Part shown: piece after piece, positions 1 through 64,000 of the stretch
Numbering within the stretch: position 1 is the stretch's first letter
Layout of the letters: every line of letters begins with the position of its first letter
Source: Chryseobacterium shigense
GTDB taxonomy: Bacteria > Bacteroidota > Bacteroidia > Flavobacteriales > Weeksellaceae
Assembly (NCBI RefSeq): GCF_900156575.1
Contig: NZ_FTNY01000003.1
Span: 496,001 to 560,000 of the forward strand
Length of the DNA stretch: 64,000 bases
Direction: 5' to 3'
Translations under genes and position numbers: made by a program
Notes under the pieces: generated by a model
Databases searched by the model: none
What the model was told of the DNA's origin: nothing
Seen by the model: the letters and a program-made list of their open reading frames with translations, nothing else

Positions 1-360
1 GTGTCCTAAATGAGAATCGCATCTTTTGCAAAGCACTTCTACCCTTTCCATTCCGTAGGCAGTATCTCTTTTGTAATAGACACCTTCTTTATCGGCTTCA
101 AAAAAACTTGGCCATCCGCAACTGCTGGAGAATTTTGTTGTGGAGCGGAATAAATGATTGCCACAAACCGCACAATAATAATCTCCGATTTCATCGAATT
201 CGTTATACTTTCCTGTAAACGCTCTTTCCGTAGCTGCTTCTCTGGATATAGCATATAAGTCGGGCGCCAGAATTTTTTTCCACTCCTCATTGGAAATATC
301 AAGTTTTGTAGTGTCGGTTCTGGAGTAGTATGGATTGTTTTTTGCTTCTTTATCTTCCAT
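1..360 (-). CDS. msrB: Peptide-methionine (R)-S-oxide reductase MsrB, C-terminus cut by window edge
   Basis: This is the first 120 codons of MsrB, which reduces methionine-R-sulfoxide in oxidised proteins with thioredoxin as electron donor. Translation from the ATG at 358-360 gives MEDKEAKNNPYYSR..., then EEWKKILAPDLYAISREAATE, the zinc motif CAVC, the CGWPSFF motif and the second zinc motif CKRC, ending at SHLGH on the window edge. The resolving/catalytic region (usually RYCINS) lies outside. Another minus-strand frame through the same DNA is open for 87 codons but has no family match. Confidence in the family is high because all N-terminal MsrB motifs are in order. Confidence 0.93.
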   Translation of the reverse strand, partial: MEDKEAKNNPYYSRTDTTKLDISNEEWKKILAPDLYAISREAATERAFTGKYNEFDEIGDYYCAVCGNHLFRSTTKFSSSCGWPSFFEADKEGVYYKRDTAYGMERVEVLCKRCDSHLGH

Positions 361-403
361 AGGATGAATTTTAAATATTTTTGAGATTAAGCTTAAAAAA
401 TTA

Positions 404-538
404 AACCACAAAAGTCACCATAGCTTTTTGAAACTTTAAAACGTCTTGGTTTAAAAACTTACTACTTTGAATTTTTTAATAGTAAAATATTAATTTTCAA
501 AAGTTTAAGCATTTGTGTCTTTTATGAGTTTTGTGGTT
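404..538. repeat. Intergenic element with 10-bp terminal inverted repeats
   Basis: The 226-nt gap between msrB and the DUF445 gene is very AT-rich. AACCACAAAA at 404-413 is the exact reverse complement of TTTTGTGGTT at 529-538. The interior consists of imperfect 'ctttaaaa/aagttt' repeats. This resembles the small dispersed intergenic repeats common in Chryseobacterium, but I cannot count copies elsewhere in the genome. Confidence 0.4.
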
Positions 539-573
539 GGATATTAAATATCAGACTTCACAACCAAATTTAC

Positions 574-581
574 TAAATTTG
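574..581 (+). promoter_or_regulatory. TAnnTTTG promoter element of the DUF445 gene
   Basis: TAAATTTG matches the Bacteroidetes -7 consensus and ends only 5 nt before the ATG at 587, so the mRNA would be leaderless or nearly so. No clear -33 TTTG at normal distance is visible. Confidence 0.45.
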
Positions 582-586
582 AGAAT

Positions 587-1831
587 ATGAATGATGAAGC
601 AAAAAGAAAACAACTGAGAAAATATAAAGCATTTGCCACCGGATTATTTGTTCTGATGGCCATTATCTTTATAGCCACCACCCTACTTCAGAAGTCTAAT
701 CATTCCCATTGGGTAGGTTATGTCCGGGCTTTTTCCGAGGCAGCTATGGTGGGTGCTTTAGCAGACTGGTTCGCGGTGACGGCGTTATTCCGGCATCCGC
801 TTGGACTTCCGATTCCCCATACCAACCTTATTGAAAACAGCAAACAGAGGCTGGGAGACAATCTTGGCAGTTTTGTGGTAAGTAATTTTCTTTCTCCGCA
901 GAACATACGTCCCTACATCCAAAAGATTAAAATTTCAAACTTCGTTGGAGAATGGCTCGCGAAGGAAAAGAGTCAGGACATTCTGATCAGAAACCTTTCA
1001 GATATTGTTCTGGATATCCTTAATAAACTTGATGATACTTCTGTAAGCCAGTTTATCAGCAAAAAAGTGTCTGAAATGACCGATGATATCAAGCTTAATA
1101 AAGTAGTAGGAAACGGCATCAATTATATCCTCGAAAAAAATGATCATCAGAGAATTGTCACCAATCTTTCCAAACAGATCAAAGACTATATCATCGAAAA
1201 TGATGAAATGATCAAAGAGCGGGTAGAAAAAGGCAGCTATTCTTTTATCCCCTCCTTTGTTGACAATAAGATTGCCACTAAAATTGCCAGCGGACTGGCC
1301 GACTTTTTTAAAGAAATAGAGGAAGATCCGCAGCATGAAATCCGAAACCTTATTACCCAAAAGATCTATGAATTTTCTACAGACCTGAAAGAAGATCCGA
1401 AATGGGATGATGAATTTAAAACCATCAAAAACGGCCTTCTGAAAAATGATAAACTGGATGAATATTCCAGTGACATCTGGATTTCTATCAAAAAAACATT
1501 GATGAAAGAACTTCAGGAGGACCATTCTGCTTTAAAAGTTTACCTCACTAAAAACCTGAATGAGTTTTCTCAAAACTTAAAAACAGACGAAAATCTTCAG
1601 AATAAGATCGATCACTGGGTAAGAGTGACCGCTTATAAGTATATTCTTAAAAATACCCATCAGTTTGGAAACCTCATCAGTTCTACCGTAGGAAACTGGA
1701 AGGGCAAAGAGCTGAGTGAAAAAATGGAACTGGAAGTAGGAAAAGATCTTCAGTTTATCCGGGTGAACGGAACACTCGTAGGAGGACTGGTAGGGTTAAT
1801 TATCTACACCATTGCCACTTTCTTTCTTTAA
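587..1831 (+). CDS. DUF445 family membrane protein
   Basis: A 414-residue member of the DUF445 family (related to E. coli YjiN). One membrane segment lies near residues 14-32 (FATGLFVLMAIIFIATTLL) and another at the extreme C-terminus (VGGLVGLIIYTIATFFL), with a long helical, charged region between. The family core GALADWFAVTALFRHPLGLP is present near residue 55. The family's function is not known; the topology suggests both ends in the inner membrane with a large soluble loop. The next gene starts 19 nt downstream on the same strand, so the two are probably cotranscribed. The ATG at 587 directly follows a TAAATTTG promoter element. Confidence 0.85.
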   Translation: MNDEAKRKQLRKYKAFATGLFVLMAIIFIATTLLQKSNHSHWVGYVRAFSEAAMVGALADWFAVTALFRHPLGLPIPHTNLIENSKQRLGDNLGSFVVSNFLSPQNIRPYIQKIKISNFVGEWLAKEKSQDILIRNLSDIVLDILNKLDDTSVSQFISKKVSEMTDDIKLNKVVGNGINYILEKNDHQRIVTNLSKQIKDYIIENDEMIKERVEKGSYSFIPSFVDNKIATKIASGLADFFKEIEEDPQHEIRNLITQKIYEFSTDLKEDPKWDDEFKTIKNGLLKNDKLDEYSSDIWISIKKTLMKELQEDHSALKVYLTKNLNEFSQNLKTDENLQNKIDHWVRVTAYKYILKNTHQFGNLISSTVGNWKGKELSEKMELEVGKDLQFIRVNGTLVGGLVGLIIYTIATFFL

Positions 1832-1850
1832 AAACTATTCACCACCAACC

Positions 1851-2738
1851 ATGAAAAAACTATTAATCACATTATTTATCCCCCTTTTTATGCTCTGTTG
1901 CTGCCAGAAAGTAGAATTAAAGACAGTAACAGATTCTTCTCAGATTTTTAAAGGTGAAATTGCGGGAATGCCTATTACCATGCAACTCTATTATGCTGGC
2001 CTTGCCGACTGTAGTCTGTATCAGTACTTTGTAGACGGCTGGTACTATTACGATAAATACCAGAAGAAAATACCTCTGACCGGTATTTATGATTACGGAA
2101 AATTGTCTTTATATCATTTTGGAAATAAACAGAAGCAAAGCGATAAACTATTGAAAGACCAGATTACTTCCCCTCAACAAGTGGAAAAGACTGCGGAAAT
2201 CGCGGAAAAATTAGTTCCTAAAGAATATATTATTTTTGAACCGGGGGATCTCAAAGGAAATTCTATTAAAGGAAATTTCTATTTCAATAAAAAAGTTCAA
2301 TCTGCTCAGTTGTTTACTGGCAGCGATATGATTTACCGTTTTAATAATTATCTTACCTTACCCGATAACAAGAAGATCAATACTTTTGATTTCATCAATA
2401 AACATGGAGGAAACCAATTGATTTCTTACGCTTCCGGAGAAAACGGGAACCGCATTGTACTATATTTTGAACATTCATCCAACTTTAATGCCTGCGGAAG
2501 ATGCGGTGCCAGTGAAGGCGAAAAAGGCTATAGAATTTTATATTTTACCAAAGACTGGAATTATAAAAATTACGAAGAATTTCTCACGGAAAGCTGTCTT
2601 GAAAACATTTACGATACGGTAGAATCAAAATCTAAAGACCGGAAAACATTGCAATTTAAAGTAAGTAAAACATCATCTTCCCCCGCTTATACCTTTACAG
2701 TTGACATTAAAAATGCAACGGTTGTAAAGTCTAAATAA
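1851..2738 (+). CDS. Putative lipoprotein, unknown function
   Basis: A 295-residue exported protein. I place the start at the ATG at 1851 (MKKLLITLFIPLFMLCCCQ) because it begins directly with a signal peptide and a cysteine-rich lipobox. A longer reading from 1812 would overlap the DUF445 gene and hide the signal. The mature part is rich in aromatic residues and lysine and has a CGRCGASEG stretch near residue 222, two close cysteines that might bind metal or form a disulfide. I recognise no family. It follows the DUF445 gene closely and ends at a strong hairpin terminator, so it is probably the last gene of that operon. Confidence 0.7.
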   Translation: MKKLLITLFIPLFMLCCCQKVELKTVTDSSQIFKGEIAGMPITMQLYYAGLADCSLYQYFVDGWYYYDKYQKKIPLTGIYDYGKLSLYHFGNKQKQSDKLLKDQITSPQQVEKTAEIAEKLVPKEYIIFEPGDLKGNSIKGNFYFNKKVQSAQLFTGSDMIYRFNNYLTLPDNKKINTFDFINKHGGNQLISYASGENGNRIVLYFEHSSNFNACGRCGASEGEKGYRILYFTKDWNYKNYEEFLTESCLENIYDTVESKSKDRKTLQFKVSKTSSSPAYTFTVDIKNATVVKSK

Positions 2739-2740
2739 AA

Positions 2741-2770
2741 AAAGAGAGCCTTACACTCTCTTTCATTTTT
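2741..2770. terminator. Bidirectional terminator between the lipoprotein gene and pyrD
   Basis: Perfect 8-bp stem AAAGAGAG (2741-2748) and CTCTCTTT (2756-2763) with a 7-nt loop, with A-tract and T-tract flanks. It serves both convergent genes. Confidence 0.8.
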
Positions 2771-3808
2771 TTATCTTGGAAGCCTGCTGGCTCTTTTTAA
2801 TAATTCTTTATTGATCTCATTAATCAATTCCGGGCCTTCATAAATAAATCCGGTATAAAGCTGTACCAGACTGGCTCCTGCATCCAGCTTCTCAATAGCA
2901 TCCTTTGCGCTATGGATTCCTCCTACTCCAATGATCGGGAAAGCTCTGTTGCTTTTATCGGAAAGGTATCGGATCATTTTTGTACTTCTTTCACGGATCG
3001 GTTTTCCACTCAACCCTCCATTTCCTATTTGTTCTAAAACTTCAGGAGAGGTTTTCAGACCTTCTCTATTCACAGAGGTATTAGACACAATCACTCCATC
3101 AATTTTTGTTTCTGCGATCAGTTCGATAATTTCATCCAGCTGAGCATTATTAAGATCCGGAGCAATTTTCAGCAATATGGGCTTCCGTACAGGTTTTGAC
3201 TGGTTGATTTTCTTTACCTCGGTAATCAGTTCGCGCAGATAGTCTACATCTTCCAGCTTAGCGTGGCTTCCCACATTCGGACAGCTTACATTCAGCACAA
3301 AATAATCTACATGGGAATGAAGTCCTTCAAAACAGTCCAGATAATCCTGCGTATAGTTTTCAGGGGTTGTATTCGTATTTTTTCCGATGTTTCCTCCGAT
3401 GATCACTTTACCCTTGTTGGATTTCAGTTTTTCTATCGCAGCTTCAAGACCATCGTTGTTAAAGCCCATTCTATTGATAATTCCTCCATCTTCAATGAGG
3501 CGGAACAGTCTTTTCTTAGGATTTCCAGCCTGAGCTTTTGGAGTGACGGTTCCGATTTCTACAAATCCGAAACCAAGATCTCCCAACTCATTAAACAAAA
3601 CGGCATTTTTATCAAAACCGGCAGCCAGTCCTACAGGATTTTTAAATTTCAATCCGAAAACTTCTCTTTCCAAACGTTTGTCTTCAATAGGTTTCGGGAA
3701 AAAAAGTTTGGTAAGAAATCCAAAATTCTTAAGCATTGAAAATGTAAAATGATGAACTTCTTCGGGATCAAATTTGAAGAGAATGGGTCTGATGATACTT
3801 TTGTACAT
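2771..3808 (-). CDS. pyrD: Dihydroorotate dehydrogenase (quinone), class 2
   Basis: This 345-residue flavoenzyme oxidises dihydroorotate to orotate in pyrimidine synthesis and passes electrons to the membrane quinone pool. The N-terminal extension with [11 protein letters not shown] is typical of membrane-associated class 2 enzymes. The FMN/substrate motifs follow in order: [39 protein letters not shown], the catalytic-serine motif VLNVSCPNV, and IIGVGGI near the C-terminus. Length is normal. It stands alone, convergent with the upstream lipoprotein gene, with a TATTTTTG promoter element 16 nt before its start. Confidence 0.96.
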
Positions 3809-3823
3809 TGAAAAAAAGTTTTA

Positions 3824-3831
3824 CAAAAATA
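3824..3831 (-). promoter_or_regulatory. pyrD -7 promoter element
   Basis: On the minus strand this reads TATTTTTG (TAnnTTTG class), 15 nt upstream of the pyrD ATG. Confidence 0.5.
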
Positions 3832-4045
3832 CTCAATTTAAAATTAATGGTCGGTTAACCTATGATATATTATTAAAAAATGTTTTATAAACACTATCTA
3901 TAAACCCACCAGTCTGCTAGATCTGCAACATCAGCGAGATATACAAACTACCATAACGTTCTACTGTCTTCCTTGAAATGGATATTTCTTTGAAACTTTG
4001 CCTTCTTACGCAGCAATTTTATCAGATAAAATATTTGGGTTTAAA

Positions 4046-4741
4046 TCAAGAATACATTTTCAAATCGAAGTTCAGAATATCTCCTACTCTTTTAAACTCC
4101 TCATTTATAGTGGCATTCAGCGTCATTCTTTCGTTGGTAATGGGATGATTAAACACCAATTGATGGGCATGCAGCATCAGTTTACTCATATCGAAAGTCT
4201 CCAGCCACAATTTATTCTGTTTGTTACAACCATAAGGACGGCATCCTAAAATGGGATGTAAAATATGCTTAAAATGTTTTCTCAGCTGATGCATTCTGCC
4301 TGTTTCCGGAATAGCTTCTACCAGACAGTACCTGGAAGTCTGGTGTTTTCCAAATGGTAAATCTATTTCCGAAGTCTGCAAACGATGATAATAGGTAATA
4401 GCATTCTGCTGGATTTCATCCTCATTAATCAAATCATAATCAATCGTTTCCTCTTCTTTTGCCCAACCCCGAAGAATCGCCAAATATTTTTTCTCCACCT
4501 TTCGTGTTGCAAACTGATCGTTCATGACTCTCAATGTATCTTTATCTAAAGTGAACAACAAAACTCCCGAAGTTTTCCGGTCTAAACGATGCGCAGGATA
4601 CACATACTGACCGATCTGATCTCTCAGCTCCTGAATAGCGTAGGTATCTGCCTCTCCTGCATAATAAGATTTATGAACCAATAAGCCGCTGGGTTTATTG
4701 ATGGCGATAAGATGCTCGTCGCGATAAAGAATTTCTAACAT
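4046..4741 (-). CDS. RluA-family pseudouridine synthase (TruC-like)
   Basis: A 231-residue enzyme that isomerises uridine to pseudouridine in tRNA or rRNA. The catalytic motif HRLDRKTSGVLLF carries the invariant aspartate. LYRDEHLIAINKPSGLLVH at the N-terminus is typical of the TruC/RluA branch, which lacks the S4 domain. Later motifs are GRMHQLRKHFKHILHPILG and PFGKHQTSRY. I chose the ATG at 4739-4741 (MLEILYRDEH). A longer open frame runs to 4891, but its extra 50 residues read through a large non-coding palindrome and are not family-like. TruC (tRNA U65) is the best guess; the substrate is not proven by sequence. Confidence 0.88.
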   Translation of the reverse strand: MLEILYRDEHLIAINKPSGLLVHKSYYAGEADTYAIQELRDQIGQYVYPAHRLDRKTSGVLLFTLDKDTLRVMNDQFATRKVEKKYLAILRGWAKEEETIDYDLINEDEIQQNAITYYHRLQTSEIDLPFGKHQTSRYCLVEAIPETGRMHQLRKHFKHILHPILGCRPYGCNKQNKLWLETFDMSKLMLHAHQLVFNHPITNERMTLNATINEEFKRVGDILNFDLKMYS

Positions 4742-4796
4742 GAGACAAAAGTAGAAATTTTCAACCGATCTAGCTCTGATTGAGCGGCTTGTTTGA

Positions 4797-4853
4797 GCTT
4801 TTTTTGGCTTTTGGCGCGGCGGCGGAGCCGCCGCGCCAAAAGCCAAAAAAAGC
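4797..4853. repeat. 27-bp perfect GC-rich palindrome with 3-nt loop
   Basis: The arms 4797-4823 and 4827-4853 are exact reverse complements around the loop GGA. Each arm has a T/A-rich outer half (GCTTTTTTTGGC) and a GC-only inner half (GGCGCGGCGG). The GC core stands out sharply from the AT-rich surroundings. It lies between two divergent genes, so it is not an obvious terminator for either. It looks like a REP-type mobile palindrome. Confidence 0.85.
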
Positions 4854-4945
4854 GAGTAGCGAAAGCAGGTTCCCGGCTCCTGAAATCGCATAATGTTTTG
4901 TGGTTATCTGTTTTATTTTTCTATTTTCGCGGAAAAAATTACCTT

Positions 4946-5458
4946 ATGAAACTATTATTTTCGGCTTTTTTCATGGCTTTTTTCTTCATTTCGACCTCTG
5001 CACAGGTTTCAGATTCTCTTAAACTTGGGAAGAATAACCATGAATTTTTCATCAAAGGAGATAAGAAATTCAAGTTCTCGGAATACAAAAAGGTATTCAC
5101 CAATCCAGAAGCTTTAGGCTACATGAAAAAAGCGAATACTAACGGTACATTGGCACAAATTTTTGGAGCTATAGGCGGAAGTTTTGTAGGTTTCGGACTG
5201 GGTAGAGAAATATTCCGAACGAAAACAACCTATCAAAATGGGGTTGCTTACAAGAAAAAAGATAAAGGTGGCTGGGGATTGGTAGGAATCGGTCTGGGAG
5301 CTATAGGAATAGGAATTCCTTTTGCTATAAGCTCAGGAAAAAACATGAAGAAGGCCATCAATACACAAAACCAAGCTGCCGGAACAGAAGAACCGAAAAC
5401 AACTTCGTACAAACTTGACCTTAGCGGAAACAGCATTGGTCTTACTTATAGTTTCTAA
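4946..5458 (+). CDS. Small exported protein with glycine-rich membrane segments, unknown function
   Basis: A 170-residue protein starting at the ATG at 4946 (MKLLFSAFFMAFFFISTSAQ), a clear signal peptide cleaved after SAQ. The open frame runs upstream to 4793, but that part passes through the GC-rich palindrome and is not credible. The mature protein has two glycine-rich hydrophobic stretches, IFGAIGGSFVGFGLG and GWGLVGIGLGAIGIGIPFAI, which could be membrane hairpins or outer-membrane strands, and ends SIGLTYSF with a C-terminal aromatic residue. I recognise no named family. It is monocistronic. Confidence 0.7.
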   Translation: MKLLFSAFFMAFFFISTSAQVSDSLKLGKNNHEFFIKGDKKFKFSEYKKVFTNPEALGYMKKANTNGTLAQIFGAIGGSFVGFGLGREIFRTKTTYQNGVAYKKKDKGGWGLVGIGLGAIGIGIPFAISSGKNMKKAINTQNQAAGTEEPKTTSYKLDLSGNSIGLTYSF

Positions 5459-5648
5459 AATTCGCGTAATCTCTTCAATGTGCGAGAGTCTTTAACTCAA
5501 AGTTTTTATGATTTAAACTTACATTTTAAGATGATAAAGAAGGAAACAGCAAGTTGAATTTTGAGTAACATTACTCAGATGAATATCTGTTTTTTCTGTC
5601 AATTCACTCTTTTTTTATTGAATTTCATGAATTTGGAATCCAAATTCA

Positions 5649-5656
5649 TATTTTTG
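5649..5656 (+). promoter_or_regulatory. glyQS -7 promoter element
   Basis: TATTTTTG, 22 nt before the glyQS ATG, preceded by TTTG at 5632-5635. The spacing is shorter than the usual Bacteroidetes -33/-7 arrangement. Confidence 0.45.
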
Positions 5657-5678
5657 CACATCAGACGTAAAAAAAATT

Positions 5679-7220
5679 ATGGCAAAGCAAGAAGATGTTT
5701 TCAAGAAAGTGATTTCTCACGCTAAAGAATATGGTTTTATTTTTCCATCCAGTGAGATCTATGACGGGTTATCCGCTGTTTATGATTATGGACAGAACGG
5801 TGCCGAATTAAAAAACAATATCAAACAGTATTGGTGGAAAGCGATGGTACAGCTCAACGAAAATATTGTGGGTATTGACTCGGCGATCCTTATGCATCCT
5901 ACTACATGGAAAGCATCGGGTCACGTAGACGCTTTCAACGATCCATTGATTGACAATAAAGATTCTAAAAAACGTTTCAGAGCAGACGTTTTAGTGGAAG
6001 ATTACTGTTTGAAAATTGAAGAGAAAGAAAATAAAGAAATTGAAAAGGCAGCGAAAAGATTCGGTGACTCTTTCGACAAAGCTCAGTTTGTAGCAACGAA
6101 TTCAAAAATTCTGGAATACCGTGCAAAAAGAGAGACTATTCTTTCAAGATTGGCAAAATCTCTGGAAAACGAAGATCTTGCTGATGTAAAATCTTTAATT
6201 GAAGAGCTTGAAATTGCTGATCCTGATACGGGTTCTAAAAACTGGACGGAAGTAAGACAGTTCAATCTGATGTTCGGAACTAAATTGGGAGCTTCTGCAG
6301 ACAGCGCGATGGATCTTTATCTAAGACCGGAAACGGCTCAGGGGATCTTCGTTAACTTTCTGAATGTACAGAAAACTTCACGTCACAGACTTCCTTTCGG
6401 TATTGCACAGATCGGTAAGGCATTCAGAAATGAAATTGTTGCAAGACAGTTTATCTTCAGAATGCGTGAATTTGAACAAATGGAAATGCAGTTTTTTGTG
6501 GCTCCGGGAACTGAACTTGAATTCTACGAGCAGTGGAAAACAAAACGTCTGAACTGGCACCTTGCTTTAGGTTTAGGGCATGACAACTACAGATTCCATG
6601 ACCATGAGAAATTGGCTCACTATGCAAATGCTGCAGCTGATATTGAATTTAATTTCCCATTCGGTTTCAAAGAGCTGGAAGGAATTCACTCCAGAACCGA
6701 TTTCGATTTAAAAGCTCATGAAAAGCATTCAGGAAGAAAACTTCAGTTCTTCGATCCTGAAAGAAATGAAAACTATGTCCCGTATGTCGTGGAAACGTCA
6801 GTAGGTCTGGACAGATTATTCCTTTCCATTTTCTCACACTGTCTTAAAGACGAAGTACTGGAAGATGGTTCAGAAAGAACCGTTCTATCTTTACCACCGG
6901 CATTGGCACCAGTAAAAGCAGCTATTCTTCCGTTAATGAAAAAAGATGGTCTTGCTGAATATGCAGAAAATATTTTCAATGACCTGAAATATGATTTCAA
7001 CTTATTCTACGAAGAAAAGGATGCGATCGGAAAACGATACAGAAGACAGGATGCCATCGGTACCCCTTACTGTATCACCATCGACCACGACTCTCTAACG
7101 GATCATACGGTAACAATAAGAGACCGAGATACCATGCAGCAGGAAAGAGTTCCTGTTTCTGACTTAAGAAGGATCATCGACGAGAAAACGAACTTCAGAA
7201 ATTTACTTTCTAAACTATAG
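5679..7220 (+). CDS. glyQS: Glycyl-tRNA synthetase, single-chain class II type
   Basis: This 513-residue enzyme charges tRNA-Gly and is the alpha2 form also found in eukaryotes and archaea. Motifs in order: SSEIYDGLSAVYDYG and ELKNNIKQYWW at the N-terminus, HPTTWKASGHVDAF, LYLRPETAQGIFVNF, class II motif 2 FRNEIVARQFIFRMREFEQ, the substrate region PYVVETSVGLDRLFLS (motif 3), and the anticodon-binding domain from about residue 400 with LPPALAPVKAAILP. Length and motif order are standard. It stands alone between its own promoter and a strong terminator. Confidence 0.97.
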   Translation: MAKQEDVFKKVISHAKEYGFIFPSSEIYDGLSAVYDYGQNGAELKNNIKQYWWKAMVQLNENIVGIDSAILMHPTTWKASGHVDAFNDPLIDNKDSKKRFRADVLVEDYCLKIEEKENKEIEKAAKRFGDSFDKAQFVATNSKILEYRAKRETILSRLAKSLENEDLADVKSLIEELEIADPDTGSKNWTEVRQFNLMFGTKLGASADSAMDLYLRPETAQGIFVNFLNVQKTSRHRLPFGIAQIGKAFRNEIVARQFIFRMREFEQMEMQFFVAPGTELEFYEQWKTKRLNWHLALGLGHDNYRFHDHEKLAHYANAAADIEFNFPFGFKELEGIHSRTDFDLKAHEKHSGRKLQFFDPERNENYVPYVVETSVGLDRLFLSIFSHCLKDEVLEDGSERTVLSLPPALAPVKAAILPLMKKDGLAEYAENIFNDLKYDFNLFYEEKDAIGKRYRRQDAIGTPYCITIDHDSLTDHTVTIRDRDTMQQERVPVSDLRRIIDEKTNFRNLLSKL

Positions 7221-7223
7221 ACT

Positions 7224-7250
7224 AAAGCCCCATTATTTGGGGCTTTTTTT
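7224..7250 (+). terminator. glyQS terminator
   Basis: Perfect stem AAAGCCCC (7224-7231) and GGGGCTTT (7239-7246), 7-nt loop, followed by a T-run. Confidence 0.9.
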
Positions 7251-7447
7251 ATTTATTACTGGCCACATAAACATCCGAATCATCAGCGCTGCAGAATATT
7301 TTTAAACGCACCCCTGTTTCAGGTGATCCGAATTATTTTTTGATAGGTATAAGACCATATTCATTAAATGAGACTACTCATTTATCCCGATTTGCATGAA
7401 ATTTTAATAAAGAAAACGAAACTTTTCATACGTATTCCTTAATTTAT

Positions 7448-7455
7448 TATTTTTG
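7448..7455 (+). promoter_or_regulatory. -7 promoter element of the 511-residue protein gene
   Basis: TATTTTTG, 11 nt before the start codon at 7467. Confidence 0.45.
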
Positions 7456-7466
7456 GCAAAATTATA

Positions 7467-9002
7467 ATGATGAAAAAAATCTATTTTCTGATCTTCGGAC
7501 TGTTCCAAACCTTATCTTATTCCCAGACACAAGACCTTACTGCACTTGCTGCAGGCGATCATGTGGGAATGAATGCCCTGTTTGATGATAAAGATAATCT
7601 TTACGGCTATGTGTCTCTTTATTCTTATGGGAAAACCGGTGACAGGACAAAAAAATTCGAATATGTCATTCTGGATAAAAACCTTAATCCGGTTGCCAAC
7701 AAAGAGTTTGAAGGAGATATTACAGCGGCCTCTTACCGGGGTTATGTTGATTTTAAGAGGCAGATCATCTTACGACCTTCGATGATGGATTATTCTCTGG
7801 TCAAAACAAGAGAAATCTTTACTCCGGTTTCTATGGTGATTGATCCGAAAACCAATACCATCAAAAGAAAAGTATATTACGATTATCTGGAGGACGGTAC
7901 ATTCAAGGAAATTAATGAGCCTAAAAACTGGAAAGCTCAGCGTAAAGAAAACCGCGAAGAGAAAAAGGAAAAGGGCTACAACTATGTTTCGGCCGTAGGA
8001 GAAGTAAAGGAAGGGGGCTATTTTGCCGTGGAATACAAAGACTACGGAAAATATGTGAACAACAACAGCCTCATCAAATTTGATGATCAAAAAAAGGAGC
8101 TTTGGCGCTATAAATACAACACTGATGGTTCCAAAAAAGTTTTCTCCACCCTTTCTGTTCTGGAAAAAGATGAGAAATACATGTACTGCATCATGAAAAA
8201 AGCCGATGACGATAAAAAATCTTTCAGCCTGGTTGTGATCGACATGAAAACCGGGAAAGAAGCCGCCAATAAACCCATCACAGGGCTTTCTGACACAACA
8301 ATTGATCTCATTGACAGTTTTTCTTCGGGCTATGACAGCAGCCTTGACAATGATAAAACCTTTGATGATAAAATTGTTCTGCTGGGAAGAAATTTCGCCA
8401 AATATGATTTTGTAGGCTATGCAAGAATGATGGTGAACAAATCTGATTTTACGGTAGATACCAAAGAAATTAATTTCAAACCGGATTTCGCGGCCTTTCT
8501 TCCCAAGATCAATGCCAATGGTATGGTAGAAAGCGGTTATATGCTGCAAACCAAAGATATGTACTTTATGAATGACGGCAGTGTGGGAATTCTTTCTGAA
8601 AAGTACAAGCCTGCCGGTCAATACAACGCCCCAAAGACTACGGACCTTGTGTATGTGTATACGGATAAAGATTTCAAGATTAAAAATGTTAAGGTGTTTG
8701 AGAAAGAAAAAACGAAATGGGTCAACAGTGATTATCTTTTCTCGCAATACCTCAACGGAGGAAAAGATGTGGTTTTCTTCTATCGTGATTATCAGAAGGA
8801 TGAAGTGACGAGACAGAAAAAATGGAATCTTTTCATCAATACGATCATTGACGGGAAGTTCAGGCAGGAAATCATTCCTATCTCTGAAAAAGATAATTAT
8901 GCTGTAACACCATACGTTGGAAAAGAAGGCTATATTCTTCTCCGCGAGTACAACGAAAAAGAAAAATTCAATAAGATCCGTTTAGAAAAACTGAACTATT
9001 AA
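7467..9002 (+). CDS. Exported protein of unknown function, 511 residues
   Basis: The N-terminus MMKKIYFLIFGLFQTLSYSQ is a signal peptide with the flavobacterial cleavage ending SQ. The mature protein has repeated strand-like units with aromatic/lysine patterns (LDKNLNPVANKEFEG, VVIDMKTGKEAANKPI, VYTDKDFKIKNVKVFEKE), which suggests a beta-propeller or similar all-beta fold. I see no catalytic signature and know no gene name. Two adjacent ATG codons (7467, 7470) are possible starts and change only one residue. It is monocistronic and ends at a terminator shared with the convergent M48 protease gene. Confidence 0.75.
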   Translation: MMKKIYFLIFGLFQTLSYSQTQDLTALAAGDHVGMNALFDDKDNLYGYVSLYSYGKTGDRTKKFEYVILDKNLNPVANKEFEGDITAASYRGYVDFKRQIILRPSMMDYSLVKTREIFTPVSMVIDPKTNTIKRKVYYDYLEDGTFKEINEPKNWKAQRKENREEKKEKGYNYVSAVGEVKEGGYFAVEYKDYGKYVNNNSLIKFDDQKKELWRYKYNTDGSKKVFSTLSVLEKDEKYMYCIMKKADDDKKSFSLVVIDMKTGKEAANKPITGLSDTTIDLIDSFSSGYDSSLDNDKTFDDKIVLLGRNFAKYDFVGYARMMVNKSDFTVDTKEINFKPDFAAFLPKINANGMVESGYMLQTKDMYFMNDGSVGILSEKYKPAGQYNAPKTTDLVYVYTDKDFKIKNVKVFEKEKTKWVNSDYLFSQYLNGGKDVVFFYRDYQKDEVTRQKKWNLFINTIIDGKFRQEIIPISEKDNYAVTPYVGKEGYILLREYNEKEKFNKIRLEKLNY

Positions 9003-9008
9003 AAAAAG

Positions 9009-9046
9009 AAGAATCCTGACGCCTGTCGGCTGATCAGGATTCTTTT
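9009..9046. terminator. Bidirectional terminator overlapping the 3' end of the M48 gene
   Basis: Stem GAATCCTGA (9011-9019) and TCAGGATTC (9034-9042) with A/T flanks. The right arm contains the stop codon of the convergent protease gene (TCA at 9034-9036). Confidence 0.8.
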
Positions 9047-10371
9047 ATCGGGTAGCTGCTTTGGTAAAAATCCGCAATATTTTTGATGTCATCCAGGCTC
9101 AGGTTCCACATAAAATTCAGGAACTGCTGATAACTTTCACTTTGATTTTTAGGCTCTATTCTATCGAGATAGCGGTTTAGATTATAATTTTTCCGGGCTT
9201 CATATATTTTTGAAAAGCATTTGCCCAGCCATCCTTTATAATACTTTTCCTCTTCTCCATCCTGCAAAAACTGCATTGAGGCATAAATTCCCAGTCCGTA
9301 ATCTTCGGAATGAAAATAATTGGGAAGGATCTCCATTCTGGCCGTTTTCCTTAAGCTTGCAAACGTCTCGGATGGTTTTTCAGATTCTCCTGATGTTTTA
9401 AGTTCCGGAAATACTTTTTTCAGTTTTTCAATTCTTCTTGACATTTCAGGATGTGAGGCAAGGGAATCTTTATCCAGTTTTTCTTTGTAAAAATTATAAT
9501 TATACAGGGAGAAATCTTCTTTTTTCATCCACTTTTCATTGAAGGCCTGTTTGGGAAGGTCAAAAAGCTTTTTATAGGTTTCCATCTTCAGTTCGCGGGG
9601 CGAGATGGTATCAAAATCCTGAAGCCGCTGAAGCGCATTGACGTATTCATTTTTCCTGAAATCACTGTTTTTAAAAATCACATACCCCAATGAATCGGCC
9701 TGCATTTCCTGTCGTCTTCTTTCCACTCCTTTTTTATAGGCACGGTTTTTAAGGATATCGAAAGCTTTCTTATTCAGGGTCTGGCTGCGGCTGTCTGTCG
9801 TTTCCTTCAGATTCTGTACAGCCATTTTATCCAGCTGATTCTGTTCGATAATGCTTAAAAATGTTTTAAGAGAGTGTTCATCGATTTTATGCCCTAATTC
9901 GTGGGTAATTACTGCAGCAATCTGATCTTCACTATTAAACCAGTTGTATAATCCCATATTGATCACAAAAGTTCCGTCTGCAAGGCAGTATGCATTGGGT
10001 GTATTATCTCTTGCTACTAAAATTTTCAGATCCTGAGGGATACCGGGATTGTTTTTTCTCAGGCGTTGGATGAGTGTTTTTATTTCTGTTTCAAATTCAG
10101 AGGCAAAAATAAAATCTTTGTTTTTTACCTGTTTTTCAAAATCGGTTCCGAATTCCTTATAGATTTTAGACAGTTCCGAACCTGTTTTCCCGGAATACTG
10201 TGCTCTTAATTTTTTTATAAAAATTTCGTTATTTCCGGCAAAACTTTTTAAAAATTCTTTTCTCTGCAAATAGTCTGCGGTGTCGATCATTTTATAGGTC
10301 TGGGCGGCTCCCATCACTGAAAAAATGAAAAACACGAATACAATAAGTTTTCTGGTCATATTTTTCATCAA
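9034..10371 (-). CDS. M48-family zinc metalloprotease, exported
   Basis: A 445-residue protein with an N-terminal signal peptide (MTRKLIVFVFFIFSVMGAAQ). The zinc site is HELGH at residues 157-161, preceded by AYCLADGTFVINMGLYNW as in the M48/BepA family, with a later EMQADSLGYVIF that should give the third zinc ligand. The rest is helical and lysine-rich. M48 proteins of this type act in periplasmic or outer-membrane protein quality control; the substrate is not deducible here. It lacks the TPR domain of E. coli BepA as far as I can see. The gene stands alone, convergent with the preceding gene. Confidence 0.88.
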   Translation of the reverse strand: MMKNMTRKLIVFVFFIFSVMGAAQTYKMIDTADYLQRKEFLKSFAGNNEIFIKKLRAQYSGKTGSELSKIYKEFGTDFEKQVKNKDFIFASEFETEIKTLIQRLRKNNPGIPQDLKILVARDNTPNAYCLADGTFVINMGLYNWFNSEDQIAAVITHELGHKIDEHSLKTFLSIIEQNQLDKMAVQNLKETTDSRSQTLNKKAFDILKNRAYKKGVERRRQEMQADSLGYVIFKNSDFRKNEYVNALQRLQDFDTISPRELKMETYKKLFDLPKQAFNEKWMKKEDFSLYNYNFYKEKLDKDSLASHPEMSRRIEKLKKVFPELKTSGESEKPSETFASLRKTARMEILPNYFHSEDYGLGIYASMQFLQDGEEEKYYKGWLGKCFSKIYEARKNYNLNRYLDRIEPKNQSESYQQFLNFMWNLSLDDIKNIADFYQSSYPIKES

Positions 10372-10428
10372 TAATCACAAAAATAGTTTATTTACGGTTC
10401 TATTTTCATTTTCTTCTCAAAATTATTT

Positions 10429-10436
10429 TAAATTTG
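10429..10436 (+). promoter_or_regulatory. -7 promoter element of the serine hydrolase gene
   Basis: TAAATTTG, 24 nt upstream of the chosen ATG at 10461. It lies on either side of the upstream in-frame start at 10434, which supports the later start. Confidence 0.5.
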
Positions 10437-10460
10437 TTTGAGTCTGATACTCATGATCAT

Positions 10461-11594
10461 ATGAAGGCATTAAAATATGTAATAGGCGGAGCAGCCGTAG
10501 GGGTTGCCGCAGTTTATCTTTTGGGATACGATTATTTATTCAGCGGGATTTCCAAAACCTATCTCAAGGGAAAATCAAGTGCATATATCGACGACGGTAA
10601 GCTCTTTCCCGGAAACCTCATCGCCACCGAAGAACCGGAACTGTGGACGGAAGATCCCGACTACAACAAGAAGGCGCTTCCTGAAAATGTGACTGAAGAT
10701 TTAAAACATTCCAAAACTGCAGCTTTTGTCGTTATTAAAAACGGAAAAATTCTGCATGAACAGTATTGGGACGGCTATAGTCAGCTTTCACAAACCAATT
10801 CTTTTTCCATGGCTAAAGCTGTTACGGTCATGCTTTTGGGAAAAGCTCTGGAGGAAGGCATCATTAAAAATATAGATGAGAAGCTCTCTGATTTTTATTC
10901 TGAATTCAAGGAAAAACAATTCGGAAGTGAGGTTACCCTTAAAAATCTGGCCCAAATGGAAGCGGGGCTTGACTGGGATGAAGATTATAACAATCCTTTT
11001 CTTCCGAATGCCAAAGCCTATTACGGCAGGAATCTGGTAAAAGCAGTATTTTCCAGAAGATTTAAAGAAGAACCCGGCACCCGGTATGAATACCAGAGCG
11101 GATCTACACAGCTGCTGGGATTTGCTTTAAAAAAAGCTTTAAACCAAACGTTAGCAAGCTATTTATCTGAAAAATTCTGGATCCCAATGGGAATGGAACA
11201 GAATGCGTCATGGAGCACCGATCATCATGGAATGGAGAAAACGTATTGCTGTATTCATTCCAATGCCAGAGATTATGCGAAACTGGGACAGTTATTTTTA
11301 GATGACGGAAAAGTGGGAGACCATCAAATTCTCAATCCTGATTTTATCGAGCAGATGAGAACCCCTACTGAAAAATCCAAAGAAATCTACGGAATGGGAC
11401 TTTGGATCAATCATGACAATCCTATTAAGCATTATTATTTCCTGGGATTACAGGGGCAGTACATCATTATGGTTCCGGAGTACCAAATGGTGATTGTAAG
11501 AACCGGAAGTTATAGTAATAACCCTAAAAATGACCGAGGAAGGCCGGATCAGGTAAAATTTCTTGTTAACGAGTGCGTTCAATTATTCCAGTAA
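10461..11594 (+). CDS. Serine hydrolase of the beta-lactamase/class C PBP-like family
   Basis: A 377-residue protein with an N-terminal hydrophobic anchor (YVIGGAAVGVAAVYLLGYDYLF). The active-site SxxK is S116-M-A-K119 in NSFSMAKAVT, the YxS/N-like motif is EYQSGS, and the C-terminal block GLQGQYIIMVPEYQMVIVRTG replaces the KTG region, as usual in this family. Such proteins are esterases, D-aminopeptidases or amide hydrolases; resistance to beta-lactams is not implied. The ATG at 10461 is preferred because an upstream in-frame start at 10434 lies inside the promoter element. The gene is followed 6 nt later by a DUF1801 gene, so they are probably cotranscribed. Confidence 0.87.
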   Translation: MKALKYVIGGAAVGVAAVYLLGYDYLFSGISKTYLKGKSSAYIDDGKLFPGNLIATEEPELWTEDPDYNKKALPENVTEDLKHSKTAAFVVIKNGKILHEQYWDGYSQLSQTNSFSMAKAVTVMLLGKALEEGIIKNIDEKLSDFYSEFKEKQFGSEVTLKNLAQMEAGLDWDEDYNNPFLPNAKAYYGRNLVKAVFSRRFKEEPGTRYEYQSGSTQLLGFALKKALNQTLASYLSEKFWIPMGMEQNASWSTDHHGMEKTYCCIHSNARDYAKLGQLFLDDGKVGDHQILNPDFIEQMRTPTEKSKEIYGMGLWINHDNPIKHYYFLGLQGQYIIMVPEYQMVIVRTGSYSNNPKNDRGRPDQVKFLVNECVQLFQ

Positions 11595-11600
11595 AGATCT

Positions 11601-12212
11601 ATGGAAAAACACAGCCCGAAAATAGACACCTACATTGAGAAATCACAGGACTTTGCCCAGCCTGTTTTACATTATATCCGCGACATTGTTCATGAATTTT
11701 GCCCGGATGCGGAAGAAACCATGAAGTGGAGTTTTCCTCACTTTATGTACAAAGGGAAAATTCTCTGTGCGATGGCTTCTTTCAAACAGCACTGTACCTT
11801 CGGGTTCTGGCTGGAAAAGGAAATGAAGACCATGCAGGAAATCACCAGTGGTATTGAAAAGAATTCCATGTTTAGCTTAGGAAAGATTACAAAAACTGAA
11901 GATCTTCCTCCCAAAATTATGCTTAAAAAAGCGATTAAGGAAGCAATGGAACTTATCAATATGGGTGTTACCATGAAAAAAGCACCACCGGCAAAGACAG
12001 AAACTGAGATTCCGGAATATTTTCAAACCGCTTTGAACGGGAATAAAAAAGCTCTACAGATTTTTGGAAAAGGATCACCATCTTTCAGGAAAGAGTACAT
12101 CAACTGGATCACCGAAGCTAAAACTGAAGCCACCAGAGACAAAAGAATGGAACAGGCTTTGGAATGGATCGCCGACGGAAAAGCCAGAAATTGGAAATAC
12201 GAAAAAAAATAA
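11601..12212 (+). CDS. DUF1801/YdeI-type protein
   Basis: A 203-residue cytoplasmic protein with two parts. Residues 1-125 are a DUF1801 domain (YIRDIVHEFCPDAEETMKWSFPHFMYKGKILCAMASFKQHCTFGFW). Residues 135-203 are a YdeI-type C-terminal segment (EYFQTALNGNKKALQIFGKGSPSFRKEYINWITEAKTEATRDKRMEQALEWIADGK), known from 'bacteriocin-protection / OmpD-associated' annotations. The molecular role is not established. It lies 6 nt after the serine hydrolase gene and 15 nt before the AraC-type regulator, so the three probably form one transcription unit. Confidence 0.85.
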   Translation: MEKHSPKIDTYIEKSQDFAQPVLHYIRDIVHEFCPDAEETMKWSFPHFMYKGKILCAMASFKQHCTFGFWLEKEMKTMQEITSGIEKNSMFSLGKITKTEDLPPKIMLKKAIKEAMELINMGVTMKKAPPAKTETEIPEYFQTALNGNKKALQIFGKGSPSFRKEYINWITEAKTEATRDKRMEQALEWIADGKARNWKYEKK

Positions 12213-12227
12213 ATACAAAACACACAA

Positions 12228-13778
12228 ATGGAGAAAAAAATTATATTCTTTCTCTTCCTTATCTTGTCAAGCCTCCTATTCTCCCAAAATTATGATTTTG
12301 AGGGTCAGTACAAATATGCACGGTCTCTGTCTTCCAAAAACCCGGATAGTTCAGAAATCGTTTTGAATATTATGATAGACTCTGCGCGGAGAAATAATCA
12401 ACCGAATTATTTAGCAAAAGCCTACTATCTCAAATCATTCAACCGCTATCTGAAATCAGACGCTAAAGGTACGCTTGACCTTGCAGAGAAAGCATTGAAA
12501 ATTTCTACGGATAATAATTATGCACCGGGAAAAGCGCTGGCCTTCAGAATGCAGGGAACCCAGTATGCGAAACTGGGACTTTTAAAAGAAGCTTCAGAAA
12601 GCCTTAACAAAGGGTTATCTGAAATAAAAAATGAAAATACCGATGAAGGACATGAGCTGAAAGGAATGATCTACAATTCTTTTTTAATTCTTTTCAATCA
12701 GAATGAATACCAACAGAAAGAATCTTATTCTAAAAATGCAGTGCGCGAATTTCGGCAGATCAACAATATTCCAAGGCGGAATGAACTTCTTATTTCTGCG
12801 TATACCAATCTGGGTTATAGCCTATCTGAAGTAAAGAAATTTGATAAAGCCAAGGCTTTTTTTGTGAAGGCACTTGCACTCGTTGGGAATGATAATCATT
12901 ATCTAAAATCCAATATCCTTCATGACATTGGATTCTCCTTTTCTCAGCAGAATAAGCCAGACAGTGCTGTTTTTTATTATCAGAAATCTTTAAAAATTGC
13001 TGATCAATATGGTTTTAATGAAAAGAAAATAGAAATTACCAAAAATCTTGAAGAAGCTTACAAGAAATTGGGTGATCGCACAAATGTTCAGAAATATAAA
13101 CTGGAAAACCTTGAACTGAAAGACAGTATTTCCTATAATCAGAAAATGGCAGTCAATAAAACCCTTAACCAAAAAAAGGAAAATTTTGACGAGCAGCTCA
13201 CCAAGAGCTATAGTCTTTCAAAAGGTTTGATTGCCACTTGTCTTATTCTGCTTTTGGTGTTGGGATTGGTTATTTTTAACATTATCAGCTTAAGAAAAAA
13301 ACATAAAAAAACTGTAGCTCAGATTTACCAGCAAGGAATCACTCCGGTTGCCTATGAAGAAGACCCGCAGGAAACTGAGGATCCTTCAGGAAACAGTGTT
13401 CCGGCTGATATTAAAATTTCTCCTGAAGCAGAGGAACACATTTTAAAAGGTTTAAAGACTTTTGAAGAGAACCTAGATTTTAATCATAAGAATATATCAC
13501 GCTATAATTTATCCAACACGCTAAATGTGAATACAAAGTATCTCTCTGCAGTAATCAGGAAGCACAAAAATTTCAATTTCAACCAATATATTAATCATCT
13601 GAGGATCAACTATATCGTAGATCAATTAAAAAATGAACCCCAATACCGGAAATACAAAATTAATCATCTCGCAGAAATCACAGGCTATTCTTCCCACAGC
13701 GCTTTCTCTCTTGAATTTAAAAAAATTACAGGAATGCATCCTTCTGCTTTCATCAAGGCACTTGGGGAAATTTCCTAA
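12228..13778 (+). CDS. TPR, membrane-anchored AraC-family transcriptional regulator
   Basis: This 516-residue protein has four parts: a signal sequence (MEKKIIFFLFLILSSLLFSQ), about 300 residues of tetratricopeptide-like repeats (YLAKAYYLKSFNRYL, ALAFRMQGTQYAKLG, ILHDIGFSFSQQNKPDSAVFYYQKSLKIA), one membrane helix near residues 330-350 (IATCLILLLVLGLVIFNIISL), and an AraC-type helix-turn-helix domain in the last 100 residues ending SHSAFSLEFKKITGMHPSAFIK. The expected topology is sensor outside, DNA-binding part inside. Such one-component membrane regulators are common in Flavobacteria. Targets cannot be inferred from sequence. Confidence 0.9.
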   Translation: MEKKIIFFLFLILSSLLFSQNYDFEGQYKYARSLSSKNPDSSEIVLNIMIDSARRNNQPNYLAKAYYLKSFNRYLKSDAKGTLDLAEKALKISTDNNYAPGKALAFRMQGTQYAKLGLLKEASESLNKGLSEIKNENTDEGHELKGMIYNSFLILFNQNEYQQKESYSKNAVREFRQINNIPRRNELLISAYTNLGYSLSEVKKFDKAKAFFVKALALVGNDNHYLKSNILHDIGFSFSQQNKPDSAVFYYQKSLKIADQYGFNEKKIEITKNLEEAYKKLGDRTNVQKYKLENLELKDSISYNQKMAVNKTLNQKKENFDEQLTKSYSLSKGLIATCLILLLVLGLVIFNIISLRKKHKKTVAQIYQQGITPVAYEEDPQETEDPSGNSVPADIKISPEAEEHILKGLKTFEENLDFNHKNISRYNLSNTLNVNTKYLSAVIRKHKNFNFNQYINHLRINYIVDQLKNEPQYRKYKINHLAEITGYSSHSAFSLEFKKITGMHPSAFIKALGEIS

Positions 13779-13851
13779 CAATTCTGAGCTCGGATAAGAG
13801 GATTAGATGAGCTGGCTTGAAGCTGAAAAAAGGAGACTGAAAATCAAGTAT

Positions 13852-14763
13852 CTATTGCTCCACTATCGTCAGATTATTGTACCCTCCGCTATTATTCAGG
13901 GAAAAGCTAGCTGTATTTAGACCATTCAGATTGAACCAGATGTATGGCATTAAACGCTGTCCGGAGGTCATATAAAAAGAAGCCGTACAGTTGCTCCCGG
14001 CATCTATATTACCGTTGCTGTTTGAAGACATGGTATTGACACATTTTACAGTGTTGACAATATTGGTTGCAAGAACTCCTGTTGTATTATCATACAGTTG
14101 CCAGATCGCTTCTATCTGAATCGGATTTAAAGGATCTGCCGTATAATTGATGGCTAAAGGAGCCAGGTCTGTTGTAAAAGAAGCCACATATACTCCATTT
14201 CGAGGTGCTGTGAAGATTCCGATTGAAGCATTAAATGTACTTCCTGAATTGCTTTCGAAAGCTTTTGTCCATCCAACCAAATAATTACTTACGCGGTTTT
14301 GCAGTGCTGTGGTTACCAATGCTGAAGGACTCACCAGCTTTACCGTATTGTCTGTTTTGGCAGCGATAACAATGACTTTATTGGTGGCTGGCTGGGCTGT
14401 TAACAGAGGAAGCCATTCATTTCCATTAGAGTATTCCATGCCGGTATTATAGCGAACTGCTCCTTCGTCAGCTGCTACCGCTGTGAGTAATGAAGTTCCA
14501 AAACCTACCGCTCCGTTTCCGGAATTTCTGGCATCTACTTTTACAGCGGGATCGTGAGTTCCCACTCCTATTCTCCCGGCACCGGTAATCACCACGTCAT
14601 TGATCTGCTGGGCGGGAGTAAATGAAGCTCCTGTTGCGGGATTGTCTTTTTGACCGTCGGTATGAAGAATTCCTCTTGGGTTTGGGGTATTGATTCCAAC
14701 CTGAGAAAATGCAAGGTTGAAACTTACTGCTAAAATAATAAGTCCATATTTATTTTTCATCAT
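13852..14763 (-). CDS. Exported 'QVGIN' protein with C1q-like C-terminus, third gene of three
   Basis: A 303-residue secreted protein with a signal peptide ending LAFSQ, followed by VGINTPNPRGILHTDG, a phrase conserved in all three neighbours. The middle carries GRIGVGTHDPAVKVDAR and AVRYNTGMEYSNGNEWLPL, as in phage-tail and adhesin 'collagen-stalk' style proteins. The C-terminus FTAPRNGVYVASFTTDLAP to LTIVEQ resembles a C1q/TNF-like beta-sandwich. It is last in a tandem of three paralogues, 8 nt from the next. Function unknown; a surface-displayed adhesive or structural role is an inference. Confidence 0.8.
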   Translation of the reverse strand: MMKNKYGLIILAVSFNLAFSQVGINTPNPRGILHTDGQKDNPATGASFTPAQQINDVVITGAGRIGVGTHDPAVKVDARNSGNGAVGFGTSLLTAVAADEGAVRYNTGMEYSNGNEWLPLLTAQPATNKVIVIAAKTDNTVKLVSPSALVTTALQNRVSNYLVGWTKAFESNSGSTFNASIGIFTAPRNGVYVASFTTDLAPLAINYTADPLNPIQIEAIWQLYDNTTGVLATNIVNTVKCVNTMSSNSNGNIDAGSNCTASFYMTSGQRLMPYIWFNLNGLNTASFSLNNSGGYNNLTIVEQ

Positions 14764-14771
14764 TCTTGTTT

Positions 14772-15584
14772 TTATAATCCGAAAATACTTAAAGAAGTCA
14801 TTGAAGCATCTGTATCCAGTGTTTTTGCTGTTCCTAAAGCCTGGTTAAGATTTACTGTAATTTGATCTCCCTGGATCAGGTTAAAAATTCCTGAGCAGTT
14901 TCCTGCAACACGACTGGAAAGTCCATTGGTACCGGGATAACTTCCTACACATTTGAATACCTTATTTGTCGCTGAAGAGGTAGAATTGGTCTGGATCAGG
15001 GTTTCATAGCGGGAATCGTTGGCAATTGTGCCTGAAGCCAGTGAAAATGTAAAAGCGACGATATATACGCCCGTTTTCGATGCGACAAAAGTTCCTGTTG
15101 TGGCATTAAAATTTCCATTAACGTCCGTTTTTTTTGTCCAGTTCGTAACAACAGCCTGCGTTCCACTGGTGAAGCTCTGTGCTGAAGAATTCTCAGCATC
15201 TACGAAGTCATTGGGCGCTTTGTGTGCCAGTGCGGTCCAGACAGTCCCATTAGAATAACTTAAATCCTGTGTTCCGGAATTGTATCTCAACGCGCCTGCT
15301 TTTGCAGCAGAAGCTGTCTGCGATGTTCCACCAATCCCCAAAGCATTCAGATGCTCATCAGATCTTATATCAAGCCTTGTTTTGGGTAATTTTGTTCCGG
15401 CTCCCATATTTCCTGAAGAAGTTATGGCCACATCATCATCATAACTGGAAGAAACTGCCGGTATTGTGTTTTTCTGGCCATCTACATGAAGGATGGCTTC
15501 AGGTTTTGCCATATTAATTCCTACCTGTGACTTAATCAACAGACCTCCGCCCATTATTAAAGCAATTGTTAATTTTTTTTTCAT
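14772..15584 (-). CDS. Exported 'QVGIN' protein with C1q-like C-terminus, second gene of three
   Basis: A 270-residue paralogue of its neighbours. The signal peptide MKKKLTIALIMGGGLLIKSQ is followed by VGINMAKPEAILHVDGQKN, then GNMGAGTKLPKTRLDIRSDE and ALRYNSGTQDLSYSNGTVW. The C-terminal half has ASKTGVYIVAFTFSLA and ends TSLSIFGL, matching the C1q-like sandwich of the paralogues but shorter. Two cysteine-bearing stretches (KCVGSYPGTN, GNCSGIF) occur at the same places as in the other two and probably pair. Gaps of 8 and 10 nt to its neighbours indicate one operon. Confidence 0.8.
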   Translation of the reverse strand: MKKKLTIALIMGGGLLIKSQVGINMAKPEAILHVDGQKNTIPAVSSSYDDDVAITSSGNMGAGTKLPKTRLDIRSDEHLNALGIGGTSQTASAAKAGALRYNSGTQDLSYSNGTVWTALAHKAPNDFVDAENSSAQSFTSGTQAVVTNWTKKTDVNGNFNATTGTFVASKTGVYIVAFTFSLASGTIANDSRYETLIQTNSTSSATNKVFKCVGSYPGTNGLSSRVAGNCSGIFNLIQGDQITVNLNQALGTAKTLDTDASMTSLSIFGL

Positions 15585-15594
15585 ATCAAATGGG

Positions 15595-16455
15595 TTATTG
15601 TTCTACAATGGAAAGATTTACAAAACCGTACTCATTGCTTGCGGGTGTAGTATCTGTCCTGAGGCTTAAGCTTCCATTATAAACAGACTGATAAATGTGG
15701 GGTTGAAAAATATCTCCTTTATTCAGTTGAACTCCGGCAACGCATGAACCCGCAACCTGTGCCTGTTTTGAGGTATTTGAAAAAGATTTTACGCATTTTT
15801 TAACGACGCTGCTTCCATTCACAACGTATCTTGCTTCAGAAAAATATCCTGAAACCAAAGAAATTCTTACAAAGTCATAAGTAAAAGAAACCAAGTAAAC
15901 GCCAGTTCTGGGCGCTGTGAATATTCCTGTTCCTGGTGTAAAGTTGCCCGTAGGATCAGAAATCTCTGTCCATCCTGAAATTCCGGTAGAAATCTGATAA
16001 GGAACTTTAACTGCAAAATTTGCCGCCTGAATGTTGGCGACTACAATGGCTTTTGTAGGAGAAGAAATAAGGTCCTGCCAAACAACTCCGTCTGAATACT
16101 GCATTTTTCCGCCATTCAAAGGATTGTACCTCATCGCTCCGGAACCTGCCGCAGATGCGGTCTGGGTAGTTTCACCTATTCCGATAGAATTGTCTGTATT
16201 ATTGACAGAGCGTACGTCTATTTTTACAGCCGGGTTCAGTGTTCCTATTCCGATTTCTCCATTGGCGGTGAACACTACATCATTAGCGGTCTGAGCAGCG
16301 GTTGGAATTCCGAAGACGGAATTATCTTTGGCTCCGTCTACATGTAGGATCGCTTGGGGATTTGACGTATTAATACCAACTTGGGCATTGATAGAGGTCA
16401 TCAAAAAACATCCTCCAACCCCTACGGTTTTCATCAATGTGTCTAACTTTCTCAT
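15595..16455 (-). CDS. Exported 'QVGIN' protein with C1q-like C-terminus, first gene of three
   Basis: A 286-residue first gene of the three-gene tandem. The start gives MRKLDTLMKTVGVGGCFLMTSINAQ, then VGINTSNPQAILHVDGAKD. A second in-frame ATG (MKTVGVG, seven codons later) also leaves a full signal peptide. The middle segment GEIGIGTLNPAVKIDVRS and AMRYNPLNGGKMQYSDGVVW is shared with the paralogues; the C-terminal FTAPRTGVYLVSFTYDFVRI is the clearest C1q-like strand pattern of the three. The conserved cysteine pair (KKCVKSF, GSCVAG) is present. A TATCTTTG promoter element lies upstream at 16491-16498. Confidence 0.8.
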   Translation of the reverse strand: MRKLDTLMKTVGVGGCFLMTSINAQVGINTSNPQAILHVDGAKDNSVFGIPTAAQTANDVVFTANGEIGIGTLNPAVKIDVRSVNNTDNSIGIGETTQTASAAGSGAMRYNPLNGGKMQYSDGVVWQDLISSPTKAIVVANIQAANFAVKVPYQISTGISGWTEISDPTGNFTPGTGIFTAPRTGVYLVSFTYDFVRISLVSGYFSEARYVVNGSSVVKKCVKSFSNTSKQAQVAGSCVAGVQLNKGDIFQPHIYQSVYNGSLSLRTDTTPASNEYGFVNLSIVEQ

Positions 16456-16490
16456 GTAATTTGTGATTTTTAGAATCTGAAATTCTTAGC

Positions 16491-16498
16491 CAAAGATA
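16491..16498 (-). promoter_or_regulatory. -7 promoter element for the three-gene QVGIN operon
   Basis: Minus-strand TATCTTTG, 36 nt upstream of the first start codon. The whole three-gene tandem has no other promoter-like gap. Confidence 0.45.
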
Positions 16499-16701
16499 GA
16501 TTCAAATGGATCACCTATACAAGGTCAAAAAAAACACAATACACGTAAAAAGCTGATAATGTAACATTTAAGCCTATTTAAAACAGTATCAAAATTCGGA
16601 ATTTTAATAAATTTCGGAGATGAGTTGTAAAAAATCGGTATTTTTTAATTTTTAAAATATGTTTAACCTAAATTTTTAAACCTAAATTTTATTTAAAGTA
16701 A

Positions 16702-18285
16702 TCATATCATTTTCAATCGTTCTTCTTCCAGATCGATTTGATACAATTGCTGTCGGATCACGTCTTCATTAATCGTCACATCTTTATTGAGCTCTGCAAG
16801 ATATTGCCTCTGGACTTCCAGCATTTCAACAAAAATAATTTTATTTTTTTCATTCATCCAGGCGTCTTCATTGGCTTTTGTTTTTTCCTCCCAATGTTTC
16901 AGCATTCTTTCTATTCCCGCATGACCCTGAAGTTCGTTTTCATGCTTTGCTTTAAGGAATTGATAAACATGCTGTTTCAGTTCGTGTTTTATTTTCAGCC
17001 TTGTTGCCTCTTCTTCCTCTTCATTCATAAAATCACGAAATGCATGTCCTTTATTGATGATATAAGGTAGAGTAAGCCCCTGAACCAGTAAGGTCAGCAA
17101 AATGACAACAAATGTGATAAACAGGATCAGATTTCTGTTGGGAAATGGTACTCCATTTTGAAGCGTAATAGGAATAGCAAGCGCTGCAGCCAATGATACC
17201 ACACCACGCATCCCCGTCCAACCCAGAAAAAGGGGCATCAGCAAACTTCTTCTTCTCGTAGACGCTCTTGGAGCCACACTTGGCCGAAAGATATAGGTCG
17301 CGAGCATCGCAGCATATGAACTTATGATCCTTGCCAATATAAGAACAATAGTCACCAATATTCCATATTTAATAGCAGTAGCTAGTGGAATTCCTTCGGA
17401 ACGAAGCCCACCCACAATTTCAGGAAGTTCAAGTCCGATGAGTAAGAAGACAATACCGTTCAGAATAAATACAAAACTTTCCCACACACTATGTCCTTTT
17501 ATTCTGCTCGCACTATTGAGAAAAATCAAACGTCTTGTTGACATAAACAAACCTCCGCATACGACTGCAAGCACTCCGGAACTGTGGAACTGTTCTGCAA
17601 CCCAGTACATTATATATGGCTCTATGAGAGTAAGCGCGATATCCGATGAGGCATCTGTAGGCAAACGTTTGTGTGCCTGCACAAATATCCACCCCAGCAA
17701 CAGACCTATTCCCGCACCTCCGATAACCATCCATAAAAAGCTCAGTGAAGCTTCCTGCCAAACAAATTGCCCTGTCCCCACTGCTATGAGTGCGAAACGG
17801 AAAATAATAAGGGAAGAGGCATCATTCAATAAACTTTCTCCTTCCAGAATCGCAGAAGTGGTTTTCGGGATCTTTACAAATTTCATGATAGCCCCTGTGC
17901 TCACAGCATCGGGCGGAGAGACAATTCCTCCCAGCAAAAAGCCTAAGGCTATCGTAAAACCAGGAATAAAATAATTAGCCGCCACAGCCACGGACAGCGC
18001 TGTAAAAAAGACAACCAAAAAAGCGAAACTGCCTATAATACGCCACCATCTTCTCATCTCCTTGAAAGAAATAGCCCAGGAAGCTTCAAAGAGAAGGGGT
18101 GGTAAAAATATAAAGAAAATAAGATCCGGATCTACTTTTACAATAGGAAGTCCCGGTACAAAGCTTACGAGTAAACCAAATACAACCAATAGGATCGGAT
18201 AAGCAATTTTCAGCTTGGTAGCCCACATATTCAGCAATACGATAGCCGCTATCATTGCCAGAAAAAAAGGTAAAATAGTATGCAT
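16702..18285 (-). CDS. CPA1-family Na+/H+ antiporter
   Basis: A 527-residue inner-membrane antiporter with about 12 hydrophobic segments over residues 1-400. The ion-site signature GGIVSPPDAVSTGAIMKFVKIPKTTSAILEGESLLNDASSLIIF is the CPA1/NhaP hallmark, with the paired acidic residues in PPDA and ND. LGWTGMRGVVSLAAALAIP is the second family motif. The last 120 residues form a soluble, highly charged, probably coiled-coil tail (EEEEEATRLKIKHELKQHVYQFLKAKHENELQ). It exchanges protons for Na+ or K+ for pH and salt homeostasis. The gene is monocistronic and divergent from the accessory island. Confidence 0.93.
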   Translation of the reverse strand: MHTILPFFLAMIAAIVLLNMWATKLKIAYPILLVVFGLLVSFVPGLPIVKVDPDLIFFIFLPPLLFEASWAISFKEMRRWWRIIGSFAFLVVFFTALSVAVAANYFIPGFTIALGFLLGGIVSPPDAVSTGAIMKFVKIPKTTSAILEGESLLNDASSLIIFRFALIAVGTGQFVWQEASLSFLWMVIGGAGIGLLLGWIFVQAHKRLPTDASSDIALTLIEPYIMYWVAEQFHSSGVLAVVCGGLFMSTRRLIFLNSASRIKGHSVWESFVFILNGIVFLLIGLELPEIVGGLRSEGIPLATAIKYGILVTIVLILARIISSYAAMLATYIFRPSVAPRASTRRRSLLMPLFLGWTGMRGVVSLAAALAIPITLQNGVPFPNRNLILFITFVVILLTLLVQGLTLPYIINKGHAFRDFMNEEEEEATRLKIKHELKQHVYQFLKAKHENELQGHAGIERMLKHWEEKTKANEDAWMNEKNKIIFVEMLEVQRQYLAELNKDVTINEDVIRQQLYQIDLEEERLKMI

Positions 18286-18575
18286 TGAAATATTGTGTTT
18301 TTTATCAGTTTCTCATTTAATTTTTCAATATGAATGAGCAAGTTTTTTACAAATATACAGTCAATTGTCTTTTCTTGCACCAATTTTTCTGATCCTATAT
18401 GAACTTAACTTGAAATAATCTCAAAAAAAAATCCATCCATAAATCGCGTGCTTATCGCCTGATCTATCAAATAATCAATCATATTTCATCCCCTGATTAA
18501 ACCATTCTATTCAATAGTAAAAACTGCAATACATTCGCTAAAAACATTATTAATATTTAAAATTTAAATTAAATA
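18286..18575. other. AT-rich spacer between the antiporter gene and the accessory island
   Basis: About 290 nt containing no credible open reading frame, hairpin terminator or repeat. It must hold the antiporter promoter on the minus strand. The first island promoter begins immediately to its right. Confidence 0.6.
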
Positions 18576-18609
18576 CGTCAAGTTTCGTCGCCACTAACGT
18601 ATACTTTTG
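18576..18609 (+). promoter_or_regulatory. Island box 1: WYL-type operator plus -7 element, before the M15 peptidase gene
   Basis: CGTCA-AGTTT-CGTCG at 18576-18590, then 11 nt, then TACTTTTG at 18602-18609. The ATG follows 17 nt later. This is one of five copies with the same internal layout and the same 11-nt spacing. Confidence 0.85.
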
Positions 18610-18626
18610 TGTTATAACAATAAATC

Positions 18627-19127
18627 ATGGATAAAGTAACAATACAAAGAATAGACAAGCTTCACCCTTCTGTAAGAGATGAAGTAAAGCAGATCGTGAA
18701 AGAATGTGATGAAGCCCTCACCGGCAGAGCAAAAATCAGAATTACACAGGGGCTGAGATCTTTTGAAGAACAGGAAAAACTCTATGCCATCGGAAGAATC
18801 ACTTCAGGAAAAAAAGTCACGAATGCTAAAGCCGGGCAAAGTATTCATAATTATGGTCTTGCTGTTGACATCTGCCTGATGATTGATGGAAAAACCGCAA
18901 GTTGGGATACCGTAAAAGACTGGGACAACGATAAAGTAGCGGACTGGTATGAATGTGTCAAGATTTTTGCAAGACATGGCTGGGATTGGGGCGGAAACTG
19001 GAAAACGTTTAAAGACCTTCCCCATTTTGAAAAAAAGAATATTCAGACTCAAAAAGGACTTGTGAAAACGAGCTGGCGAACGTTGTCCAAGATGCCCAGG
19101 GATAAGCAGAATTATATTCTATTTTAA
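18627..19127 (+). CDS. M15-family peptidase, endolysin-like (L-Ala-D-Glu or D-Ala carboxypeptidase)
   Basis: A 166-residue peptidoglycan peptidase. Zinc ligands fit the M15 pattern: H74 and D81 in SIHNYGLAVDI and H133 in DLPHFEK. ITQGLRSFEEQEKLYAIGR near residue 35 is the other family motif. There is no signal peptide, so the enzyme would stay in the cytoplasm unless released, as for phage endolysins of the T5/Ply500 type, which it resembles in size and motif spacing. It opens the accessory island and has its own box promoter. Whether it cuts L-Ala-D-Glu or D-Ala bonds is not decidable by eye. Confidence 0.88.
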   Translation: MDKVTIQRIDKLHPSVRDEVKQIVKECDEALTGRAKIRITQGLRSFEEQEKLYAIGRITSGKKVTNAKAGQSIHNYGLAVDICLMIDGKTASWDTVKDWDNDKVADWYECVKIFARHGWDWGGNWKTFKDLPHFEKKNIQTQKGLVKTSWRTLSKMPRDKQNYILF

Positions 19128-19156
19128 TTCCCTTCTATTTGAAAATAATTATAATA

Positions 19157-19190
19157 CGACGAGTTCTGTCGCTTCCCCGTCCTACCTTTG
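19157..19190 (+). promoter_or_regulatory. Island box 2: operator plus -7 element, before the patatin gene
   Basis: CGACG-AGTTC-TGTCG at 19157-19171, 11 nt, then TACCTTTG at 19183-19190. The coding region starts 128 nt downstream, leaving a long structured leader. Confidence 0.85.
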
Positions 19191-19213
19191 TTTTATAGAA
19201 AAATGTTAGTTAA

Positions 19214-19279
19214 CTGAGATCTCAATACTAAAACCAGCATCCGTATTCAAGGCCGGAATGTTGGTTTTAGTTGTCTCAG
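19214..19279 (+). promoter_or_regulatory. Structured 5' leader of the patatin mRNA
   Basis: Nested inverted repeats: CTGAGA (19214-19219) with TCTCAG (19274-19279); CTAAAACC (19228-19235) with GGTTTTAG (19263-19270), extended by A-T, G-U, C-G, A-T and T-A pairs; and CCG (19241-19243) with CGG (19254-19256). No T-run follows, so it is not a simple terminator. It could control stability or translation. A tiny ORF MLVN at 19203-19217 runs into the first stem. Confidence 0.6.
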
Positions 19280-19317
19280 GACCTTAGATTTTCTTTTAAA
19301 AACCAACAAAACATCAC

Positions 19318-20355
19318 ATGAAAAAGACAACCATTCTTTCTTTGGACGGGGGCGGAATAAGAGGTATTATCACCTGCATTATTCTCCGCTACATAGAGGA
19401 ACAGCTTCAGTATCATGATAATCCGGGCGCTAAACTCGGTGATTATTTTGATCTGGTAGCCGGAAGCAGTACAGGAGGACTGATCGCTTCTATTATTCTA
19501 TGTCCCGATGAACACCGAAAAGCTAAATATTCTATCCAGAAAGGATTAGAATTATATGCTGAAAGGGGCGGCGACATCTTCCAGGTTTCTTTCTGGGAAA
19601 AACTGGTCAATCCGTTTGGCCTGCTTAATGAAAAAATTTCTCAGGAATCACTTGAAAAAAATTTGAATGACTTTTTTGGACACTTAGAACTTAAAGAATT
19701 TATAAAACCATGCTTAATAACCAGTTATGATATTGAAAACAGAAGAGCGAAGCTTTTCAATTCCTGGGAAGCCCACCTGAGCACAGATAATTTTTATGTC
19801 AAAGATATTTGCAGAGCAACTTCGGCAGCGCCTACTTACTTCAGTCCGGTACAGATCAAATCGATGTATGGGCAGATCTTTAGCCTGATAGACGGCGGTA
19901 TGTTTGCCAATAATCCTGCTCTCTGTGCTTATGCTGAGGCGAGAAAAATTCCTTTTGCGGAAGTATTGAAGAATCATCAGAAAGCCAATCATCCCGGCGT
20001 CAACGATATGATTTTTGTTTCTATCGGAACGGGTATTGAGGCGAGACCTTACTCTTTTAGAAAACTTCAAAAATCAGGAAAGATCGGCTGGGTAAATCCC
20101 ATTATTGATATTCTGATGTCTGCCAATGCGGAAACGGTAGATTATCAACTTTCGCAGATGTTCCAGACTTTGGGGCAGAGAAATCAGAAAAATTATTACC
20201 GTCTGAATCCATCATTAAAAAATGCATCTCCCGGCATGGACAATGTCAGAAGATCAAATATCGAAAATCTGATCCAGGCAGGATTGAGTTATATTGATGA
20301 TAACAGGGAAACACTCAATCAAATTGTGCAAAAACTAATCAGAAATAAAATATAA
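19318..20355 (+). CDS. Patatin-like phospholipase (CapV-like)
   Basis: This 345-residue acyl hydrolase belongs to the patatin family. The oxyanion loop is DGGGIRG (residues 10-16), the nucleophile elbow is GSSTG (S51), and the catalytic aspartate is in DGG (D192) followed by MFANNPALCAYAEA. These proteins deacylate phospholipids through a Ser-Asp dyad. Closest by look are CapV effectors of CBASS and bacterial FabD/lysophospholipase-like proteins. There is no signal peptide or membrane segment, so the likely target is the cell's own inner membrane. No nucleotide cyclase gene is nearby, so CBASS is not supported. It is controlled by its own box promoter with a structured leader. Confidence 0.9.
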   Translation: MKKTTILSLDGGGIRGIITCIILRYIEEQLQYHDNPGAKLGDYFDLVAGSSTGGLIASIILCPDEHRKAKYSIQKGLELYAERGGDIFQVSFWEKLVNPFGLLNEKISQESLEKNLNDFFGHLELKEFIKPCLITSYDIENRRAKLFNSWEAHLSTDNFYVKDICRATSAAPTYFSPVQIKSMYGQIFSLIDGGMFANNPALCAYAEARKIPFAEVLKNHQKANHPGVNDMIFVSIGTGIEARPYSFRKLQKSGKIGWVNPIIDILMSANAETVDYQLSQMFQTLGQRNQKNYYRLNPSLKNASPGMDNVRRSNIENLIQAGLSYIDDNRETLNQIVQKLIRNKI

Positions 20356-20429
20356 GCTTTCAACCTTATAATGACTCGATATAAGCTTAAAAGATAATAT
20401 TTAAAAAAGATCAAAAAGTTTTTAAAACA

Positions 20430-20463
20430 CGTCAAGTTTTGTCGCCTTCCGTCACTACTTTTG
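20430..20463 (+). promoter_or_regulatory. Island box 3: operator plus -7 element, before the small acidic protein gene
   Basis: CGTCA-AGTTT-TGTCG at 20430-20444, 11 nt, then TACTTTTG at 20456-20463. Confidence 0.85.
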
Positions 20464-20510
20464 AAGTATAAACAAAGACACAAAAAAACAATCATTAAAA
20501 TTTTAAAAAG

Positions 20511-20562
20511 CCTTTGAATTCAACATTGATCAATGCTGGACAGCCAGAAATATGTTTAAAAC
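20511..20562 (+). repeat. Duplicated leader, copy A, with 8-codon ORF
   Basis: About 50 nt starting CCTTTGAAT recurs at 20855-20907 at the same distance from its own box promoter (48 versus 49 nt). It contains an ORF at 20533-20559 encoding MLDSQKYV and ending TAA. The two copies differ by a one-base indel just before the ATG, so the longer TTG-started frame through this copy is not conserved while the 8-codon frame is. Confidence 0.6.
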
Positions 20563-20588
20563 ATAACCCAAATTCTACAACACCAAAC

Positions 20589-20759
20589 ATGGAAACACCA
20601 GATCACAATCCAGATATTCTTTTCGATGAAGATCTCTATACTATTGAATGGAGCGATATCGAACATGCAGAGATGGACTATGAGAACTATCTCAACGACA
20701 TTGAAAACTTTTTCAGGGAAGATTTCGAAAATGGTATTCCTGAAGAAAATATATACTAA
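20589..20759 (+). CDS. Small strongly acidic protein, unknown function
   Basis: A 56-residue protein from the ATG at 20589: METPDHNPDILFDEDLYTIE..., nearly one third Asp/Glu, with aromatic residues spaced through it (IEWSDIEHAEMDYENYL, IENFFREDF). An upstream TTG at 20514 could extend it by 25 residues, but that part is the non-conserved reading of a duplicated leader, so I prefer the ATG. It has no signal peptide, membrane segment or recognisable family. It is the only coding region between box promoters 3 and 4. A DNA-mimic, inhibitor or assembly-factor role is possible, but this is only inferred from charge. Confidence 0.55.
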   Translation: METPDHNPDILFDEDLYTIEWSDIEHAEMDYENYLNDIENFFREDFENGIPEENIY

Positions 20760-20772
20760 ATACATTCTAACA

Positions 20773-20806
20773 CGACGAGTTCTGACGCTGTCCGGAATTA
20801 TCTTTG
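20773..20806 (+). promoter_or_regulatory. Island box 4: operator plus -7 element, before the fibre-like operon
   Basis: CGACG-AGTTC-TGACG at 20773-20787, 11 nt, then TATCTTTG at 20799-20806. The first long coding region begins 231 nt later. Confidence 0.85.
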
Positions 20807-20854
20807 AAACACCAATCAAGACACCAGACATCATCCCCTAATCATTCAAAAACA

Positions 20855-20907
20855 CCTTTGAATCCATCATTCACAAAATGCCGGACAGCCAGAACTATGT
20901 CTGAAAA
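20855..20907 (+). repeat. Duplicated leader, copy B, with 8-codon ORF
   Basis: Homologous to 20511-20562. It carries an ORF at 20878-20904 encoding MPDSQNYV and ending TGA, against MLDSQKYV and TAA in copy A. The valine codons differ (GTC, GTT) and the stop codons differ in kind but sit at the same place. Between here and 21038 are only tiny frames (for example MKIYPLKFKMKTEGVL at 20929-20979), of doubtful meaning. Confidence 0.6.
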
Positions 20908-21037
20908 TCTATAAAAATGAACAAATATGAAAATATACCCCCTAAAATTTAAGATGAAAACGGAAGGAGTGTTGTAAAAACTCGGCCTTCACCTTATAAC
21001 TATTAATTAACACAAACAAAATCACACTGTTTTTATT

Positions 21038-21670
21038 ATGAAGACAAAACAAGAATTAAGGCTCAAATTCGAGAACGGAGACCAGCCTACACAAGAACAT
21101 TTCTGGGAATGGCAGGACTCTTACTGGCACAAAGATGAAAAGTTAAGCAACAATTCATTGGATTTAGTTACCTATCAAGAGTTTACCCATTCACCAAATG
21201 ACAACACAGAAATTACCGGTACTGACAATATTATCATTTTTCCGGAAGGGATAAAAATTATCGGAGGTTTTAGATTTGCCTTAACCTCACAAAACCGGAT
21301 CACAAAAGTTCAGTTTCCTAAATCCTTGGCAAGGATAAGGTCCGGTGCTTTTGCCGGTCAATATCTCACAGGAACTCTAAGAATTCCAGGATCATGTAAA
21401 GTTATTGAAGCAAATGCTTTCGCCGGTACTGCCAATAATCTTACAGAATTAATACTGGAAAATGGTGTAGAAACGATTGAAGATTTTTCATTTCAGCTTT
21501 CCGGAAGTAAAAATTTAACTGAACTATACATTCCTAAATCTGTTAAATCCGTAGGACAAAATGCATTTAATATTCCATCTCTTACGACGGTATCTGCATC
21601 CAACGGATTGGACTTAAGCAATGCCGGAATTCCGGCAACAGCAGTAATAATGCGCTATGTAGACTTATAA
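21038..21670 (+). CDS. Tagged BspA-type leucine-rich repeat protein, first of three tagged paralogues
   Basis: A 210-residue protein. Residues 1-37 form a tag shared with the next two genes (MKTKQELRLKFENGDQPTQE, then HFWEWQDSYWHKDEK). The rest has BspA/LRR_5-type repeats such as IRSGAFAG, IEANAFAG, ELYIPKSVKSVGQNAF, which build a solenoid often used for protein or sugar binding. There is no signal peptide. Similar short tags ('fenGD.PTQ..FW...dSy.HKDE') are, as I recall, placed at the N-terminus of tail-fibre-like proteins in Bacteroidetes, perhaps to dock them on a larger structure. It starts an operon from box promoter 4. Function inferred, not shown. Confidence 0.78.
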   Translation: MKTKQELRLKFENGDQPTQEHFWEWQDSYWHKDEKLSNNSLDLVTYQEFTHSPNDNTEITGTDNIIIFPEGIKIIGGFRFALTSQNRITKVQFPKSLARIRSGAFAGQYLTGTLRIPGSCKVIEANAFAGTANNLTELILENGVETIEDFSFQLSGSKNLTELYIPKSVKSVGQNAFNIPSLTTVSASNGLDLSNAGIPATAVIMRYVDL

Positions 21671-21677
21671 CATCAAT

Positions 21678-22319
21678 ATGAAAACAAAACAAGAATTAAA
21701 ACTCTACTTTGAAAATGGAGATCAACCTACACAAGAACATTTCTGGGAATGGCAGGACTCTTACTGGCATAAAGATGAGAAAATAGAAATGACCAAAATT
21801 GCGGGTTTGGAAAACGGCTTTCCGCGTTTCAATGACTTTTATGCAGAGATCACTGAAGGAGGAAATGCCTCTCTGGCTCATTTACAGGTCAGAAGGATAT
21901 TCATAAAGCCCGGAACATTGCACATTCCCGATAGGTTTGCAGTTGGAATAGGTATATCCGAATTAACCCTTGCCAGCAGCTTGCTCACTATCGGAGTGGA
22001 TGCTTTCAGCAGCAATGCTTTAAAAACATTAACCATTCCGGAAAATGTGTCAATTATTAGTGAGCGTGCCTTTGCATCTAATCAGCTTACCTTAGTAGTA
22101 ATTCCTGACAGCGTCAAAGAAATTAAAGATTCTGCCTTTAATTCTAACAGAATTAGCGCATTATATATTCCGCCAGGGGTTTTACAGATTGGCCCAAATG
22201 CCTTTAATTATAATCCCGATTTATCTAGCATAAGACTGGACAGAAATACTCAATATTATCCTGATTCATTTGATCCCAAAACAAGAGTTATTGGCGGAAC
22301 TTTAGTCAGCGATATGTAA
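21678..22319 (+). CDS. Tagged BspA-type leucine-rich repeat protein, second of three
   Basis: A 213-residue protein only 7 nt after its paralogue. The first 35 residues repeat the tag almost exactly, and the DNA of this part (about 21678-21782) is close to identical to that at 21038-21142, even at third codon positions, which points to recent duplication or gene conversion. Downstream are LRR_5 repeats (LTIGVDAFSSNALKTLTIPE, IISERAFASNQLTLVVIPDS, LQIGPNAFNY) with different surface residues. Signal peptide absent. The pattern of constant tag and varied repeat body suggests alternative binding specificities on the same docking end. Confidence 0.78.
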   Translation: MKTKQELKLYFENGDQPTQEHFWEWQDSYWHKDEKIEMTKIAGLENGFPRFNDFYAEITEGGNASLAHLQVRRIFIKPGTLHIPDRFAVGIGISELTLASSLLTIGVDAFSSNALKTLTIPENVSIISERAFASNQLTLVVIPDSVKEIKDSAFNSNRISALYIPPGVLQIGPNAFNYNPDLSSIRLDRNTQYYPDSFDPKTRVIGGTLVSDM

Positions 22320-22333
22320 AAAAATACAACAAA

Positions 22334-24619
22334 ATGAAAACAAAACAAGAACTAAAACAATACTTCGAAAACGGGGATATCCCGGTACAGGAAGAATTCT
22401 GGGAATGGCAGAACTCTTACTGGCACAAAGACGAAAAGCTTCCTTTACAAAATATAGATTATGATTTTGATAAAAAAGCAGATGTTAATGCGTCTAACTT
22501 AAGCACACAAAATGCTCAGCTTTGGAAAGATAAAATAGAAACACAGACCTCCATTCAGAATCCTGAATTAAACGGAAATATTTTAACGGTATTTTATACG
22601 GCCGAGAATGGCATTCAACAAAGCAAATCAGTAGATTTAAGCAGTCTGATAACCAATGACATCCACGTTGAAAATGCAGACTACAATGCTTCTCAAAATG
22701 TGATTACAATCACTCAGAATGATGGATCTGTATTTCAAATTAATCTTTCAGAATTCAGTATCATTCCTACGACCAATGCAGACGGAAGTGTGACATTGGC
22801 CCAGGAAGGCCAGGATAAAGTAGTCTTAAAAAAAATTGCCATTTCAGGAAGTTATAATGATTTAACAGATAAGCCTTCTTTCGCAGGTAACGATACATTG
22901 CAAAATGTTATTGACCGAGGCAATACAACCACAAAACCCATTATATTTAATACAGGTCAGGGAAGAGCTGCTGAATTGGGGTTTAATAATACATCCTACT
23001 CTCATTATTTTGGAAATCACAGTAATAATAATTCATCTTATTATACAGTTGCTATTGGATATAATACTTTATCAGCAGTAACGACAGGTCAGTCAAATGT
23101 TGGTATCGGTTCATATGCATTGGAAGCAACTACTACGGGTGCATACAATACCGCTGTTGGAGTAAGCGCAGGACAAAAACTAACCACAGGCCTGTATAAT
23201 ACTTATTTTGGCTGGGCCTCGGGAACTAACTGTACGACAGGCAACTCTAATACAATGCTCGGTAATGAAGCCGGAAACAGAACTACAACCGGTTATAAAA
23301 ATACATTTGTTGGAATGGGCGCCGGTTATTTTAATACGACTGGAAACCTTAATACATTGATAGGCTGGAAAGCCAATAATCAATCCAATTTGGGTGATAA
23401 AAACATTATGATTGGTGTTTCATCCGGCTCGGGAGTTACAGGTAATAATAACGTTCTTATTGGTACCGGAGCAGGAATGAATGACGGAGCAATCGGTAAT
23501 AAATTAATTATTCATGGTAACCAAACATTAACAGGATATTCAAATACTGCTGAGGGAAGTTTTGCAAGCTTCCAGCAAGGTCAATTAAATAGAGCTTTAA
23601 TCACAGGTGATTTTTTAGATCGTTGGGTAAGAATGAATGCTGGATATCTCCAAATTGGATCACCAGCAACAAATGCTGACGATATCACTATCACTCCCAC
23701 ATCAGGAATAACAGCAGCAAAATTATATACCCCGGCAAGTAATAACGATTACGTTCAGCGCGGCTGGATATTCAATAATTACTATAACCAATCTCAAATT
23801 AATTCACTACTGAGCAGAACTTATCATGTAATGGGTTCCGTTGCCAATTTCGGGACTTTACCAACAACAGGCCAAACAGTAGGTGATGTATGGAATTTAC
23901 TGGATACAGGTGAAAACTATGTTTGGGTTGACAATTTGAATAACACCTACATTCCTGGTTGGGATAAACTCTCCGGAATGGTTGATGTTTCAGGTTTCAT
24001 ACCAGTAACAGGCACCGTTACAGGTCAGCCTATAACGGGTGATCTGGTTCTTGACAACACAAATGGAAACAGAGAGATCAAAGGAGCTGTACAGGGATCA
24101 TATATTTCTTTCTTTGATGATGGTCAGATCCAAATAAACAATAAGCCTAATTTCGGCAGTAATGTAACTATTTCTGGTATAGACTTTACCGGAACAGATC
24201 CTGGATCTTCAGGAATGACAGGTGATTACTATTATGGAGATATGTATCAGGACAAATCTTTTATTCAAAAAAAATACGCGGACAAACAGCATTCCTACTC
24301 CACCAAAGAAGAATTAACTGGTGGAACCTGGATCAATGGTAAACCTGTTTATAAAAAAACTGTAGTTTTCACTCAGATTCCAAGAACAGGTCTGGTTGAG
24401 TTCAAAACTGAATTTCCGGATCTTGACACCATTATCTCCAACGAAATGTTTACAGAATGGCATGCAATAGATGCTACATTCGCAGGGAACCAATGGCGAA
24501 CCAAAGCTTACATCACTATAGAAAGAAAGCTGGCGACCATTGAACTTATGGGTGATCCTGACTATGACTACTCTGCCATTGACTCATTTACCCTTACCCT
24601 TGAATACACAAAAAAATAA
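22334..24619 (+). CDS. Tagged tail-fibre-like protein, third of three
   Basis: A 761-residue protein. Residues 1-37 are the same tag as in the two preceding genes (14 nt upstream). Residues 40-190 are beta-rich. About 235-385 carry 20-25-residue repeats of the YadA/adhesin-head kind (NVGIGSYALEATTTGAYNTA, NTMLGNEAGNRTTTGYKNTF, NTLIGWKANN). Next comes a segment typical of phage tail fibres (GSVANFGTLPTTGQTVGDVW... ENYVWVD), and a C-terminal beta domain. There is no signal peptide. The modular plan fits a trimeric fibre or receptor-binding protein. The partner that the tag docks to is not known; the giant protein encoded 22 nt downstream is the obvious candidate. Confidence 0.8.
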   Translation: MKTKQELKQYFENGDIPVQEEFWEWQNSYWHKDEKLPLQNIDYDFDKKADVNASNLSTQNAQLWKDKIETQTSIQNPELNGNILTVFYTAENGIQQSKSVDLSSLITNDIHVENADYNASQNVITITQNDGSVFQINLSEFSIIPTTNADGSVTLAQEGQDKVVLKKIAISGSYNDLTDKPSFAGNDTLQNVIDRGNTTTKPIIFNTGQGRAAELGFNNTSYSHYFGNHSNNNSSYYTVAIGYNTLSAVTTGQSNVGIGSYALEATTTGAYNTAVGVSAGQKLTTGLYNTYFGWASGTNCTTGNSNTMLGNEAGNRTTTGYKNTFVGMGAGYFNTTGNLNTLIGWKANNQSNLGDKNIMIGVSSGSGVTGNNNVLIGTGAGMNDGAIGNKLIIHGNQTLTGYSNTAEGSFASFQQGQLNRALITGDFLDRWVRMNAGYLQIGSPATNADDITITPTSGITAAKLYTPASNNDYVQRGWIFNNYYNQSQINSLLSRTYHVMGSVANFGTLPTTGQTVGDVWNLLDTGENYVWVDNLNNTYIPGWDKLSGMVDVSGFIPVTGTVTGQPITGDLVLDNTNGNREIKGAVQGSYISFFDDGQIQINNKPNFGSNVTISGIDFTGTDPGSSGMTGDYYYGDMYQDKSFIQKKYADKQHSYSTKEELTGGTWINGKPVYKKTVVFTQIPRTGLVEFKTEFPDLDTIISNEMFTEWHAIDATFAGNQWRTKAYITIERKLATIELMGDPDYDYSAIDSFTLTLEYTKK

Positions 24620-24641
24620 ATTATTAAAACAAAATATTAAA

Positions 24642-27600
24642 ATGGCAACAAATAATACACCAATAAAAACCGCATTTACTGTAGGAGGATCCTTAATAGG
24701 AGAAGGTATCATTAATTACAAAGAAACAAATAACATGAACACAACAAACAATGCGTCACAGACGCTTTTCAGATTCGTTAGTTTAAGAAACCCTCAATTA
24801 ACGGAAACTAAAGATAAAAACCTGGGATTTATCCACAGACCCAAAGGGGCAACCGGTATTTTTGACACTGCCGTTGCCGGAAGGCCCGCCAAAACATCCA
24901 AGTTTGGAGAAATGAAGAGAGCAGCCAGCGGATTTAATAATGCAGGATTTGAAACCGAAAAGAAAATTGAAGAAGGAATATTTAAAGATCTCCTTATAGT
25001 AGGACGAAAACTTTCTAAAAGAGAAACATTAGAAAGTAATGACTGGACTTACGTGACAGATTATTACAAAAGTCTTATTGACACCAACAAAAATCTTAAT
25101 CCTGAGGGAATTAAAACGTTTACTCTTCTTTGGAATAACTTTATTTATCAGATCGTTACTCAGGGAGACTTCTACATTAAAGAAGCGATCAGCCATATTC
25201 TGATGGCCATCCAGCTTGGTTTTGCCAACAATCAGGATCTTGCTGATCCGGAAATCATTAAGGTCAATGGCGAAAAACCACTGGAAAAAGCATTAAATAG
25301 TCAGGTTATATTACCAAAATCTCTATTTTCAGAGGACAATTCAGAAACGGTTTCAGCTGGTTCAGCAAGAGCCACGGCAGGTGAAACCAAACCTGTTCTG
25401 GGCGCAAAAACCATCCAAAGATTAGAAGCCGAAGCAAGAGCCTCACTGGTTGTAAACAAAGCAATTCACAGAAGAGACGCTTTGACTAAACTGAATACCG
25501 AACTGGAAAAAATTCAGAAAAAATATCATAAGTCCCGTCATCAATCATACCAGGAAGCTTATTCAAGGTATGTGGATGAAAATAGAGAACGTATGGAAAT
25601 CTATGATAGAAAACTGGCTGAAGTGGAAAGCAAAATCACTCCGGAAACTCCAGAAGAAGAGAAAAAACGTCTATATGACAGCTTAAAGGAATATGAAGTT
25701 CCCTCTTTTGAATTTTCTTTCAGAAATGAAATCGATCTGGAAGATCTAAAAGCAAAACTGTCTCCTGAATCCTTTGACCTTTTTGTTGATCTTTTTGGAG
25801 AATTCAATGCGGGAGAAGTATCTAAAATGGCAGATACCGAAAGTCTTCAGATTCTTTCAGCAGATACCATGAAAATCGGAAATCAGACAATTATCATTGA
25901 TGATGAAATACAAAGCTATTCCGATGCCTTGATCGTGGTACAAAACAATATTTCGTCATCCATGGAGACCGCATTACTGAACAGCCCTCTTCAGCAGCAG
26001 CAGTATGTGAACGTGGGAGGAGCTTCTATTCCGGTGAATCAGAGTACAGCCAGAAACCCAATGGCCTATAGTCTCTATGCGCACAATTCTTTCAGAATGT
26101 CAGGTACAGGAGGCTTCGTTAATTTTTCTTTTGAGGTTGAAGATATTTCATGGAGTGTTGCCAATGCCAAGGTCATTGCCACTACAGACCTTGCCGGATC
26201 TTTTGAAGAAAACTACAGCAATATCCAGGTCGTAGATAATAAAATCACTTTACCGACATGTTTAGTGAATAAGCTACGAAACACTTTTACCTTCAGAATT
26301 GAAATCATTTTTGATAACGGAAGCTTTGCCTATGGAGATATTAGCGAGCAATACATCAAGGAGGATCTAAGTCTTACAGGAATGCTTACCCTGAAACGTG
26401 CCGCCATTGAAAATCCGGGTGAACCTGAACCGGTAACGATCCAGAAACGTAAAAATTTCGGAATCAAAAGACTTGGAGTGGCAGATTATCTGAAAGTTGT
26501 ACAAAGTGTTCACGCCTATGTTCCTGGAGAAGTTTCCAATATTGAGAACGTTATGGCCAGCGAACTAAGACATAAATCTTCTGTTTCAAGAGATTATTCT
26601 GAAATTACGGATACAACTTCCAAATCTCAGGAAACCGAGAAAATTTCCGATACTTCAAAAACATCCAGAACAGATATGCAGACGGAAGTAGCCAAAGAAG
26701 TGGAAAAGCAGCAAAGTATTTCTGCCTATACAAGATTCAGCTATGGGAATGACAATGCTATGAAATTTGAAATCGGTGCAGACTATGCCAATAATACAGC
26801 ACAGCATGACAGTACAAGACAGGCCGTGATGAAGTCTCAGGAAATTACGGAAAGAGCTATGGAAAGAGTTCTTACTAAAATTTCAGAAGAAAGGGTACAG
26901 AAAATCATCAAAGAATATACGGAAACCAATGTGCATGAATTTGACAACAGAGGAAAAGCTCTTACAACCAATCAACCACCACAGCACATCACAGGAGTTT
27001 ACAGATGGATCGATAAGAAAATGAAGAATCAGATCTATAACTATGGTAAACGTACGATGTTTGAATTTATGGTTCCTGAGCCTTCAAGATTACACCGTCT
27101 GGCGCTTACCGTTGCCAAAGCCCAAGTGCTTACCGCTCCTGTAGACCCAAGAAAAGCTCCTGAACCATGGTATATGCCGGATCCTAAATCTGCAAATATT
27201 GAGCAGATACAGCATTGGGCACAGATTTACGGAGTACAGCTGGATGCTTTCCCGGCACCCACTAAACAGGTGATCCATACTGCAGCAAGTGTTCCTCAAA
27301 CCAATGACGATTTTGGAGTAGATTATACCCAGTTTACAATTCCTGATAACTATGCCGGGAAAAATGCAAGCTTCCATTGTGAGGCAGGCCGAAACAGAGG
27401 CGGTGGATTACAGGGATCCCGTTATGCGGAAGTATACTGTTCCAATTTTAATGGTGATTTCGTGGGGCATAATGATCGTGGGGATATTATTTTTGACAGA
27501 GCCTCTTCCGGTTTCAATATAACCGGTAATGTAAGTTTCCAGGTGAAAGGACATAATATCAGACATTATACCGTTAAAGCAACAATCAACTGCGAACTGA

Positions 27601-28460
27601 GTGATGAATTCATCAGCAAATGGAAAACAGAGAGCTTCAATGCGATCATCAAAGCGTATGAAGATGCTTATACAAAATTCCAGGAAGAGCAGACAAGATT
27701 AGATGCAGAGCAGAAAGAAAAAGAGGCACAGCTTAAAGAAAGACAGGATAAGTTCTACCGTTTTATGGAGCATGATGTCTTAAAGCACAACTGTATTGCC
27801 TACCTGCTACAGGATTATCTTAATACCAATACATTAGGACTCGAAACAACAAACGGAGCTGCGGAAAAAACAACAATGGATAACTTCCAGGTATATCTGA
27901 GTGACAATCTGGATAGATATACCGCCCTTGCCAAGTTTATGGAACAGGCCTTCGAATGGGAAATTATGGATTATACCTTCTATCCTTACTACTGGGCCAA
28001 CCGTAAGAGCTGGCAGGAATTTTACCTGAGTGAGAGCATGGACCCATTGTTCAGAAGCTTCTTACAGGCAGGTATGGCAAGAATTATCGTTACCGTAAAA
28101 CCAGGCTTTGAAAATGCTGTACAGTTCTTCATGGAAACAGGAATTATCTGGAATGGCGGTGCTGTTCCGGTCATCGGAGACCCAATGTACATGAGTATCG
28201 TGGATGAAATGAGACAGCCTACAGGAGTAGCACAGGGCAAATACTGGATTACCAAAGTGCCAACTACGCTTACTATTCTTCAGGATAAGTCTACAGGATT
28301 ACCGGTTGAGGAACCTCTTCCAATCTTCCCGGAAACCGATCCGAACAATTGTGAGAATCCTTCGGAACTGGAGACTAAGACGAGTTTCAGGTTGGACAAG
28401 GATGCACAGTTATCACATAGTACTGATCCTACAACGTTACCTACAACAATCGTGGGATAA
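24642..28460 (+). CDS. Giant 1272-residue protein of unknown function
   Basis: The start is the ATG at 24642 (MATNNTPIKTAFTVGG); an earlier in-frame ATG overlaps the previous gene by 80 nt and is unlikely. It has no signal peptide or membrane segment. Residues about 290-380 are helical/coiled-coil, 480-620 beta-rich (FVNFSFEVEDISWSVANAKV). Residues 620-790 hold GVADYLKVVQSVHAYVPGEV, SNIENVMASELRHKS, a Ser/Thr/Glu-rich helix, then YRWIDK (from residue 787) and NYGKRTMFEFMVPEPSRLHR. The C-terminus has ESMDPLFRSFLQAGMARIIV and GGAVPVIGDPMYMSIVDE. I recall large uncharacterised proteins with the same phrases in many phyla, but can name no function. Last gene of the box-4 operon, before a strong terminator. 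Confidence 0.75.
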   Translation: MATNNTPIKTAFTVGGSLIGEGIINYKETNNMNTTNNASQTLFRFVSLRNPQLTETKDKNLGFIHRPKGATGIFDTAVAGRPAKTSKFGEMKRAASGFNNAGFETEKKIEEGIFKDLLIVGRKLSKRETLESNDWTYVTDYYKSLIDTNKNLNPEGIKTFTLLWNNFIYQIVTQGDFYIKEAISHILMAIQLGFANNQDLADPEIIKVNGEKPLEKALNSQVILPKSLFSEDNSETVSAGSARATAGETKPVLGAKTIQRLEAEARASLVVNKAIHRRDALTKLNTELEKIQKKYHKSRHQSYQEAYSRYVDENRERMEIYDRKLAEVESKITPETPEEEKKRLYDSLKEYEVPSFEFSFRNEIDLEDLKAKLSPESFDLFVDLFGEFNAGEVSKMADTESLQILSADTMKIGNQTIIIDDEIQSYSDALIVVQNNISSSMETALLNSPLQQQQYVNVGGASIPVNQSTARNPMAYSLYAHNSFRMSGTGGFVNFSFEVEDISWSVANAKVIATTDLAGSFEENYSNIQVVDNKITLPTCLVNKLRNTFTFRIEIIFDNGSFAYGDISEQYIKEDLSLTGMLTLKRAAIENPGEPEPVTIQKRKNFGIKRLGVADYLKVVQSVHAYVPGEVSNIENVMASELRHKSSVSRDYSEITDTTSKSQETEKISDTSKTSRTDMQTEVAKEVEKQQSISAYTRFSYGNDNAMKFEIGADYANNTAQHDSTRQAVMKSQEITERAMERVLTKISEERVQKIIKEYTETNVHEFDNRGKALTTNQPPQHITGVYRWIDKKMKNQIYNYGKRTMFEFMVPEPSRLHRLALTVAKAQVLTAPVDPRKAPEPWYMPDPKSANIEQIQHWAQIYGVQLDAFPAPTKQVIHTAASVPQTNDDFGVDYTQFTIPDNYAGKNASFHCEAGRNRGGGLQGSRYAEVYCSNFNGDFVGHNDRGDIIFDRASSGFNITGNVSFQVKGHNIRHYTVKATINCELSDEFISKWKTESFNAIIKAYEDAYTKFQEEQTRLDAEQKEKEAQLKERQDKFYRFMEHDVLKHNCIAYLLQDYLNTNTLGLETTNGAAEKTTMDNFQVYLSDNLDRYTALAKFMEQAFEWEIMDYTFYPYYWANRKSWQEFYLSESMDPLFRSFLQAGMARIIVTVKPGFENAVQFFMETGIIWNGGAVPVIGDPMYMSIVDEMRQPTGVAQGKYWITKVPTTLTILQDKSTGLPVEEPLPIFPETDPNNCENPSELETKTSFRLDKDAQLSHSTDPTTLPTTIVG

Positions 28461-28474
28461 TAGATAACCTTAAT

Positions 28475-28504
28475 AGCGGTGTGAAATATCACCGCTGTTT
28501 TTTT
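28475..28504 (+). terminator. Terminator of the fibre/giant-protein operon
   Basis: Stem AGCGGTG (28475-28481) and CACCGCT (28490-28496), 8-nt loop, then G followed by a T-run. It separates the box-4 operon from the metalloprotease pair. Confidence 0.85.
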
Positions 28505-28529
28505 TAAATTTAATCTTAAAAAACTCAAA

Positions 28530-30479
28530 ATGAAAAATATAGATATTAGAAATCTGGCAAGCATTGGAGTGGCTGATGTGGATGTTTATAAGACTGATAG
28601 GCGAAAAAATTCTAATTTTAAACTTGAAGGCGATGTATATTTTTGTCGTTCAACAACGAATGTTGATGATAAATTAGGTTTAGAAGATTCTGCGTATACT
28701 GGACAATTTGGTTTTGATAAATATAATGCAGATCATTGCCCCACTGGAAGTATAATTTATTATAAAGACAAAGAAGGAAAACCAATTGAAAGTAAACAAC
28801 ATACAGGTTATACCTGCGCATATCTAAGCATTTGGCCTCCTACAATAAATAAACAAAAAAGCACTTTCCTTCTATATGTCAAAACCCTAAATAATAACGA
28901 TGTTCCTGAACTATTAGAATATCATTGTAAAGAATGGAATGAAGATAGTAAATCTTTTACACGGGAAACTGACAAATTAAAAGTAATAAAAGAAAATACT
29001 CAAACTATTAATGATAAAAAATATTATAAAATAAGAATAGAATGTCTAAAGCCTTTCGAAAAGGATATAAGTATTGAGGCAAAATACGATGGTAAAACTG
29101 TAGGTAGATTAATTGCAAAAGCTAATTCAAAAGTATATGAGACAACGATACAACCTGTTCTTGTTACTTTTGGCTCACAAGCATCTACCAAAGTTGAAGA
29201 GAAAGAGCACAAAGATTTTGATTTTATTCCGAAATTAATTGAATTTTTTAATAATCAAGCATTTAATCAAGCCTATATTAGAGGAAAGCTTGCAAAAAAT
29301 ACCCATGTAGTACAATTCGTAGAAAGTGATTTTACGAAAGATGATGTAGTGAAAATGAAAGGGAAAAAATTGTTCATTAATTATACTGAAGCTAGCCAAA
29401 GAAATGCAATACTATATAATGATCTAATTGAAAATAAGTACTCTGCTTTATTTTATAATTCAATTAAGATTAGGGAAAATATTGAAAAAATGCATGATTG
29501 TATAAAAAAAATACTTATTGCATTCAAGAAAGATTTTAAGTATGATAAAGAATCTAATTTAAGAAAAGCAAAGAAATTTCATGAGGATCATACTGCAACC
29601 ATTGCCTGGAATAAAGTAAAAGATAATTTATATAAAGAATATTTAGAATATAAATCTGAGTATTTACAAAATAAAATTGTACATCTTGATCAAAATAACA
29701 TCATTTATGTATTCATTAATACATCCATTGAAGGTGGCAAAAACGAAGATGCTAAAACTCAGGCATATTCTTATCGGAGCTCGGGAGTTACACATATATT
29801 TAATAGCGCAATAAAAGATCAAGATGGACTTGCATTGGTTGTGCATGAAATAGGGCATTCTCTTGGCTTACCTCATACTTTCGAAGACGATATAAAAAAG
29901 GATATCAACAATTTAAATACATTAACTGATCGGAAAAAAGCTGAATTAGATGAATTAAATAATGTAAAAGCTGAATTAAGAAAATACTTCCCACTGGATA
30001 GCAAATATCGTGTTATACAATCTATTATTGAATCATCCGAAAAATCTCTTGTTGGAATTGAATTTTTTGAAAAAAGATTTCTAGTGAATATTATCGGAGA
30101 AAGTTCTTATCTAAATGAAAAATCAGAATTGATAACGGACAAAAAAACGTCAGTAATCGAGCTTGAAAGTATATCTTTACCTGATTTCGATGTAGAAAAC
30201 ACAAAAAAAAAGGTGCAAAAAGATATAAGAGATTACGCAAATCAAATTGCAAAAAAAATACCTTATATTGATATAACAAAAGAACAGAGTGAAACTTTAG
30301 AAAATATAATGGATTATAGACAATATGCTACGCCCCAAGACACCAGTACTCCAGAAGATGGGAAGCCAAACTTTAATAGAAATTTTAAATACAAATCGTT
30401 TTATCAATGGCAGTGGAAAAAAATGCTAGAAGAGTCAACAAATAATAATTATATTAGTCAAATAATAAATAAAGAATGA
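28530..30479 (+). CDS. Metzincin-type zinc metalloprotease, candidate toxin/effector
   Basis: A 649-residue protein with the extended zinc motif HEIGHSLGLPH at residues 439-449 and a Met-turn NIMDYR around M594, which together define a metzincin. The approximately 145 residues between them are lysine-rich and probably helical, longer than usual. The N-terminal 220 residues look like beta domains (FGFDKYNADHCPTGSIIYYK, STFLLYVKTLNNNDVPELLE). No signal peptide. The DNA is visibly more AT-rich and lysine/asparagine-rich than the neighbouring genes, which suggests separate acquisition. It follows a terminator with no island box, and its stop overlaps the next start by 4 nt. Effector function is an inference from context. 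Confidence 0.72.
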   Translation: MKNIDIRNLASIGVADVDVYKTDRRKNSNFKLEGDVYFCRSTTNVDDKLGLEDSAYTGQFGFDKYNADHCPTGSIIYYKDKEGKPIESKQHTGYTCAYLSIWPPTINKQKSTFLLYVKTLNNNDVPELLEYHCKEWNEDSKSFTRETDKLKVIKENTQTINDKKYYKIRIECLKPFEKDISIEAKYDGKTVGRLIAKANSKVYETTIQPVLVTFGSQASTKVEEKEHKDFDFIPKLIEFFNNQAFNQAYIRGKLAKNTHVVQFVESDFTKDDVVKMKGKKLFINYTEASQRNAILYNDLIENKYSALFYNSIKIRENIEKMHDCIKKILIAFKKDFKYDKESNLRKAKKFHEDHTATIAWNKVKDNLYKEYLEYKSEYLQNKIVHLDQNNIIYVFINTSIEGGKNEDAKTQAYSYRSSGVTHIFNSAIKDQDGLALVVHEIGHSLGLPHTFEDDIKKDINNLNTLTDRKKAELDELNNVKAELRKYFPLDSKYRVIQSIIESSEKSLVGIEFFEKRFLVNIIGESSYLNEKSELITDKKTSVIELESISLPDFDVENTKKKVQKDIRDYANQIAKKIPYIDITKEQSETLENIMDYRQYATPQDTSTPEDGKPNFNRNFKYKSFYQWQWKKMLEESTNNNYISQIINKE

Positions 30480-31381
30480 AAAATGTTATTTTTTTATTAA
30501 GTCTATTCGCACTCAATTTGTTTTGTGCTCAAGAACTTTTGGAGAAGTTTGAACAAGATGGAAAAATTGGTTTAAAACATCAAAATAAAATCGTATTGCC
30601 TCCCGTATATGATATGATTTTAACTAATATTTTAATTGTAACAAGTAAGGCAAATGAAAAAAACATTTATGATCAGAACTTGTCTTTACTGTATAAAAAT
30701 ACAGACTTTGTAGCTACTTCTTATTCCGAAGAGTTTGACATTTTACAGATTATTCTAAAAGATGGAAGCATGAAGAGTTACACATGGAATGGCATACTTA
30801 ATGATTATTCTAAATTGATCCCAAAAAAAGAATCAACCGAATCATACAAAGAAAGCAGAGATGATCATGGTAGCAAAACTTATATAATTGAAAAAGGGGC
30901 AATTAAAGAAGAATTCAATAATATCTTAAGTAATCCTGAAGATGAACTTATACATATAAAATATAGCATTAATGGAAAAGATGCTGTTTTTTTAAACAAT
31001 GCCAAAAAATTAGAAATCGAATATACTCAGAAGAGAAAAGGTCACTCTAATGACAAAATTATTGATTATGGATATAGTGAAGAGATTTTATTTAATCCTT
31101 TAAAAATACAATATATAATTTCAAAACAAGGGAGCAAGTATGGAGTTTGGGATTTTAAAGAAAGAAAAATGATACTCCCTTTTGAATATAAAAAAATTAT
31201 TTCATATCAAAATTACCTTAATTTAGAAAAAAACGGTTTGTATACCTATTATCCAAACATTGGTATGGAACCAAAGTACAAAAAATTAGAGCCCTACATT
31301 GGAAATTTCGCCAGATTTGAAACACCGGATGGTAAAAAAGGTTGGGTAGACAGAAAAGGAAAAGAATATTTTGACCAGTAA
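30476..31381 (+). CDS. Exported WG-repeat protein coupled to the metalloprotease, candidate immunity protein
   Basis: A 301-residue protein with a signal peptide (MKNVIFLLSLFALNLFCAQ). WG-type repeats follow: FEQDGKIGLKHQNKIVLPPVYD at the N-terminus, SKYGVWDFKERKMILPFEYKKI and KKGWVDRKGKEYF at the C-terminus. WG-repeat proteins are beta solenoids involved in binding. The ATG overlaps the protease stop (ATGA, 30476-30479), so translation is coupled. A cytoplasmic protease followed by an exported binding protein is a layout seen in effector/immunity pairs, with the second protein guarding the periplasm. Equally AT-rich as the protease gene. Ends at a strong terminator. Confidence 0.65.
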   Translation: MKNVIFLLSLFALNLFCAQELLEKFEQDGKIGLKHQNKIVLPPVYDMILTNILIVTSKANEKNIYDQNLSLLYKNTDFVATSYSEEFDILQIILKDGSMKSYTWNGILNDYSKLIPKKESTESYKESRDDHGSKTYIIEKGAIKEEFNNILSNPEDELIHIKYSINGKDAVFLNNAKKLEIEYTQKRKGHSNDKIIDYGYSEEILFNPLKIQYIISKQGSKYGVWDFKERKMILPFEYKKIISYQNYLNLEKNGLYTYYPNIGMEPKYKKLEPYIGNFARFETPDGKKGWVDRKGKEYFDQ

Positions 31382-31385
31382 TTAG

Positions 31386-31416
31386 TAAGCCACAGAAAAC
31401 TGTGGCTTATTTTTTC
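31386..31416 (+). terminator. Terminator after the protease/WG pair
   Basis: Perfect 10-bp stem TAAGCCACAG (31386-31395) and CTGTGGCTTA (31400-31409), 4-nt loop, then a T-run. Confidence 0.92.
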
Positions 31417-31443
31417 TTTTAAAAAAATATAAAAAATAAAACA

Positions 31444-31477
31444 CGACACGTTTTGTCGCATTAAGCCTATATATTTG
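31444..31477 (+). promoter_or_regulatory. Island box 5: operator plus -7 element, before the WYL regulator gene
   Basis: CGACA-CGTTT-TGTCG at 31444-31458 is the most symmetrical of the five copies, with perfect 5-bp arms, then 11 nt, then TATATTTG at 31470-31477. Its place before the regulator suggests autoregulation. The leader holds a short hairpin GCAGC/GCTGC (31502-31514) inside a possible 8-codon ORF, MKRSFAAA (31495-31521). Confidence 0.88.
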
Positions 31478-31532
31478 TCTTATAAAATTTTACCATGAAA
31501 CGCAGCTTTGCTGCCGCATAAATTATAGACGA

Positions 31533-32453
31533 ATGAAAAAAGATTTTTATCTGACAAGATATGCCTTAATTATCAAAAGATTAGAAAGTTCTCCGGCTAC
31601 CTATTCCCAGCTGGAGGACTATCTTCTTAACTCTTTCGAATTTCAGGATGCCGGGATCAAGAGCTATTCGATCCGTACGCTGCAGAGGGATATTCGGGAG
31701 ATTTCCGATCTTTTTAATCTTTCCATTCACAACAAAAAGAAGGGTGACAACCGTTATTATATTGAAAGCCGCCCCATCATGGAAGTAGATGAATACAATC
31801 AGAAATTACTGGAATCTTTTCAGGTAAGCAACGCATTAAATCTTCATCCGGATTTTTCAGATTTTATCTTTTTTGAAAGCAGAAAACCCACTGGGATCGA
31901 GCACTTCTATGATCTTTTCTTCGCGATCCGTAACAAGAGAGTCGTAAGCTTTGAGCACTACAACTACAAAAACAAAATAATGACTTCGCGAAAAGTGCAT
32001 CCTCTGGCATTAAAGGAATCCAAAGACCGATGGTACCTCATCGCGATTGACACCAAAGACAAGGTGCTGAAATCATTTGGTTTGGACAGAGTCAATTATC
32101 TGGATGTGAGCGACAACAAATTCCGTGAAAAGTATAATTACAATTTCAGGGAACATTTCAAAAATGCTTTCGGCGTTATGAATCTGGCGGAGCAGAAACC
32201 ACAGAATATTGTCATGAAATGCAGCAGACATCAGGGCGAATACATCCGAAGTTTTCCGCTGCACCAGTCTCAGAAAGAAACGAAAGAAACTCCTGAAGAG
32301 ATCTATTTTGAGTTCTTCTTACACCCTACCTATGACTTTATGCAGGAGATTCTCTCTTACGGAAAAGAAGTCACTGTTCTGGAACCTAAATGTTTAGTTG
32401 ATGATATCCGCACTCATCTCCAGGAGTCTCTGAACCGCTATCTGGAAAGCTGA
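31533..32453 (+). CDS. WYL-domain transcriptional regulator, presumed controller of the island
   Basis: This 306-residue regulator starts with a winged helix-turn-helix (YALIIKRLESSPATYSQLED to IRTLQRDIREISDLFNL, residues 8-65). The WYL domain follows (FAIRNKRVVSFEHYN, RKVHPLALKESKDRWYLIA with WYL at 167-169, KSFGLDRVNYLDV), then a C-terminal WCX-like extension (FEFFLHPTYDFMQEILSYGKEVTVLEP). WYL proteins such as BrxR and CapW repress phage-defence genes, and Caulobacter DriD activates genes after binding single-stranded DNA; ligand binding lies in the WYL fold. Here the gene has the best copy of the palindromic box found at four other island promoters, so it is the natural candidate to bind it. 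Sign of regulation (activation or repression) is unknown. Confidence 0.9.
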   Translation: MKKDFYLTRYALIIKRLESSPATYSQLEDYLLNSFEFQDAGIKSYSIRTLQRDIREISDLFNLSIHNKKKGDNRYYIESRPIMEVDEYNQKLLESFQVSNALNLHPDFSDFIFFESRKPTGIEHFYDLFFAIRNKRVVSFEHYNYKNKIMTSRKVHPLALKESKDRWYLIAIDTKDKVLKSFGLDRVNYLDVSDNKFREKYNYNFREHFKNAFGVMNLAEQKPQNIVMKCSRHQGEYIRSFPLHQSQKETKETPEEIYFEFFLHPTYDFMQEILSYGKEVTVLEPKCLVDDIRTHLQESLNRYLES

Positions 32454-32476
32454 TTTTACATGTAAAAGCTCATTTT
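32454..32476 (+). terminator. Likely terminator of the WYL gene
   Basis: The perfect palindrome TTTTACATGTAAAA (32454-32467) begins just after the stop codon and is soon followed by a run of T. The hairpin has no spare loop bases, so efficiency is uncertain. Confidence 0.45.
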
Positions 32477-32506
32477 TTTTGATTATATTTACATAAATAT
32501 ACTCTT

Positions 32507-33133
32507 TTGAAAGCTTTATTTTTATCCCTGTTCTGTCTCATTTCTTGCTTTTGCTTATCCCAGCAGAAGGAAGAATTCAGGCTTGTAAAAAACTATTACA
32601 ACCAGCATCGGAGCATGTTGAGCACAGAATTTAAAAAGAAATTCGATCTGGAATCAGACTCTTTCAGAAAGGCCGGTATAAAGGTTGATTTTACTCTTTT
32701 TATGAAAAAGATGGACAGCATTGAAAACGTATCCATGATAGCAGCTTTGTTAAAAGTAAGAAACATGGAAGACCTGCAATCGCTGAAAAGTCCAAAAGCC
32801 CTATCAGAAATCAAAACTAACAAGCCTGTTGTTTTTGAAAAATCAGCGGATTATCCCGGTGGATTTAATACGCTGAGACAGGAAATTGCCAATCTTTTTT
32901 ATACAGACGGCGTCTACAGTGAAGTAAAAACGGTAAAAACGGATGTCGATTTTATTGTGGAGAAAGACGGCAGTATCAGCAATGTACATGCCCAGGGAAA
33001 TAATTTCACCTTTAACAGGCAGGCTGAAATCGCCTTGTATTCCATTTCGGAGAAATTTTTACCCGCCATTATCAAAGGAGAAACGGTAAGACACCAGCTG
33101 ACACTTCCTTTAACCTTAACTATCGAAGACTAA
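32507..33133 (+). CDS. Exported TonB-C-like protein, TTG start
   Basis: A 208-residue protein starting at TTG (32507), because the signal peptide KALFLSLFCLISCFCLSQQ begins at once and a stop at 32480 leaves no in-frame ATG upstream. The C-terminal 100 residues (PGGFNTLRQEIANLFY, VDFIVEKDGSISNVHAQGNN, FLPAIIKGETVRHQLTLPLTL) match the TonB C-terminal fold used in many Bacteroidetes exported proteins that are not true TonB; there is no Pro-rich linker or N-terminal anchor. Function unknown. It abuts tadA with no gap, so the two are cotranscribed. Confidence 0.78.
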   Translation: MKALFLSLFCLISCFCLSQQKEEFRLVKNYYNQHRSMLSTEFKKKFDLESDSFRKAGIKVDFTLFMKKMDSIENVSMIAALLKVRNMEDLQSLKSPKALSEIKTNKPVVFEKSADYPGGFNTLRQEIANLFYTDGVYSEVKTVKTDVDFIVEKDGSISNVHAQGNNFTFNRQAEIALYSISEKFLPAIIKGETVRHQLTLPLTLTIED

Positions 33134-33565
33134 ATGTTTACTGACGAATACTATATGAAAATGGCGCTGCAGGAAGCAGAAACTGCATTGGAAAAAGATG
33201 AGGTTCCCATCGGATGTGTGGTTGTTTCCAATAATCGCGTCATTGCAAGAGCTCACAACCTTACCGAAACCCTGAACGATGTGACGGCCCATGCAGAAAT
33301 GCAAGCCATCACCTCAGCCGCCAATTTTCTTGGAGGCAAATATCTGATCAATTGTACGCTTTATGTCACAATGGAGCCATGTGTGATGTGCTCAGGAGCG
33401 CTTTCGTGGTCACAAATCTCCAAAGTAGTGATTGGCGCCAGAGATGAGCAGAGGGGGTTTATCAACAAGCATCTTTCTCTACACCCAAAAACAGAAATTG
33501 TAAGCGGAGTAATGGAACATGAGTGTTCAACCATCGTTAAGGAATTCTTTAAAAGCAAAAGATAA
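33134..33565 (+). CDS. tadA: tRNA(adenine-34) deaminase
   Basis: A 143-residue enzyme that converts adenosine to inosine at the wobble position of tRNA-Arg(ACG) or similar. Zinc and catalytic motifs are HAEMQAI (His ligand and proton-shuttling Glu) and EPCVMCSGALSWSQI (two Cys ligands). The N-terminal YYMKMALQEAETALEKDEVPIGCVVV and C-terminal IVKEFFKSKR are typical. Length is normal. The ATG follows the stop of the TonB-C-like gene without any gap. Confidence 0.94.
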   Translation: MFTDEYYMKMALQEAETALEKDEVPIGCVVVSNNRVIARAHNLTETLNDVTAHAEMQAITSAANFLGGKYLINCTLYVTMEPCVMCSGALSWSQISKVVIGARDEQRGFINKHLSLHPKTEIVSGVMEHECSTIVKEFFKSKR

Positions 33566-33590
33566 TTGGGGCTTAGTTACGGGGTATGGG

Positions 33591-33681
33591 AAGTTATGAG
33601 TTATGAGTTATGTAACCCGGGTATTGGAGTTGAAGATTTTCACATTTCACTTGCGTAGCAAAATTCACCATTGACAATCTT
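33591..33681 (-). repeat. Dispersed intergenic repeat, copy 1 (inverted relative to copies 2 and 3)
   Basis: The reverse complement of this stretch closely matches 38059-38160, including GCAAGTGAAATGTGAAAATC, the AACTCCAATA and GGGTTACATAACT parts and the TATGAGTTATGAG-like tail. Its end adjoining the membrane-protein gene also matches 37871-37930 (GTCAATGGTGAATTTTGCT). Confidence 0.75.
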
Positions 33682-33699
33682 AAATCTGATGTCTGAAAT

Positions 33700-34851
33700 C
33701 TATTCCATATCTTCTATAGTCACATGGAAAAGGGGTTTTAAAGCATTCATCTTTCGCCAGTTCAATTCTTTCGTCCTGACCATATACTTTCCAAAATTGA
33801 GTGTAAGAAGGCTGTCTTTTTTTTGATAAACATAATCTACCTCCGTCTTTTTGTTTGCATAATCTTCAAGAATAAGCTGATTCTTTGAACTCTGTGTATA
33901 ATGAAAATCCACCATCTTTTCACTCTTGTCCATCAGAATAATATAGCTGTTGCGGTGAAAGAAAATATATTGAATATCCGAATCTGTATCTAAATTTTTA
34001 AAAGCACCATGCAGGAAGGGCCGGTCTGCTTTATCATCATTAAAATTCCCTGAATTCATCAATGGAAAAAGGATCACTGCCATTGAAAGTCCTACAAAAG
34101 CAGTCTTGAAAAAGATCCAGACAGGGTGAAACTTTGATTCAGCTTCTCTTCTGTCTTCAAACTTGGGTTCCTTTTTTAAAATCAAAAAACGGAAGACCGG
34201 CTTCCAGTCATCTTTTAATGCAAAAACGGCCATAAAAAACAGGATCAGAGAAAAGAGTTTAACCGAAATATCAAATCCGATATTAATGAGAAAAATATTA
34301 ATCAGGATACCGATCGAGACTAACAGCCCGGCTGTACGGGTTTTATGGAAAAGAATCAGGAGTGCAGCCAGAAGCTCTAAAATTCCGGCAGATACAGAAT
34401 ACAACCTGGAAGTTCCCATCGTACTCCAAAACAGAATATCTTTATCCAGATTTCCAAAGCGCGAGTACAGAATATTAGGCTCGGGAAGATAGAATTGGGC
34501 TTTAAAAATTTTATCAAACCCGTATTTCATCAGAACCACAGCCAGATATAAAATGGTGATTTCCCTGGAATAATAAAGGATTTTTTTATGGTATTTTTGT
34601 TTTATTATCAGAGCAGCTATGATCGATATAAGCAGTAAAATAATGCTCAAAACAACCATAGAGATGCTATCGGAAGAGAAATCTGTTCTTGAATGCTTTG
34701 TTTTAAAAAGATTTTCTGTAATCCATGCCGTAAAATCTCCCCACAAGAACAAGGACGTTTTGTACTGAAACTCTCCTAGAAACTCCAATGGAAAAAAAAA
34801 CATAAAAAGCAAAAAGAAAATGCCTGCACACAGCAGAAAGCTACTTCTCAT
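33700..34851 (-). CDS. DoxX-like multi-pass membrane protein
   Basis: A 383-residue inner-membrane protein with about eight hydrophobic segments. The block YGFDKIFKAQFYLPEPNILYSRFGNLDKDILFWSTMGTSRLYSVSAGILELLAALLILF has the look of DoxX-like proteins. The last 110 residues are a soluble beta-rich tail (YIFFHRNSYIILMDKSEKMVDFHYT). I take the ATG at 34849-34851, which leaves an 11-nt overlap with the upstream gene; an earlier ATG at 34893 would overlap by 53 nt. It is the last of a two-gene minus-strand unit. No function is assigned. Confidence 0.65.
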   Translation of the reverse strand: MRSSFLLCAGIFFLLFMFFFPLEFLGEFQYKTSLFLWGDFTAWITENLFKTKHSRTDFSSDSISMVVLSIILLLISIIAALIIKQKYHKKILYYSREITILYLAVVLMKYGFDKIFKAQFYLPEPNILYSRFGNLDKDILFWSTMGTSRLYSVSAGILELLAALLILFHKTRTAGLLVSIGILINIFLINIGFDISVKLFSLILFFMAVFALKDDWKPVFRFLILKKEPKFEDRREAESKFHPVWIFFKTAFVGLSMAVILFPLMNSGNFNDDKADRPFLHGAFKNLDTDSDIQYIFFHRNSYIILMDKSEKMVDFHYTQSSKNQLILEDYANKKTEVDYVYQKKDSLLTLNFGKYMVRTKELNWRKMNALKPLFHVTIEDME

Positions 34852-35416
34852 TATTCTTCTTATTTTTTTTCCAGCTATAAAATCCTGACGCACCGGAAAG
34901 CATTAATATGCCCAATAGAAGACCTCTCGGTGTTTTTTCTGATTTCTCTTTTTGTGGTTTTGATACAGCAGGTTTAATTTGTCTGTAGGATTTATTTTCT
35001 TTGTCATATTCTACGAATACCACACTGTCCATATCATTAACGAAGTAATAATCCCTCTTTAGTACTTGTTTTACGCTATCAATATTTTTCTTTGAGAAAA
35101 GCGCATGATTCCGGACAATCTCTCTTCCCGGTTCCCACACTCTTTTGACTCCGTCCGGCACCCTTTTTTGTGCAGAGCTGGTCACCAAAACACTTTCGTT
35201 ATCATTAACAATGATCACAGAGTCCAGTCTGGCATCTCTTACGTATCGTTTTGGAACGATACCAAGATTTGACGCATTGGCGTCGAAAAGATCTTCAGAA
35301 ACGGCGGTATTGAAATCTGCAGAATTCCCGCTGTGGCTTTTGAAAGCGATCAGTTTGGTTTGCGAAAAAAGAAAATTGCTTATGCTTAGAGCAAAGAGAA
35401 TGTAGATTGTTTTCAT
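34841..35416 (-). CDS. Exported protein with C-terminal membrane anchor, unknown function
   Basis: A 191-residue protein. The start at 35414-35416 (MKTIYILFALSISNFLFSQ) begins with a signal peptide; a longer reading adds 11 residues without sense. The mature part has strand-like repeats (DARLDSVIIVNDNESVLVTS, DYYFVNDMDSVVFVEYDKENK), then a Lys-rich stretch and a final membrane helix (RGLLLGILMLSGASGFYSWKK). It overlaps the DoxX-like gene by 11 nt and probably acts with it. I recognise no family. Confidence 0.65.
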   Translation of the reverse strand: MKTIYILFALSISNFLFSQTKLIAFKSHSGNSADFNTAVSEDLFDANASNLGIVPKRYVRDARLDSVIIVNDNESVLVTSSAQKRVPDGVKRVWEPGREIVRNHALFSKKNIDSVKQVLKRDYYFVNDMDSVVFVEYDKENKSYRQIKPAVSKPQKEKSEKTPRGLLLGILMLSGASGFYSWKKNKKNNEK

Positions 35417-35463
35417 GGAAGTATTTGCAGATTTGATAGCGCATTCCACGAAAGGTTAAATCA

Positions 35464-36003
35464 TTATTTATTTTTAAACACGGAATACATCATCACATCA
35501 AAGTATTCATCATCCTTTTTTAGGTGCTGTTTCAGCAATGCCTCTTCTTTCATTCCGGCTTTTTCCATGATTCTTCCGGATGCAGGATTGTGAAGAAAAT
35601 AGGTCGCGTAGATTTTATTGATCTCCAGTTCGCGGAATCCAAAATCGATCAGAGCATTGGCCGCTTCTGTGATGTATCCTTTGTTCCAGAAAGGTTTTCC
35701 TATCCAGTAGCCCAGTTCAGCTTTGTCATCATCTCTGTCGTGAAGCCCGATAGCTCCTATAATTTGTTTTTCTTTGTTTCGGACTGCAAAAGTATATCCT
35801 GTATTGCTTTCAAAGGCTTCTTTTGAGATTTTCACCCAGAATTCTGCATGTTCCAGCATATATGGATAAGGTATATTGGAAGTAAGGTCTGAAAAAATTT
35901 TTTCCTGCAGGTATACTTTTATCATAGGAACATCCTCTTCCTTCAACTGGGAAAGAATCAGCCTCTCTGTTTCTATGCTCGGAAATTCTTCTAATTTTTT
36001 CAT
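35464..36003 (-). CDS. GNAT-family N-acetyltransferase, RimJ/RimL type
   Basis: A 179-residue acetyltransferase. ETERLILSQLKEEDVPMI at the start, IGAIGLHDRDDDKAELGYWI in the middle, and WNKGYITEAANALIDFGFRELEINKIYATYFLHNPASGRIMEKAGM at the end are the RimJ/RimL motifs; the acetyl-CoA loop is KPFWNKGYITEA. Substrate is unknown: ribosomal proteins, antibiotics and metabolites are all precedents. The start is the ATG at 36001-36003; the frame extends six codons to a TTG without support. Confidence 0.9.
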   Translation of the reverse strand: MKKLEEFPSIETERLILSQLKEEDVPMIKVYLQEKIFSDLTSNIPYPYMLEHAEFWVKISKEAFESNTGYTFAVRNKEKQIIGAIGLHDRDDDKAELGYWIGKPFWNKGYITEAANALIDFGFRELEINKIYATYFLHNPASGRIMEKAGMKEEALLKQHLKKDDEYFDVMMYSVFKNK

Positions 36004-36079
36004 AACCTGTTTTTTATACAATATAAATGTATTAACAAACCTGATTACCTGAAATTCAGGTTCAGTCTGAGACTTATCA

Positions 36080-36844
36080 TTAGGGCTGTAAATCTTTTCC
36101 CAAGAAGTAAAGTCCTTTCAGCGTATGCAGCCTGTCCATCACATGAATTTTTTCAGTCAACGGCTTATACACATGGGAAACGCCACCGGTAGCAACTACA
36201 AAACAGTCATCATTCACCTCATCGTTGATTCGGTCTATAAAACCTTCTACCATTCCCAGAAATCCATAGACCATACCGCTTTGCATACAGGTAACGGTAT
36301 CTAATCCAAGGACTGTTTTAGGTTTTTTCAGTTCAATGTCTGGAAGTTGTGCCGTCTGGCTGATGAGTGAATTCAGGGAGGTTACAATTCCTGGTGCTAT
36401 GATCACCCCTAATGTTTCTCCGGTTTCCGTAACACAGCTTGCTGTAAGGGCGGTCCCAAAATCAATAACGATTTTTTTCTGATTGGGATACAGATTGTGG
36501 GCAGCTACAAGGTTGGCATAGATATCGGTTCCCATCTGCTTAGATTTCGCCTGAACTCCCGAAGGTGTAGACCTATCGACAATCACCGGTGAAATTTTAT
36601 GGATCTTTTTGATGGCTGAACTGATCACTTTAGTGAGCTGAGGGACTACCGATCCGATAATCACTCTGGTAATCTCTTCCGGTTCTATTTTATAGGTCTG
36701 ATACAGCATCAGCATCTGTACATACAGTTCGTCTACCGTCCTGTATGGCTTGGTATTGATCACCCATGAAATATCACAGTTGTCTCCATTGAAAAGTCCG
36801 AATCTGATATTGCTGTTCCCTACGTTGATTACAATTGAATTCAT
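36080..36844 (-). CDS. coaX: Type III pantothenate kinase
   Basis: A 254-residue enzyme catalysing the first step of coenzyme A synthesis; type III kinases are not feedback-inhibited by CoA and prefer a monovalent cation. The ATP-site motif is NVGNSNIRFG at the N-terminus, DFGTALTASCV in the middle gives the second phosphate loop, and GVIIAPGIVTSLNSL, LPDIELKKPKTVLG and VVATGGVSHVYKPL complete the family pattern. I chose the ATG at 36842-36844; 20 extra upstream residues lack family similarity. It stands alone. Confidence 0.95.
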   Translation of the reverse strand: MNSIVINVGNSNIRFGLFNGDNCDISWVINTKPYRTVDELYVQMLMLYQTYKIEPEEITRVIIGSVVPQLTKVISSAIKKIHKISPVIVDRSTPSGVQAKSKQMGTDIYANLVAAHNLYPNQKKIVIDFGTALTASCVTETGETLGVIIAPGIVTSLNSLISQTAQLPDIELKKPKTVLGLDTVTCMQSGMVYGFLGMVEGFIDRINDEVNDDCFVVATGGVSHVYKPLTEKIHVMDRLHTLKGLYFLGKDLQP

Positions 36845-37105
36845 TTGATTTTTTAAGCTATTCTGGGTTAAAAAACAGGTGTAAAAATAAGGCTTTATCC
36901 TCAAAAATAAGCAATATCCCTATTATTTAGCCCAATTCATGGCGCTACCTGGGTCTTTGTTTTGATAAAATTTAGTAAAGCATTGATAATAAGACTTATC
37001 AATTAAATCCCAGCCATTCCCCCCAAAAAAAATTATTTAAATGAAGCATAGGCCGCTTTATAAAATAATTTCATCATTACGTCACCAGTTTAAAACCACA
37101 AAAAA
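36845..37105. other. Intergenic stretch between coaX and a small ORF
   Basis: About 260 nt of AT-rich DNA. It contains the coaX promoter region on the minus strand. I see no hairpin, repeat or RNA gene signature. Confidence 0.5.
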
Positions 37106-37204
37106 ATGATTATGCTGATATTATTAAGATTACTTATTGTTTGTTTTTCAATGATTATACTATTTCTCTACCCCCACTCAGTAAAAACCGGACCGAAGAT
37201 TTAG
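37106..37204 (+). CDS. Possible 32-residue single-pass membrane peptide
   Basis: ATG at 37106 to TAG at 37202-37204 encodes MIMLILLRLLIVCFSMIILF, then LYPHSVKTGPKI. One hydrophobic helix is followed by a short positively charged tail, as in known small membrane proteins. It is too short to be judged by statistics and has no known family. It lies 56 nt before the next gene and could share its transcript. Confidence 0.3.
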   Translation: MIMLILLRLLIVCFSMIILFLYPHSVKTGPKI

Positions 37205-37260
37205 AAAATTGGAAACAATTAATTACCTTTAAAACTGAAAATATTTAAAACTGATTTTCT

Positions 37261-37863
37261 ATGAAAAAACTGATCTTAGCATTTTTCTTTTGTATTAGTC
37301 TTAGTACTTTTGCGCAAAGTGGTGCCCAGGTAAAAGACCTATTCCAGAAAATAAAAGAACAGGCCAAGATTGACAAGAACGACCGAGCAGTGTATGAAGT
37401 GCTGGATGAGTTTTACAATAAAAACCTTCAGGCAGAGAATGACGAAATGACCCCCGAGATGGTTCAGCGAATTGAGAAAATGGCCTCAGATCCTAATACA
37501 AAAAACCTTCATATTCTCATGCTTTTTCTGATGTATCAGCAGCATATCAGCAGAACTTCAATGGCGGGAAAGGCACCGGATACCGAATTCCAGATCGAAA
37601 CCATGAACATATTGGAAAATGAAACCAGAGAGGTTTATGGAAAAGTACCCGCCATCATCTATATCTACAAAGCCGAATCACTGGACGCAGCCGGAAAGAA
37701 AAACGAAGCTAAACTAGTATTGGATCAGGGATTAAAAGAATATCCGGATTCAGTTCCTTTAAAAGTATACCGCTACCTCAACACAAAAGATGAGGCCTTA
37801 AAAAATGACCTTGTTAAAAATCATCCTAATCATTGGATGGTACAACAGTTTGGAATAAAATAA
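37261..37863 (+). CDS. Exported helical-repeat protein, unknown function
   Basis: A 200-residue protein with a signal peptide (MKKLILAFFFCISLSTFAQ). The mature part is mainly helical; EAKLVLDQGLKEYPDSVPLKVYRYL near the C-terminus resembles a tetratricopeptide helix pair. A periplasmic or outer-membrane location is expected. No family or neighbour suggests a role. Downstream is non-coding DNA with dispersed repeats and a terminator hairpin. Confidence 0.7.
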   Translation: MKKLILAFFFCISLSTFAQSGAQVKDLFQKIKEQAKIDKNDRAVYEVLDEFYNKNLQAENDEMTPEMVQRIEKMASDPNTKNLHILMLFLMYQQHISRTSMAGKAPDTEFQIETMNILENETREVYGKVPAIIYIYKAESLDAAGKKNEAKLVLDQGLKEYPDSVPLKVYRYLNTKDEALKNDLVKNHPNHWMVQQFGIK

Positions 37864-37870
37864 GGGTGGT

Positions 37871-37970
37871 AGATTTCAGATTTCAGACAGGAGATATCAG
37901 ATCGTCAATGGTGAATTTTGCTTCGCAAGGGAATCGTGAATCTTTTGAAGATATGAGATTTCAGACCTGA
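37871..37970 (+). repeat. Dispersed intergenic repeat, copy 2 (partial)
   Basis: Contains GTCAATGGTGAATTTTGCT followed by TCGCAAGGGAATCGTGAATC and 'gatttcagac' repeats. It matches the inverted copy at 33591-33700 and part of 38059-38160. Confidence 0.65.
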
Positions 37971-37998
37971 AAACGTAGAAAATTTTAATATAAATAAA

Positions 37999-38034
37999 AA
38001 TCCCGCGGAAAAATTCTGCGGGATTGTTTTTTAT
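37999..38034. terminator. Hairpin between the helical-repeat gene and the M1 peptidase gene
   Basis: Stem AATCCCGC (37999-38006) and GCGGGATT (38018-38025), then GTTTTTTATT. It lies between two copies of the dispersed repeat. Confidence 0.75.
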
Positions 38035-38058
38035 TAGATCAAGGCTAAAAATTAATAA

Positions 38059-38160
38059 ATGTCTATGGCCAATTTTGCTTCGCAAGTGAAATGTGAAAAT
38101 CTCCAACTCCAATATTCGGGTTACATAACTTACAACTCATAATTTACAACTCATAACTCA
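38059..38160 (+). repeat. Dispersed intergenic repeat, copy 3
   Basis: Near-complete inverted match of 33591-33681, including TTTTGCTTCGCAAGTGAAAT, CCAACTCCAATATTCGGGTT and an ACTCATAA tail repeated. Confidence 0.75.
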
Positions 38161-38175
38161 CTCAAAGCCAAACAT

Positions 38176-40017
38176 CTATTGTTTTATTTCCACAATATTA
38201 TCCGCCATATTAACATCTGCCAATCTCTGGCTGAAATCTATTCCTAAAACAGAAAGCTGAGCTTTTGTATAAGGAATGGTCAACGTATATTCTTTTTGTG
38301 TCCATGGCCAGTAAGGCATGGTCTTAAAGTCTCCGTAGATATCTTTCTCCTTCCAGGTATGCGTCATGTTTAAAGGAATCTGGTAGGTAACGACTTTTTT
38401 ATCTGCAGTCAATATGCTGAAATCTATTGGCATAGGAACCTGCCCGTTATTCACCAAAGTAATCGTAGTCGATTTCGCATCGTACTTCACGTCCTTGATT
38501 CCGTAATCAATAGTTTTCGTGGTGTTGATCCAATAGTTATGAAACCATTTCAGATCCATTCCTGATACTTTTTGGGCAATATGAAGGAAATCTCTGTCAG
38601 TAGGATGCTTCATATGCCACTGATCGTAATATTGTTGCAAGGTTTCGGCAAGTTTCTGTTCACCCATAATGTAACCAAGCTCTACCAGGTACAATTCTCC
38701 TTTTACGTAAGAGGCGTAGGTATATGCTGTTCCGTTGTCATGGTGATCACCCAGCCATACCGCGGGTTCTTCAATCCCTTTTTTAATAAAATTTCTGTAG
38801 GCATTCACCGTATTGGCAAAAGGATTCGGAAGTTCTTCCGGAAATAGCTGATACATCACATAACCTTCTGCATAGCTTGTAAATCCTTCATCCATCCACG
38901 GGCGTACCGATTCATTGGTTGCCAGCATCTGTTGGTACCAGGAGTGTGCGCCTTCGTGAGCCATTAATCCCATCAGGCCTTTCATATCTTTAGCTTCTCC
39001 CAGGATCATGGTACACATTCCGTATTCCATTCCTCCATCACCTCCTTGGATAAATGCGTAGGTAGGATATCCATATTTCCCGAAGTGCGCATTCATCAGC
39101 TGGAAATATTTGGTGACGTAAGGCTGTGCCTCTTCCCAAACTTTAGTTCTGTCGTTCTGTTGATACACCAGAAATACTTTCGGTCCTTCCGGAACATCAA
39201 AACTCTTAATGATATAATCCCGGTCTGCACTCCATGCGAAGTCCAGGATGTTATTGGCTTTCCATTTCCAGATTGCTTTTTTATTTTTATCTGCTTTTAT
39301 TTTTGCAGCGGCATCATATCCTTTTACTTCTGCCGGGTTTTCAAGAACCCCTCCTGCTCCGATGACATAATCTTTATTGATCTTGATGGTAACGTCAAAA
39401 TCTGAAAACGGTGCATGGAATTCTCTTCCGATATAATCAAAGGTTGCCCAGCCATCATAATCGTACTCTGCAATTTTCGGATACCACTGGGTCATGGTCA
39501 TATCAACTCCTTCCCTGTTATTTCTTCCGCTTCTTCTGATCTGCTCAGGGATGACAGCATCCCAATCCATTGTAAAGGTAGTGGTGGAATTGGGCCTGAT
39601 AGGTTCTGCCAGATATACCTTCATAATGGTTTCCTGGATCTCAAATTTCAGATCTTTTCCGTTTTGCCTGATCCAGTGGATATTTTGCGCTCCTTCCTGA
39701 TCTTTTGGAATAGAGGCCAATCTTGAAATTCCGTCTTTCTGCAGTCTGGAATCTCCGTTTTTCCCCTGGCCGGCAACCCTCTGATCCATCATTGAATTAG
39801 GCTTAAAAGCATTCCAGTACAGGTGAAAATACACCACATTGAGCTCATCAGGGGAGTTGTTGGTATATTCTAAACTCTGGTTTCCCTGGTAAGTAAATTT
39901 TTCAGCATTAACATCAATATCCATCTTGTACTTCGCAGCCTGCTGATAATAAGCTCCCTGCTGAGCCTGAAATTGTGAAATGATAAACGCAAAAATGATT
40001 GCAGCCGATTTTCTCAT
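38176..40017 (-). CDS. M1-family metallopeptidase (aminopeptidase N-like), exported
   Basis: A 613-residue zinc peptidase with a signal peptide (MRKSAAIIFAFIISQFQAQ). The zinc motif HEGAH occupies residues 354-358, and exactly 18 residues later E377 in DEGFTSY gives the third ligand, the gluzincin M1 pattern. The exopeptidase motif GGMEYG, the equivalent of GAMEN, lies before it. The N-terminal half forms the usual beta domain. It probably trims peptides in the periplasm or on the surface to feed amino-acid uptake. It is monocistronic. Confidence 0.92.
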   Translation of the reverse strand: MRKSAAIIFAFIISQFQAQQGAYYQQAAKYKMDIDVNAEKFTYQGNQSLEYTNNSPDELNVVYFHLYWNAFKPNSMMDQRVAGQGKNGDSRLQKDGISRLASIPKDQEGAQNIHWIRQNGKDLKFEIQETIMKVYLAEPIRPNSTTTFTMDWDAVIPEQIRRSGRNNREGVDMTMTQWYPKIAEYDYDGWATFDYIGREFHAPFSDFDVTIKINKDYVIGAGGVLENPAEVKGYDAAAKIKADKNKKAIWKWKANNILDFAWSADRDYIIKSFDVPEGPKVFLVYQQNDRTKVWEEAQPYVTKYFQLMNAHFGKYGYPTYAFIQGGDGGMEYGMCTMILGEAKDMKGLMGLMAHEGAHSWYQQMLATNESVRPWMDEGFTSYAEGYVMYQLFPEELPNPFANTVNAYRNFIKKGIEEPAVWLGDHHDNGTAYTYASYVKGELYLVELGYIMGEQKLAETLQQYYDQWHMKHPTDRDFLHIAQKVSGMDLKWFHNYWINTTKTIDYGIKDVKYDAKSTTITLVNNGQVPMPIDFSILTADKKVVTYQIPLNMTHTWKEKDIYGDFKTMPYWPWTQKEYTLTIPYTKAQLSVLGIDFSQRLADVNMADNIVEIKQ

Positions 40018-40155
40018 TTAAAATTTATTTTTTTTAAAGGTAGGTAAATTATGCAAAACCCTCAAATATGGAGGTATTTTAGGGCTTTTTGATCTGTTAT
40101 GGATTTAGATGAGGTTTTATTCTGATGGTTAAGTTTACTTGCGTAGATTTTTTTT

Positions 40156-40222
40156 AAACACAAATTACACTAATAAAAGCACAAATTTAAACACAAATCA
40201 ATTCGTGACATTCGTGTTTGAA
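40156..40222. repeat. Intergenic imperfect inverted repeat
   Basis: AAACACAAATTACAC at the left end is mirrored by GTGACATTCGTGTTT at the right end with three mismatches. The interior again has 'acacaaat'-type short repeats. Confidence 0.4.
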
Positions 40223-40223
40223 A

Positions 40224-40258
40224 ACAAAAAACCTCAAATGTAAAATACACCTGAGGTT
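40224..40258 (-). terminator. Terminator of the DUF6909-type gene
   Basis: Stem AACCTCA (40230-40236) and TGAGGTT (40252-40258). On the minus strand the second arm runs into a T-run, TTTTTTG. Confidence 0.65.
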
Positions 40259-40280
40259 GAGGTTATGATTTAAAATCAAA

Positions 40281-41972
40281 TTATTTTTTAGCCGGAATTT
40301 CTTTTTTTCCGCTTTGTAAGATCTTTTCAAGGATTCTTAAAGTGATCAGATAGGTAGGTTTTACTCCGGTAAGCCCTAAACCTCCTGAAGACAGGGTACT
40401 TCCCGTTTCCAATGGATTATCTGAAGCATAATAAGCATAACATACAAACAGATCCGGTGCAATATGATGTCTGATCTTAGACGCTACCTGAATGGCCTTC
40501 TGATAATGCGCTCCTTCCATTTCAAGACCGATGGCTTTCCATGAAGTGTTCATAAAGTACGATAAGATGTCTCTGTTCTGAAGCGATGTTCCCAATACGG
40601 TAATCATCGGGCCTTCAAATGCTTTCAGTTCGTCATCTTTAAAATCATCAAGTTTCAAAGCATTTTCAAAAGGATAGTTATCGGCTGTTCCTTCAAAAAT
40701 ATGAGAAGTAGGGATCATAATATCTCCTTTTCCTCCTGCCAGAATTCCGGCTTTACCCATGATAGAAACAGATTTCACTTTCATCATGTAAACCTCCCCT
40801 TTATTTTCAAAAGGTCTCAGCAATTCGTCCATTACCTCAAAAGCCTGTTCTCCGAAAGCATAGTCAAAAACCATGATCACATCGTCTCCGCCATATTTGA
40901 TTCCGTTGAAAGGTGTATTTTTCAGGTCTGTTTTGCTTAAATCAATAATCTGAACATCGATATTACTCCCGCTCTTATCATTAATATAGATCAGTCCTTC
41001 TTCCAAAGCATATTTTGAAACCTTGTCCCGAAGTTCTTTTTTATCAGAAATCTCTCCGTAAAGTTTGTAGTCTACTTCTTTGTTGTCTTTTTTCTTTAAG
41101 GCATCATTTCCGTACAGCATATTTTTCACTGAGTGCATGTTGGCAGAAATGATGTGAAGCGGACGCATATGAAGGTTGTTTTCAAATAAAACCTCTTTCA
41201 CTTTGTTGGCCCATTTTTCACCGAAGTAGTGGTGTCCTACTCTTTCCTTTAATATAGCACTGAAATGGATTTCTCTTTCTCTCGTCTGTTTGGCATCTTC
41301 CAGACTTACTTTTCCTAAGTTGTAGATGATTTTAAACAGGCGGTCAGGATTCTGATCATCCCCAAAAGAATTATAAGCATTCAAGGTCTCTTCAAAAGTT
41401 CTTCCTATTAAAGAAGATAAATGAATAAGAGCCACCTCTTTTTCTTTTCTGCTGAATTTCTTCTCCCCTTTTACTACTTCTTCAATAATTTTGAAGGCAC
41501 GTGTAGGTTTCCAGTTTTCATCCTGAATGAACGCCAGATTTCTCACTTTGTCTGCTTCTATAAATAAGAAGGTAAGGTGGGTAAGAATATCATAAATTTC
41601 AGAACGGCCCAAAAGAACTTCAATATTCATTTGGTGCTCGTCTATCCGGTAACAGTTTCTTCTTCTCTTTTTAGGGACAATAGGTTCGAAACTTCCTTTA
41701 TCAAAACCTTCATCTGATGTAAGATGAATAAAAGCACATTCTTCAATTCCTTCCGGAAGTCTGTCTAAAACGTACATCAAACCATCTAATTCCAATTTAT
41801 TAGGAATATTCATGGTACCATAAATCTCTGGATTGATAGTCTTTAACAAACTTCTGATACTTTCCCCAGAAACACCGGCAGGTTTAAAAAAACCTCTATA
41901 AAAGAGGTGTCTCATAGAAATATACAATCTTTCAATTGCTTCCGTTGTTTCTCTAGCTCTAGAATTTGTCAT
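40281..41972 (-). CDS. Conserved Bacteroidetes protein (DUF6909-like) with nucleoside-phosphorylase-like C-terminus
   Basis: A 563-residue cytoplasmic protein. I chose the ATG at 41970-41972 (MTNSRARETTEAIERLYISM); 13 upstream residues lie in the promoter region. The first 300 residues are helical and unlike any domain I can name. The last 250 contain YGGDDVIMVFDYAFGEQA, GDIMIPTSHIFEG and AIGLEMEGAHY, reminiscent of purine nucleoside phosphorylases, where the EMEG segment binds the ribose. I think it belongs to the family called DUF6909. A nucleoside-binding role is inferred only. It is monocistronic. Confidence 0.7.
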   Translation of the reverse strand: MTNSRARETTEAIERLYISMRHLFYRGFFKPAGVSGESIRSLLKTINPEIYGTMNIPNKLELDGLMYVLDRLPEGIEECAFIHLTSDEGFDKGSFEPIVPKKRRRNCYRIDEHQMNIEVLLGRSEIYDILTHLTFLFIEADKVRNLAFIQDENWKPTRAFKIIEEVVKGEKKFSRKEKEVALIHLSSLIGRTFEETLNAYNSFGDDQNPDRLFKIIYNLGKVSLEDAKQTREREIHFSAILKERVGHHYFGEKWANKVKEVLFENNLHMRPLHIISANMHSVKNMLYGNDALKKKDNKEVDYKLYGEISDKKELRDKVSKYALEEGLIYINDKSGSNIDVQIIDLSKTDLKNTPFNGIKYGGDDVIMVFDYAFGEQAFEVMDELLRPFENKGEVYMMKVKSVSIMGKAGILAGGKGDIMIPTSHIFEGTADNYPFENALKLDDFKDDELKAFEGPMITVLGTSLQNRDILSYFMNTSWKAIGLEMEGAHYQKAIQVASKIRHHIAPDLFVCYAYYASDNPLETGSTLSSGGLGLTGVKPTYLITLRILEKILQSGKKEIPAKK

Positions 41973-42232
41973 AAAATAAATTTCACACAAATATACAAAA
42001 TCTTTGCGCATTCTATTTTAAGTATCTTTTAACAAGCAGTTTAAATTCGTATATTAAAAAAATATAAAATGTGCATCATAAAACGTATTATGATGCTACT
42101 AAAGGGCTAAATATTACAATTCGCTCCTGCAGAACCCCTATATAAAAAGTTAAACCATCGTTTGATTTAATAAAATTTCACAACACCCCCTAAAAAAAAC
42201 AGGGGTAAAGTGTTTTCAATTCATTTTTTTTG

Positions 42233-42240
42233 TAAATTTG
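42233..42240 (+). promoter_or_regulatory. glnN -7 promoter element
   Basis: TAAATTTG, 22 nt before the glnN ATG and preceded by a T-rich run. Confidence 0.5.
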
Positions 42241-42262
42241 CCCTGTAAAAATCAACCTTACT

Positions 42263-44458
42263 ATGTCAACTTTAAGATTCAAAGCGTTAGAAACTTTACC
42301 GTTTAAGGACTTCAGAAAAGATAACTCTGTTGAAGTTCCCGGAAAACTGTCAGAATTATTCTGCCAGAATGTTTTCTCAGAAGAGACCATGAGAGAATAT
42401 TTGACAAAGGAAGCATTCCAATCTATTATGGATGCTATCAAAAAAGGAACAAAGATCCAAAGACACATTGCAGACCAGGTAGCAGTAGCTATGAAAGACT
42501 GGGCAATGAGCAAAGGAGCGACTCACTACACGCACTGGTTTCAACCTTTAACAGGAACTACTGCAGAAAAGCATGACTCTTTCTTTACTCCTATAGAAGG
42601 AGGAAGAGCAATCGAAAGATTCAGCGGAAACTTATTGATCCAGCAGGAGCCCGATGCTTCTTCTTTCCCGAACGGAGGAATCAGAAATACTTTTGAAGCA
42701 AGAGGTTATACCGCATGGGATCCTACTTCTCCTGCTTTCATCATGGGAACTACTTTATGTATCCCTTCTATCTTCATTTCTTATACAGGCGAAACTTTAG
42801 ATTATAAAGCCCCTCTTTTAAGAGCCTTGAATGCTGTAGACGAAGCTGCAACTAATGTAATGCAGTATTTTGATAAAAATGTAACAAAAGTAACGCCTAC
42901 TTTAGGCTGGGAGCAAGAATATTTCTTAGTTGATTCCGCATTATACCAATCCCGTCCGGACCTTGTTTTAACAGGAAAGACCTTATTAGGACATTCTCCT
43001 GCTAAAGGACAGCAATTGGACGACCACTATTTCGGTTCTATTCCTACAAGAGTAATGAACTTCATGAAAGAGCTGGAGATCGAATGTATGAAACTGGGAA
43101 TCCCTGTAACAACAAGACATAACGAGGTAGCGCCTAACCAATTTGAGCTTGCCCCAATGTTTGAAGAGGTAAACGTTGCCGTAGACCACAACTCTTTGTT
43201 GATGGACATCATGGCAAGAATTGCTCACAAACACCATTTTCATATTTTATTCCATGAAAAACCATTCGCAGGAGTAAACGGAAGTGGAAAGCACAACAAC
43301 TGGTCTTTAGCGACTGACACAGGCGAAAACTTATTAAGCCCGGGAAAAAACCCTAAGAAAAACTTACAGTTCTTAACATTCTTCGTTAATACCATTAAAG
43401 CAGTTTACGAATATGCTGATCTTTTAAGAGCAAGTATCGCTTCTGCAAGTAACGACCACAGACTAGGTGCCAATGAAGCTCCACCGGCGATTATTTCCGT
43501 ATTCATCGGAAGCCAGTTGTTCAGAGTATTAGAAGAACTGGAAAAGGTAACGGAAGGGAAACTTTCTCCGGACGAAAAAACAGATTTAAAACTTAACGTT
43601 GTTGGAAAGATTCCGGAAATTCTATTAGATAATACAGATAGAAACAGAACTTCTCCATTTGCATTTACAGGAAATAAATTTGAGATCAGAGCGGTAGGAT
43701 CTTCTGCTAACTGTGCAGAGTCTATGACCGTAATGAACACAATTGCTGCAAAACAATTAATCGATTTCAAAAAAGAAGTTGATGCTCTTATCGAAACAGG
43801 ACTGAAAAAAGACGAAGCGATCTTCAATGTATTGAGAGAGTACATCAAGCAGTGCAAGAGCATTATGTTTGAAGGGGACGGATATTCTGATGACTGGGCA
43901 AAAGAAGCTAAAAAGAGAGGTTTGAATAACTTAAAAACAACTCCGGAAGCTCTTAAGCAGGAAATGGATAAAAAATTCGTTGCTCTTTATGAAGAAATCG
44001 GAGTGTTTACTCACAGAGAGGTTGAAGCCAGAAACGAAATCAAATTAGAAAAATATTCTACAGTTATTGATATTGAAGCAAGAGTTTTAAGTGATATCGC
44101 AAGAAACCACATCATTCCTTCTGCTTTAAATTATCAAAACCGATTGATCGAGAACGTAAAAGGTCTAAAAGAAATATTCCCGGACAAAGAATTCAAAACA
44201 TTGGCGAAAGAGCAAATGAGCTTAATCACTAATATTTCTGAGAACGTTTCTAAGATTAAACTTGGCGTTGAAGATCTTATTAAAGCAAGAGAAGCAGCGA
44301 AAGCTGTATCTAATAGTCAGAAGCAGGCAGAAACTTACTGCAGCAAAGTAATCCCTTTATTTGATGTGATCAGAGAAGCTTCTGATGATCTTGAAATGAT
44401 GGTGGATGATGAGCTTTGGCCAATGACTAAATATAGAGAAATGTTATTTACAAAATAA
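42263..44458 (+). CDS. glnN: Glutamine synthetase, type III
   Basis: This 731-residue enzyme makes glutamine from glutamate, ammonia and ATP and is the large GSIII form typical of Bacteroidetes. Motifs in order: THYTHWFQPLTGTTAEKHDSF, GGRAIERFSGNLLIQQEPDASSFPNGG, GWEQEYFLVD (metal-binding Glu), TRHNEVAPNQFELAPMFEEVN, HEKPFAGVNGSGKHNNWSL (ATP/metal site), RTSPFAFTGNKFEIRAVGSSAN. The C-terminal helical segment is GSIII-specific. Length is normal. It has its own promoter and a strong terminator. Confidence 0.97.
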   Translation: MSTLRFKALETLPFKDFRKDNSVEVPGKLSELFCQNVFSEETMREYLTKEAFQSIMDAIKKGTKIQRHIADQVAVAMKDWAMSKGATHYTHWFQPLTGTTAEKHDSFFTPIEGGRAIERFSGNLLIQQEPDASSFPNGGIRNTFEARGYTAWDPTSPAFIMGTTLCIPSIFISYTGETLDYKAPLLRALNAVDEAATNVMQYFDKNVTKVTPTLGWEQEYFLVDSALYQSRPDLVLTGKTLLGHSPAKGQQLDDHYFGSIPTRVMNFMKELEIECMKLGIPVTTRHNEVAPNQFELAPMFEEVNVAVDHNSLLMDIMARIAHKHHFHILFHEKPFAGVNGSGKHNNWSLATDTGENLLSPGKNPKKNLQFLTFFVNTIKAVYEYADLLRASIASASNDHRLGANEAPPAIISVFIGSQLFRVLEELEKVTEGKLSPDEKTDLKLNVVGKIPEILLDNTDRNRTSPFAFTGNKFEIRAVGSSANCAESMTVMNTIAAKQLIDFKKEVDALIETGLKKDEAIFNVLREYIKQCKSIMFEGDGYSDDWAKEAKKRGLNNLKTTPEALKQEMDKKFVALYEEIGVFTHREVEARNEIKLEKYSTVIDIEARVLSDIARNHIIPSALNYQNRLIENVKGLKEIFPDKEFKTLAKEQMSLITNISENVSKIKLGVEDLIKAREAAKAVSNSQKQAETYCSKVIPLFDVIREASDDLEMMVDDELWPMTKYREMLFTK

Positions 44459-44485
44459 CATCTGTAAAGTTCCATATTAGTTAAG

Positions 44486-44514
44486 CTCCCCGGTTTTTCC
44501 GGGGAGTTTTTTTT
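44486..44514 (+). terminator. glnN terminator
   Basis: Perfect stem CTCCCCGG (44486-44493) and CCGGGGAG (44499-44506), 5-nt loop, then eight T. Confidence 0.93.
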
Positions 44515-44585
44515 GATTTATTAACAGCACTGAAAAGTAGAGTTTTGAATCTTGAGATACGATTAATAGAGGAGCTGCGATTTAT

Positions 44586-44662
44586 TATGTTAAAGAATCA
44601 TAATAAAAAAAACCGCAGACTCGCCAAAAATAGGCGGTTGCGGTTTGTTTTTCTTTAACATA
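44586..44662. repeat. 77-nt nested inverted-repeat structure
   Basis: Outer arms TATGTTAAAGAA (44586-44597) and TTCTTTAACATA (44651-44662) are exact reverse complements. Inside lie AAACCGCA/TGCGGTTT and CGCC/GGCG arms. The inner hairpin with TTTGTTTTT is terminator-like, but the outer arms are unusual and suggest an RNA element or a small mobile element. Confidence 0.65.
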
Positions 44663-44738
44663 CTTAAATAATATGTTAAAATGTGTTAAATAAAGAACCT
44701 GACAATAATCATATCAGGGGTCTTTTGCTCGGAATCTC

Positions 44739-44746
44739 TACTTTTG
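44739..44746 (+). promoter_or_regulatory. -7 promoter element of the NlpC/P60 lipoprotein gene
   Basis: TACTTTTG, 50 nt before the chosen ATG at 44797. A further-upstream in-frame start at 44683 lies before this element, supporting the later start. Confidence 0.5.
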
Positions 44747-44796
44747 TAATGCTTTTGAAAATAAATATTCCTTTTAACACGGATAATCAAATATAT

Positions 44797-45507
44797 ATGA
44801 AGAAAAGAGTTTTGTTTTATTTAGTTGCTTTAGTGTCTACAGTTTCAGTTCAGTCATGCGCTACAAATTATGTAGTTTCACAACCAGCAACTTATGCTAA
44901 AGAATACAAAACAGATGCCAAACTAGCTTCTCTTGACAACAAGAAAATGGAGCAGGATAAGCAAAGACTTATTGATTCTTTTCTAGCTGAAAAGGCGGCA
45001 TCTATAGCTAACGCAAAAAAATCCATCAAGAATTCTGAGATTGCAAAGGCAGTCAAATACAATAAAACGATCGATAATATCCTTACAGAAGCTGAAACAT
45101 ACCTTGGAACTCCATACAGATACGGAGGAATGACCAGAAGAGGTATTGATTGTTCAGCTTTCGTTCTTTCCGTATTCGGAGCAGCAGCAGGGCTTAGCTT
45201 ACCAAGAGTAGCAGCATCTCAGGCTCAGGAAGGTGAAAGCATTGAAAAAGGAGAGCTTCAGAAAGGAGACTTAATCTTCTTTTCTCATGGAAGAAGAATC
45301 TCTCACGTAGGTATCGTAGAAAGTGTAACTGAAGAAGGTGAAATCAAATTCATCCACGCAGCCACTTCTAAAGGGGTAATGATCTCTTCGCTGAATGATT
45401 CTTACTGGGGACCAAAATTCAGGTTTGCCAAAAGAGTGATCAACGAGAACGGAGACGCTTATAACAATTTAGCATCTTCTACTCCATCCGCAGCGACAAG
45501 TTTTTAA
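44797..45507 (+). CDS. NlpC/P60 peptidoglycan endopeptidase lipoprotein
   Basis: A 236-residue lipoprotein. The signal MKKRVLFYLVALVSTVSVQSC ends in the lipobox SVQSC. A helical linker (residues 45-100) leads to an NlpC/P60 domain: YLGTPYRYGG, the catalytic cysteine C119 in GIDCSAFVLSVF, LPRVAASQAQEGE, the catalytic His H170 in ISHVGIVE, and FIHAATSKGV. It cleaves peptide bonds in peptidoglycan stems, from the outer-membrane side. The upstream open frame from 44683 adds 38 residues that hide the signal, so I use 44797. Monocistronic, followed by a terminator hairpin. Confidence 0.92.
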   Translation: MKKRVLFYLVALVSTVSVQSCATNYVVSQPATYAKEYKTDAKLASLDNKKMEQDKQRLIDSFLAEKAASIANAKKSIKNSEIAKAVKYNKTIDNILTEAETYLGTPYRYGGMTRRGIDCSAFVLSVFGAAAGLSLPRVAASQAQEGESIEKGELQKGDLIFFSHGRRISHVGIVESVTEEGEIKFIHAATSKGVMISSLNDSYWGPKFRFAKRVINENGDAYNNLASSTPSAATSF

Positions 45508-45533
45508 TTTTAAATAATTGATTTAAATAATGA

Positions 45534-45567
45534 AGCCATCAGATTTCTGGTGGTTTTTTTATTTTTT
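45534..45567 (+). terminator. Terminator of the NlpC/P60 gene
   Basis: Stem CCATCAG (45536-45542) and CTGGTGG (45547-45553) with one G-U pair, then a T-run. Confidence 0.75.
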
Positions 45568-45854
45568 GGCTGGTGAGGTTTTGAGGAAGAGTGTTTTTAC
45601 TACCCCGTCTTTTTGCTTTGCAAAAATCCACCTCTTCAGAGAAGGGGAATGGTGGGTACGTAAAATCTGTGATAGAGATCTTAACAACTAATGTGGTAGT
45701 TAAGATGTCTTGGTGGCTGGATTAATAAGTTTCGGGCAAACCCTTATCTCGGAACCTTGAAGCAGAATAGCAGATTAAAGACCGTGTATATTGAATTACT
45801 TAGTTAAAAATTTCCATAATCAAAGAAGTTAGCGTGGCTTACAAATTCCACCTT
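45568..45854. other. Non-coding stretch with degenerate intergenic repeat
   Basis: No credible open reading frame. At 45600-45660, CCCCGTCTTTTTGCTTTGCA and the nearby CTCTTCAGAGAAGGGGAATG form short inverted stretches (for example CTTC/GAAG) of the kind found repeated between flavobacterial genes. I see no RNA gene. Confidence 0.4.
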
Positions 45855-46433
45855 CTAATTCCTATCAATTTCAATATCCAGCTTATCCAGCAGTCCATGC
45901 ACTTCAGAAAGTGAAAATTTAGCCTTTTTAAGGCGATTTACGGAAGGATCTATGGAATAGTTGAAGGAAGTTCTCAGATCTGCTTTTTCAAGGTTTGTAC
46001 GATCGAAAATTGCTCCGGAAAGGTCACAGTTCTTCAATACTGATTGGGAGAGATCAGATTCAGCAAAATCAGTTTCAATTAATCTTGAATTTTTAAATAC
46101 GGTCTTTTTAACGGATGTATTGTAGAACACAGAATTATTGAGGGCACATTCATCAAAAGTAAATGAAAGGCCGAAACCATTGCATTCATTAAACTGCAAT
46201 CCTAGCATTTTGCATTCTTTGAAATGAACAGCGCGAAAAGCGGTTTTAATGAGTTTTGCCATACTCAGATTACACCCGATAAACTCACAGTCTGTAAAAC
46301 TGAAACCGGAAAGATCTGCATATTCAAAGTTGCAATTTCTGAAAGTGCAGTTTTCGTACTCTCCTTTTTCAAAAGGCTGATCGGTACAACTGATGTTTTG
46401 AAAATCCTGATCTGAAATGTAGGCCTGTTTCAT
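45855..46433 (-). CDS. Pentapeptide-repeat protein
   Basis: A 192-residue cytoplasmic protein made of A(D/N)LXX-type five-residue repeats: NCTFRNCNFEYADLSGFSFTD, CEFIGCNLSMAKLIKTAF, TDFAESDLSQSVLKNCDLSG, TNLEKADLRTSFNYSIDP. These fold into a right-handed quadrilateral beta helix. Relatives include Qnr/MfpA gyrase-protecting proteins and many of unknown role. The start is the ATG at 46431-46433 (MKQAYISDQDF); three extra codons upstream are possible. Gyrase protection cannot be assumed. Monocistronic on the minus strand. Confidence 0.88.
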   Translation of the reverse strand: MKQAYISDQDFQNISCTDQPFEKGEYENCTFRNCNFEYADLSGFSFTDCEFIGCNLSMAKLIKTAFRAVHFKECKMLGLQFNECNGFGLSFTFDECALNNSVFYNTSVKKTVFKNSRLIETDFAESDLSQSVLKNCDLSGAIFDRTNLEKADLRTSFNYSIDPSVNRLKKAKFSLSEVHGLLDKLDIEIDRN

Positions 46434-46526
46434 ATTTACCAATATTCTTATGTTACTTATTGTACTCTTCTGATGGTACGGAAGCTTTTTGTATGAGAAG
46501 AAGCAAAAAACCTAATCTTCCAAAGT

Positions 46527-47756
46527 TTACACCAAGCTGTTCTTATCCGAATAATTAAGTTTGAAGAAAATAAAAGTCATCATAGAAAAGGCTAGCAATG
46601 AGCTTCCTCCATAACTGAAATACGGAAGCGGAATACCTACGGTCGGGAAAAGCCCCATTACCATTCCTAAATTGATGGTAAAATGCAGCATTAGAATAGA
46701 AGCAAAACAATACCCAAATACCCTGTTAAAGGTGGATTTCTGTTGTTCAGCGAGGTAATAGATCCGTCCGATATAGACCATATAGCATAAAACGAGAACT
46801 GCGCTTCCTACAAAGCCCCATTCTTCGCCTACTGTACAGAAGATGTAGTCAGTCTCCTGTTCGGGAACGAATTTCCCTTGTGTTACTGATCCTTCACGGT
46901 ATCCTTTGCCTAAAACACCACCGGACCCTATCGCTGTTTTGGAATATAATAAGTTGTACCCGGAGGTATCTCTGAATGCTTTTTCTCCCTTATAAAGAAC
47001 CTCAATTCTTTCTCTCTGGTGTTTTGGAAGTTTTTCTAAAATATAAGGTGAACCGAAAGCCAAACCACACAATAAAATAATGGATCCTGCAATTCCTGAA
47101 ATAGAAATCACGTCCCAGGACATTCTATGATAATTCATGGCGATCAAAACACCGGCAATGACAACGACGGCGGCGGCTACATAAACAGGAGGAATAGCCA
47201 GAGCAATCAGAAAAACGCCTGCAAAGATAAATCCCACCCCAAACAATAGTCCGCTCAGTCCTTCTCTATATAATGCAATAAAAAACGCAATAAATACAAG
47301 CATAGACCCTACATCGGGAATCGCCAGAACAACAGCCGCCGGAATTCCGATGATCGCTAAAACGGTCCAGAGCGATTTCTTTACTTTCAGATTAAAATCC
47401 GGTCCGGAGACATAATTGGCCAACATTAATGCAGTTCCGATCTTGGCAAACTCAACCGGCTGCATGGTGAAACTTCCAAATTTATACCAGTTTTTCTGAC
47501 CCAGAATCTCTTTTCCAAAAGGAAAAAGACCGATCAAAAGTAAAACACCACCGATATAAATAATCCCCGCCATGTTTTCAAAGAACTTACTTCTTCCCAC
47601 AAAAATAACCAAGCCCACAAATAAAGAGATACAGAAAAAAACCAATTGCTTTTCTCCTAATTTCTGGTCCACACTGTAAATATTGGCGATTGCAAAGATA
47701 CAAAGCGCAAAATACAGCCCAAGACCAAGTTTATCTATCCCTTCTGCCCACTTCAT
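46527..47756 (-). CDS. rodA: Rod-shape SEDS glycosyltransferase RodA
   Basis: A 409-residue polytopic inner-membrane protein that polymerises glycan strands for side-wall growth, with PBP2 as its transpeptidase partner. About ten membrane segments are visible. Family motifs are GSFTMQPVEFAKIGTALMLANY, GSMLVFIAFFIALYREG, YNLLYSKTAIGSGGVLGKGYREG, FVPEQETDYIFCTVGEEWGF and GIPLPYFSYGGSSLLAFS at the C-terminus. It overlaps the upstream mrdA gene by 4 nt and is last in the mre-mrdA-rodA operon. Confidence 0.96.
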   Translation of the reverse strand: MKWAEGIDKLGLGLYFALCIFAIANIYSVDQKLGEKQLVFFCISLFVGLVIFVGRSKFFENMAGIIYIGGVLLLIGLFPFGKEILGQKNWYKFGSFTMQPVEFAKIGTALMLANYVSGPDFNLKVKKSLWTVLAIIGIPAAVVLAIPDVGSMLVFIAFFIALYREGLSGLLFGVGFIFAGVFLIALAIPPVYVAAAVVVIAGVLIAMNYHRMSWDVISISGIAGSIILLCGLAFGSPYILEKLPKHQRERIEVLYKGEKAFRDTSGYNLLYSKTAIGSGGVLGKGYREGSVTQGKFVPEQETDYIFCTVGEEWGFVGSAVLVLCYMVYIGRIYYLAEQQKSTFNRVFGYCFASILMLHFTINLGMVMGLFPTVGIPLPYFSYGGSSLLAFSMMTFIFFKLNYSDKNSLV

Positions 47757-49759
47757 TGCTTTACCTTTTTAGTGTTGTTTTTTGTTTCTTCTTCTATTTT
47801 TTTCTGCAGTTTTATTTTCTGTTCTTTGATAAAGTTCAGACTGTCCTGCTTTCTTTTTAACTTAACAGAATCTTCCTTAGGATCTTTGTATAAACCTTTC
47901 CGTTTAAGATCTGCCACCCACTGTCTTTTGTACTCAGGCATAAAGCTGGCACTGGTCATCTTTTTATAAAGATTTTCTCTTTTCAGATCTCCGGTGATGT
48001 ACTTTTCAGCGATTACCGTACAGGCAGGTCCCGCCCATGTTGCTCCAAATCCTGCATGTTCCATTACAGCAGCAACCACTATTCTTGGCTTATCTGCAGG
48101 AGCAATTAACACGAAGATTGAGTTATCTTTTCCCTGAGGCACCTGTGCCGTACCTGTTTTCGCAAGCTGGGTAAAGTCATTGGATTTCAAACTTCTTGCC
48201 GTACCTCTTAATACCACCGCTTCCATCCCTTTCAGTACAGGCTCAAAGTGCTTGGGATCTACAAGGGTTTTATGTTTTGTTTTAAATCTTTTGTCCGGAT
48301 TAGGTTTCCCATCAATAGATTTAACGATATGAGGGGTGTAAAACCAGCCTTTGTTGGCAATGGCTGCCACATAATTCGCGAGCTGAAGTGGCGTCACCAG
48401 TACATCTCCCTGACCCATTCCATTGAAAATAGAACCGTTCATGGTATAGTCACCTGTCCAGTCTTTTTTTCCACTTCTCTTTTCATAGAATTTCCCGGTA
48501 GGAATTCTACCCGGTGAGCCTACGGCAATATCATTATTAAGGTACTCTCCTACGCCAAAACTACTCATGATTTTTTTCCATTCATCCACTCCTCTCGAAG
48601 GGTCTCCTGGATATTTATTCATGATCGCAATAAATGCGTGAGAAAAATAACAGTTACTGGACACCTGAATGGAAGGAATAAGAGGATCCGCACCTCCATG
48701 TCCTTTAATTCTCAAACCTCTGTAGAAAAATCCGCCGCCACATGGGAAAACAGTATTTTGATCCATAACACCCATCTGCATTCCTGCAAGAGCGGTGAGC
48801 AACTTGAAAGTAGATCCTGGAGGATAAGCCGCCTGAACAGACCTGTCGAAAGTAGGTTTGTTTTCGTATAAGGTATCTTTAGACAGTGCATAAAGATTCT
48901 TGGATTTATAAGGTCCTGTGAATAAATTAGGATCGATGTCCGGACCCGTTGCCATGGTTAGAATTTCACCATTATTAGGGTCAATGGCAACGATAGCCCC
49001 ATGTTTACCTACCAGCATTTCTTCTGCCATCCTCTGAAGATCGTAGTCAATCGTTAAAGTAATATCTTTTCCGGTAACAACATCTTTATCTAAAGTTCCG
49101 TTTTTATAAGATCCTATATTCCGCAGCCTGATATCCTTTTGGATATACTTGATCCCTTTGATTCCACGAAGTTCTTTTTCATATGATTTTTCTACCCCTG
49201 TTTTACCGATAAAATCTCCCGGAAGATAGTAGGCGGAATCTTTTTTTATTTCTCTTTCATTCACTTCACTGGTATACCCCAGAAGGTTTCCGGAAGTTCC
49301 CACTTCATATTGACGCTGAGGTCTGGATACAATACTGAATGCCGGATATTTGAAGATAATTTCCTGTACTCTGGCAATATCTTCTCTGCTGAGGTCCTTA
49401 AAAAAGGTCATCGGCGTAAGCTTTGAATAATACTTCTCTTTCTTGATGATCTCGATTCTTTTGATAAAATCGCCTTTGCTGATCTGCATCAGGTTACAAA
49501 ATCCTAAAGTATCAAAATCCGGTTTCATTAAAGCTTGCGTAAAAGAAATTTCGTACGCAGGCTGATTTCCTACGAGGATCTTTCCGTTTCTGTCAAAAAC
49601 CACACCTCTCTGCGGAATAACGTATTCAGTTTTAATAGAAGTATTCGCCGCATTTAAGGCATAACGGTCTGTAAGTAGCTGTAAATAAGCAAGCCTCGCC
49701 ACAAAAATAATGGCGATGACAACGAGTATGGAAAAGATTTTTAAATAACGTGTGTTCAA
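47753..49759 (-). CDS. mrdA: Penicillin-binding protein 2, peptidoglycan transpeptidase
   Basis: A 668-residue class B PBP anchored by an N-terminal helix (IFSILVVIAIIFVARLAYLQLL). A pedestal/dimerisation domain leads to the transpeptidase domain with STFK (S316), SSN in QVSSNCYFSHAF, and KTGTAQVPQGKD. A Lys-rich C-terminal tail (KLKRKQDSLNFIKEQKIKLQ) follows, longer than in E. coli. It crosslinks new glycan in the elongasome and works with RodA, encoded next, and MreBCD, encoded just before. The 4-nt overlaps on both sides indicate translational coupling. Confidence 0.96.
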   Translation of the reverse strand: MNTRYLKIFSILVVIAIIFVARLAYLQLLTDRYALNAANTSIKTEYVIPQRGVVFDRNGKILVGNQPAYEISFTQALMKPDFDTLGFCNLMQISKGDFIKRIEIIKKEKYYSKLTPMTFFKDLSREDIARVQEIIFKYPAFSIVSRPQRQYEVGTSGNLLGYTSEVNEREIKKDSAYYLPGDFIGKTGVEKSYEKELRGIKGIKYIQKDIRLRNIGSYKNGTLDKDVVTGKDITLTIDYDLQRMAEEMLVGKHGAIVAIDPNNGEILTMATGPDIDPNLFTGPYKSKNLYALSKDTLYENKPTFDRSVQAAYPPGSTFKLLTALAGMQMGVMDQNTVFPCGGGFFYRGLRIKGHGGADPLIPSIQVSSNCYFSHAFIAIMNKYPGDPSRGVDEWKKIMSSFGVGEYLNNDIAVGSPGRIPTGKFYEKRSGKKDWTGDYTMNGSIFNGMGQGDVLVTPLQLANYVAAIANKGWFYTPHIVKSIDGKPNPDKRFKTKHKTLVDPKHFEPVLKGMEAVVLRGTARSLKSNDFTQLAKTGTAQVPQGKDNSIFVLIAPADKPRIVVAAVMEHAGFGATWAGPACTVIAEKYITGDLKRENLYKKMTSASFMPEYKRQWVADLKRKGLYKDPKEDSVKLKRKQDSLNFIKEQKIKLQKKIEEETKNNTKKVKQ

Positions 49760-50262
49760 ACTTTTTGTTTGATTTTAAATATTAATGCGTAAACAACGAT
49801 AAATATAAAGGAAATTATACTTGTGATCACTACATTAAGTAATATTTCGAAAAAACGGCTAAATTTAAAAAATTCGATGTACTGCACTAAAAGCTGGTGC
49901 AGGAAGATACTTGAAAACAGGAAGAGCAAAAACTGCGCCCATTGTAAGGACTGAAAAGAAAAGAAGTCTGTGGAAGTATCTGTGGAAGTCCTGAAAATCA
50001 ATGTTCTGAAATACGCAATAAGGGTAGTCGCAAATGCATTGATTCCCCATGAAAAGAGGAACGCATCTACAGAAAGTCCGATTAAAAAGCTTAAAGCTAA
50101 AAACTGATATTTATTTCTGAAGAAAGGATAAAACATGACAAAAACCGGATAAAGAACCGGTGTGTACTTTCCGAAAAGAATGATCTTGTTGAGTACAAAA
50201 ATCTGTAATGCAACCAGGAAGATCATGATCAATATATCGGTAAATAAAGTCCTGCTAATCAT
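49756..50262 (-). CDS. mreD: Rod-shape-determining membrane protein MreD
   Basis: A 168-residue membrane protein with about five hydrophobic segments (FTDILIMIFLVALQIFVLNKI; YQFLALSFLIGLSVDAFLFSWG; IISFIFIVVYALIFK). Sequence is poorly conserved in this family; the assignment rests on hydrophobic profile, size, and position between mreC and mrdA. It joins MreC and MreB in organising the elongation machinery. It overlaps mreC by 8 nt and mrdA by 4 nt. Confidence 0.9.
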   Translation of the reverse strand: MISRTLFTDILIMIFLVALQIFVLNKIILFGKYTPVLYPVFVMFYPFFRNKYQFLALSFLIGLSVDAFLFSWGINAFATTLIAYFRTLIFRTSTDTSTDFFSFQSLQWAQFLLFLFSSIFLHQLLVQYIEFFKFSRFFEILLNVVITSIISFIFIVVYALIFKIKQKV

Positions 50263-51109
50263 TTTCTTTTTTTATTACGGTCTGCAATGTATCCTGAATT
50301 CTCTGTACTTCTGCTTTTTTAAGGTTTTTCACTACAAATACCTTGCTCAGCGCACCCATTTTTTCACTCAGTTCTACTGAAATATCCCAGAAACCAGTCT
50401 TGTTGTCTACAGAATATCCTGCGATAGTTCCTATCATTACTCCCTTAGGGAAAATAGCGGATTTACCATCTGTAACAACGGTATCCCCTACTTTTAAAGC
50501 CACATATTTAGGAATGTCCGCAAGGTGCATCACTCTGGAATTGTCACCGTTCCAGGTTAAAGTTCCAAAATATCCGGAGTTTTTCAACGAAGCGTTGATT
50601 CTGATTTTATTGACACTCAAAACAGACTGAACCAAAGCATAGCTGTCTGTAGAGTTGATTACAATTCCCGCAATTCCTTTAGGAGCCATTACGCCCATCT
50701 GAGGAAAAACCCCATCTCTGCGGCCACGGTTGATTGTAAAGTAATTATTTCTTCTGTTGATACTGTTAAACACGATTTCGCCATCTACAAAAGTGTAGAT
50801 CTGCCCACCGCCTAAAGTATCATGAACTTTTTTGAACACAGGATTTTTCGCCCCTTCCTTTCCATAAAGCTGAATCATCAGCGATTTATTCTGAGCCACA
50901 AGATCTTCGTTGATCTGTTTCAGTTTCAGATATGAAACTCCTTCGTCAATATACCCCGAAATCCATGAATTCAGCGCAGCCGACTGGCCAGCTACCCATG
51001 ATTTCTGCATGGCGTTTTTAGAGAATATCAGAACCAGAGCAACAATCTGCAGGAATATAAAGAAGACAAAGAGGGCGTTCTTCGAAAATAGTCTCAGCAA
51101 AAATCCCAT
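50255..51109 (-). CDS. mreC: Rod-shape-determining protein MreC
   Basis: A 284-residue periplasmic scaffold with one N-terminal membrane helix (ALFVFFIFLQIVALVLIF), a coiled-coil section (YLKLKQINEDLVAQNKSLMI), and a C-terminal double beta-barrel (GVMAPKGIAGIVINSTDSYA, YFGTLTWNGDNSRVMHLADI, VGDTVVTDGKSAIFPKGVMIG). It links MreB filaments to the wall enzymes. Spacing to mreB is 28 nt; it overlaps mreD by 8 nt. Confidence 0.95.
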   Translation of the reverse strand: MGFLLRLFSKNALFVFFIFLQIVALVLIFSKNAMQKSWVAGQSAALNSWISGYIDEGVSYLKLKQINEDLVAQNKSLMIQLYGKEGAKNPVFKKVHDTLGGGQIYTFVDGEIVFNSINRRNNYFTINRGRRDGVFPQMGVMAPKGIAGIVINSTDSYALVQSVLSVNKIRINASLKNSGYFGTLTWNGDNSRVMHLADIPKYVALKVGDTVVTDGKSAIFPKGVMIGTIAGYSVDNKTGFWDISVELSEKMGALSKVFVVKNLKKAEVQRIQDTLQTVIKKEND

Positions 51110-51137
51110 TCAGATATAGAGTCGTAAAAGGTTAAAA

Positions 51138-52163
51138 TTATTTAATTAAGAAATTGAATTTATCCATATTCTTAAGGGCAATACCGGTTCCGCGAACAAC
51201 AGCTCTCAACGGATCTTCTGCTACAAATACAGGAAGACCAGTCTTTTTGTGCAATCTGTCTGCAAGACCTCTCAATAAAGCACCTCCTCCAGCAAGATAG
51301 ATACCTGTTTTATAAATATCAGCAGCCAGTTCCGGTGGCGTAAGAGAAAGCGTCTCCATGACAGCATCTTCAATTCTGATGATGGATTTGTCTAAGGCAC
51401 GCGCGATTTCTTTGTAGCCTACCATGATTTCTTTTGGCTTCCCTGTAATAAGGTCTCTACCCTGTACCGGGATATCTTCAATATCTACATCAAGATCTTC
51501 CACTGCAGAACCAACTTCAATTTTGATTCTCTCAGCCGTCCTCTCTCCGATGTAAAGATTATGGTGAGTTCTAAGGTAATAAGCGATATCATTGGTAAAC
51601 ACATCCCCTGCAATTTTCACAGATTTGTCACAAACAATACCTCCTAAAGCAACAACAGCAATCTCTGTAGTACCACCTCCTATATCAATGATCATATTCC
51701 CCTCAGGTTTCTGTACATCAATTCCAACTCCTATTGCTGCGGCCATTGGCTCATAGATCAATCGTACTTCTTTCGCATTCACTTTCTGAGCAGAGTCTCT
51801 AACGGCTCTTTTCTCAACTTCAGTAATGCCAGAAGGAATACAGATGACAATTCTCAATGCCGGCTGTATGAATCTACCTTTGATTCCGGGAATCTTTTTG
51901 ATAAATTCTTTAATCATATGTTCAGAAGCATGGAAATCTGCAATCACCCCATCTTTCAGTGGACGGATTGTTTTGATATCCTCATGAGTTTTACCCTGCA
52001 TATGCTTAGCCTGCTCACCGACCGCAATCGGTCTACCCGTAGAACGTTCAATTGCAACAATTGAAGGTTGATCTATAACAATTTTATTATTATGGATGAT
52101 TAGGGTGTTGGCAGTACCAAGGTCTATCGCAATTTCTTGCGTAAACATATCGAATAAACTCAT
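51138..52163 (-). CDS. mreB: Rod-shape-determining actin homologue MreB
   Basis: A 341-residue cytoskeletal ATPase. The phosphate-1 motif DLGTANTLIIH, the phosphate-2 motif IIDIGGGTTEIAVV, the segment YEPMAAAIGVGIDV and AGGGALLRGLADRL are all present with family-typical spacing. It polymerises on the inner membrane and directs side-wall synthesis. First gene of the operon, with a TATCTTTG promoter element 25 nt upstream of the start. Confidence 0.98.
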   Translation of the reverse strand: MSLFDMFTQEIAIDLGTANTLIIHNNKIVIDQPSIVAIERSTGRPIAVGEQAKHMQGKTHEDIKTIRPLKDGVIADFHASEHMIKEFIKKIPGIKGRFIQPALRIVICIPSGITEVEKRAVRDSAQKVNAKEVRLIYEPMAAAIGVGIDVQKPEGNMIIDIGGGTTEIAVVALGGIVCDKSVKIAGDVFTNDIAYYLRTHHNLYIGERTAERIKIEVGSAVEDLDVDIEDIPVQGRDLITGKPKEIMVGYKEIARALDKSIIRIEDAVMETLSLTPPELAADIYKTGIYLAGGGALLRGLADRLHKKTGLPVFVAEDPLRAVVRGTGIALKNMDKFNFLIK

Positions 52164-52187
52164 ATTTTCCTTCTGATTTTAAGTTTA

Positions 52188-52195
52188 CAAAGATA
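52188..52195 (-). promoter_or_regulatory. mreB operon -7 promoter element
   Basis: Minus-strand TATCTTTG between the mreB start (52163) and the divergent hemA gene. Confidence 0.5.
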
Positions 52196-52547
52196 TGAAT
52201 TTAACACTACTAAAGAAATTTAACCTGCATATAATTTGGTTAAAATTTTATTAAAATTCACAATTGTTTATTAACTTTTGATTTAATCATTTATAGAGCG
52301 TGATTTCAACTAAAATTTACGGCACAATTGAAGAAAAAAAGCAGACCACAGCATTCCAAAACCAAATTAAACAAACGAATATGTTAAAATTCTATAAAAT
52401 CCTGACCTCAAAATATTTCCATGAAGAAAAACAGCCTTCACACGACTTTTCCGTTCCCGCCACCTTCTCTGCTTTCCGTCTTTCCACCATAGTTTTTCAC
52501 GATAATTATCATATACATTATCAGAGGCTGGTTAATTAAAAAAACCG
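52196..52547. other. Divergent intergenic region between mreB and hemA
   Basis: About 350 nt, AT-rich. It contains one open frame of 79 codons starting at a non-ATG codon (52300-52539), without signal, motif or composition that would support it. I see no hairpin or repeat. Confidence 0.5.
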
Positions 52548-52555
52548 TAAATTTG
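52548..52555 (+). promoter_or_regulatory. hemA -7 promoter element
   Basis: TAAATTTG, only 8 nt before the hemA ATG, implying a near-leaderless mRNA. Confidence 0.5.
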
Positions 52556-52563
52556 CACCGATT

Positions 52564-53838
52564 ATGTTACAATATTCCAACATCCATCAAACGTCCAATT
52601 TTGCAGTACTTTCCATCAGCTACGAAAAAGCAGATGCAGAAACGAGGGGCAAATTTGCATTCTTTGATGAGAATATCAAAAACTTTGTCACCAGAATTCA
52701 CCATGTGGATCTGGGGGATGCCTTTGTGGTTTCCACCTGTAACAGGACCGAGATCTACACCACTTCACCGAATTATCTTCTGATAGCGGAAGAATATTGT
52801 AAAACGATAGGTGTACATCTGACAGATTTTCTTCAGTTTGCCAATATCCTTACCAAAGAAGAGGCCCTTATCCATCTGTTCAGAGTAGCAGCCGGGCTGG
52901 AGAGTCAGATCATCGGGGATTTTGAAATCATCGGGCAGATCAAGAAAGCATACAGCCGATTTAAAAAAGAAAGACAAAATTCCAACCCGTATCTGGAAAG
53001 AGCAATCAATGCTGCGATTCAGATCTCAAAAAGAATTAAAAATGAAACCGGAATTTCTACCGGCGCCGCGTCTGTGTCATATGCAGCCGTCCATTATATT
53101 TTAAACAATCAGAAAAAAATTACGGAAAAGAACATTCTTCTTTTGGGCGTAGGTGAGATCGGACAGAATACTGTTGAGAATCTGGTTAAACATGTTTATC
53201 AGCCTAAAATCAAAATTGCCAACAGAACTCAGGAGAAGGCTGAGAAAATTTCCGAAAAATACAATATCCCTCACGTTGACTATGCTGATGTTGATCAGGA
53301 GTTAAGAAATACCGACATCCTCATTGTGGCAACGGGAGCAAAACATCCTATCATCAACAAGTCTCATTTCCCGAATGGAAAAGAAACACTTGTCATCGAT
53401 CTTTCCATTCCGCACAACGTTGAAAAAAATGTAACGGAAAATGAAAATGTAACGCTGATTGATGTAGATGAGCTCTCCAAACAGATTCAGGAAACGATCC
53501 AGCAACGGGAAAAAGAGATCCCGAAAGCTGAAAAAATCATCAAAGAACTGATGAAAGAATTTCTGGAATGGGAGAAAAAGAGAAAGCTGGCACCGAATAT
53601 TCACCATTTTAAAGCTGTTCTGAAGAATATGGAACGCAATGAAATGCATCAATTTTACAGAAAAAATAAATACATAAACATCACGGACATGGAGCTTTCT
53701 GACAAAATGATCCAGAAAATCACCAACCGTTTTGCAAAATTTATCATCGACAACCCTTTAAAAGCCGAAGAAATTAGTAAATTAATGCACGAAATATTAG
53801 TTGAACAACCAAACAACGAATTCAATGAAAAGCATTAG
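52564..53838 (+). CDS. hemA: Glutamyl-tRNA reductase
   Basis: A 424-residue enzyme reducing glutamyl-tRNA to glutamate-1-semialdehyde, the first committed step of C5-pathway haem synthesis. The catalytic cysteine is C59 in VSTCNRTEIY; HLFRVAAGLESQIIGDFEIIGQIKKAY is the substrate-domain signature; ILLLGVGEIGQNTVENLVKH is the NADPH Rossmann loop; the C-terminal helices dimerise. It opens the haem cluster. Its last 14 nt overlap hemC. Confidence 0.97.
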   Translation: MLQYSNIHQTSNFAVLSISYEKADAETRGKFAFFDENIKNFVTRIHHVDLGDAFVVSTCNRTEIYTTSPNYLLIAEEYCKTIGVHLTDFLQFANILTKEEALIHLFRVAAGLESQIIGDFEIIGQIKKAYSRFKKERQNSNPYLERAINAAIQISKRIKNETGISTGAASVSYAAVHYILNNQKKITEKNILLLGVGEIGQNTVENLVKHVYQPKIKIANRTQEKAEKISEKYNIPHVDYADVDQELRNTDILIVATGAKHPIINKSHFPNGKETLVIDLSIPHNVEKNVTENENVTLIDVDELSKQIQETIQQREKEIPKAEKIIKELMKEFLEWEKKRKLAPNIHHFKAVLKNMERNEMHQFYRKNKYINITDMELSDKMIQKITNRFAKFIIDNPLKAEEISKLMHEILVEQPNNEFNEKH

Positions 53839-54733
53839 GATCGGAACAAGAAATTCCGCACTTGCACTTTGGCAGGCAAGAGAGGTTGCAAGGAACCTTC
53901 AAAACCGCAATTATTTAACGGAAATCATTCCTATCGTATCTTCGGGCGATAAGAACCTCAATCAACCGCTTTATTCTTTAGGAATCACCGGGGTTTTCAC
54001 AAGAGACCTTGATGTCGCCCTCTTGAATGACGAAATTGATATCGCCGTGCATTCTTTAAAAGATGTACCCACACAGCTTCCACAAGATATTGAGATCATC
54101 ACGTATCTGGAAAGAGATTTTCCACAGGATGTTCTGATCAGAAAAGAATCCGCACGAAATAAAGAGTTCCACGAGCTTAAACTGGCGACCAGCAGCTTGA
54201 GAAGAAGAGCATTCTGGCTGAAAAATTATCCTCACGCTGAGTTTTCAGATATCCGTGGAAACATCCAGACACGTCTTCAAAAACTGGAGGATGGAGATTT
54301 TGATGCTACTATTTTATCTCTGGCAGGAATCAAGAGAATGAAAATGGATATCGATTACGAGATGCTTCCATTAATGATCCCGGCTGCTTCCCAAGGAGTG
54401 ATCGCTGTCGCAGGACATTCTGACAAAACTGAGATCAATGAGATTTTAAGACAAATCAACCATAAAAAAACGCAGATCTGTGTAGAGATCGAAAGAAATT
54501 TCCTGAGCACACTGGAAGGTGGATGTACTGCACCTATCGGAGCTTTTGCAGAGATCATTGAAAACCAGGTTCGTTTCAAAGCGGCTCTCTGCTCTCTGGA
54601 TGGCAAAAACTGCATTGCAACTGACGAAAGTTTTGAATATAATGAAACTGAGAATTTTGGAGAAAAATTCGCTAAGATCGTCCTTGAAAATGGAGGAAAA
54701 GAGCTGATGGCTGAAATTAAAAATTCTTATTAA
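53825..54733 (+). CDS. hemC: Hydroxymethylbilane synthase (porphobilinogen deaminase)
   Basis: A 302-residue enzyme that joins four porphobilinogens. Start at the ATG at 53825 (MKSIRIGTRNSALALWQA), within the end of hemA. The dipyrromethane cofactor attaches to C234 in LEGGCTAPIGAFAE. Other motifs: LDVALLNDEIDIAVHSLKDVPTQL, LATSSLRRRAFWL, DIRGNIQTRLQKL, PAASQGVIAV. An alternative start at 53801 adds eight residues without family similarity. Length is normal. Confidence 0.97.
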   Translation: MKSIRIGTRNSALALWQAREVARNLQNRNYLTEIIPIVSSGDKNLNQPLYSLGITGVFTRDLDVALLNDEIDIAVHSLKDVPTQLPQDIEIITYLERDFPQDVLIRKESARNKEFHELKLATSSLRRRAFWLKNYPHAEFSDIRGNIQTRLQKLEDGDFDATILSLAGIKRMKMDIDYEMLPLMIPAASQGVIAVAGHSDKTEINEILRQINHKKTQICVEIERNFLSTLEGGCTAPIGAFAEIIENQVRFKAALCSLDGKNCIATDESFEYNETENFGEKFAKIVLENGGKELMAEIKNSY

Positions 54734-54777
54734 GAACTTTTAAGCATATTTGTACTTTTATATCTTACGTACAAACA

Positions 54778-55359
54778 ATGAGAAAGTTTCTGTTTTTATT
54801 ATTACTCACATTCTGTGTGTTTACCGCAAATGCACAGAATAAATTTGCTCTTCAGCTATCTGATTCAGCTCTGGGATTAATAGATGGTTCCATCACCTAT
54901 GATCCAACTTATTTTGTACTGAAATACCCCAATGGTGATGTCCCGGCAGATAAAGGAGTCTGCACAGACGTCGTTATACGGGCATATAGAAAACTGGGCA
55001 TTGATCTCCAGAAGGAAGTGCACGAGGATATGTCCAAAAATTTCTCAAAATATCCAAAAATCTGGGGATTAAAAAAACCGGACCCCAACATCGATCACCG
55101 CAGGGTACCGAATCTTGCAGTTTTCTTTTCTACATTCGGAAAAGCAAAATCCATTGAAACCAATCCTGCATTGTATATTCCGGGCGATATCGTTACCTGG
55201 CTTTTACCTGGAAACCTGACCCATATTGGCATTGTTGTCAATAAAAAATCTACTGACGGAAAGCGTTTTTTGATTGTCCATAACATAGGTGGCGGACAGG
55301 TGATGGAAGACGTTCTTTTTAAATACACTATTACAGGACATTATCAATACCAGAAATAA
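54778..55359 (+). CDS. DUF1287 family exported protein
   Basis: A 193-residue exported protein (signal MRKFLFLLLLTFCVFTANAQ). It matches DUF1287, an NlpC/P60-like cysteine fold: the cysteine in DKGVCTDVVIRAYRKLGIDLQ and the histidine in LTHIGIVVNKK are the expected catalytic pair, with FLIVHNIGGG downstream. It may act on peptidoglycan or a related amide. It sits in the haem cluster between hemC and an amidase gene, with a 10-nt gap to the latter; the link to haem is probably only cotranscription. Confidence 0.85.
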   Translation: MRKFLFLLLLTFCVFTANAQNKFALQLSDSALGLIDGSITYDPTYFVLKYPNGDVPADKGVCTDVVIRAYRKLGIDLQKEVHEDMSKNFSKYPKIWGLKKPDPNIDHRRVPNLAVFFSTFGKAKSIETNPALYIPGDIVTWLLPGNLTHIGIVVNKKSTDGKRFLIVHNIGGGQVMEDVLFKYTITGHYQYQK

Positions 55360-55369
55360 GCTCCTATTT

Positions 55370-56026
55370 ATGAAAAACCTTATTTATGTGCTTTTTGTAT
55401 TGATCGCATTCTGTACGAAAGCTCAGACGAATGAATTTAAAATCATCAATCAACCTATTGACTATTCTCCGGAAAGAGTTCGCTTAAGTCTGGAATATCT
55501 TAAGAGTCATTATAATATCGTTCAGAGTTCGGCAACCATTTCACCTAAAATGATTGTCCTGCATTATACAGCGGGCGGAACGGTTGAAACCAACTATAAA
55601 TATTTCAATAAAACTTACCTGGAATCTGCCAGAAATGTGTTAAAAAAGCAAAGCACACTGAATGTTTCTTCACAGTTTATTGTCGACAGAGATGGTACAA
55701 TTTACCAGCTGATGGAGCCCAACAGGTTTGCGAGACACACCATTGGACTCAATTATTGCGCCATCGGAATTGAAAATATCGGAAGCAAAAGTCAGCCGCT
55801 CACAGAAAAACAAGTATCAGCAAACGCTCAACTAATTAGATACTTAACTAAAAAATACAGTATAGAATATCTTATAGGTCACTCAGAATATGGTATATTT
55901 AGAGGTTCAAAACTTTGGAAGGAAACAGACCCTGATTATTTTACAGCAAAAGAGGATCCGGGCAAAGATTTCATGAAAAAAGTAAGATTGCTAGTGACCG
56001 ATTTACATTTAAAAGATCAACCTTAA
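55370..56026 (+). CDS. N-acetylmuramoyl-L-alanine amidase, Amidase_2 type
   Basis: A 218-residue exported protein (signal MKNLIYVLFVLIAFCTKAQ). The zinc amidase fold of the PGRP/AmpD type is seen: MIVLHYTAGGTVETNYKYF (zinc His), VSSQFIVDRDGTIYQLMEPNRFARHTIGLNYCAIGIENIG (second His in RHT), and IGHSEYG with KETDPDYF (third ligand and active-site region). It removes stem peptides from muramic acid, in recycling or remodelling. It overlaps hemD by one base (TAATG), so the two are coupled. Confidence 0.9.
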   Translation: MKNLIYVLFVLIAFCTKAQTNEFKIINQPIDYSPERVRLSLEYLKSHYNIVQSSATISPKMIVLHYTAGGTVETNYKYFNKTYLESARNVLKKQSTLNVSSQFIVDRDGTIYQLMEPNRFARHTIGLNYCAIGIENIGSKSQPLTEKQVSANAQLIRYLTKKYSIEYLIGHSEYGIFRGSKLWKETDPDYFTAKEDPGKDFMKKVRLLVTDLHLKDQP

Positions 56027-56697
56027 TGAAAATTCTATTTACCAAAACCATAGATGCCCCATTATTATCCAAAGAATTAGGATCGGATATTTCGGCTCAA
56101 TGCATTGAGGTGATTAGAACTGAGCCTGTACAAACAGCGGCCTTTGACTTAAAAAACTATTCATTGATTTTTACCAGCATCAATGGAGTGCGATCATTTT
56201 TTAAAAATCAGTTTAAACCAAACGAGGATTTTACAGCGAAAAATTACAATAAAATATACTGTGTTGGTGAAAAAACGAAACGTGAGCTGAGAAAATACGG
56301 TTTCGGAACATTTAAAGTCCTGAAAAATGCCGATACACTCTCGAGATTTATCATCGGAAACTGCCAGCACGAACAATTTCTTCACTTTTGCGGCAACCTT
56401 GCCATTGATGTCCTGCACAAGGATCTTCCTCTGCAGAATATCCGTTACAAAAAGATCATCATTTACAACACGGAAGAAATCTACCCTTCAGTACCTGAAA
56501 AATATCATGCTGCAGTTTTTTTTAGTCCAAGCGGAGTTCGTAGTTTTGCAAAACTCAATTCTTTAGAAGGTATGAAGATTTTTTCCATCGGAGAAACGAC
56601 CTCCAGTGAACTGAGAAAATACACGAAAGGAAAAATCTTTACCTCGGAAGAAAATAATCTGGCCTCTATTTTTGGGCTGATAAAAAAAGAACTTTGA
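56026..56697 (+). CDS. hemD: Uroporphyrinogen-III synthase
   Basis: A 223-residue enzyme closing hydroxymethylbilane to uroporphyrinogen III with inversion of ring D. The family is weakly conserved; the pattern IFTSINGVRSFF with YCVGEKTKRELRKYGF in the first domain, and AVFFSPSGVRSFAKL with KIFSIGETTSSELRKY in the second, is diagnostic of the two-domain fold. Its position between hemC and hemE supports the call. Its ATG shares the last A of the amidase stop codon. Confidence 0.92.
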   Translation: MKILFTKTIDAPLLSKELGSDISAQCIEVIRTEPVQTAAFDLKNYSLIFTSINGVRSFFKNQFKPNEDFTAKNYNKIYCVGEKTKRELRKYGFGTFKVLKNADTLSRFIIGNCQHEQFLHFCGNLAIDVLHKDLPLQNIRYKKIIIYNTEEIYPSVPEKYHAAVFFSPSGVRSFAKLNSLEGMKIFSIGETTSSELRKYTKGKIFTSEENNLASIFGLIKKEL

Positions 56698-56763
56698 GCA
56701 GCTGCAAGTTTGGCTGATAAAAATAATGAGTGCCGGGAACGGCCGTATTAGTTTAAATAAATT

Positions 56764-57795
56764 ATGATTAAAAACGACTTATATTTAAAAGCACTCCGCG
56801 GGGAAACTGTAGAAAGACCGCCAGTATGGATGATGAGACAGGCCGGAAGATATCTGCCTGAATTCATTGCCCTCAGGGACAAATATGACTTCTTTACGAG
56901 ATGTCAGACGCCTGAGCTTGCTGCTGAAATCACAATACAACCCATCAAAAGATTTCCTCTGGATGCTGCGATCCTGTTTTCTGACATTTTGGTAGTTCCA
57001 CAGGCTATGGGAATTGATTTTAAAATGAAAGAATCCGTTGGCCCATGGCTAGACAATCCTATCAGAACAGCGGAACAGGTTCAGAATATTGAAGTTCCTG
57101 ATGTAAATGACACATTAGGATACGTTTTTGACGCGATTGAACTTACTCTTCTAAAATTAGATAACGAAATTCCATTGATTGGCTTTGCAGGTTCTCCATG
57201 GACGATTCTGTGCTACTGTGTGGAAGGAAAAGGGAGCAAGGCTTTTGATATCGCCAAATCATTCTGTTTCCAGCAGCCTGAAGCGGCTCATTTACTGCTA
57301 CAGAAGATCACGGATACGACGATTGCCTATTTGAAAAGAAAAGTTGAAAAAGGCGTTTCTGCTGTTCAGGTATTTGATTCCTGGGGAGGAATGCTTTCTC
57401 CTGCAGATTATCAGGAATTCTCATGGCAGTATATCAATCAGATCGTTGAAGCATTGAGTCCTCTTACGCACGTTGTGGTATTTGGAAAAGGATGCTGGTT
57501 TGCTCTTGAAGATATGACAATGTCTAAGGTTTCTGCTTTGGGTGTTGACTGGACCATTAAGCCGGAACTAGCCAGAACATTAACGAACCACACGATGACG
57601 CTTCAGGGAAATTTTGACCCTGCGAGACTGCATTCTACTCCGGAAACGATCAAGAAGATGGTGACTGAGATGATCAACCGTTTTGGAAAAGACCGATACA
57701 TTGCTAATCTGGGACACGGAATTTTACCTAATATTCCGGTTGAAAATGCAGAAGCGTTCATCAGAGCTGTTGTGGACTGGAAACCGAATAACTAG
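56764..57795 (+). CDS. hemE: Uroporphyrinogen decarboxylase
   Basis: A 343-residue enzyme that decarboxylates the four acetate groups of uroporphyrinogen III. The signature [17 protein letters not shown] is at the N-terminus; then [54 protein letters not shown] and [11 protein letters not shown] complete the set. Length is normal. It lies 66 nt after hemD and ends the cluster seen here. A shared terminator follows. Confidence 0.98.
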
Positions 57796-57976
57796 TTTTC
57801 TAACCGTAAAAGTGCAGAAAAGTTTTTAACACTTAAGTTATTTGAAGTTTACATGCTTTGTGAATAAGAAGATCACATAAGTTTTGGAAATCTGAGAATT
57901 TCTTTGAAACAAACAGATACAAATTCAAACCTCATAGGTTTAGACAGAAATATGATTAAGTAATTAGTCAAAAAAT

Positions 57977-58009
57977 AAAATCCCTTTCAAAACAATTGAA
58001 AGGGATTTT
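57977..58009. terminator. Bidirectional terminator between hemE and the nitroreductase gene
   Basis: Perfect 14-bp stem AAAATCCCTTTCAA (57977-57990) and TTGAAAGGGATTTT (57996-58009) with loop AACAA, and T/A runs on both sides. The DNA just before it (57796-57976) is AT-rich non-coding with a repeat-like stretch but no defined feature. Confidence 0.93.
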
Positions 58010-58031
58010 TTATAAGAAAATAATTGAGTCA

Positions 58032-58664
58032 TTAATTGACTTCGGTAATAAAATCTTCTTTAGATTTTCTCACTTTCGTAAGATTCACCAACCAGTCTGA
58101 TTCTGCATTTCTATACCCGATAGGCAGAAGCAATACACTCTTCAGTCCTTTTTCTTTTAAATTTAAAACTTCATCTACGGCATCAGGCGAAAAGCCTTCC
58201 ATTGGGGTAGAATCCACTTCTTCAAAAGCAGCTGCAATAATGGCTGCACCAAATGAAATATAAGCCTGTTTGGCAGCGTGGGTAAAGTTTTCTTCAGCAG
58301 ATCTCTGAGGATATGTTCCTAACAGCATTTGTCTGTAGTTTTCCCATCCTTCATTTTTAAAGCCTCTGATCTCGTTCGTAAGGTCAAACATACTGTTGAT
58401 TCTTTCTTCAGTATAATTATCCCAGGCAGCAAATACTAAAAGATGCGAACAATCTGTGATTTGAGGCTGATTCCATGCGTGAGGTTTGATTTGCTCTTTT
58501 ACCTCCTGATTGGTGATCACGATGATTTCAAAAGGTTGAAGCCCGCTGGAGGTAGGCGCCAGTCTTGCTGCTTCCAATATTTTATCCACTTTTTCCTGTG
58601 GTACTTTCTGACCGTTCATTGCTTTGGTAGCAAATCTCCAGTTCAATTTTTCTATTAATTCCAT
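58032..58664 (-). CDS. NAD(P)H-dependent nitroreductase family protein
   Basis: A 210-residue flavoenzyme of the nitroreductase family. The FMN-binding LNWRFATKAMNGQKV and AARLAPTSSGLQPFEIIVITN at the N-terminus, and GFSPDAVDEVLNLKEKGLKSVLLLPIGYR near the C-terminus, match NfsB/YdgI-type enzymes. They reduce nitro compounds, quinones or enals; the physiological substrate is not evident. Monocistronic, convergent with hemE. Confidence 0.92.
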   Translation of the reverse strand: MELIEKLNWRFATKAMNGQKVPQEKVDKILEAARLAPTSSGLQPFEIIVITNQEVKEQIKPHAWNQPQITDCSHLLVFAAWDNYTEERINSMFDLTNEIRGFKNEGWENYRQMLLGTYPQRSAEENFTHAAKQAYISFGAAIIAAAFEEVDSTPMEGFSPDAVDEVLNLKEKGLKSVLLLPIGYRNAESDWLVNLTKVRKSKEDFITEVN

Positions 58665-58792
58665 GAAGTTAAATTTAGACCAGACAAAATTACTTCAAGA
58701 ACCCAAATAAGCAGATATAAAAATCCCTATCTCAAAGATTGGCAAAGTCTATTACTTACAGCTCCTCTAACCACTGGGTCTATATAAAAAAA

Positions 58793-58816
58793 TCTCCCAT
58801 AATTTGGGAGACTTGT
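58793..58816 (-). terminator. Orphan hairpin with T-run on the minus strand
   Basis: Stem TCTCCCA (58793-58799) and TGGGAGA (58805-58811). On the minus strand it is followed by a T-run, the usual terminator form, yet no minus-strand gene ends here; sufS has its own terminator at 59015-59040. On the plus strand it would sit in front of the small peptide gene. Confidence 0.4.
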
Positions 58817-58839
58817 TTATTATGGAGTGTTATTTTTAA

Positions 58840-58847
58840 TTATCTTT
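58840..58847 (+). promoter_or_regulatory. Probable -7 element of the small peptide gene
   Basis: TATCTTTA, one mismatch to TAnnTTTG, 32 nt before the ATG at 58880. Confidence 0.35.
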
Positions 58848-58879
58848 ACAATAACCATCAACACTTTAAATCATTGAAT

Positions 58880-59005
58880 ATGAAAAAATTAGACAAAGAA
58901 AAAATGAAAAAGATCACCGCAGGTGGTGAAATCTGTCTTGAATGTGCCATCGGATACGTTCAAGTTATTATTCAGGGGAGATGCTATTGTGTTCCCGAGG
59001 AATAG
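58880..59005 (+). CDS. 41-residue GG-leader-like cysteine-containing peptide
   Basis: MKKLDKEKMKKITAGGEICL... The first 16 residues look like a double-glycine leader (lysine-rich helix ending ITAGG), followed by a 25-residue core with four cysteines (EICLECAIG, GRCYCVPEE). Similar 'MKKL.KE.MK.I.GG' peptides are widespread in Chryseobacterium and are annotated as bacteriocin-like. No transporter or modification enzyme is adjacent. The ATG at 58880 is preferred over an upstream non-ATG start at 58739, which would pass through the orphan hairpin. Followed by a good terminator. Confidence 0.65.
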   Translation: MKKLDKEKMKKITAGGEICLECAIGYVQVIIQGRCYCVPEE

Positions 59006-59014
59006 TTGATAAAA

Positions 59015-59040
59015 AAAGCAGTTGATTAACTGCTTTTTTT
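59015..59040. terminator. Bidirectional terminator between the small peptide gene and sufS
   Basis: Stem AAGCAGTT/AACTGCTT around GATT (59015-59037), A-run before and T-run after. Confidence 0.85.
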
Positions 59041-59045
59041 ATTTT

Positions 59046-60266
59046 TTATCCCAGCATTTTCTGAGCTTTCTTTACGCCTTCTACAAGTTTGTCAATTTCT
59101 TCAAATGTATTGTAAACAGCAAAACTTGCTCTTACGGTTCCAGCTATATTAAAGAAATCCATGATAGGCTGTGTACAGTGATGTCCGGTTCTTACGGCAA
59201 TACCCATTTTATCCAGGATCATCCCTACATCAGAAGAAATCCCTACTCCTTCCAGATTAAAGGATACAACCCCCGTTCTTTTGGCTTTTTCACCGTAAAT
59301 CTTTATATTTTCCAGCTCCAAAAGCTGTCTTTGAGCATATTCCAGTAAGGCATTTTCATGATTCTGAATATTTTGTCTGCCTGTTTTTTCGATAAAATCG
59401 ACAGCAGCACCTAAAGCAATATTCCCTCCCACATTGGGTGTTCCCGCTTCATATTTAAAAGGAAGCCCTGCATAAGTAGTTCCATCAAAAGAACAAGTTG
59501 CAATCATCTCTCCTCCTCCATGGAATGGGGGCAACTCTTCGAGGATCTCCTGTTTTCCGTAAAGGATTCCGGTTCCCATCGGAGCATACATCTTATGCCC
59601 TGAAAAGACAAAGAAATCACAGTCCATCTGCTGTACATCGATCTCAAAGTGAGGAGCAGACTGTGCCCCATCGATGACGATATAGGCATTTGAATTTTTT
59701 CTTGTTTTAGCGATAATTTCCTCAATAGGATTCACAATTCCCAATGCATTGGAAACCTGATTCACAGAAACTACTTTTGTTTTTTCACTCAAAAATTCAT
59801 CCAGATAATCCAGCTGAAGAATACCATTTTCATCAATCGGGATCACCCTGAGTTTCGCTCCTGTTCTTTCGCAAAGCAATTGCCATGGAACGATATTGGA
59901 GTGATGTTCCAGATAGGAAATGATGATCTCATCGTCTTTTTTAAGCTTCTGTGTTAAAATATACGCGATAAGGTTCAGTCCTTCTGTAGTTCCTTTTGTA
60001 AAAATGACTTCAAAGTCGTGTTCCGCATTAATGAATTTCTGAATCTTCCTTCTTGAAAGTTCCATTTCTTCAGTAGCCAGCTGACTTAAGGTGTGAATTC
60101 CTCTGTGAACATTGGCATTAAGTTCTGTATAGTAATCATTCCAGATCTTTAAAACAGAATCCGGTTTCTGAGATGTTGCTGCATTATCCAAGTAAACCAA
60201 AGGCTTACCATTCACTTCCCGGTTTAATATCGTAAACTGACTTCTTATTTCCTGAATATCAAACAT
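59046..60266 (-). CDS. sufS: SufS-type cysteine desulfurase
   Basis: A 406-residue PLP enzyme releasing sulfur from cysteine for Fe-S cluster assembly. YLDNAATSQKP at the start, FTKGTTEGLNLIAY, the PLP lysine in FSGHKMYAPMGTG, and the persulfide cysteine in RTGHHCTQPIMDFF are all seen. These mark the group II (SufS/CsdA) class. No other suf genes are adjacent in the window. A TAAATTTG element lies upstream at 60309-60316 on the minus strand. Confidence 0.96.
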   Translation of the reverse strand: MFDIQEIRSQFTILNREVNGKPLVYLDNAATSQKPDSVLKIWNDYYTELNANVHRGIHTLSQLATEEMELSRRKIQKFINAEHDFEVIFTKGTTEGLNLIAYILTQKLKKDDEIIISYLEHHSNIVPWQLLCERTGAKLRVIPIDENGILQLDYLDEFLSEKTKVVSVNQVSNALGIVNPIEEIIAKTRKNSNAYIVIDGAQSAPHFEIDVQQMDCDFFVFSGHKMYAPMGTGILYGKQEILEELPPFHGGGEMIATCSFDGTTYAGLPFKYEAGTPNVGGNIALGAAVDFIEKTGRQNIQNHENALLEYAQRQLLELENIKIYGEKAKRTGVVSFNLEGVGISSDVGMILDKMGIAVRTGHHCTQPIMDFFNIAGTVRASFAVYNTFEEIDKLVEGVKKAQKMLG

Positions 60267-60308
60267 TTATTAAAATTTTAAATTAGATTGCTCTTATTTA
60301 GAACACTT

Positions 60309-60316
60309 CAAATTTA
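60309..60316 (-). promoter_or_regulatory. sufS -7 promoter element
   Basis: Minus-strand TAAATTTG, 43 nt before the sufS start. Confidence 0.45.
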
Positions 60317-60433
60317 CGTCTTTTTTTCTGAACGGACGTATCAGCTTGCCGGGTGATACTTATCAGGTGATAGAAAGAATAGAAAGAATCGATAGAGACG
60401 ATGGAAGGAAAAATATTATCATATGGTACCAAT

Positions 60434-60464
60434 AAAAAAACCTGCCAATAGATTGACAGGTTTT
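60434..60464 (-). terminator. rplY terminator
   Basis: Stem AAAACCTG.CAA (60437-60448) with TTGACAGGTTTT (60453-60464), one internal mismatch; on the minus strand it is followed by TTTATT. Confidence 0.8.
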
Positions 60465-60489
60465 ATATTGTTTGTTGAATAAGAAAATA

Positions 60490-61128
60490 TTATTCTGCTG
60501 CAGTTTCTTCTGCTGGAGCTGCTCCTTCTTCAGTTGCAACTTCTTCGTCCTCATCATCTTCTGCTACTGCACCACCTTTCATTGCATTTCTAGACATCTT
60601 AACAGCTACTACCACTGCATTGTCCGGGTGCACGAAAGAGAATCCTTCAGTTTTGATTCCTCCTACATAAAGTTTGTTACCAATTTTCAATGAAGTAACG
60701 TCTACAACGATCTCGTCTGGCAAGTTCGCAGGAATTGCTTTCACTTTCAATTTTCTGAAAGACTGACGTAAAACACCACCAGCCACAACACCTTTAGAAC
60801 GTCCTGTAAGTCTTACCGGAACTTCCATCACTACTGGCTTATCGTCAGATAATTGGTAGAAGTCTACGTGTAAAATTTTGTCCGTAATCGGGTGGAACTG
60901 AATATCCTGAAGAACTGCTGGAATTGTTTCTCCGTTTAGTTCAATAGATACCGTGTGTGCTTCAGGAGTGTATACTAAACCTTTAAAAGCTTTCTCTTCA
61001 GCAGAGAAGTTTAAAGGAGCTTCACCTCCATAAACAACACAAGGAACTAATTCAGCATCACGTAAAGCTTTTGTAGACTTTTTGCCCACGCTTTCTCTTT
61101 TTGTACCTTGAATTGTAATAGATTTCAT
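60490..61128 (-). CDS. rplY: Ribosomal protein bL25 (general stress protein Ctc type)
   Basis: A 212-residue two-domain form of L25. The N-terminal 5S rRNA-binding domain starts [35 protein letters not shown]; the C-terminal TL5/Ctc domain covers [37 protein letters not shown]. The last 30 residues are a strongly acidic tail ([20 protein letters not shown]), as often in Bacteroidetes. It precedes no other ribosomal gene; prs lies 55 nt upstream in the same direction, a conserved pairing in many genomes. Confidence 0.95.
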
Positions 61129-61183
61129 TTATAAAAAATTTAAAAAATTGTTCAGTTTAAATTTGCAAGTTGCTAAAAATCAA

Positions 61184-62122
61184 TTAAATAATAAACTTAC
61201 TGCTAATTGATTGATGCTCGTGTACCATCGTCATAACATCCGCAAATAATGGGGCGCAAGATAGCACTTTTATTTTAGTTGACAAATTATTTTTAACAGG
61301 TATTGAGTCAGTTACAATAACTTCCAGCAATTTGGAGTTCTCAATATTATCGTAAGCTTTTCCGGAAAGGACTCCGTGAGTAGCCATCGCTCTAACAGAT
61401 TTTGCTCCTTTTTCCATCAAAATATCTGCTGCCTTACAAAGTGTACCCGCTGTATCGATCATATCATCAATAAGGATCACATTCTTCCCTTCCACATCAC
61501 CAATAAGGAACATTTCTTCTACAACATTTGCTTTTTTTCTTTCTTTATAAGCAATAACCACTTCAGCACCCAGATGACCAGCATAGTTCTTTGCTCTTTT
61601 TGCACCTCCCATATCCGGAGAAGCAATGGTAAGATTATCCAGATTTAAAGCTCTGATATAATCCACAAAAATACTGGAAGCATAAAGGTGATCTACCGGA
61701 ATTTCAAAGAATCCCTGGATCTGATCTGCATGAAGATCCATGGTCATGATTCTTGTGGCTCCTGCTGCCGTCAAAAGATTAGCAACCAGTTTTGCTCCTA
61801 TCGGGGCTCTAGGCTTATCCTTTCTGTCCTGTCTTGCAAGTCCGAAATAAGGAATCACGACAGTAATACTCTTTGCGGAAGCTCTTTTCGCTGCATCAAT
61901 CATCAATAGAAGTTCTAGAAGATTGTCTGCTGGCGGGAAGGTAGATCCGATTAGGAAAACTCTTCCTCCTCTTACAGATTCATCCAAAACGGGTTCGAAT
62001 TCCCCGTCGCTGAACTCCTGAAAGTTGATTTTTCCTAACTCTTTCCCATAATGTTGGGCAATGTTTTCTGCCAAGTCCTTACTGGTTCTTGTACAAAATA
62101 GATAACTTAACTGATCGGCCAT
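61184..62122 (-). CDS. prs: Ribose-phosphate pyrophosphokinase
   Basis: A 312-residue enzyme making PRPP from ribose-5-phosphate and ATP. Motifs: FLIGSTFPPADNLLELLLMIDAAKRASAKS, VVIPYFGLARQDRKDKPRAPI (ATP flag), MDLHADQIQGFF (metal site), VASPDMGG-like IASPDMGGAKRAK, and the PRPP loop VILIDDMIDTAGTLCKAA. Length is normal. Probably the first gene of a prs-rplY operon, with a TAAATTTG promoter element at 62144-62151. Confidence 0.97.
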   Translation of the reverse strand: MADQLSYLFCTRTSKDLAENIAQHYGKELGKINFQEFSDGEFEPVLDESVRGGRVFLIGSTFPPADNLLELLLMIDAAKRASAKSITVVIPYFGLARQDRKDKPRAPIGAKLVANLLTAAGATRIMTMDLHADQIQGFFEIPVDHLYASSIFVDYIRALNLDNLTIASPDMGGAKRAKNYAGHLGAEVVIAYKERKKANVVEEMFLIGDVEGKNVILIDDMIDTAGTLCKAADILMEKGAKSVRAMATHGVLSGKAYDNIENSKLLEVIVTDSIPVKNNLSTKIKVLSCAPLFADVMTMVHEHQSISSKFII

Positions 62123-62143
62123 TTTTACTTTTTAAAGATTTTG

Positions 62144-62151
62144 CAAATTTA
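62144..62151 (-). promoter_or_regulatory. prs -7 promoter element
   Basis: Minus-strand TAAATTTG, 22 nt before the prs ATG. It lies within the T-run side of the upstream gene's terminator. Confidence 0.45.
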
Positions 62152-62183
62152 AAAAAAAACCACAAGAATTACTCTTGTGGTTT
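62150..62183 (-). terminator. Terminator of the GDSL lipoprotein gene
   Basis: Perfect 11-bp stem AAACCACAAGA (62157-62167) and TCTTGTGGTTT (62173-62183); on the minus strand a run of T follows. Confidence 0.93.
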
Positions 62184-62207
62184 CTAAGTTTTTATTTTCC
62201 TGTATTA

Positions 62208-63758
62208 TTACGGGAATTTTATTCCTGAATATTTATTAGGATCTACCTGTGGCAGGGAAGATTTATAAGTATCATTGATTGATTTAATAAATTCATTGGC
62301 AATAACGGCATATCCCCTTCCTGTAAGATGTACCCCATCTAAAGAGAATGCTCCCCCTGTAACAAATTTAGCGGTATATTTTACGCCATCAAAAGAAATT
62401 CCTGACTGAGTTCCAAGCTCTGTCATTTTCTTATTCGCGTCAACAAAAGCATAACCTTTAGCGGTTGCTGCCGCCTTAATAGTGACGTTATAAGCATCAA
62501 TGGCAGTATTAATTTCCGTTACTTCAGTGCTTGTCAATATATAATTATCTGCAAACGGATAAGCGATTCCTCTTGCTCCAAGGCTTGCAGGAACTCCTGC
62601 AGGAACCGCCTGCAATGTACCTATAGCAGCTTTAGTCGTTAAAGGAACAAGATCTCCTGTCTTTGCCTGTCTTGCCTGTCCGTAAGTGGCACCAAGATAA
62701 GAAGCCAACGCCATCAAAGTAGGATTTCCTGAAGCAGTAGCGGCAGCAGTAATCTGTACTCCCAGCGGTGCTAAGCTCTCATCCTTGATAAGAAGAGGAT
62801 TAGCAGCGGTTTTGGAAAGGGGCTTAATTCTGTCACCCGCTCCTAAAGCAGTCAAAATTTGATTTAAAGGACCGTAAATCTGTGCATTCAATGCATCAAT
62901 TGTTGCATTTCCAGCTGTTGCATTTCCACTTCCTAGTACAGCTGCCGTTAAAGGATTAATCGGGATTGTTGTCAATGCAGGAATAGAGGTTACACTTGGA
63001 ATATTTGCAATTACACCTTTGGCATTGGTACTTGCAATTTCATTCACCAAGGCATTATAATATTGTGTAAACTGAGCCGGAGGCGTTAAAGTCTCAACAG
63101 AGCTGTCTGCCCCAGCCAGCGCATATAAAAGGGCATCATTATTTCCTATCCAAAGAGAGAAGAACGTCGGATTTTGTTTTTTAAAATCTTTTATAACGGA
63201 CGTAGTTGGCTCAGAAGCAAATCTTACGAAATAAGGGTTTGCTGTTTTTGCGGCTACACCCTGAACATTTCCGTAGTTATCGGCTAATAAATGGGCTACT
63301 TTCGCACCTGGAACTCCCATATTGTTAAAAGGACCTGTTAACACCGTATTCGTTAAAGTCGTCGCAACATTAGCGTTTGCATATTTTAAATCTGGTGAAC
63401 CATCTATAAAAGAACTGATATAAAGTTTAGTATTTGCTATCTGCAATGTACCCAGCGGAGTTGCCAAAAGAAGACCTCCATTATTATCAGGCATTAAAGG
63501 TTGTTTAAAGTCTCCACCTCCCACTAATTTCATCTGTTGTGCAATCATAGAAGGATAAGATTCATTTTGCCCATCCATATAAAGGGCACCGTCTCTATAT
63601 CCTGAAGTCAGGGAATTTCCTAAAGAGACATATTTGCTAAAATCAGCATTTCCTTTAGTCACCTGAATATCTTTTACATCAGTATCGAAGTCATTTTCAC
63701 AACTTGTTGTAAAAAGAAGGGCAGAAACGGCAAGTGTTGATATTATAATTTTTTTCAT
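62208..63758 (-). CDS. SGNH/GDSL-hydrolase-fold lipoprotein
   Basis: A 516-residue lipoprotein (signal MKKIIISTLAVSALLFTTSC). Block I is VSLGNSLTSGYRDG (nucleophile Ser), the Gly block is NNMGVPGAKVAHLL, block III is SLWIGNNDALLYALAG, and block V SLDGVHLTGRGYAVIANEF holds the catalytic Asp and His. The central 200 residues are an Ala/Thr-rich insertion. It is an outer-membrane-associated esterase or lipase. It begins 10 nt after the stop of an outer-membrane barrel gene; this pairing with an OmpP1/FadL-type transporter is common in Flavobacteria and suggests cooperation in lipid or ester uptake. Confidence 0.9.
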   Translation of the reverse strand: MKKIIISTLAVSALLFTTSCENDFDTDVKDIQVTKGNADFSKYVSLGNSLTSGYRDGALYMDGQNESYPSMIAQQMKLVGGGDFKQPLMPDNNGGLLLATPLGTLQIANTKLYISSFIDGSPDLKYANANVATTLTNTVLTGPFNNMGVPGAKVAHLLADNYGNVQGVAAKTANPYFVRFASEPTTSVIKDFKKQNPTFFSLWIGNNDALLYALAGADSSVETLTPPAQFTQYYNALVNEIASTNAKGVIANIPSVTSIPALTTIPINPLTAAVLGSGNATAGNATIDALNAQIYGPLNQILTALGAGDRIKPLSKTAANPLLIKDESLAPLGVQITAAATASGNPTLMALASYLGATYGQARQAKTGDLVPLTTKAAIGTLQAVPAGVPASLGARGIAYPFADNYILTSTEVTEINTAIDAYNVTIKAAATAKGYAFVDANKKMTELGTQSGISFDGVKYTAKFVTGGAFSLDGVHLTGRGYAVIANEFIKSINDTYKSSLPQVDPNKYSGIKFP

Positions 63759-63768
63759 AGTCTTTCAA

Positions 63769-64000
63769 TTAAAATGGGTTGTACGATAAACCTAAACCAA
63801 AGTAAAATGCCTGAGCTTTCGCCTGTCCGTTAAAGCCAAGAGCAGCATTTCGCACCTCTCTGGCCTGAGGAAGCGCATATCCACCTGCGACATCCACTCC
63901 AAACTGCTTTAGTTTAAAGCCTACCCCTCCGGTAATCACGTAGGTATTAAAAGAAGGTGTTTCTGCTATAAAGTGGTCGTCAGAGTAAGGAGATTCGTCA
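63769..64000 (-). CDS. Outer-membrane beta-barrel protein, C-terminus only (OmpP1/FadL type likely)
   Basis: Only the last 77 codons are inside the window: DESPYSDDHFIAETPSFNTY, then VITGGVGFKLKQFGVDVAGG and YALPQAREV, ending AQAFYFGLGLSYNPF. Alternating hydrophobic strands and the final phenylalanine mark an outer-membrane barrel. The FNTYVITGGVGFK and GVDVAGGYALP strands and the following GDSL gene point to the OmpP1/FadL hydrocarbon-transport family. The start is beyond the edge. Confidence 0.75.
   Translation of the reverse strand, partial: DESPYSDDHFIAETPSFNTYVITGGVGFKLKQFGVDVAGGYALPQAREVRNAALGFNGQAKAQAFYFGLGLSYNPF

What the first reader, a model, noticed from the sequence alone, without database searches (positions are those of the whole stretch)
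21038..22440. Constant tag, variable body: three tandem genes share a ~37-residue N-terminus
The genes at 21038, 21678 and 22334 begin with nearly the same tag (MKTKQELk.yFENGD.P.QE.FWEWQ.SYWHKDEK). The first two tags are almost identical also in DNA, while the bodies differ: two LRR solenoids and one YadA-head/tail-fibre protein. This is the pattern expected for a docking tag that lets different binding modules attach to one scaffold. Nucleotide identity limited to the tag implies recent copying or gene conversion.
Basis: partly seen in the sequence, partly recalled or inferred. Interest (0 to 1): 0.68.

Follow-up and report, generated by a model that had tools for sequence, protein, structure and literature searches.

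The report
Tail-fibre docking tags beside giant protein
Three neighbouring bacterial genes share a short front piece that resembles the plug by which phage-tail-like syringes hold their fibres, yet here the genes sit beside a giant protein of unknown fold and a toxin-like gene instead of a syringe, which hints at a new kind of toxin carrier.

Summary
In detail: genes at 21038, 21678 and 22334 share a 36-residue N-terminal tag; two bodies are BspA-type LRRs, one is tailspike-like. Tags 1 and 2 differ at 17 of 111 nt but share a 44-nt identical run. The tag is not local: it occurs in 147 of 173 genomes of the genus, in Flavobacterium phages and prophage-like tail loci, and in eCIS-type clusters right after the baseplate gene. 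A broad tag profile matches residues 1-37 of Cis13 (All3316, PDB 7b5h, E 1.1e-4), whose N-terminal domains bind the CIS baseplate. A docking tag is therefore the best-supported reading. The window's locus has no CIS: the tags lie just upstream of a 1272-residue protein without family or clear fold match, followed by a zincin-like gene and a signal-peptide protein. In relatives the giant is followed by constant-N/variable-C genes, one with a Tox-MPTase4 end, and SUKH-1 immunity-type genes occur. 54 of 99 distinct giants carry 1-5 tagged genes directly upstream, 45 none, so the tags are an optional module. That the giant is the docking partner and delivers a toxin is inferred from gene order. 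M15 peptidase, patatin and WYL genes flank a hotspot.

The parts
21038..21148 (+). tag copy 1 (residues 1-37) of the first tagged gene
21149..21670 (+). body of gene 1: BspA-type leucine-rich repeats
   Evidence: LRR_5 E 1.3e-17
21678..21788 (+). tag copy 2 of the second tagged gene; predicted helix 4-12, turn, helix 19-30, then a low-confidence linker 32-52
21789..22319 (+). body of gene 2: BspA-type leucine-rich repeats
   Evidence: LRR_5 E 4e-19; model mean pLDDT 83
22334..22444 (+). tag copy 3 of the third tagged gene
22445..24619 (+). body of gene 3: phage tailspike / virion-structural-like fibre
   Evidence: phrog_6002 E 1.7e-17, phrog_4636 E 5e-17; no Pfam
24642..28460 (+). giant, 1272 aa; candidate scaffold/carrier; no Pfam, PHROG, NCBIfam or PADLOC match and no clear fold
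   Evidence: 141 of 173 genus genomes
28530..30479 (+). downstream cargo candidate: zincin-like, motif HEIGHSLGLPH at residue 439; N-terminus shared with other downstream genes
   Evidence: Reprolysin_5 E 1.4e-5, below cut-off; motif and N-cluster
30476..31381 (+). candidate immunity protein with a hydrophobic, signal-peptide-like start and a sub-threshold WG-repeat match; overlaps the cargo gene by 4 nt
18627..19127 (+). M15 peptidase, endolysin-like; left flank of the hotspot
   Evidence: Peptidase_M15_4 E 1.2e-19; PHROG endolysin E 5e-30; present at empty sites L215, L216, L221
19318..20355 (+). patatin-like phospholipase; left flank, also present without the giant
   Evidence: 34 of 36 chosen genomes, incl. 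18 of 20 without a giant match
31533..32453 (+). WYL-domain regulator; right flank of the hotspot
   Evidence: next to patatin at empty sites

Best explanation
The tag belongs with the N-terminal docking domains of contractile-injection-system and phage tail fibres (Cis13 type): a short helical hairpin that plugs a variable, target-binding body into a structural particle. In this operon it has been moved off contractile machines: the tagged LRR and tailspike-like proteins are interchangeable binding modules that dock on, or co-assemble with, the 1272-residue giant, which carries a toxin-like cargo encoded just downstream and guarded by an immunity protein. Shown: the tag, its similarity to CIS fibre N-termini, its contexts, its modular bodies, the gene linkage, the polymorphic downstream genes. 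Inferred: that the giant is the socket, that the assembly leaves the cell, and that it delivers cargo to competitors.
For: Broad tag profile (32 rows) against PDB: best hit 7b5h All3316 residues 1-37, E 1.1e-4; then AfpX13 (0.015), a tail fiber protein (0.022) and 'Adenoviral fiber protein' (0.074), matched at residues 26-65. All3316 is Cis13, whose amino-terminal domains bind the baseplate (passages); in PVC only truncation of the Pvc13 N-terminal domain lost the fibre from particles (passages). Tags sit in phage tail regions, two of them with scanned sheath genes, and right after the Baseplate_J gene in L202, which also has tube, spike and AAA genes (L201 looks alike by gene order). The tag is predicted as two helices before a low-confidence linker. 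14 tag positions are invariant in 45 tagged proteins whose alignment has 18% mean column identity. Strong tags (E 1e-10 or better) occur in 84 of 173 genus genomes, and 83 of the 84 have the giant, against 58 of the other 89 (Fisher P 1.1e-9). 54 of 99 distinct giants have tags directly upstream. Downstream genes: 21 with one N-terminal family have 11 C-terminal clusters, WYL control 18 / 1; one Tox-MPTase4 C-terminus; SUKH-1 immunity-family genes nearby.
Against: 45 of 99 distinct giants lack tags directly upstream. One genome (G140) has three tagged genes of about 200 aa at the same hotspot and no giant match. Some tagged genes lie downstream of the cargo instead (L052, L054, L056, L057, L091, L131, L241). 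Tags also stand beside other large proteins with no similarity to the giant. The narrower tag profile reached only E 0.076 with AfpX13 and did not list 7b5h. A phmmer with the L202 tag protein found nothing. Five of the eight genomes with a sheath match (G050, G055, G067, G075, G146) also have giant and strong tags, so their tags could serve a real CIS. The giant model is weak (pLDDT 64, pTM 0.48) and no socket on it is identified.
Confidence: 0.55

Rival explanations
1. The tagged genes are spare or alternative fibres for a contractile machine or prophage encoded elsewhere in the cell; they are parked at an integration hotspot and the giant is just a neighbour.
For: Same tag family in phages and an eCIS-type cluster. 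Tags can occur without the giant (G140) and the giant without tags (45 of 99). Five giant-and-tag genomes also have a sheath match. Two IMG/VR contigs carry a giant at the hotspot with phage-tail-like genes a few kb away (by eye).
Against: No PF04984 sheath match in the window's genome, and matches in only 8 of 34 chosen genus genomes, 4 over the cut-off; the model may miss divergent sheaths. The usual order is tags immediately upstream of the giant on the same strand, 22 bp apart in the window, with the exceptions listed above. By eye, giant-linked tags differ as a type from phage tags.
Confidence: 0.2
2. The tags are decoys: they fill the fibre sockets of incoming or induced phages with non-functional bodies and so block phage adsorption or assembly. 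The giant and cargo would be a separate toxin system.
For: Tag homologues sit in Flavobacterium phages; the locus is a hotspot beside a WYL gene and a patatin like PADLOC phospholipase effectors.
Against: Only 38-54% identity to phage tags; many bodies have binding-type folds, which a decoy would not need; mostly next to the giant.
Confidence: 0.07
3. The tag is a sorting or secretion signal rather than a docking plug.
For: Short, constant, N-terminal, on diverse bodies.
Against: No hydrophobic stretch in the three tagged N-termini of the window; similarity to a domain known to bind a baseplate; same motif in phage tail proteins.
Confidence: 0.1
4. The similarity to CIS fibres is a chance or convergent helical-hairpin motif with no common function.
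For: 37 residues is short; narrow profile E 0.076; only one PDB hit of the broad profile is below E 0.01.
Against: The first four PDB hits out of 177,635 sequences are all named as fibre-type proteins or known as a CIS fibre, and matched near their N-termini; many tag contexts are tail loci.
Confidence: 0.06

Closest known systems
Cis13 (All3316) of the Anabaena thylakoid-anchored CIS, PDB 7b5h
   Same: Residues 1-37 align over nearly the whole tag profile, E 1.1e-4; N-terminal domains bind the baseplate (passages of PMC8894136).
   Different: Part of a full CIS; C-terminus is a helical membrane anchor; no giant is reported in the passages seen.
eCIS baseplate anchor domains eBAP1/eBAP2 (PMC12923769, passages)
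   Same: About 50 aa, N-terminal, helical, constant in front of very diverse bodies; eBAP2 occurs in Bacteroidota; loci with several fibres are reported.
   Different: By the passages seen, that paper took its fibre genes from eCIS loci; the window's locus has no eCIS. The eBAP profiles were not available, so membership is untested.
Winoviridae phage proteins (fF4, lotta8-1, FPSV-S1)
   Same: Tag-like N-terminus (E 3e-6 to 4e-3), one per record; labelled structural protein in lotta8-1, a few genes after the tape measure gene in FPSV-S1.
   Different: Single gene per phage; 38-54% identity to the giant-linked tag.
Polymorphic toxin systems (PMC3482391, start of abstract seen)
   Same: Constant N-terminus with variable C-terminus, a known toxin domain, SUKH-1 immunity-type gene.
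   Different: Cargo is separate from the candidate carrier, which has no family match, and the binding modules are separate tagged proteins.

Membership tests
CIS / phage tail-fibre N-terminal docking domain (Cis13 type) | Sequence similarity to a domain with a solved baseplate contact | tested here: met
   A7 profile vs 7b5h E 1.1e-4; narrower A4 profile weaker, AfpX13 E 0.076, 7b5h not listed
CIS / phage tail-fibre N-terminal docking domain (Cis13 type) | N-terminal position in front of variable bodies | tested here: met
   108 tagged proteins, constant tag, bodies LRR, tailspike-like, M14 and others; in a few ORFs (L047, L087, L110, L112) the tag begins up to about 45 residues in, perhaps because the true start is later
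CIS / phage tail-fibre N-terminal docking domain (Cis13 type) | Helical hairpin | tested here: inconclusive
   helices 4-12 and 19-30, but block pLDDT only 64-69
CIS / phage tail-fibre N-terminal docking domain (Cis13 type) | Physical binding to a baseplate-like partner | not testable with these tools
   no complex prediction on offer
eBAP2 | Match to the published eBAP2 profile | not testable with these tools
   profile not held; look-ups in supplements capped at 0
eCIS as a system | Sheath gene in the genome; CIS families beside the tags | tested here: not met
   no PF04984 match in G000 while 8 of 34 chosen genus genomes match; no sheath, tube or baseplate family among the ten proteins of 16702-32453 scanned with Pfam. 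Divergent sheaths may be missed
Polymorphic toxin system | Constant N-terminus, variable C-terminus | tested here: met
   distinct downstream genes / C clusters: 21/11, 20/5, 15/9, 12/8, 7/3; WYL control 18/1. The 12/8 family may be a fibre type rather than cargo (not tested)
Polymorphic toxin system | Known toxin domain | tested here: inconclusive
   Tox-MPTase4 above cut-off in 1 of 10 scanned (L053); EndoU below cut-off in L240 downstream of a giant and in L073 between M15 and patatin; window cargo has only a sub-threshold zincin match
Polymorphic toxin system | Adjacent immunity gene | tested here: inconclusive
   SUKH-1 above cut-off in 2 of 3 small downstream proteins of relatives, in L241 only just; window candidate has a sub-threshold WG match and a hydrophobic N-terminus

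The most novel reading that the evidence does not exclude
A sheath-less toxin carrier: the giant is the core of a non-contractile particle that took over the fibre-docking plug of contractile injection systems, displays a changeable set of LRR and tailspike binders on it, and carries a swappable toxin with its immunity gene. Other giants without similarity to it (about 2060-2280 aa) in the same genus stand beside arrays of 3-6 tagged genes, so the plug would be a general socket standard across particle types.
Probability: 0.4. Interest if true: 0.87.

Novelty: new variant of a known kind. Interest (0 to 1): 0.7.

Why it matters
Contractile injection systems are known as sheath-and-tube syringes. 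Their fibre-docking plug in arrays outside any syringe, often linked to a giant of unknown fold with polymorphic toxin-like genes, would show that the targeting part and the injector can be uncoupled. It is widespread (tag in 147 of 173 and giant in 141 of 173 genus genomes) and directly testable by co-purification.

Tried and rejected
Giant as a baseplate relative: its HMM, run without filters against the ORFs of the fetched phage, eCIS-type and other-giant regions, found two known giants; the best other hit was a 370-aa protein of a phage-like tag locus (L232), E 0.0026 and 11 bits, close to the level of the unrelated WYL genes (E 0.009), not followed. Giant by fold: PDB Foldseek best E 1.1e-3; VIA-align Z at most 8.3, with rows confined mostly to the stretch 835-952 of the model; BFVD has 12 matches with E 0.001 or better, the first a Caulobacter phage tail protein (E 2.7e-6) but with rmsd 76 over 631 columns, so I gave it no weight. 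Giant by sequence in PDB: best E 0.4. A pore-forming hairpin in residues about 640-760: hydrophobic moments do not stand out, dropped. Patatin and M15 as required parts: rejected, they are present at sites without the giant. Giant in the phage collection: none in 50,697 records; two IMG/VR contigs carry it, beside the same hotspot genes. Literature: eight searches; in the listings I saw no title or abstract start that names this giant or its tag array. Only open-licence papers are held, and I read passages of four papers only.

Counts to read with care: one search counts 123 giant hits with repeats and fragments, so I use the 99 distinct ones (three have no upstream gene in the fetched stretch). 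In one search I copied by eye the genomes with a strong tag; the 32 genomes without giant are the 20 printed plus 12 that I inferred as missing from its list. The 69 genomes are those whose first tag place stands in the truncated list; of the six misses two have giants listed on other contigs, three have giant places beyond the printed list, one is 2 Mb away. Eleven of 109 tagged proteins fitted no body class. One tagged protein of 1775 aa was left out of A5. A6 also holds a few members that are not LRR-type.
Full report
What is there. The operon reads, on the + strand, tag-LRR (21038-21670), tag-LRR (21678-22319), tag-fibre (22334-24619), giant (24642-28460), zincin-like cargo (28530-30479) and a signal-peptide-like protein (30476-31381), with gaps of 7, 14, 22 and 69 bp and a 4-nt overlap. 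Flanks are an M15 peptidase and a patatin on the left and a WYL regulator on the right. By its relatives the genome is a Chryseobacterium: the giant's best segment is 97% identical in C. carnipullorum.

The tag is real. Hits in the own genome are far above chance. In an alignment of 45 tagged proteins, mostly LRR-type, fourteen tag positions are invariant while the mean column identity of the whole alignment is 18%. The fold model of gene 2 (mean pLDDT 83) gives helix 4-12, a turn, helix 19-30 and a low-confidence linker 32-52 before a confident LRR part; the tag itself is only at pLDDT 64-69.

How the tag copies evolve. Tags 1 and 2 differ at 17 of 111 nt, with one 44-nt identical run that codon shuffling reaches in 0.3% of cases; the sequence after the tag is not alike. 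Gene 2 has a 93%-identical body in a relative (L080) but a tag only 82% identical there. For two LRR body classes, tags within one locus average 88.5% nt identity (11 pairs) against 82.3% between loci (564 pairs), and none of 5000 label shuffles reached this; third positions agree (78% against 68%). LRR-fibre pairs of one locus are raised too (79.6 against 72.9%, P 0.0002; 78.8 against 73.5%, P 0.0012). Gene conversion or tag shuffling would give this; the shuffles do not model relatedness or codon bias. Even so, 42 of 50 fibre-type genes have their nearest tag on a fibre gene of another locus.

Where else the tag occurs. In the genus, 147 of 173 genomes match at E 0.01 or better. In phylum samples, 16 of 296 genomes match the narrow profile and 26 of 395 the broad one, the window's genome and genus included. 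Of 19 regions fetched around tags of the first sample, eight carry a gene of phage family phrog_38413 near the tag (upstream in seven, downstream in L184), and the two sheath candidates scanned (L184, L195) match the tail-sheath family; two (L201, L202) look like eCIS clusters by gene order, and in L202 scanned proteins match T4 gp19 tube, Phage_base_V, Baseplate_J and AAA, the tag gene following the Baseplate_J gene; two have the giant (L197, L199); five lie beside other large proteins of 1361-2086 aa (L185, L187, L190, L193, L200); two (L188, L189) have no evident structural neighbour. Among phages, tag-like N-termini occur in Flavobacterium phages fF4, lotta8-1 and FPSV-type; the protein is labelled 'structural protein' in lotta8-1 and lies a few genes after the tape measure gene in FPSV-S1, while the fF4 neighbours are mostly labelled hypothetical.

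What the tag resembles. The broad profile of 32 tags finds, among 177,635 PDB sequences, 7b5h All3316 (E 1.1e-4, residues 1-37), AfpX13 (0.015), a tail fiber protein (0.022) and 'Adenoviral fiber protein' (0.074). The narrower profile gave AfpX13 at 0.076 and the tail fiber at 0.11 as its first two hits and did not list 7b5h. All3316 is Cis13 of the Anabaena CIS; its amino-terminal domains bind the baseplate, as a trimer (passages of PMC8894136). In PVC, only truncation of the Pvc13 N-terminal domain lost the fibre from particles (passages of PMC10097599). A 2026 catalogue defines N-terminal baseplate anchor domains eBAP1-5 in eCIS fibres, eBAP1/2 being about 50 aa and helical, eBAP2 found also in Bacteroidota (passages of PMC12923769). 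I could not run those profiles. Passages of the AlgoCIS paper PMC8894135 did not bear on the tag.

The window has no such machine in sight. The sheath model PF04984 finds nothing in this genome, while it matches 8 of 34 chosen genus genomes, 4 over the cut-off; three of these loci look eCIS-like (L235-L237, by eye). Five of the eight genomes also have giant and strong tags, so there the tags could serve a CIS. The model may miss divergent sheaths.

The giant and its linkage. 141 of 173 genus genomes have it. Of 84 genomes with a strong tag (E 1e-10 or better), 83 have the giant, against 58 of the other 89. In 63 of 69 genomes the first-listed tag lies within 4.1 kb of a giant. Among 99 distinct giants of at least 1100 aa in fetched loci, 54 have one to five tagged genes directly upstream and 45 none. 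In a phylum sample 16 of 395 genomes have it, 14 of them in the same order. Distant tag-less giants (L239, L240, L245) keep a cargo-like gene downstream, and L239 a small gene similar to the SUKH-type ones, though without a convincing Pfam match of its own, so giant plus cargo looks like the core and tags an added module. In L241 two tagged genes lie downstream instead, in L242 (another genus of the family) one lies upstream, and in several genus loci a tagged gene follows the cargo.

Cargo. Of 145 distinct genes of at least 250 aa downstream of the giants (WYL flank included), one N-terminal family of 21 has 11 C-terminal clusters, one of 20 has 5, one of 15 has 9, one of 12 has 8, whereas the WYL control has 1 for 18. 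One C-terminus is Tox-MPTase4 (L053); EndoU matches just below cut-off occur in L240 and in a hotspot gene upstream of the giant in L073; small genes behind cargo are SUKH-1 in two of three scanned. The window's cargo has HEIGHSLGLPH; three relatives of its family keep HExxHxxGxxH.

Hotspot. Patatin is in 34 of 36 chosen genomes, including 18 of 20 without a giant match. Of 14 giant-less regions around it, patatin and WYL are adjacent or nearly so in four (L215, L216, L221, L223), nine carry a three-gene cassette whose first gene matches DUF2589 (scanned in L225 only), one is different (L224). G140 has three tagged genes of about 200 aa and no giant there.

Reading. A docking tag is the best-supported function of the shared N-terminus. 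The partner is most simply the giant, by linkage; a prophage or CIS elsewhere is the main rival. Delivery of the cargo toxin is a further inference. No socket is shown, and the giant's own model (pLDDT 64, pTM 0.48) gives no fold to build on.

Noticed in passing
L187 1130-13940; L229; L233 7276-19880; L234: A second kind of locus in the genus: proteins of about 2060-2280 aa without similarity to this giant and 3-6 tandem tagged genes (N-terminus MAKKTI...); an M15 peptidase is seen in L233. The 2086-aa protein has no Pfam match.
   Followed up: partly
L225 5097-6984; also L061, L075, L217-L220, L222, L226-L228, L241: Three-gene cassette (first gene DUF2589 in L225) at the patatin-WYL hotspot, instead of or beside the giant locus.
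   Followed up: partly
window 19318-20355: The patatin matches PADLOC phospholipase effector models (E 4.9e-60), but no CD-NTase was among the Pfam-scanned neighbours; it is nearly universal in the genomes checked.
   Followed up: partly
window 13852-16455: Three tandem related genes on the - strand (303, 270, 286 aa), also found near the hotspot in four of the 38 regions fetched first.
   Followed up: no
L203 1-4454, L204 1-4865: In two IMG/VR contigs phage-tail-like genes (by eye) lie on the other strand a few kb from the M15-patatin-giant hotspot.
   Followed up: no
L204 17990-23257: Repeated short toxin-like and immunity-like cassettes (by eye) downstream of a giant, as in orphan-cassette arrays of polymorphic toxins.
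   Followed up: no
L201, L202: eCIS-type clusters of another Bacteroidota family in which the tag protein follows the Baseplate_J protein (domains scanned in L202).
   Followed up: partly
L235-L237: eCIS-like loci with three sheath-type genes each in the same genus, separate from the giant locus.
   Followed up: no
L039 928-6444: Second giant (1389 aa) of the window's own genome with one tagged LRR-like gene (430 aa) directly upstream.
   Followed up: partly
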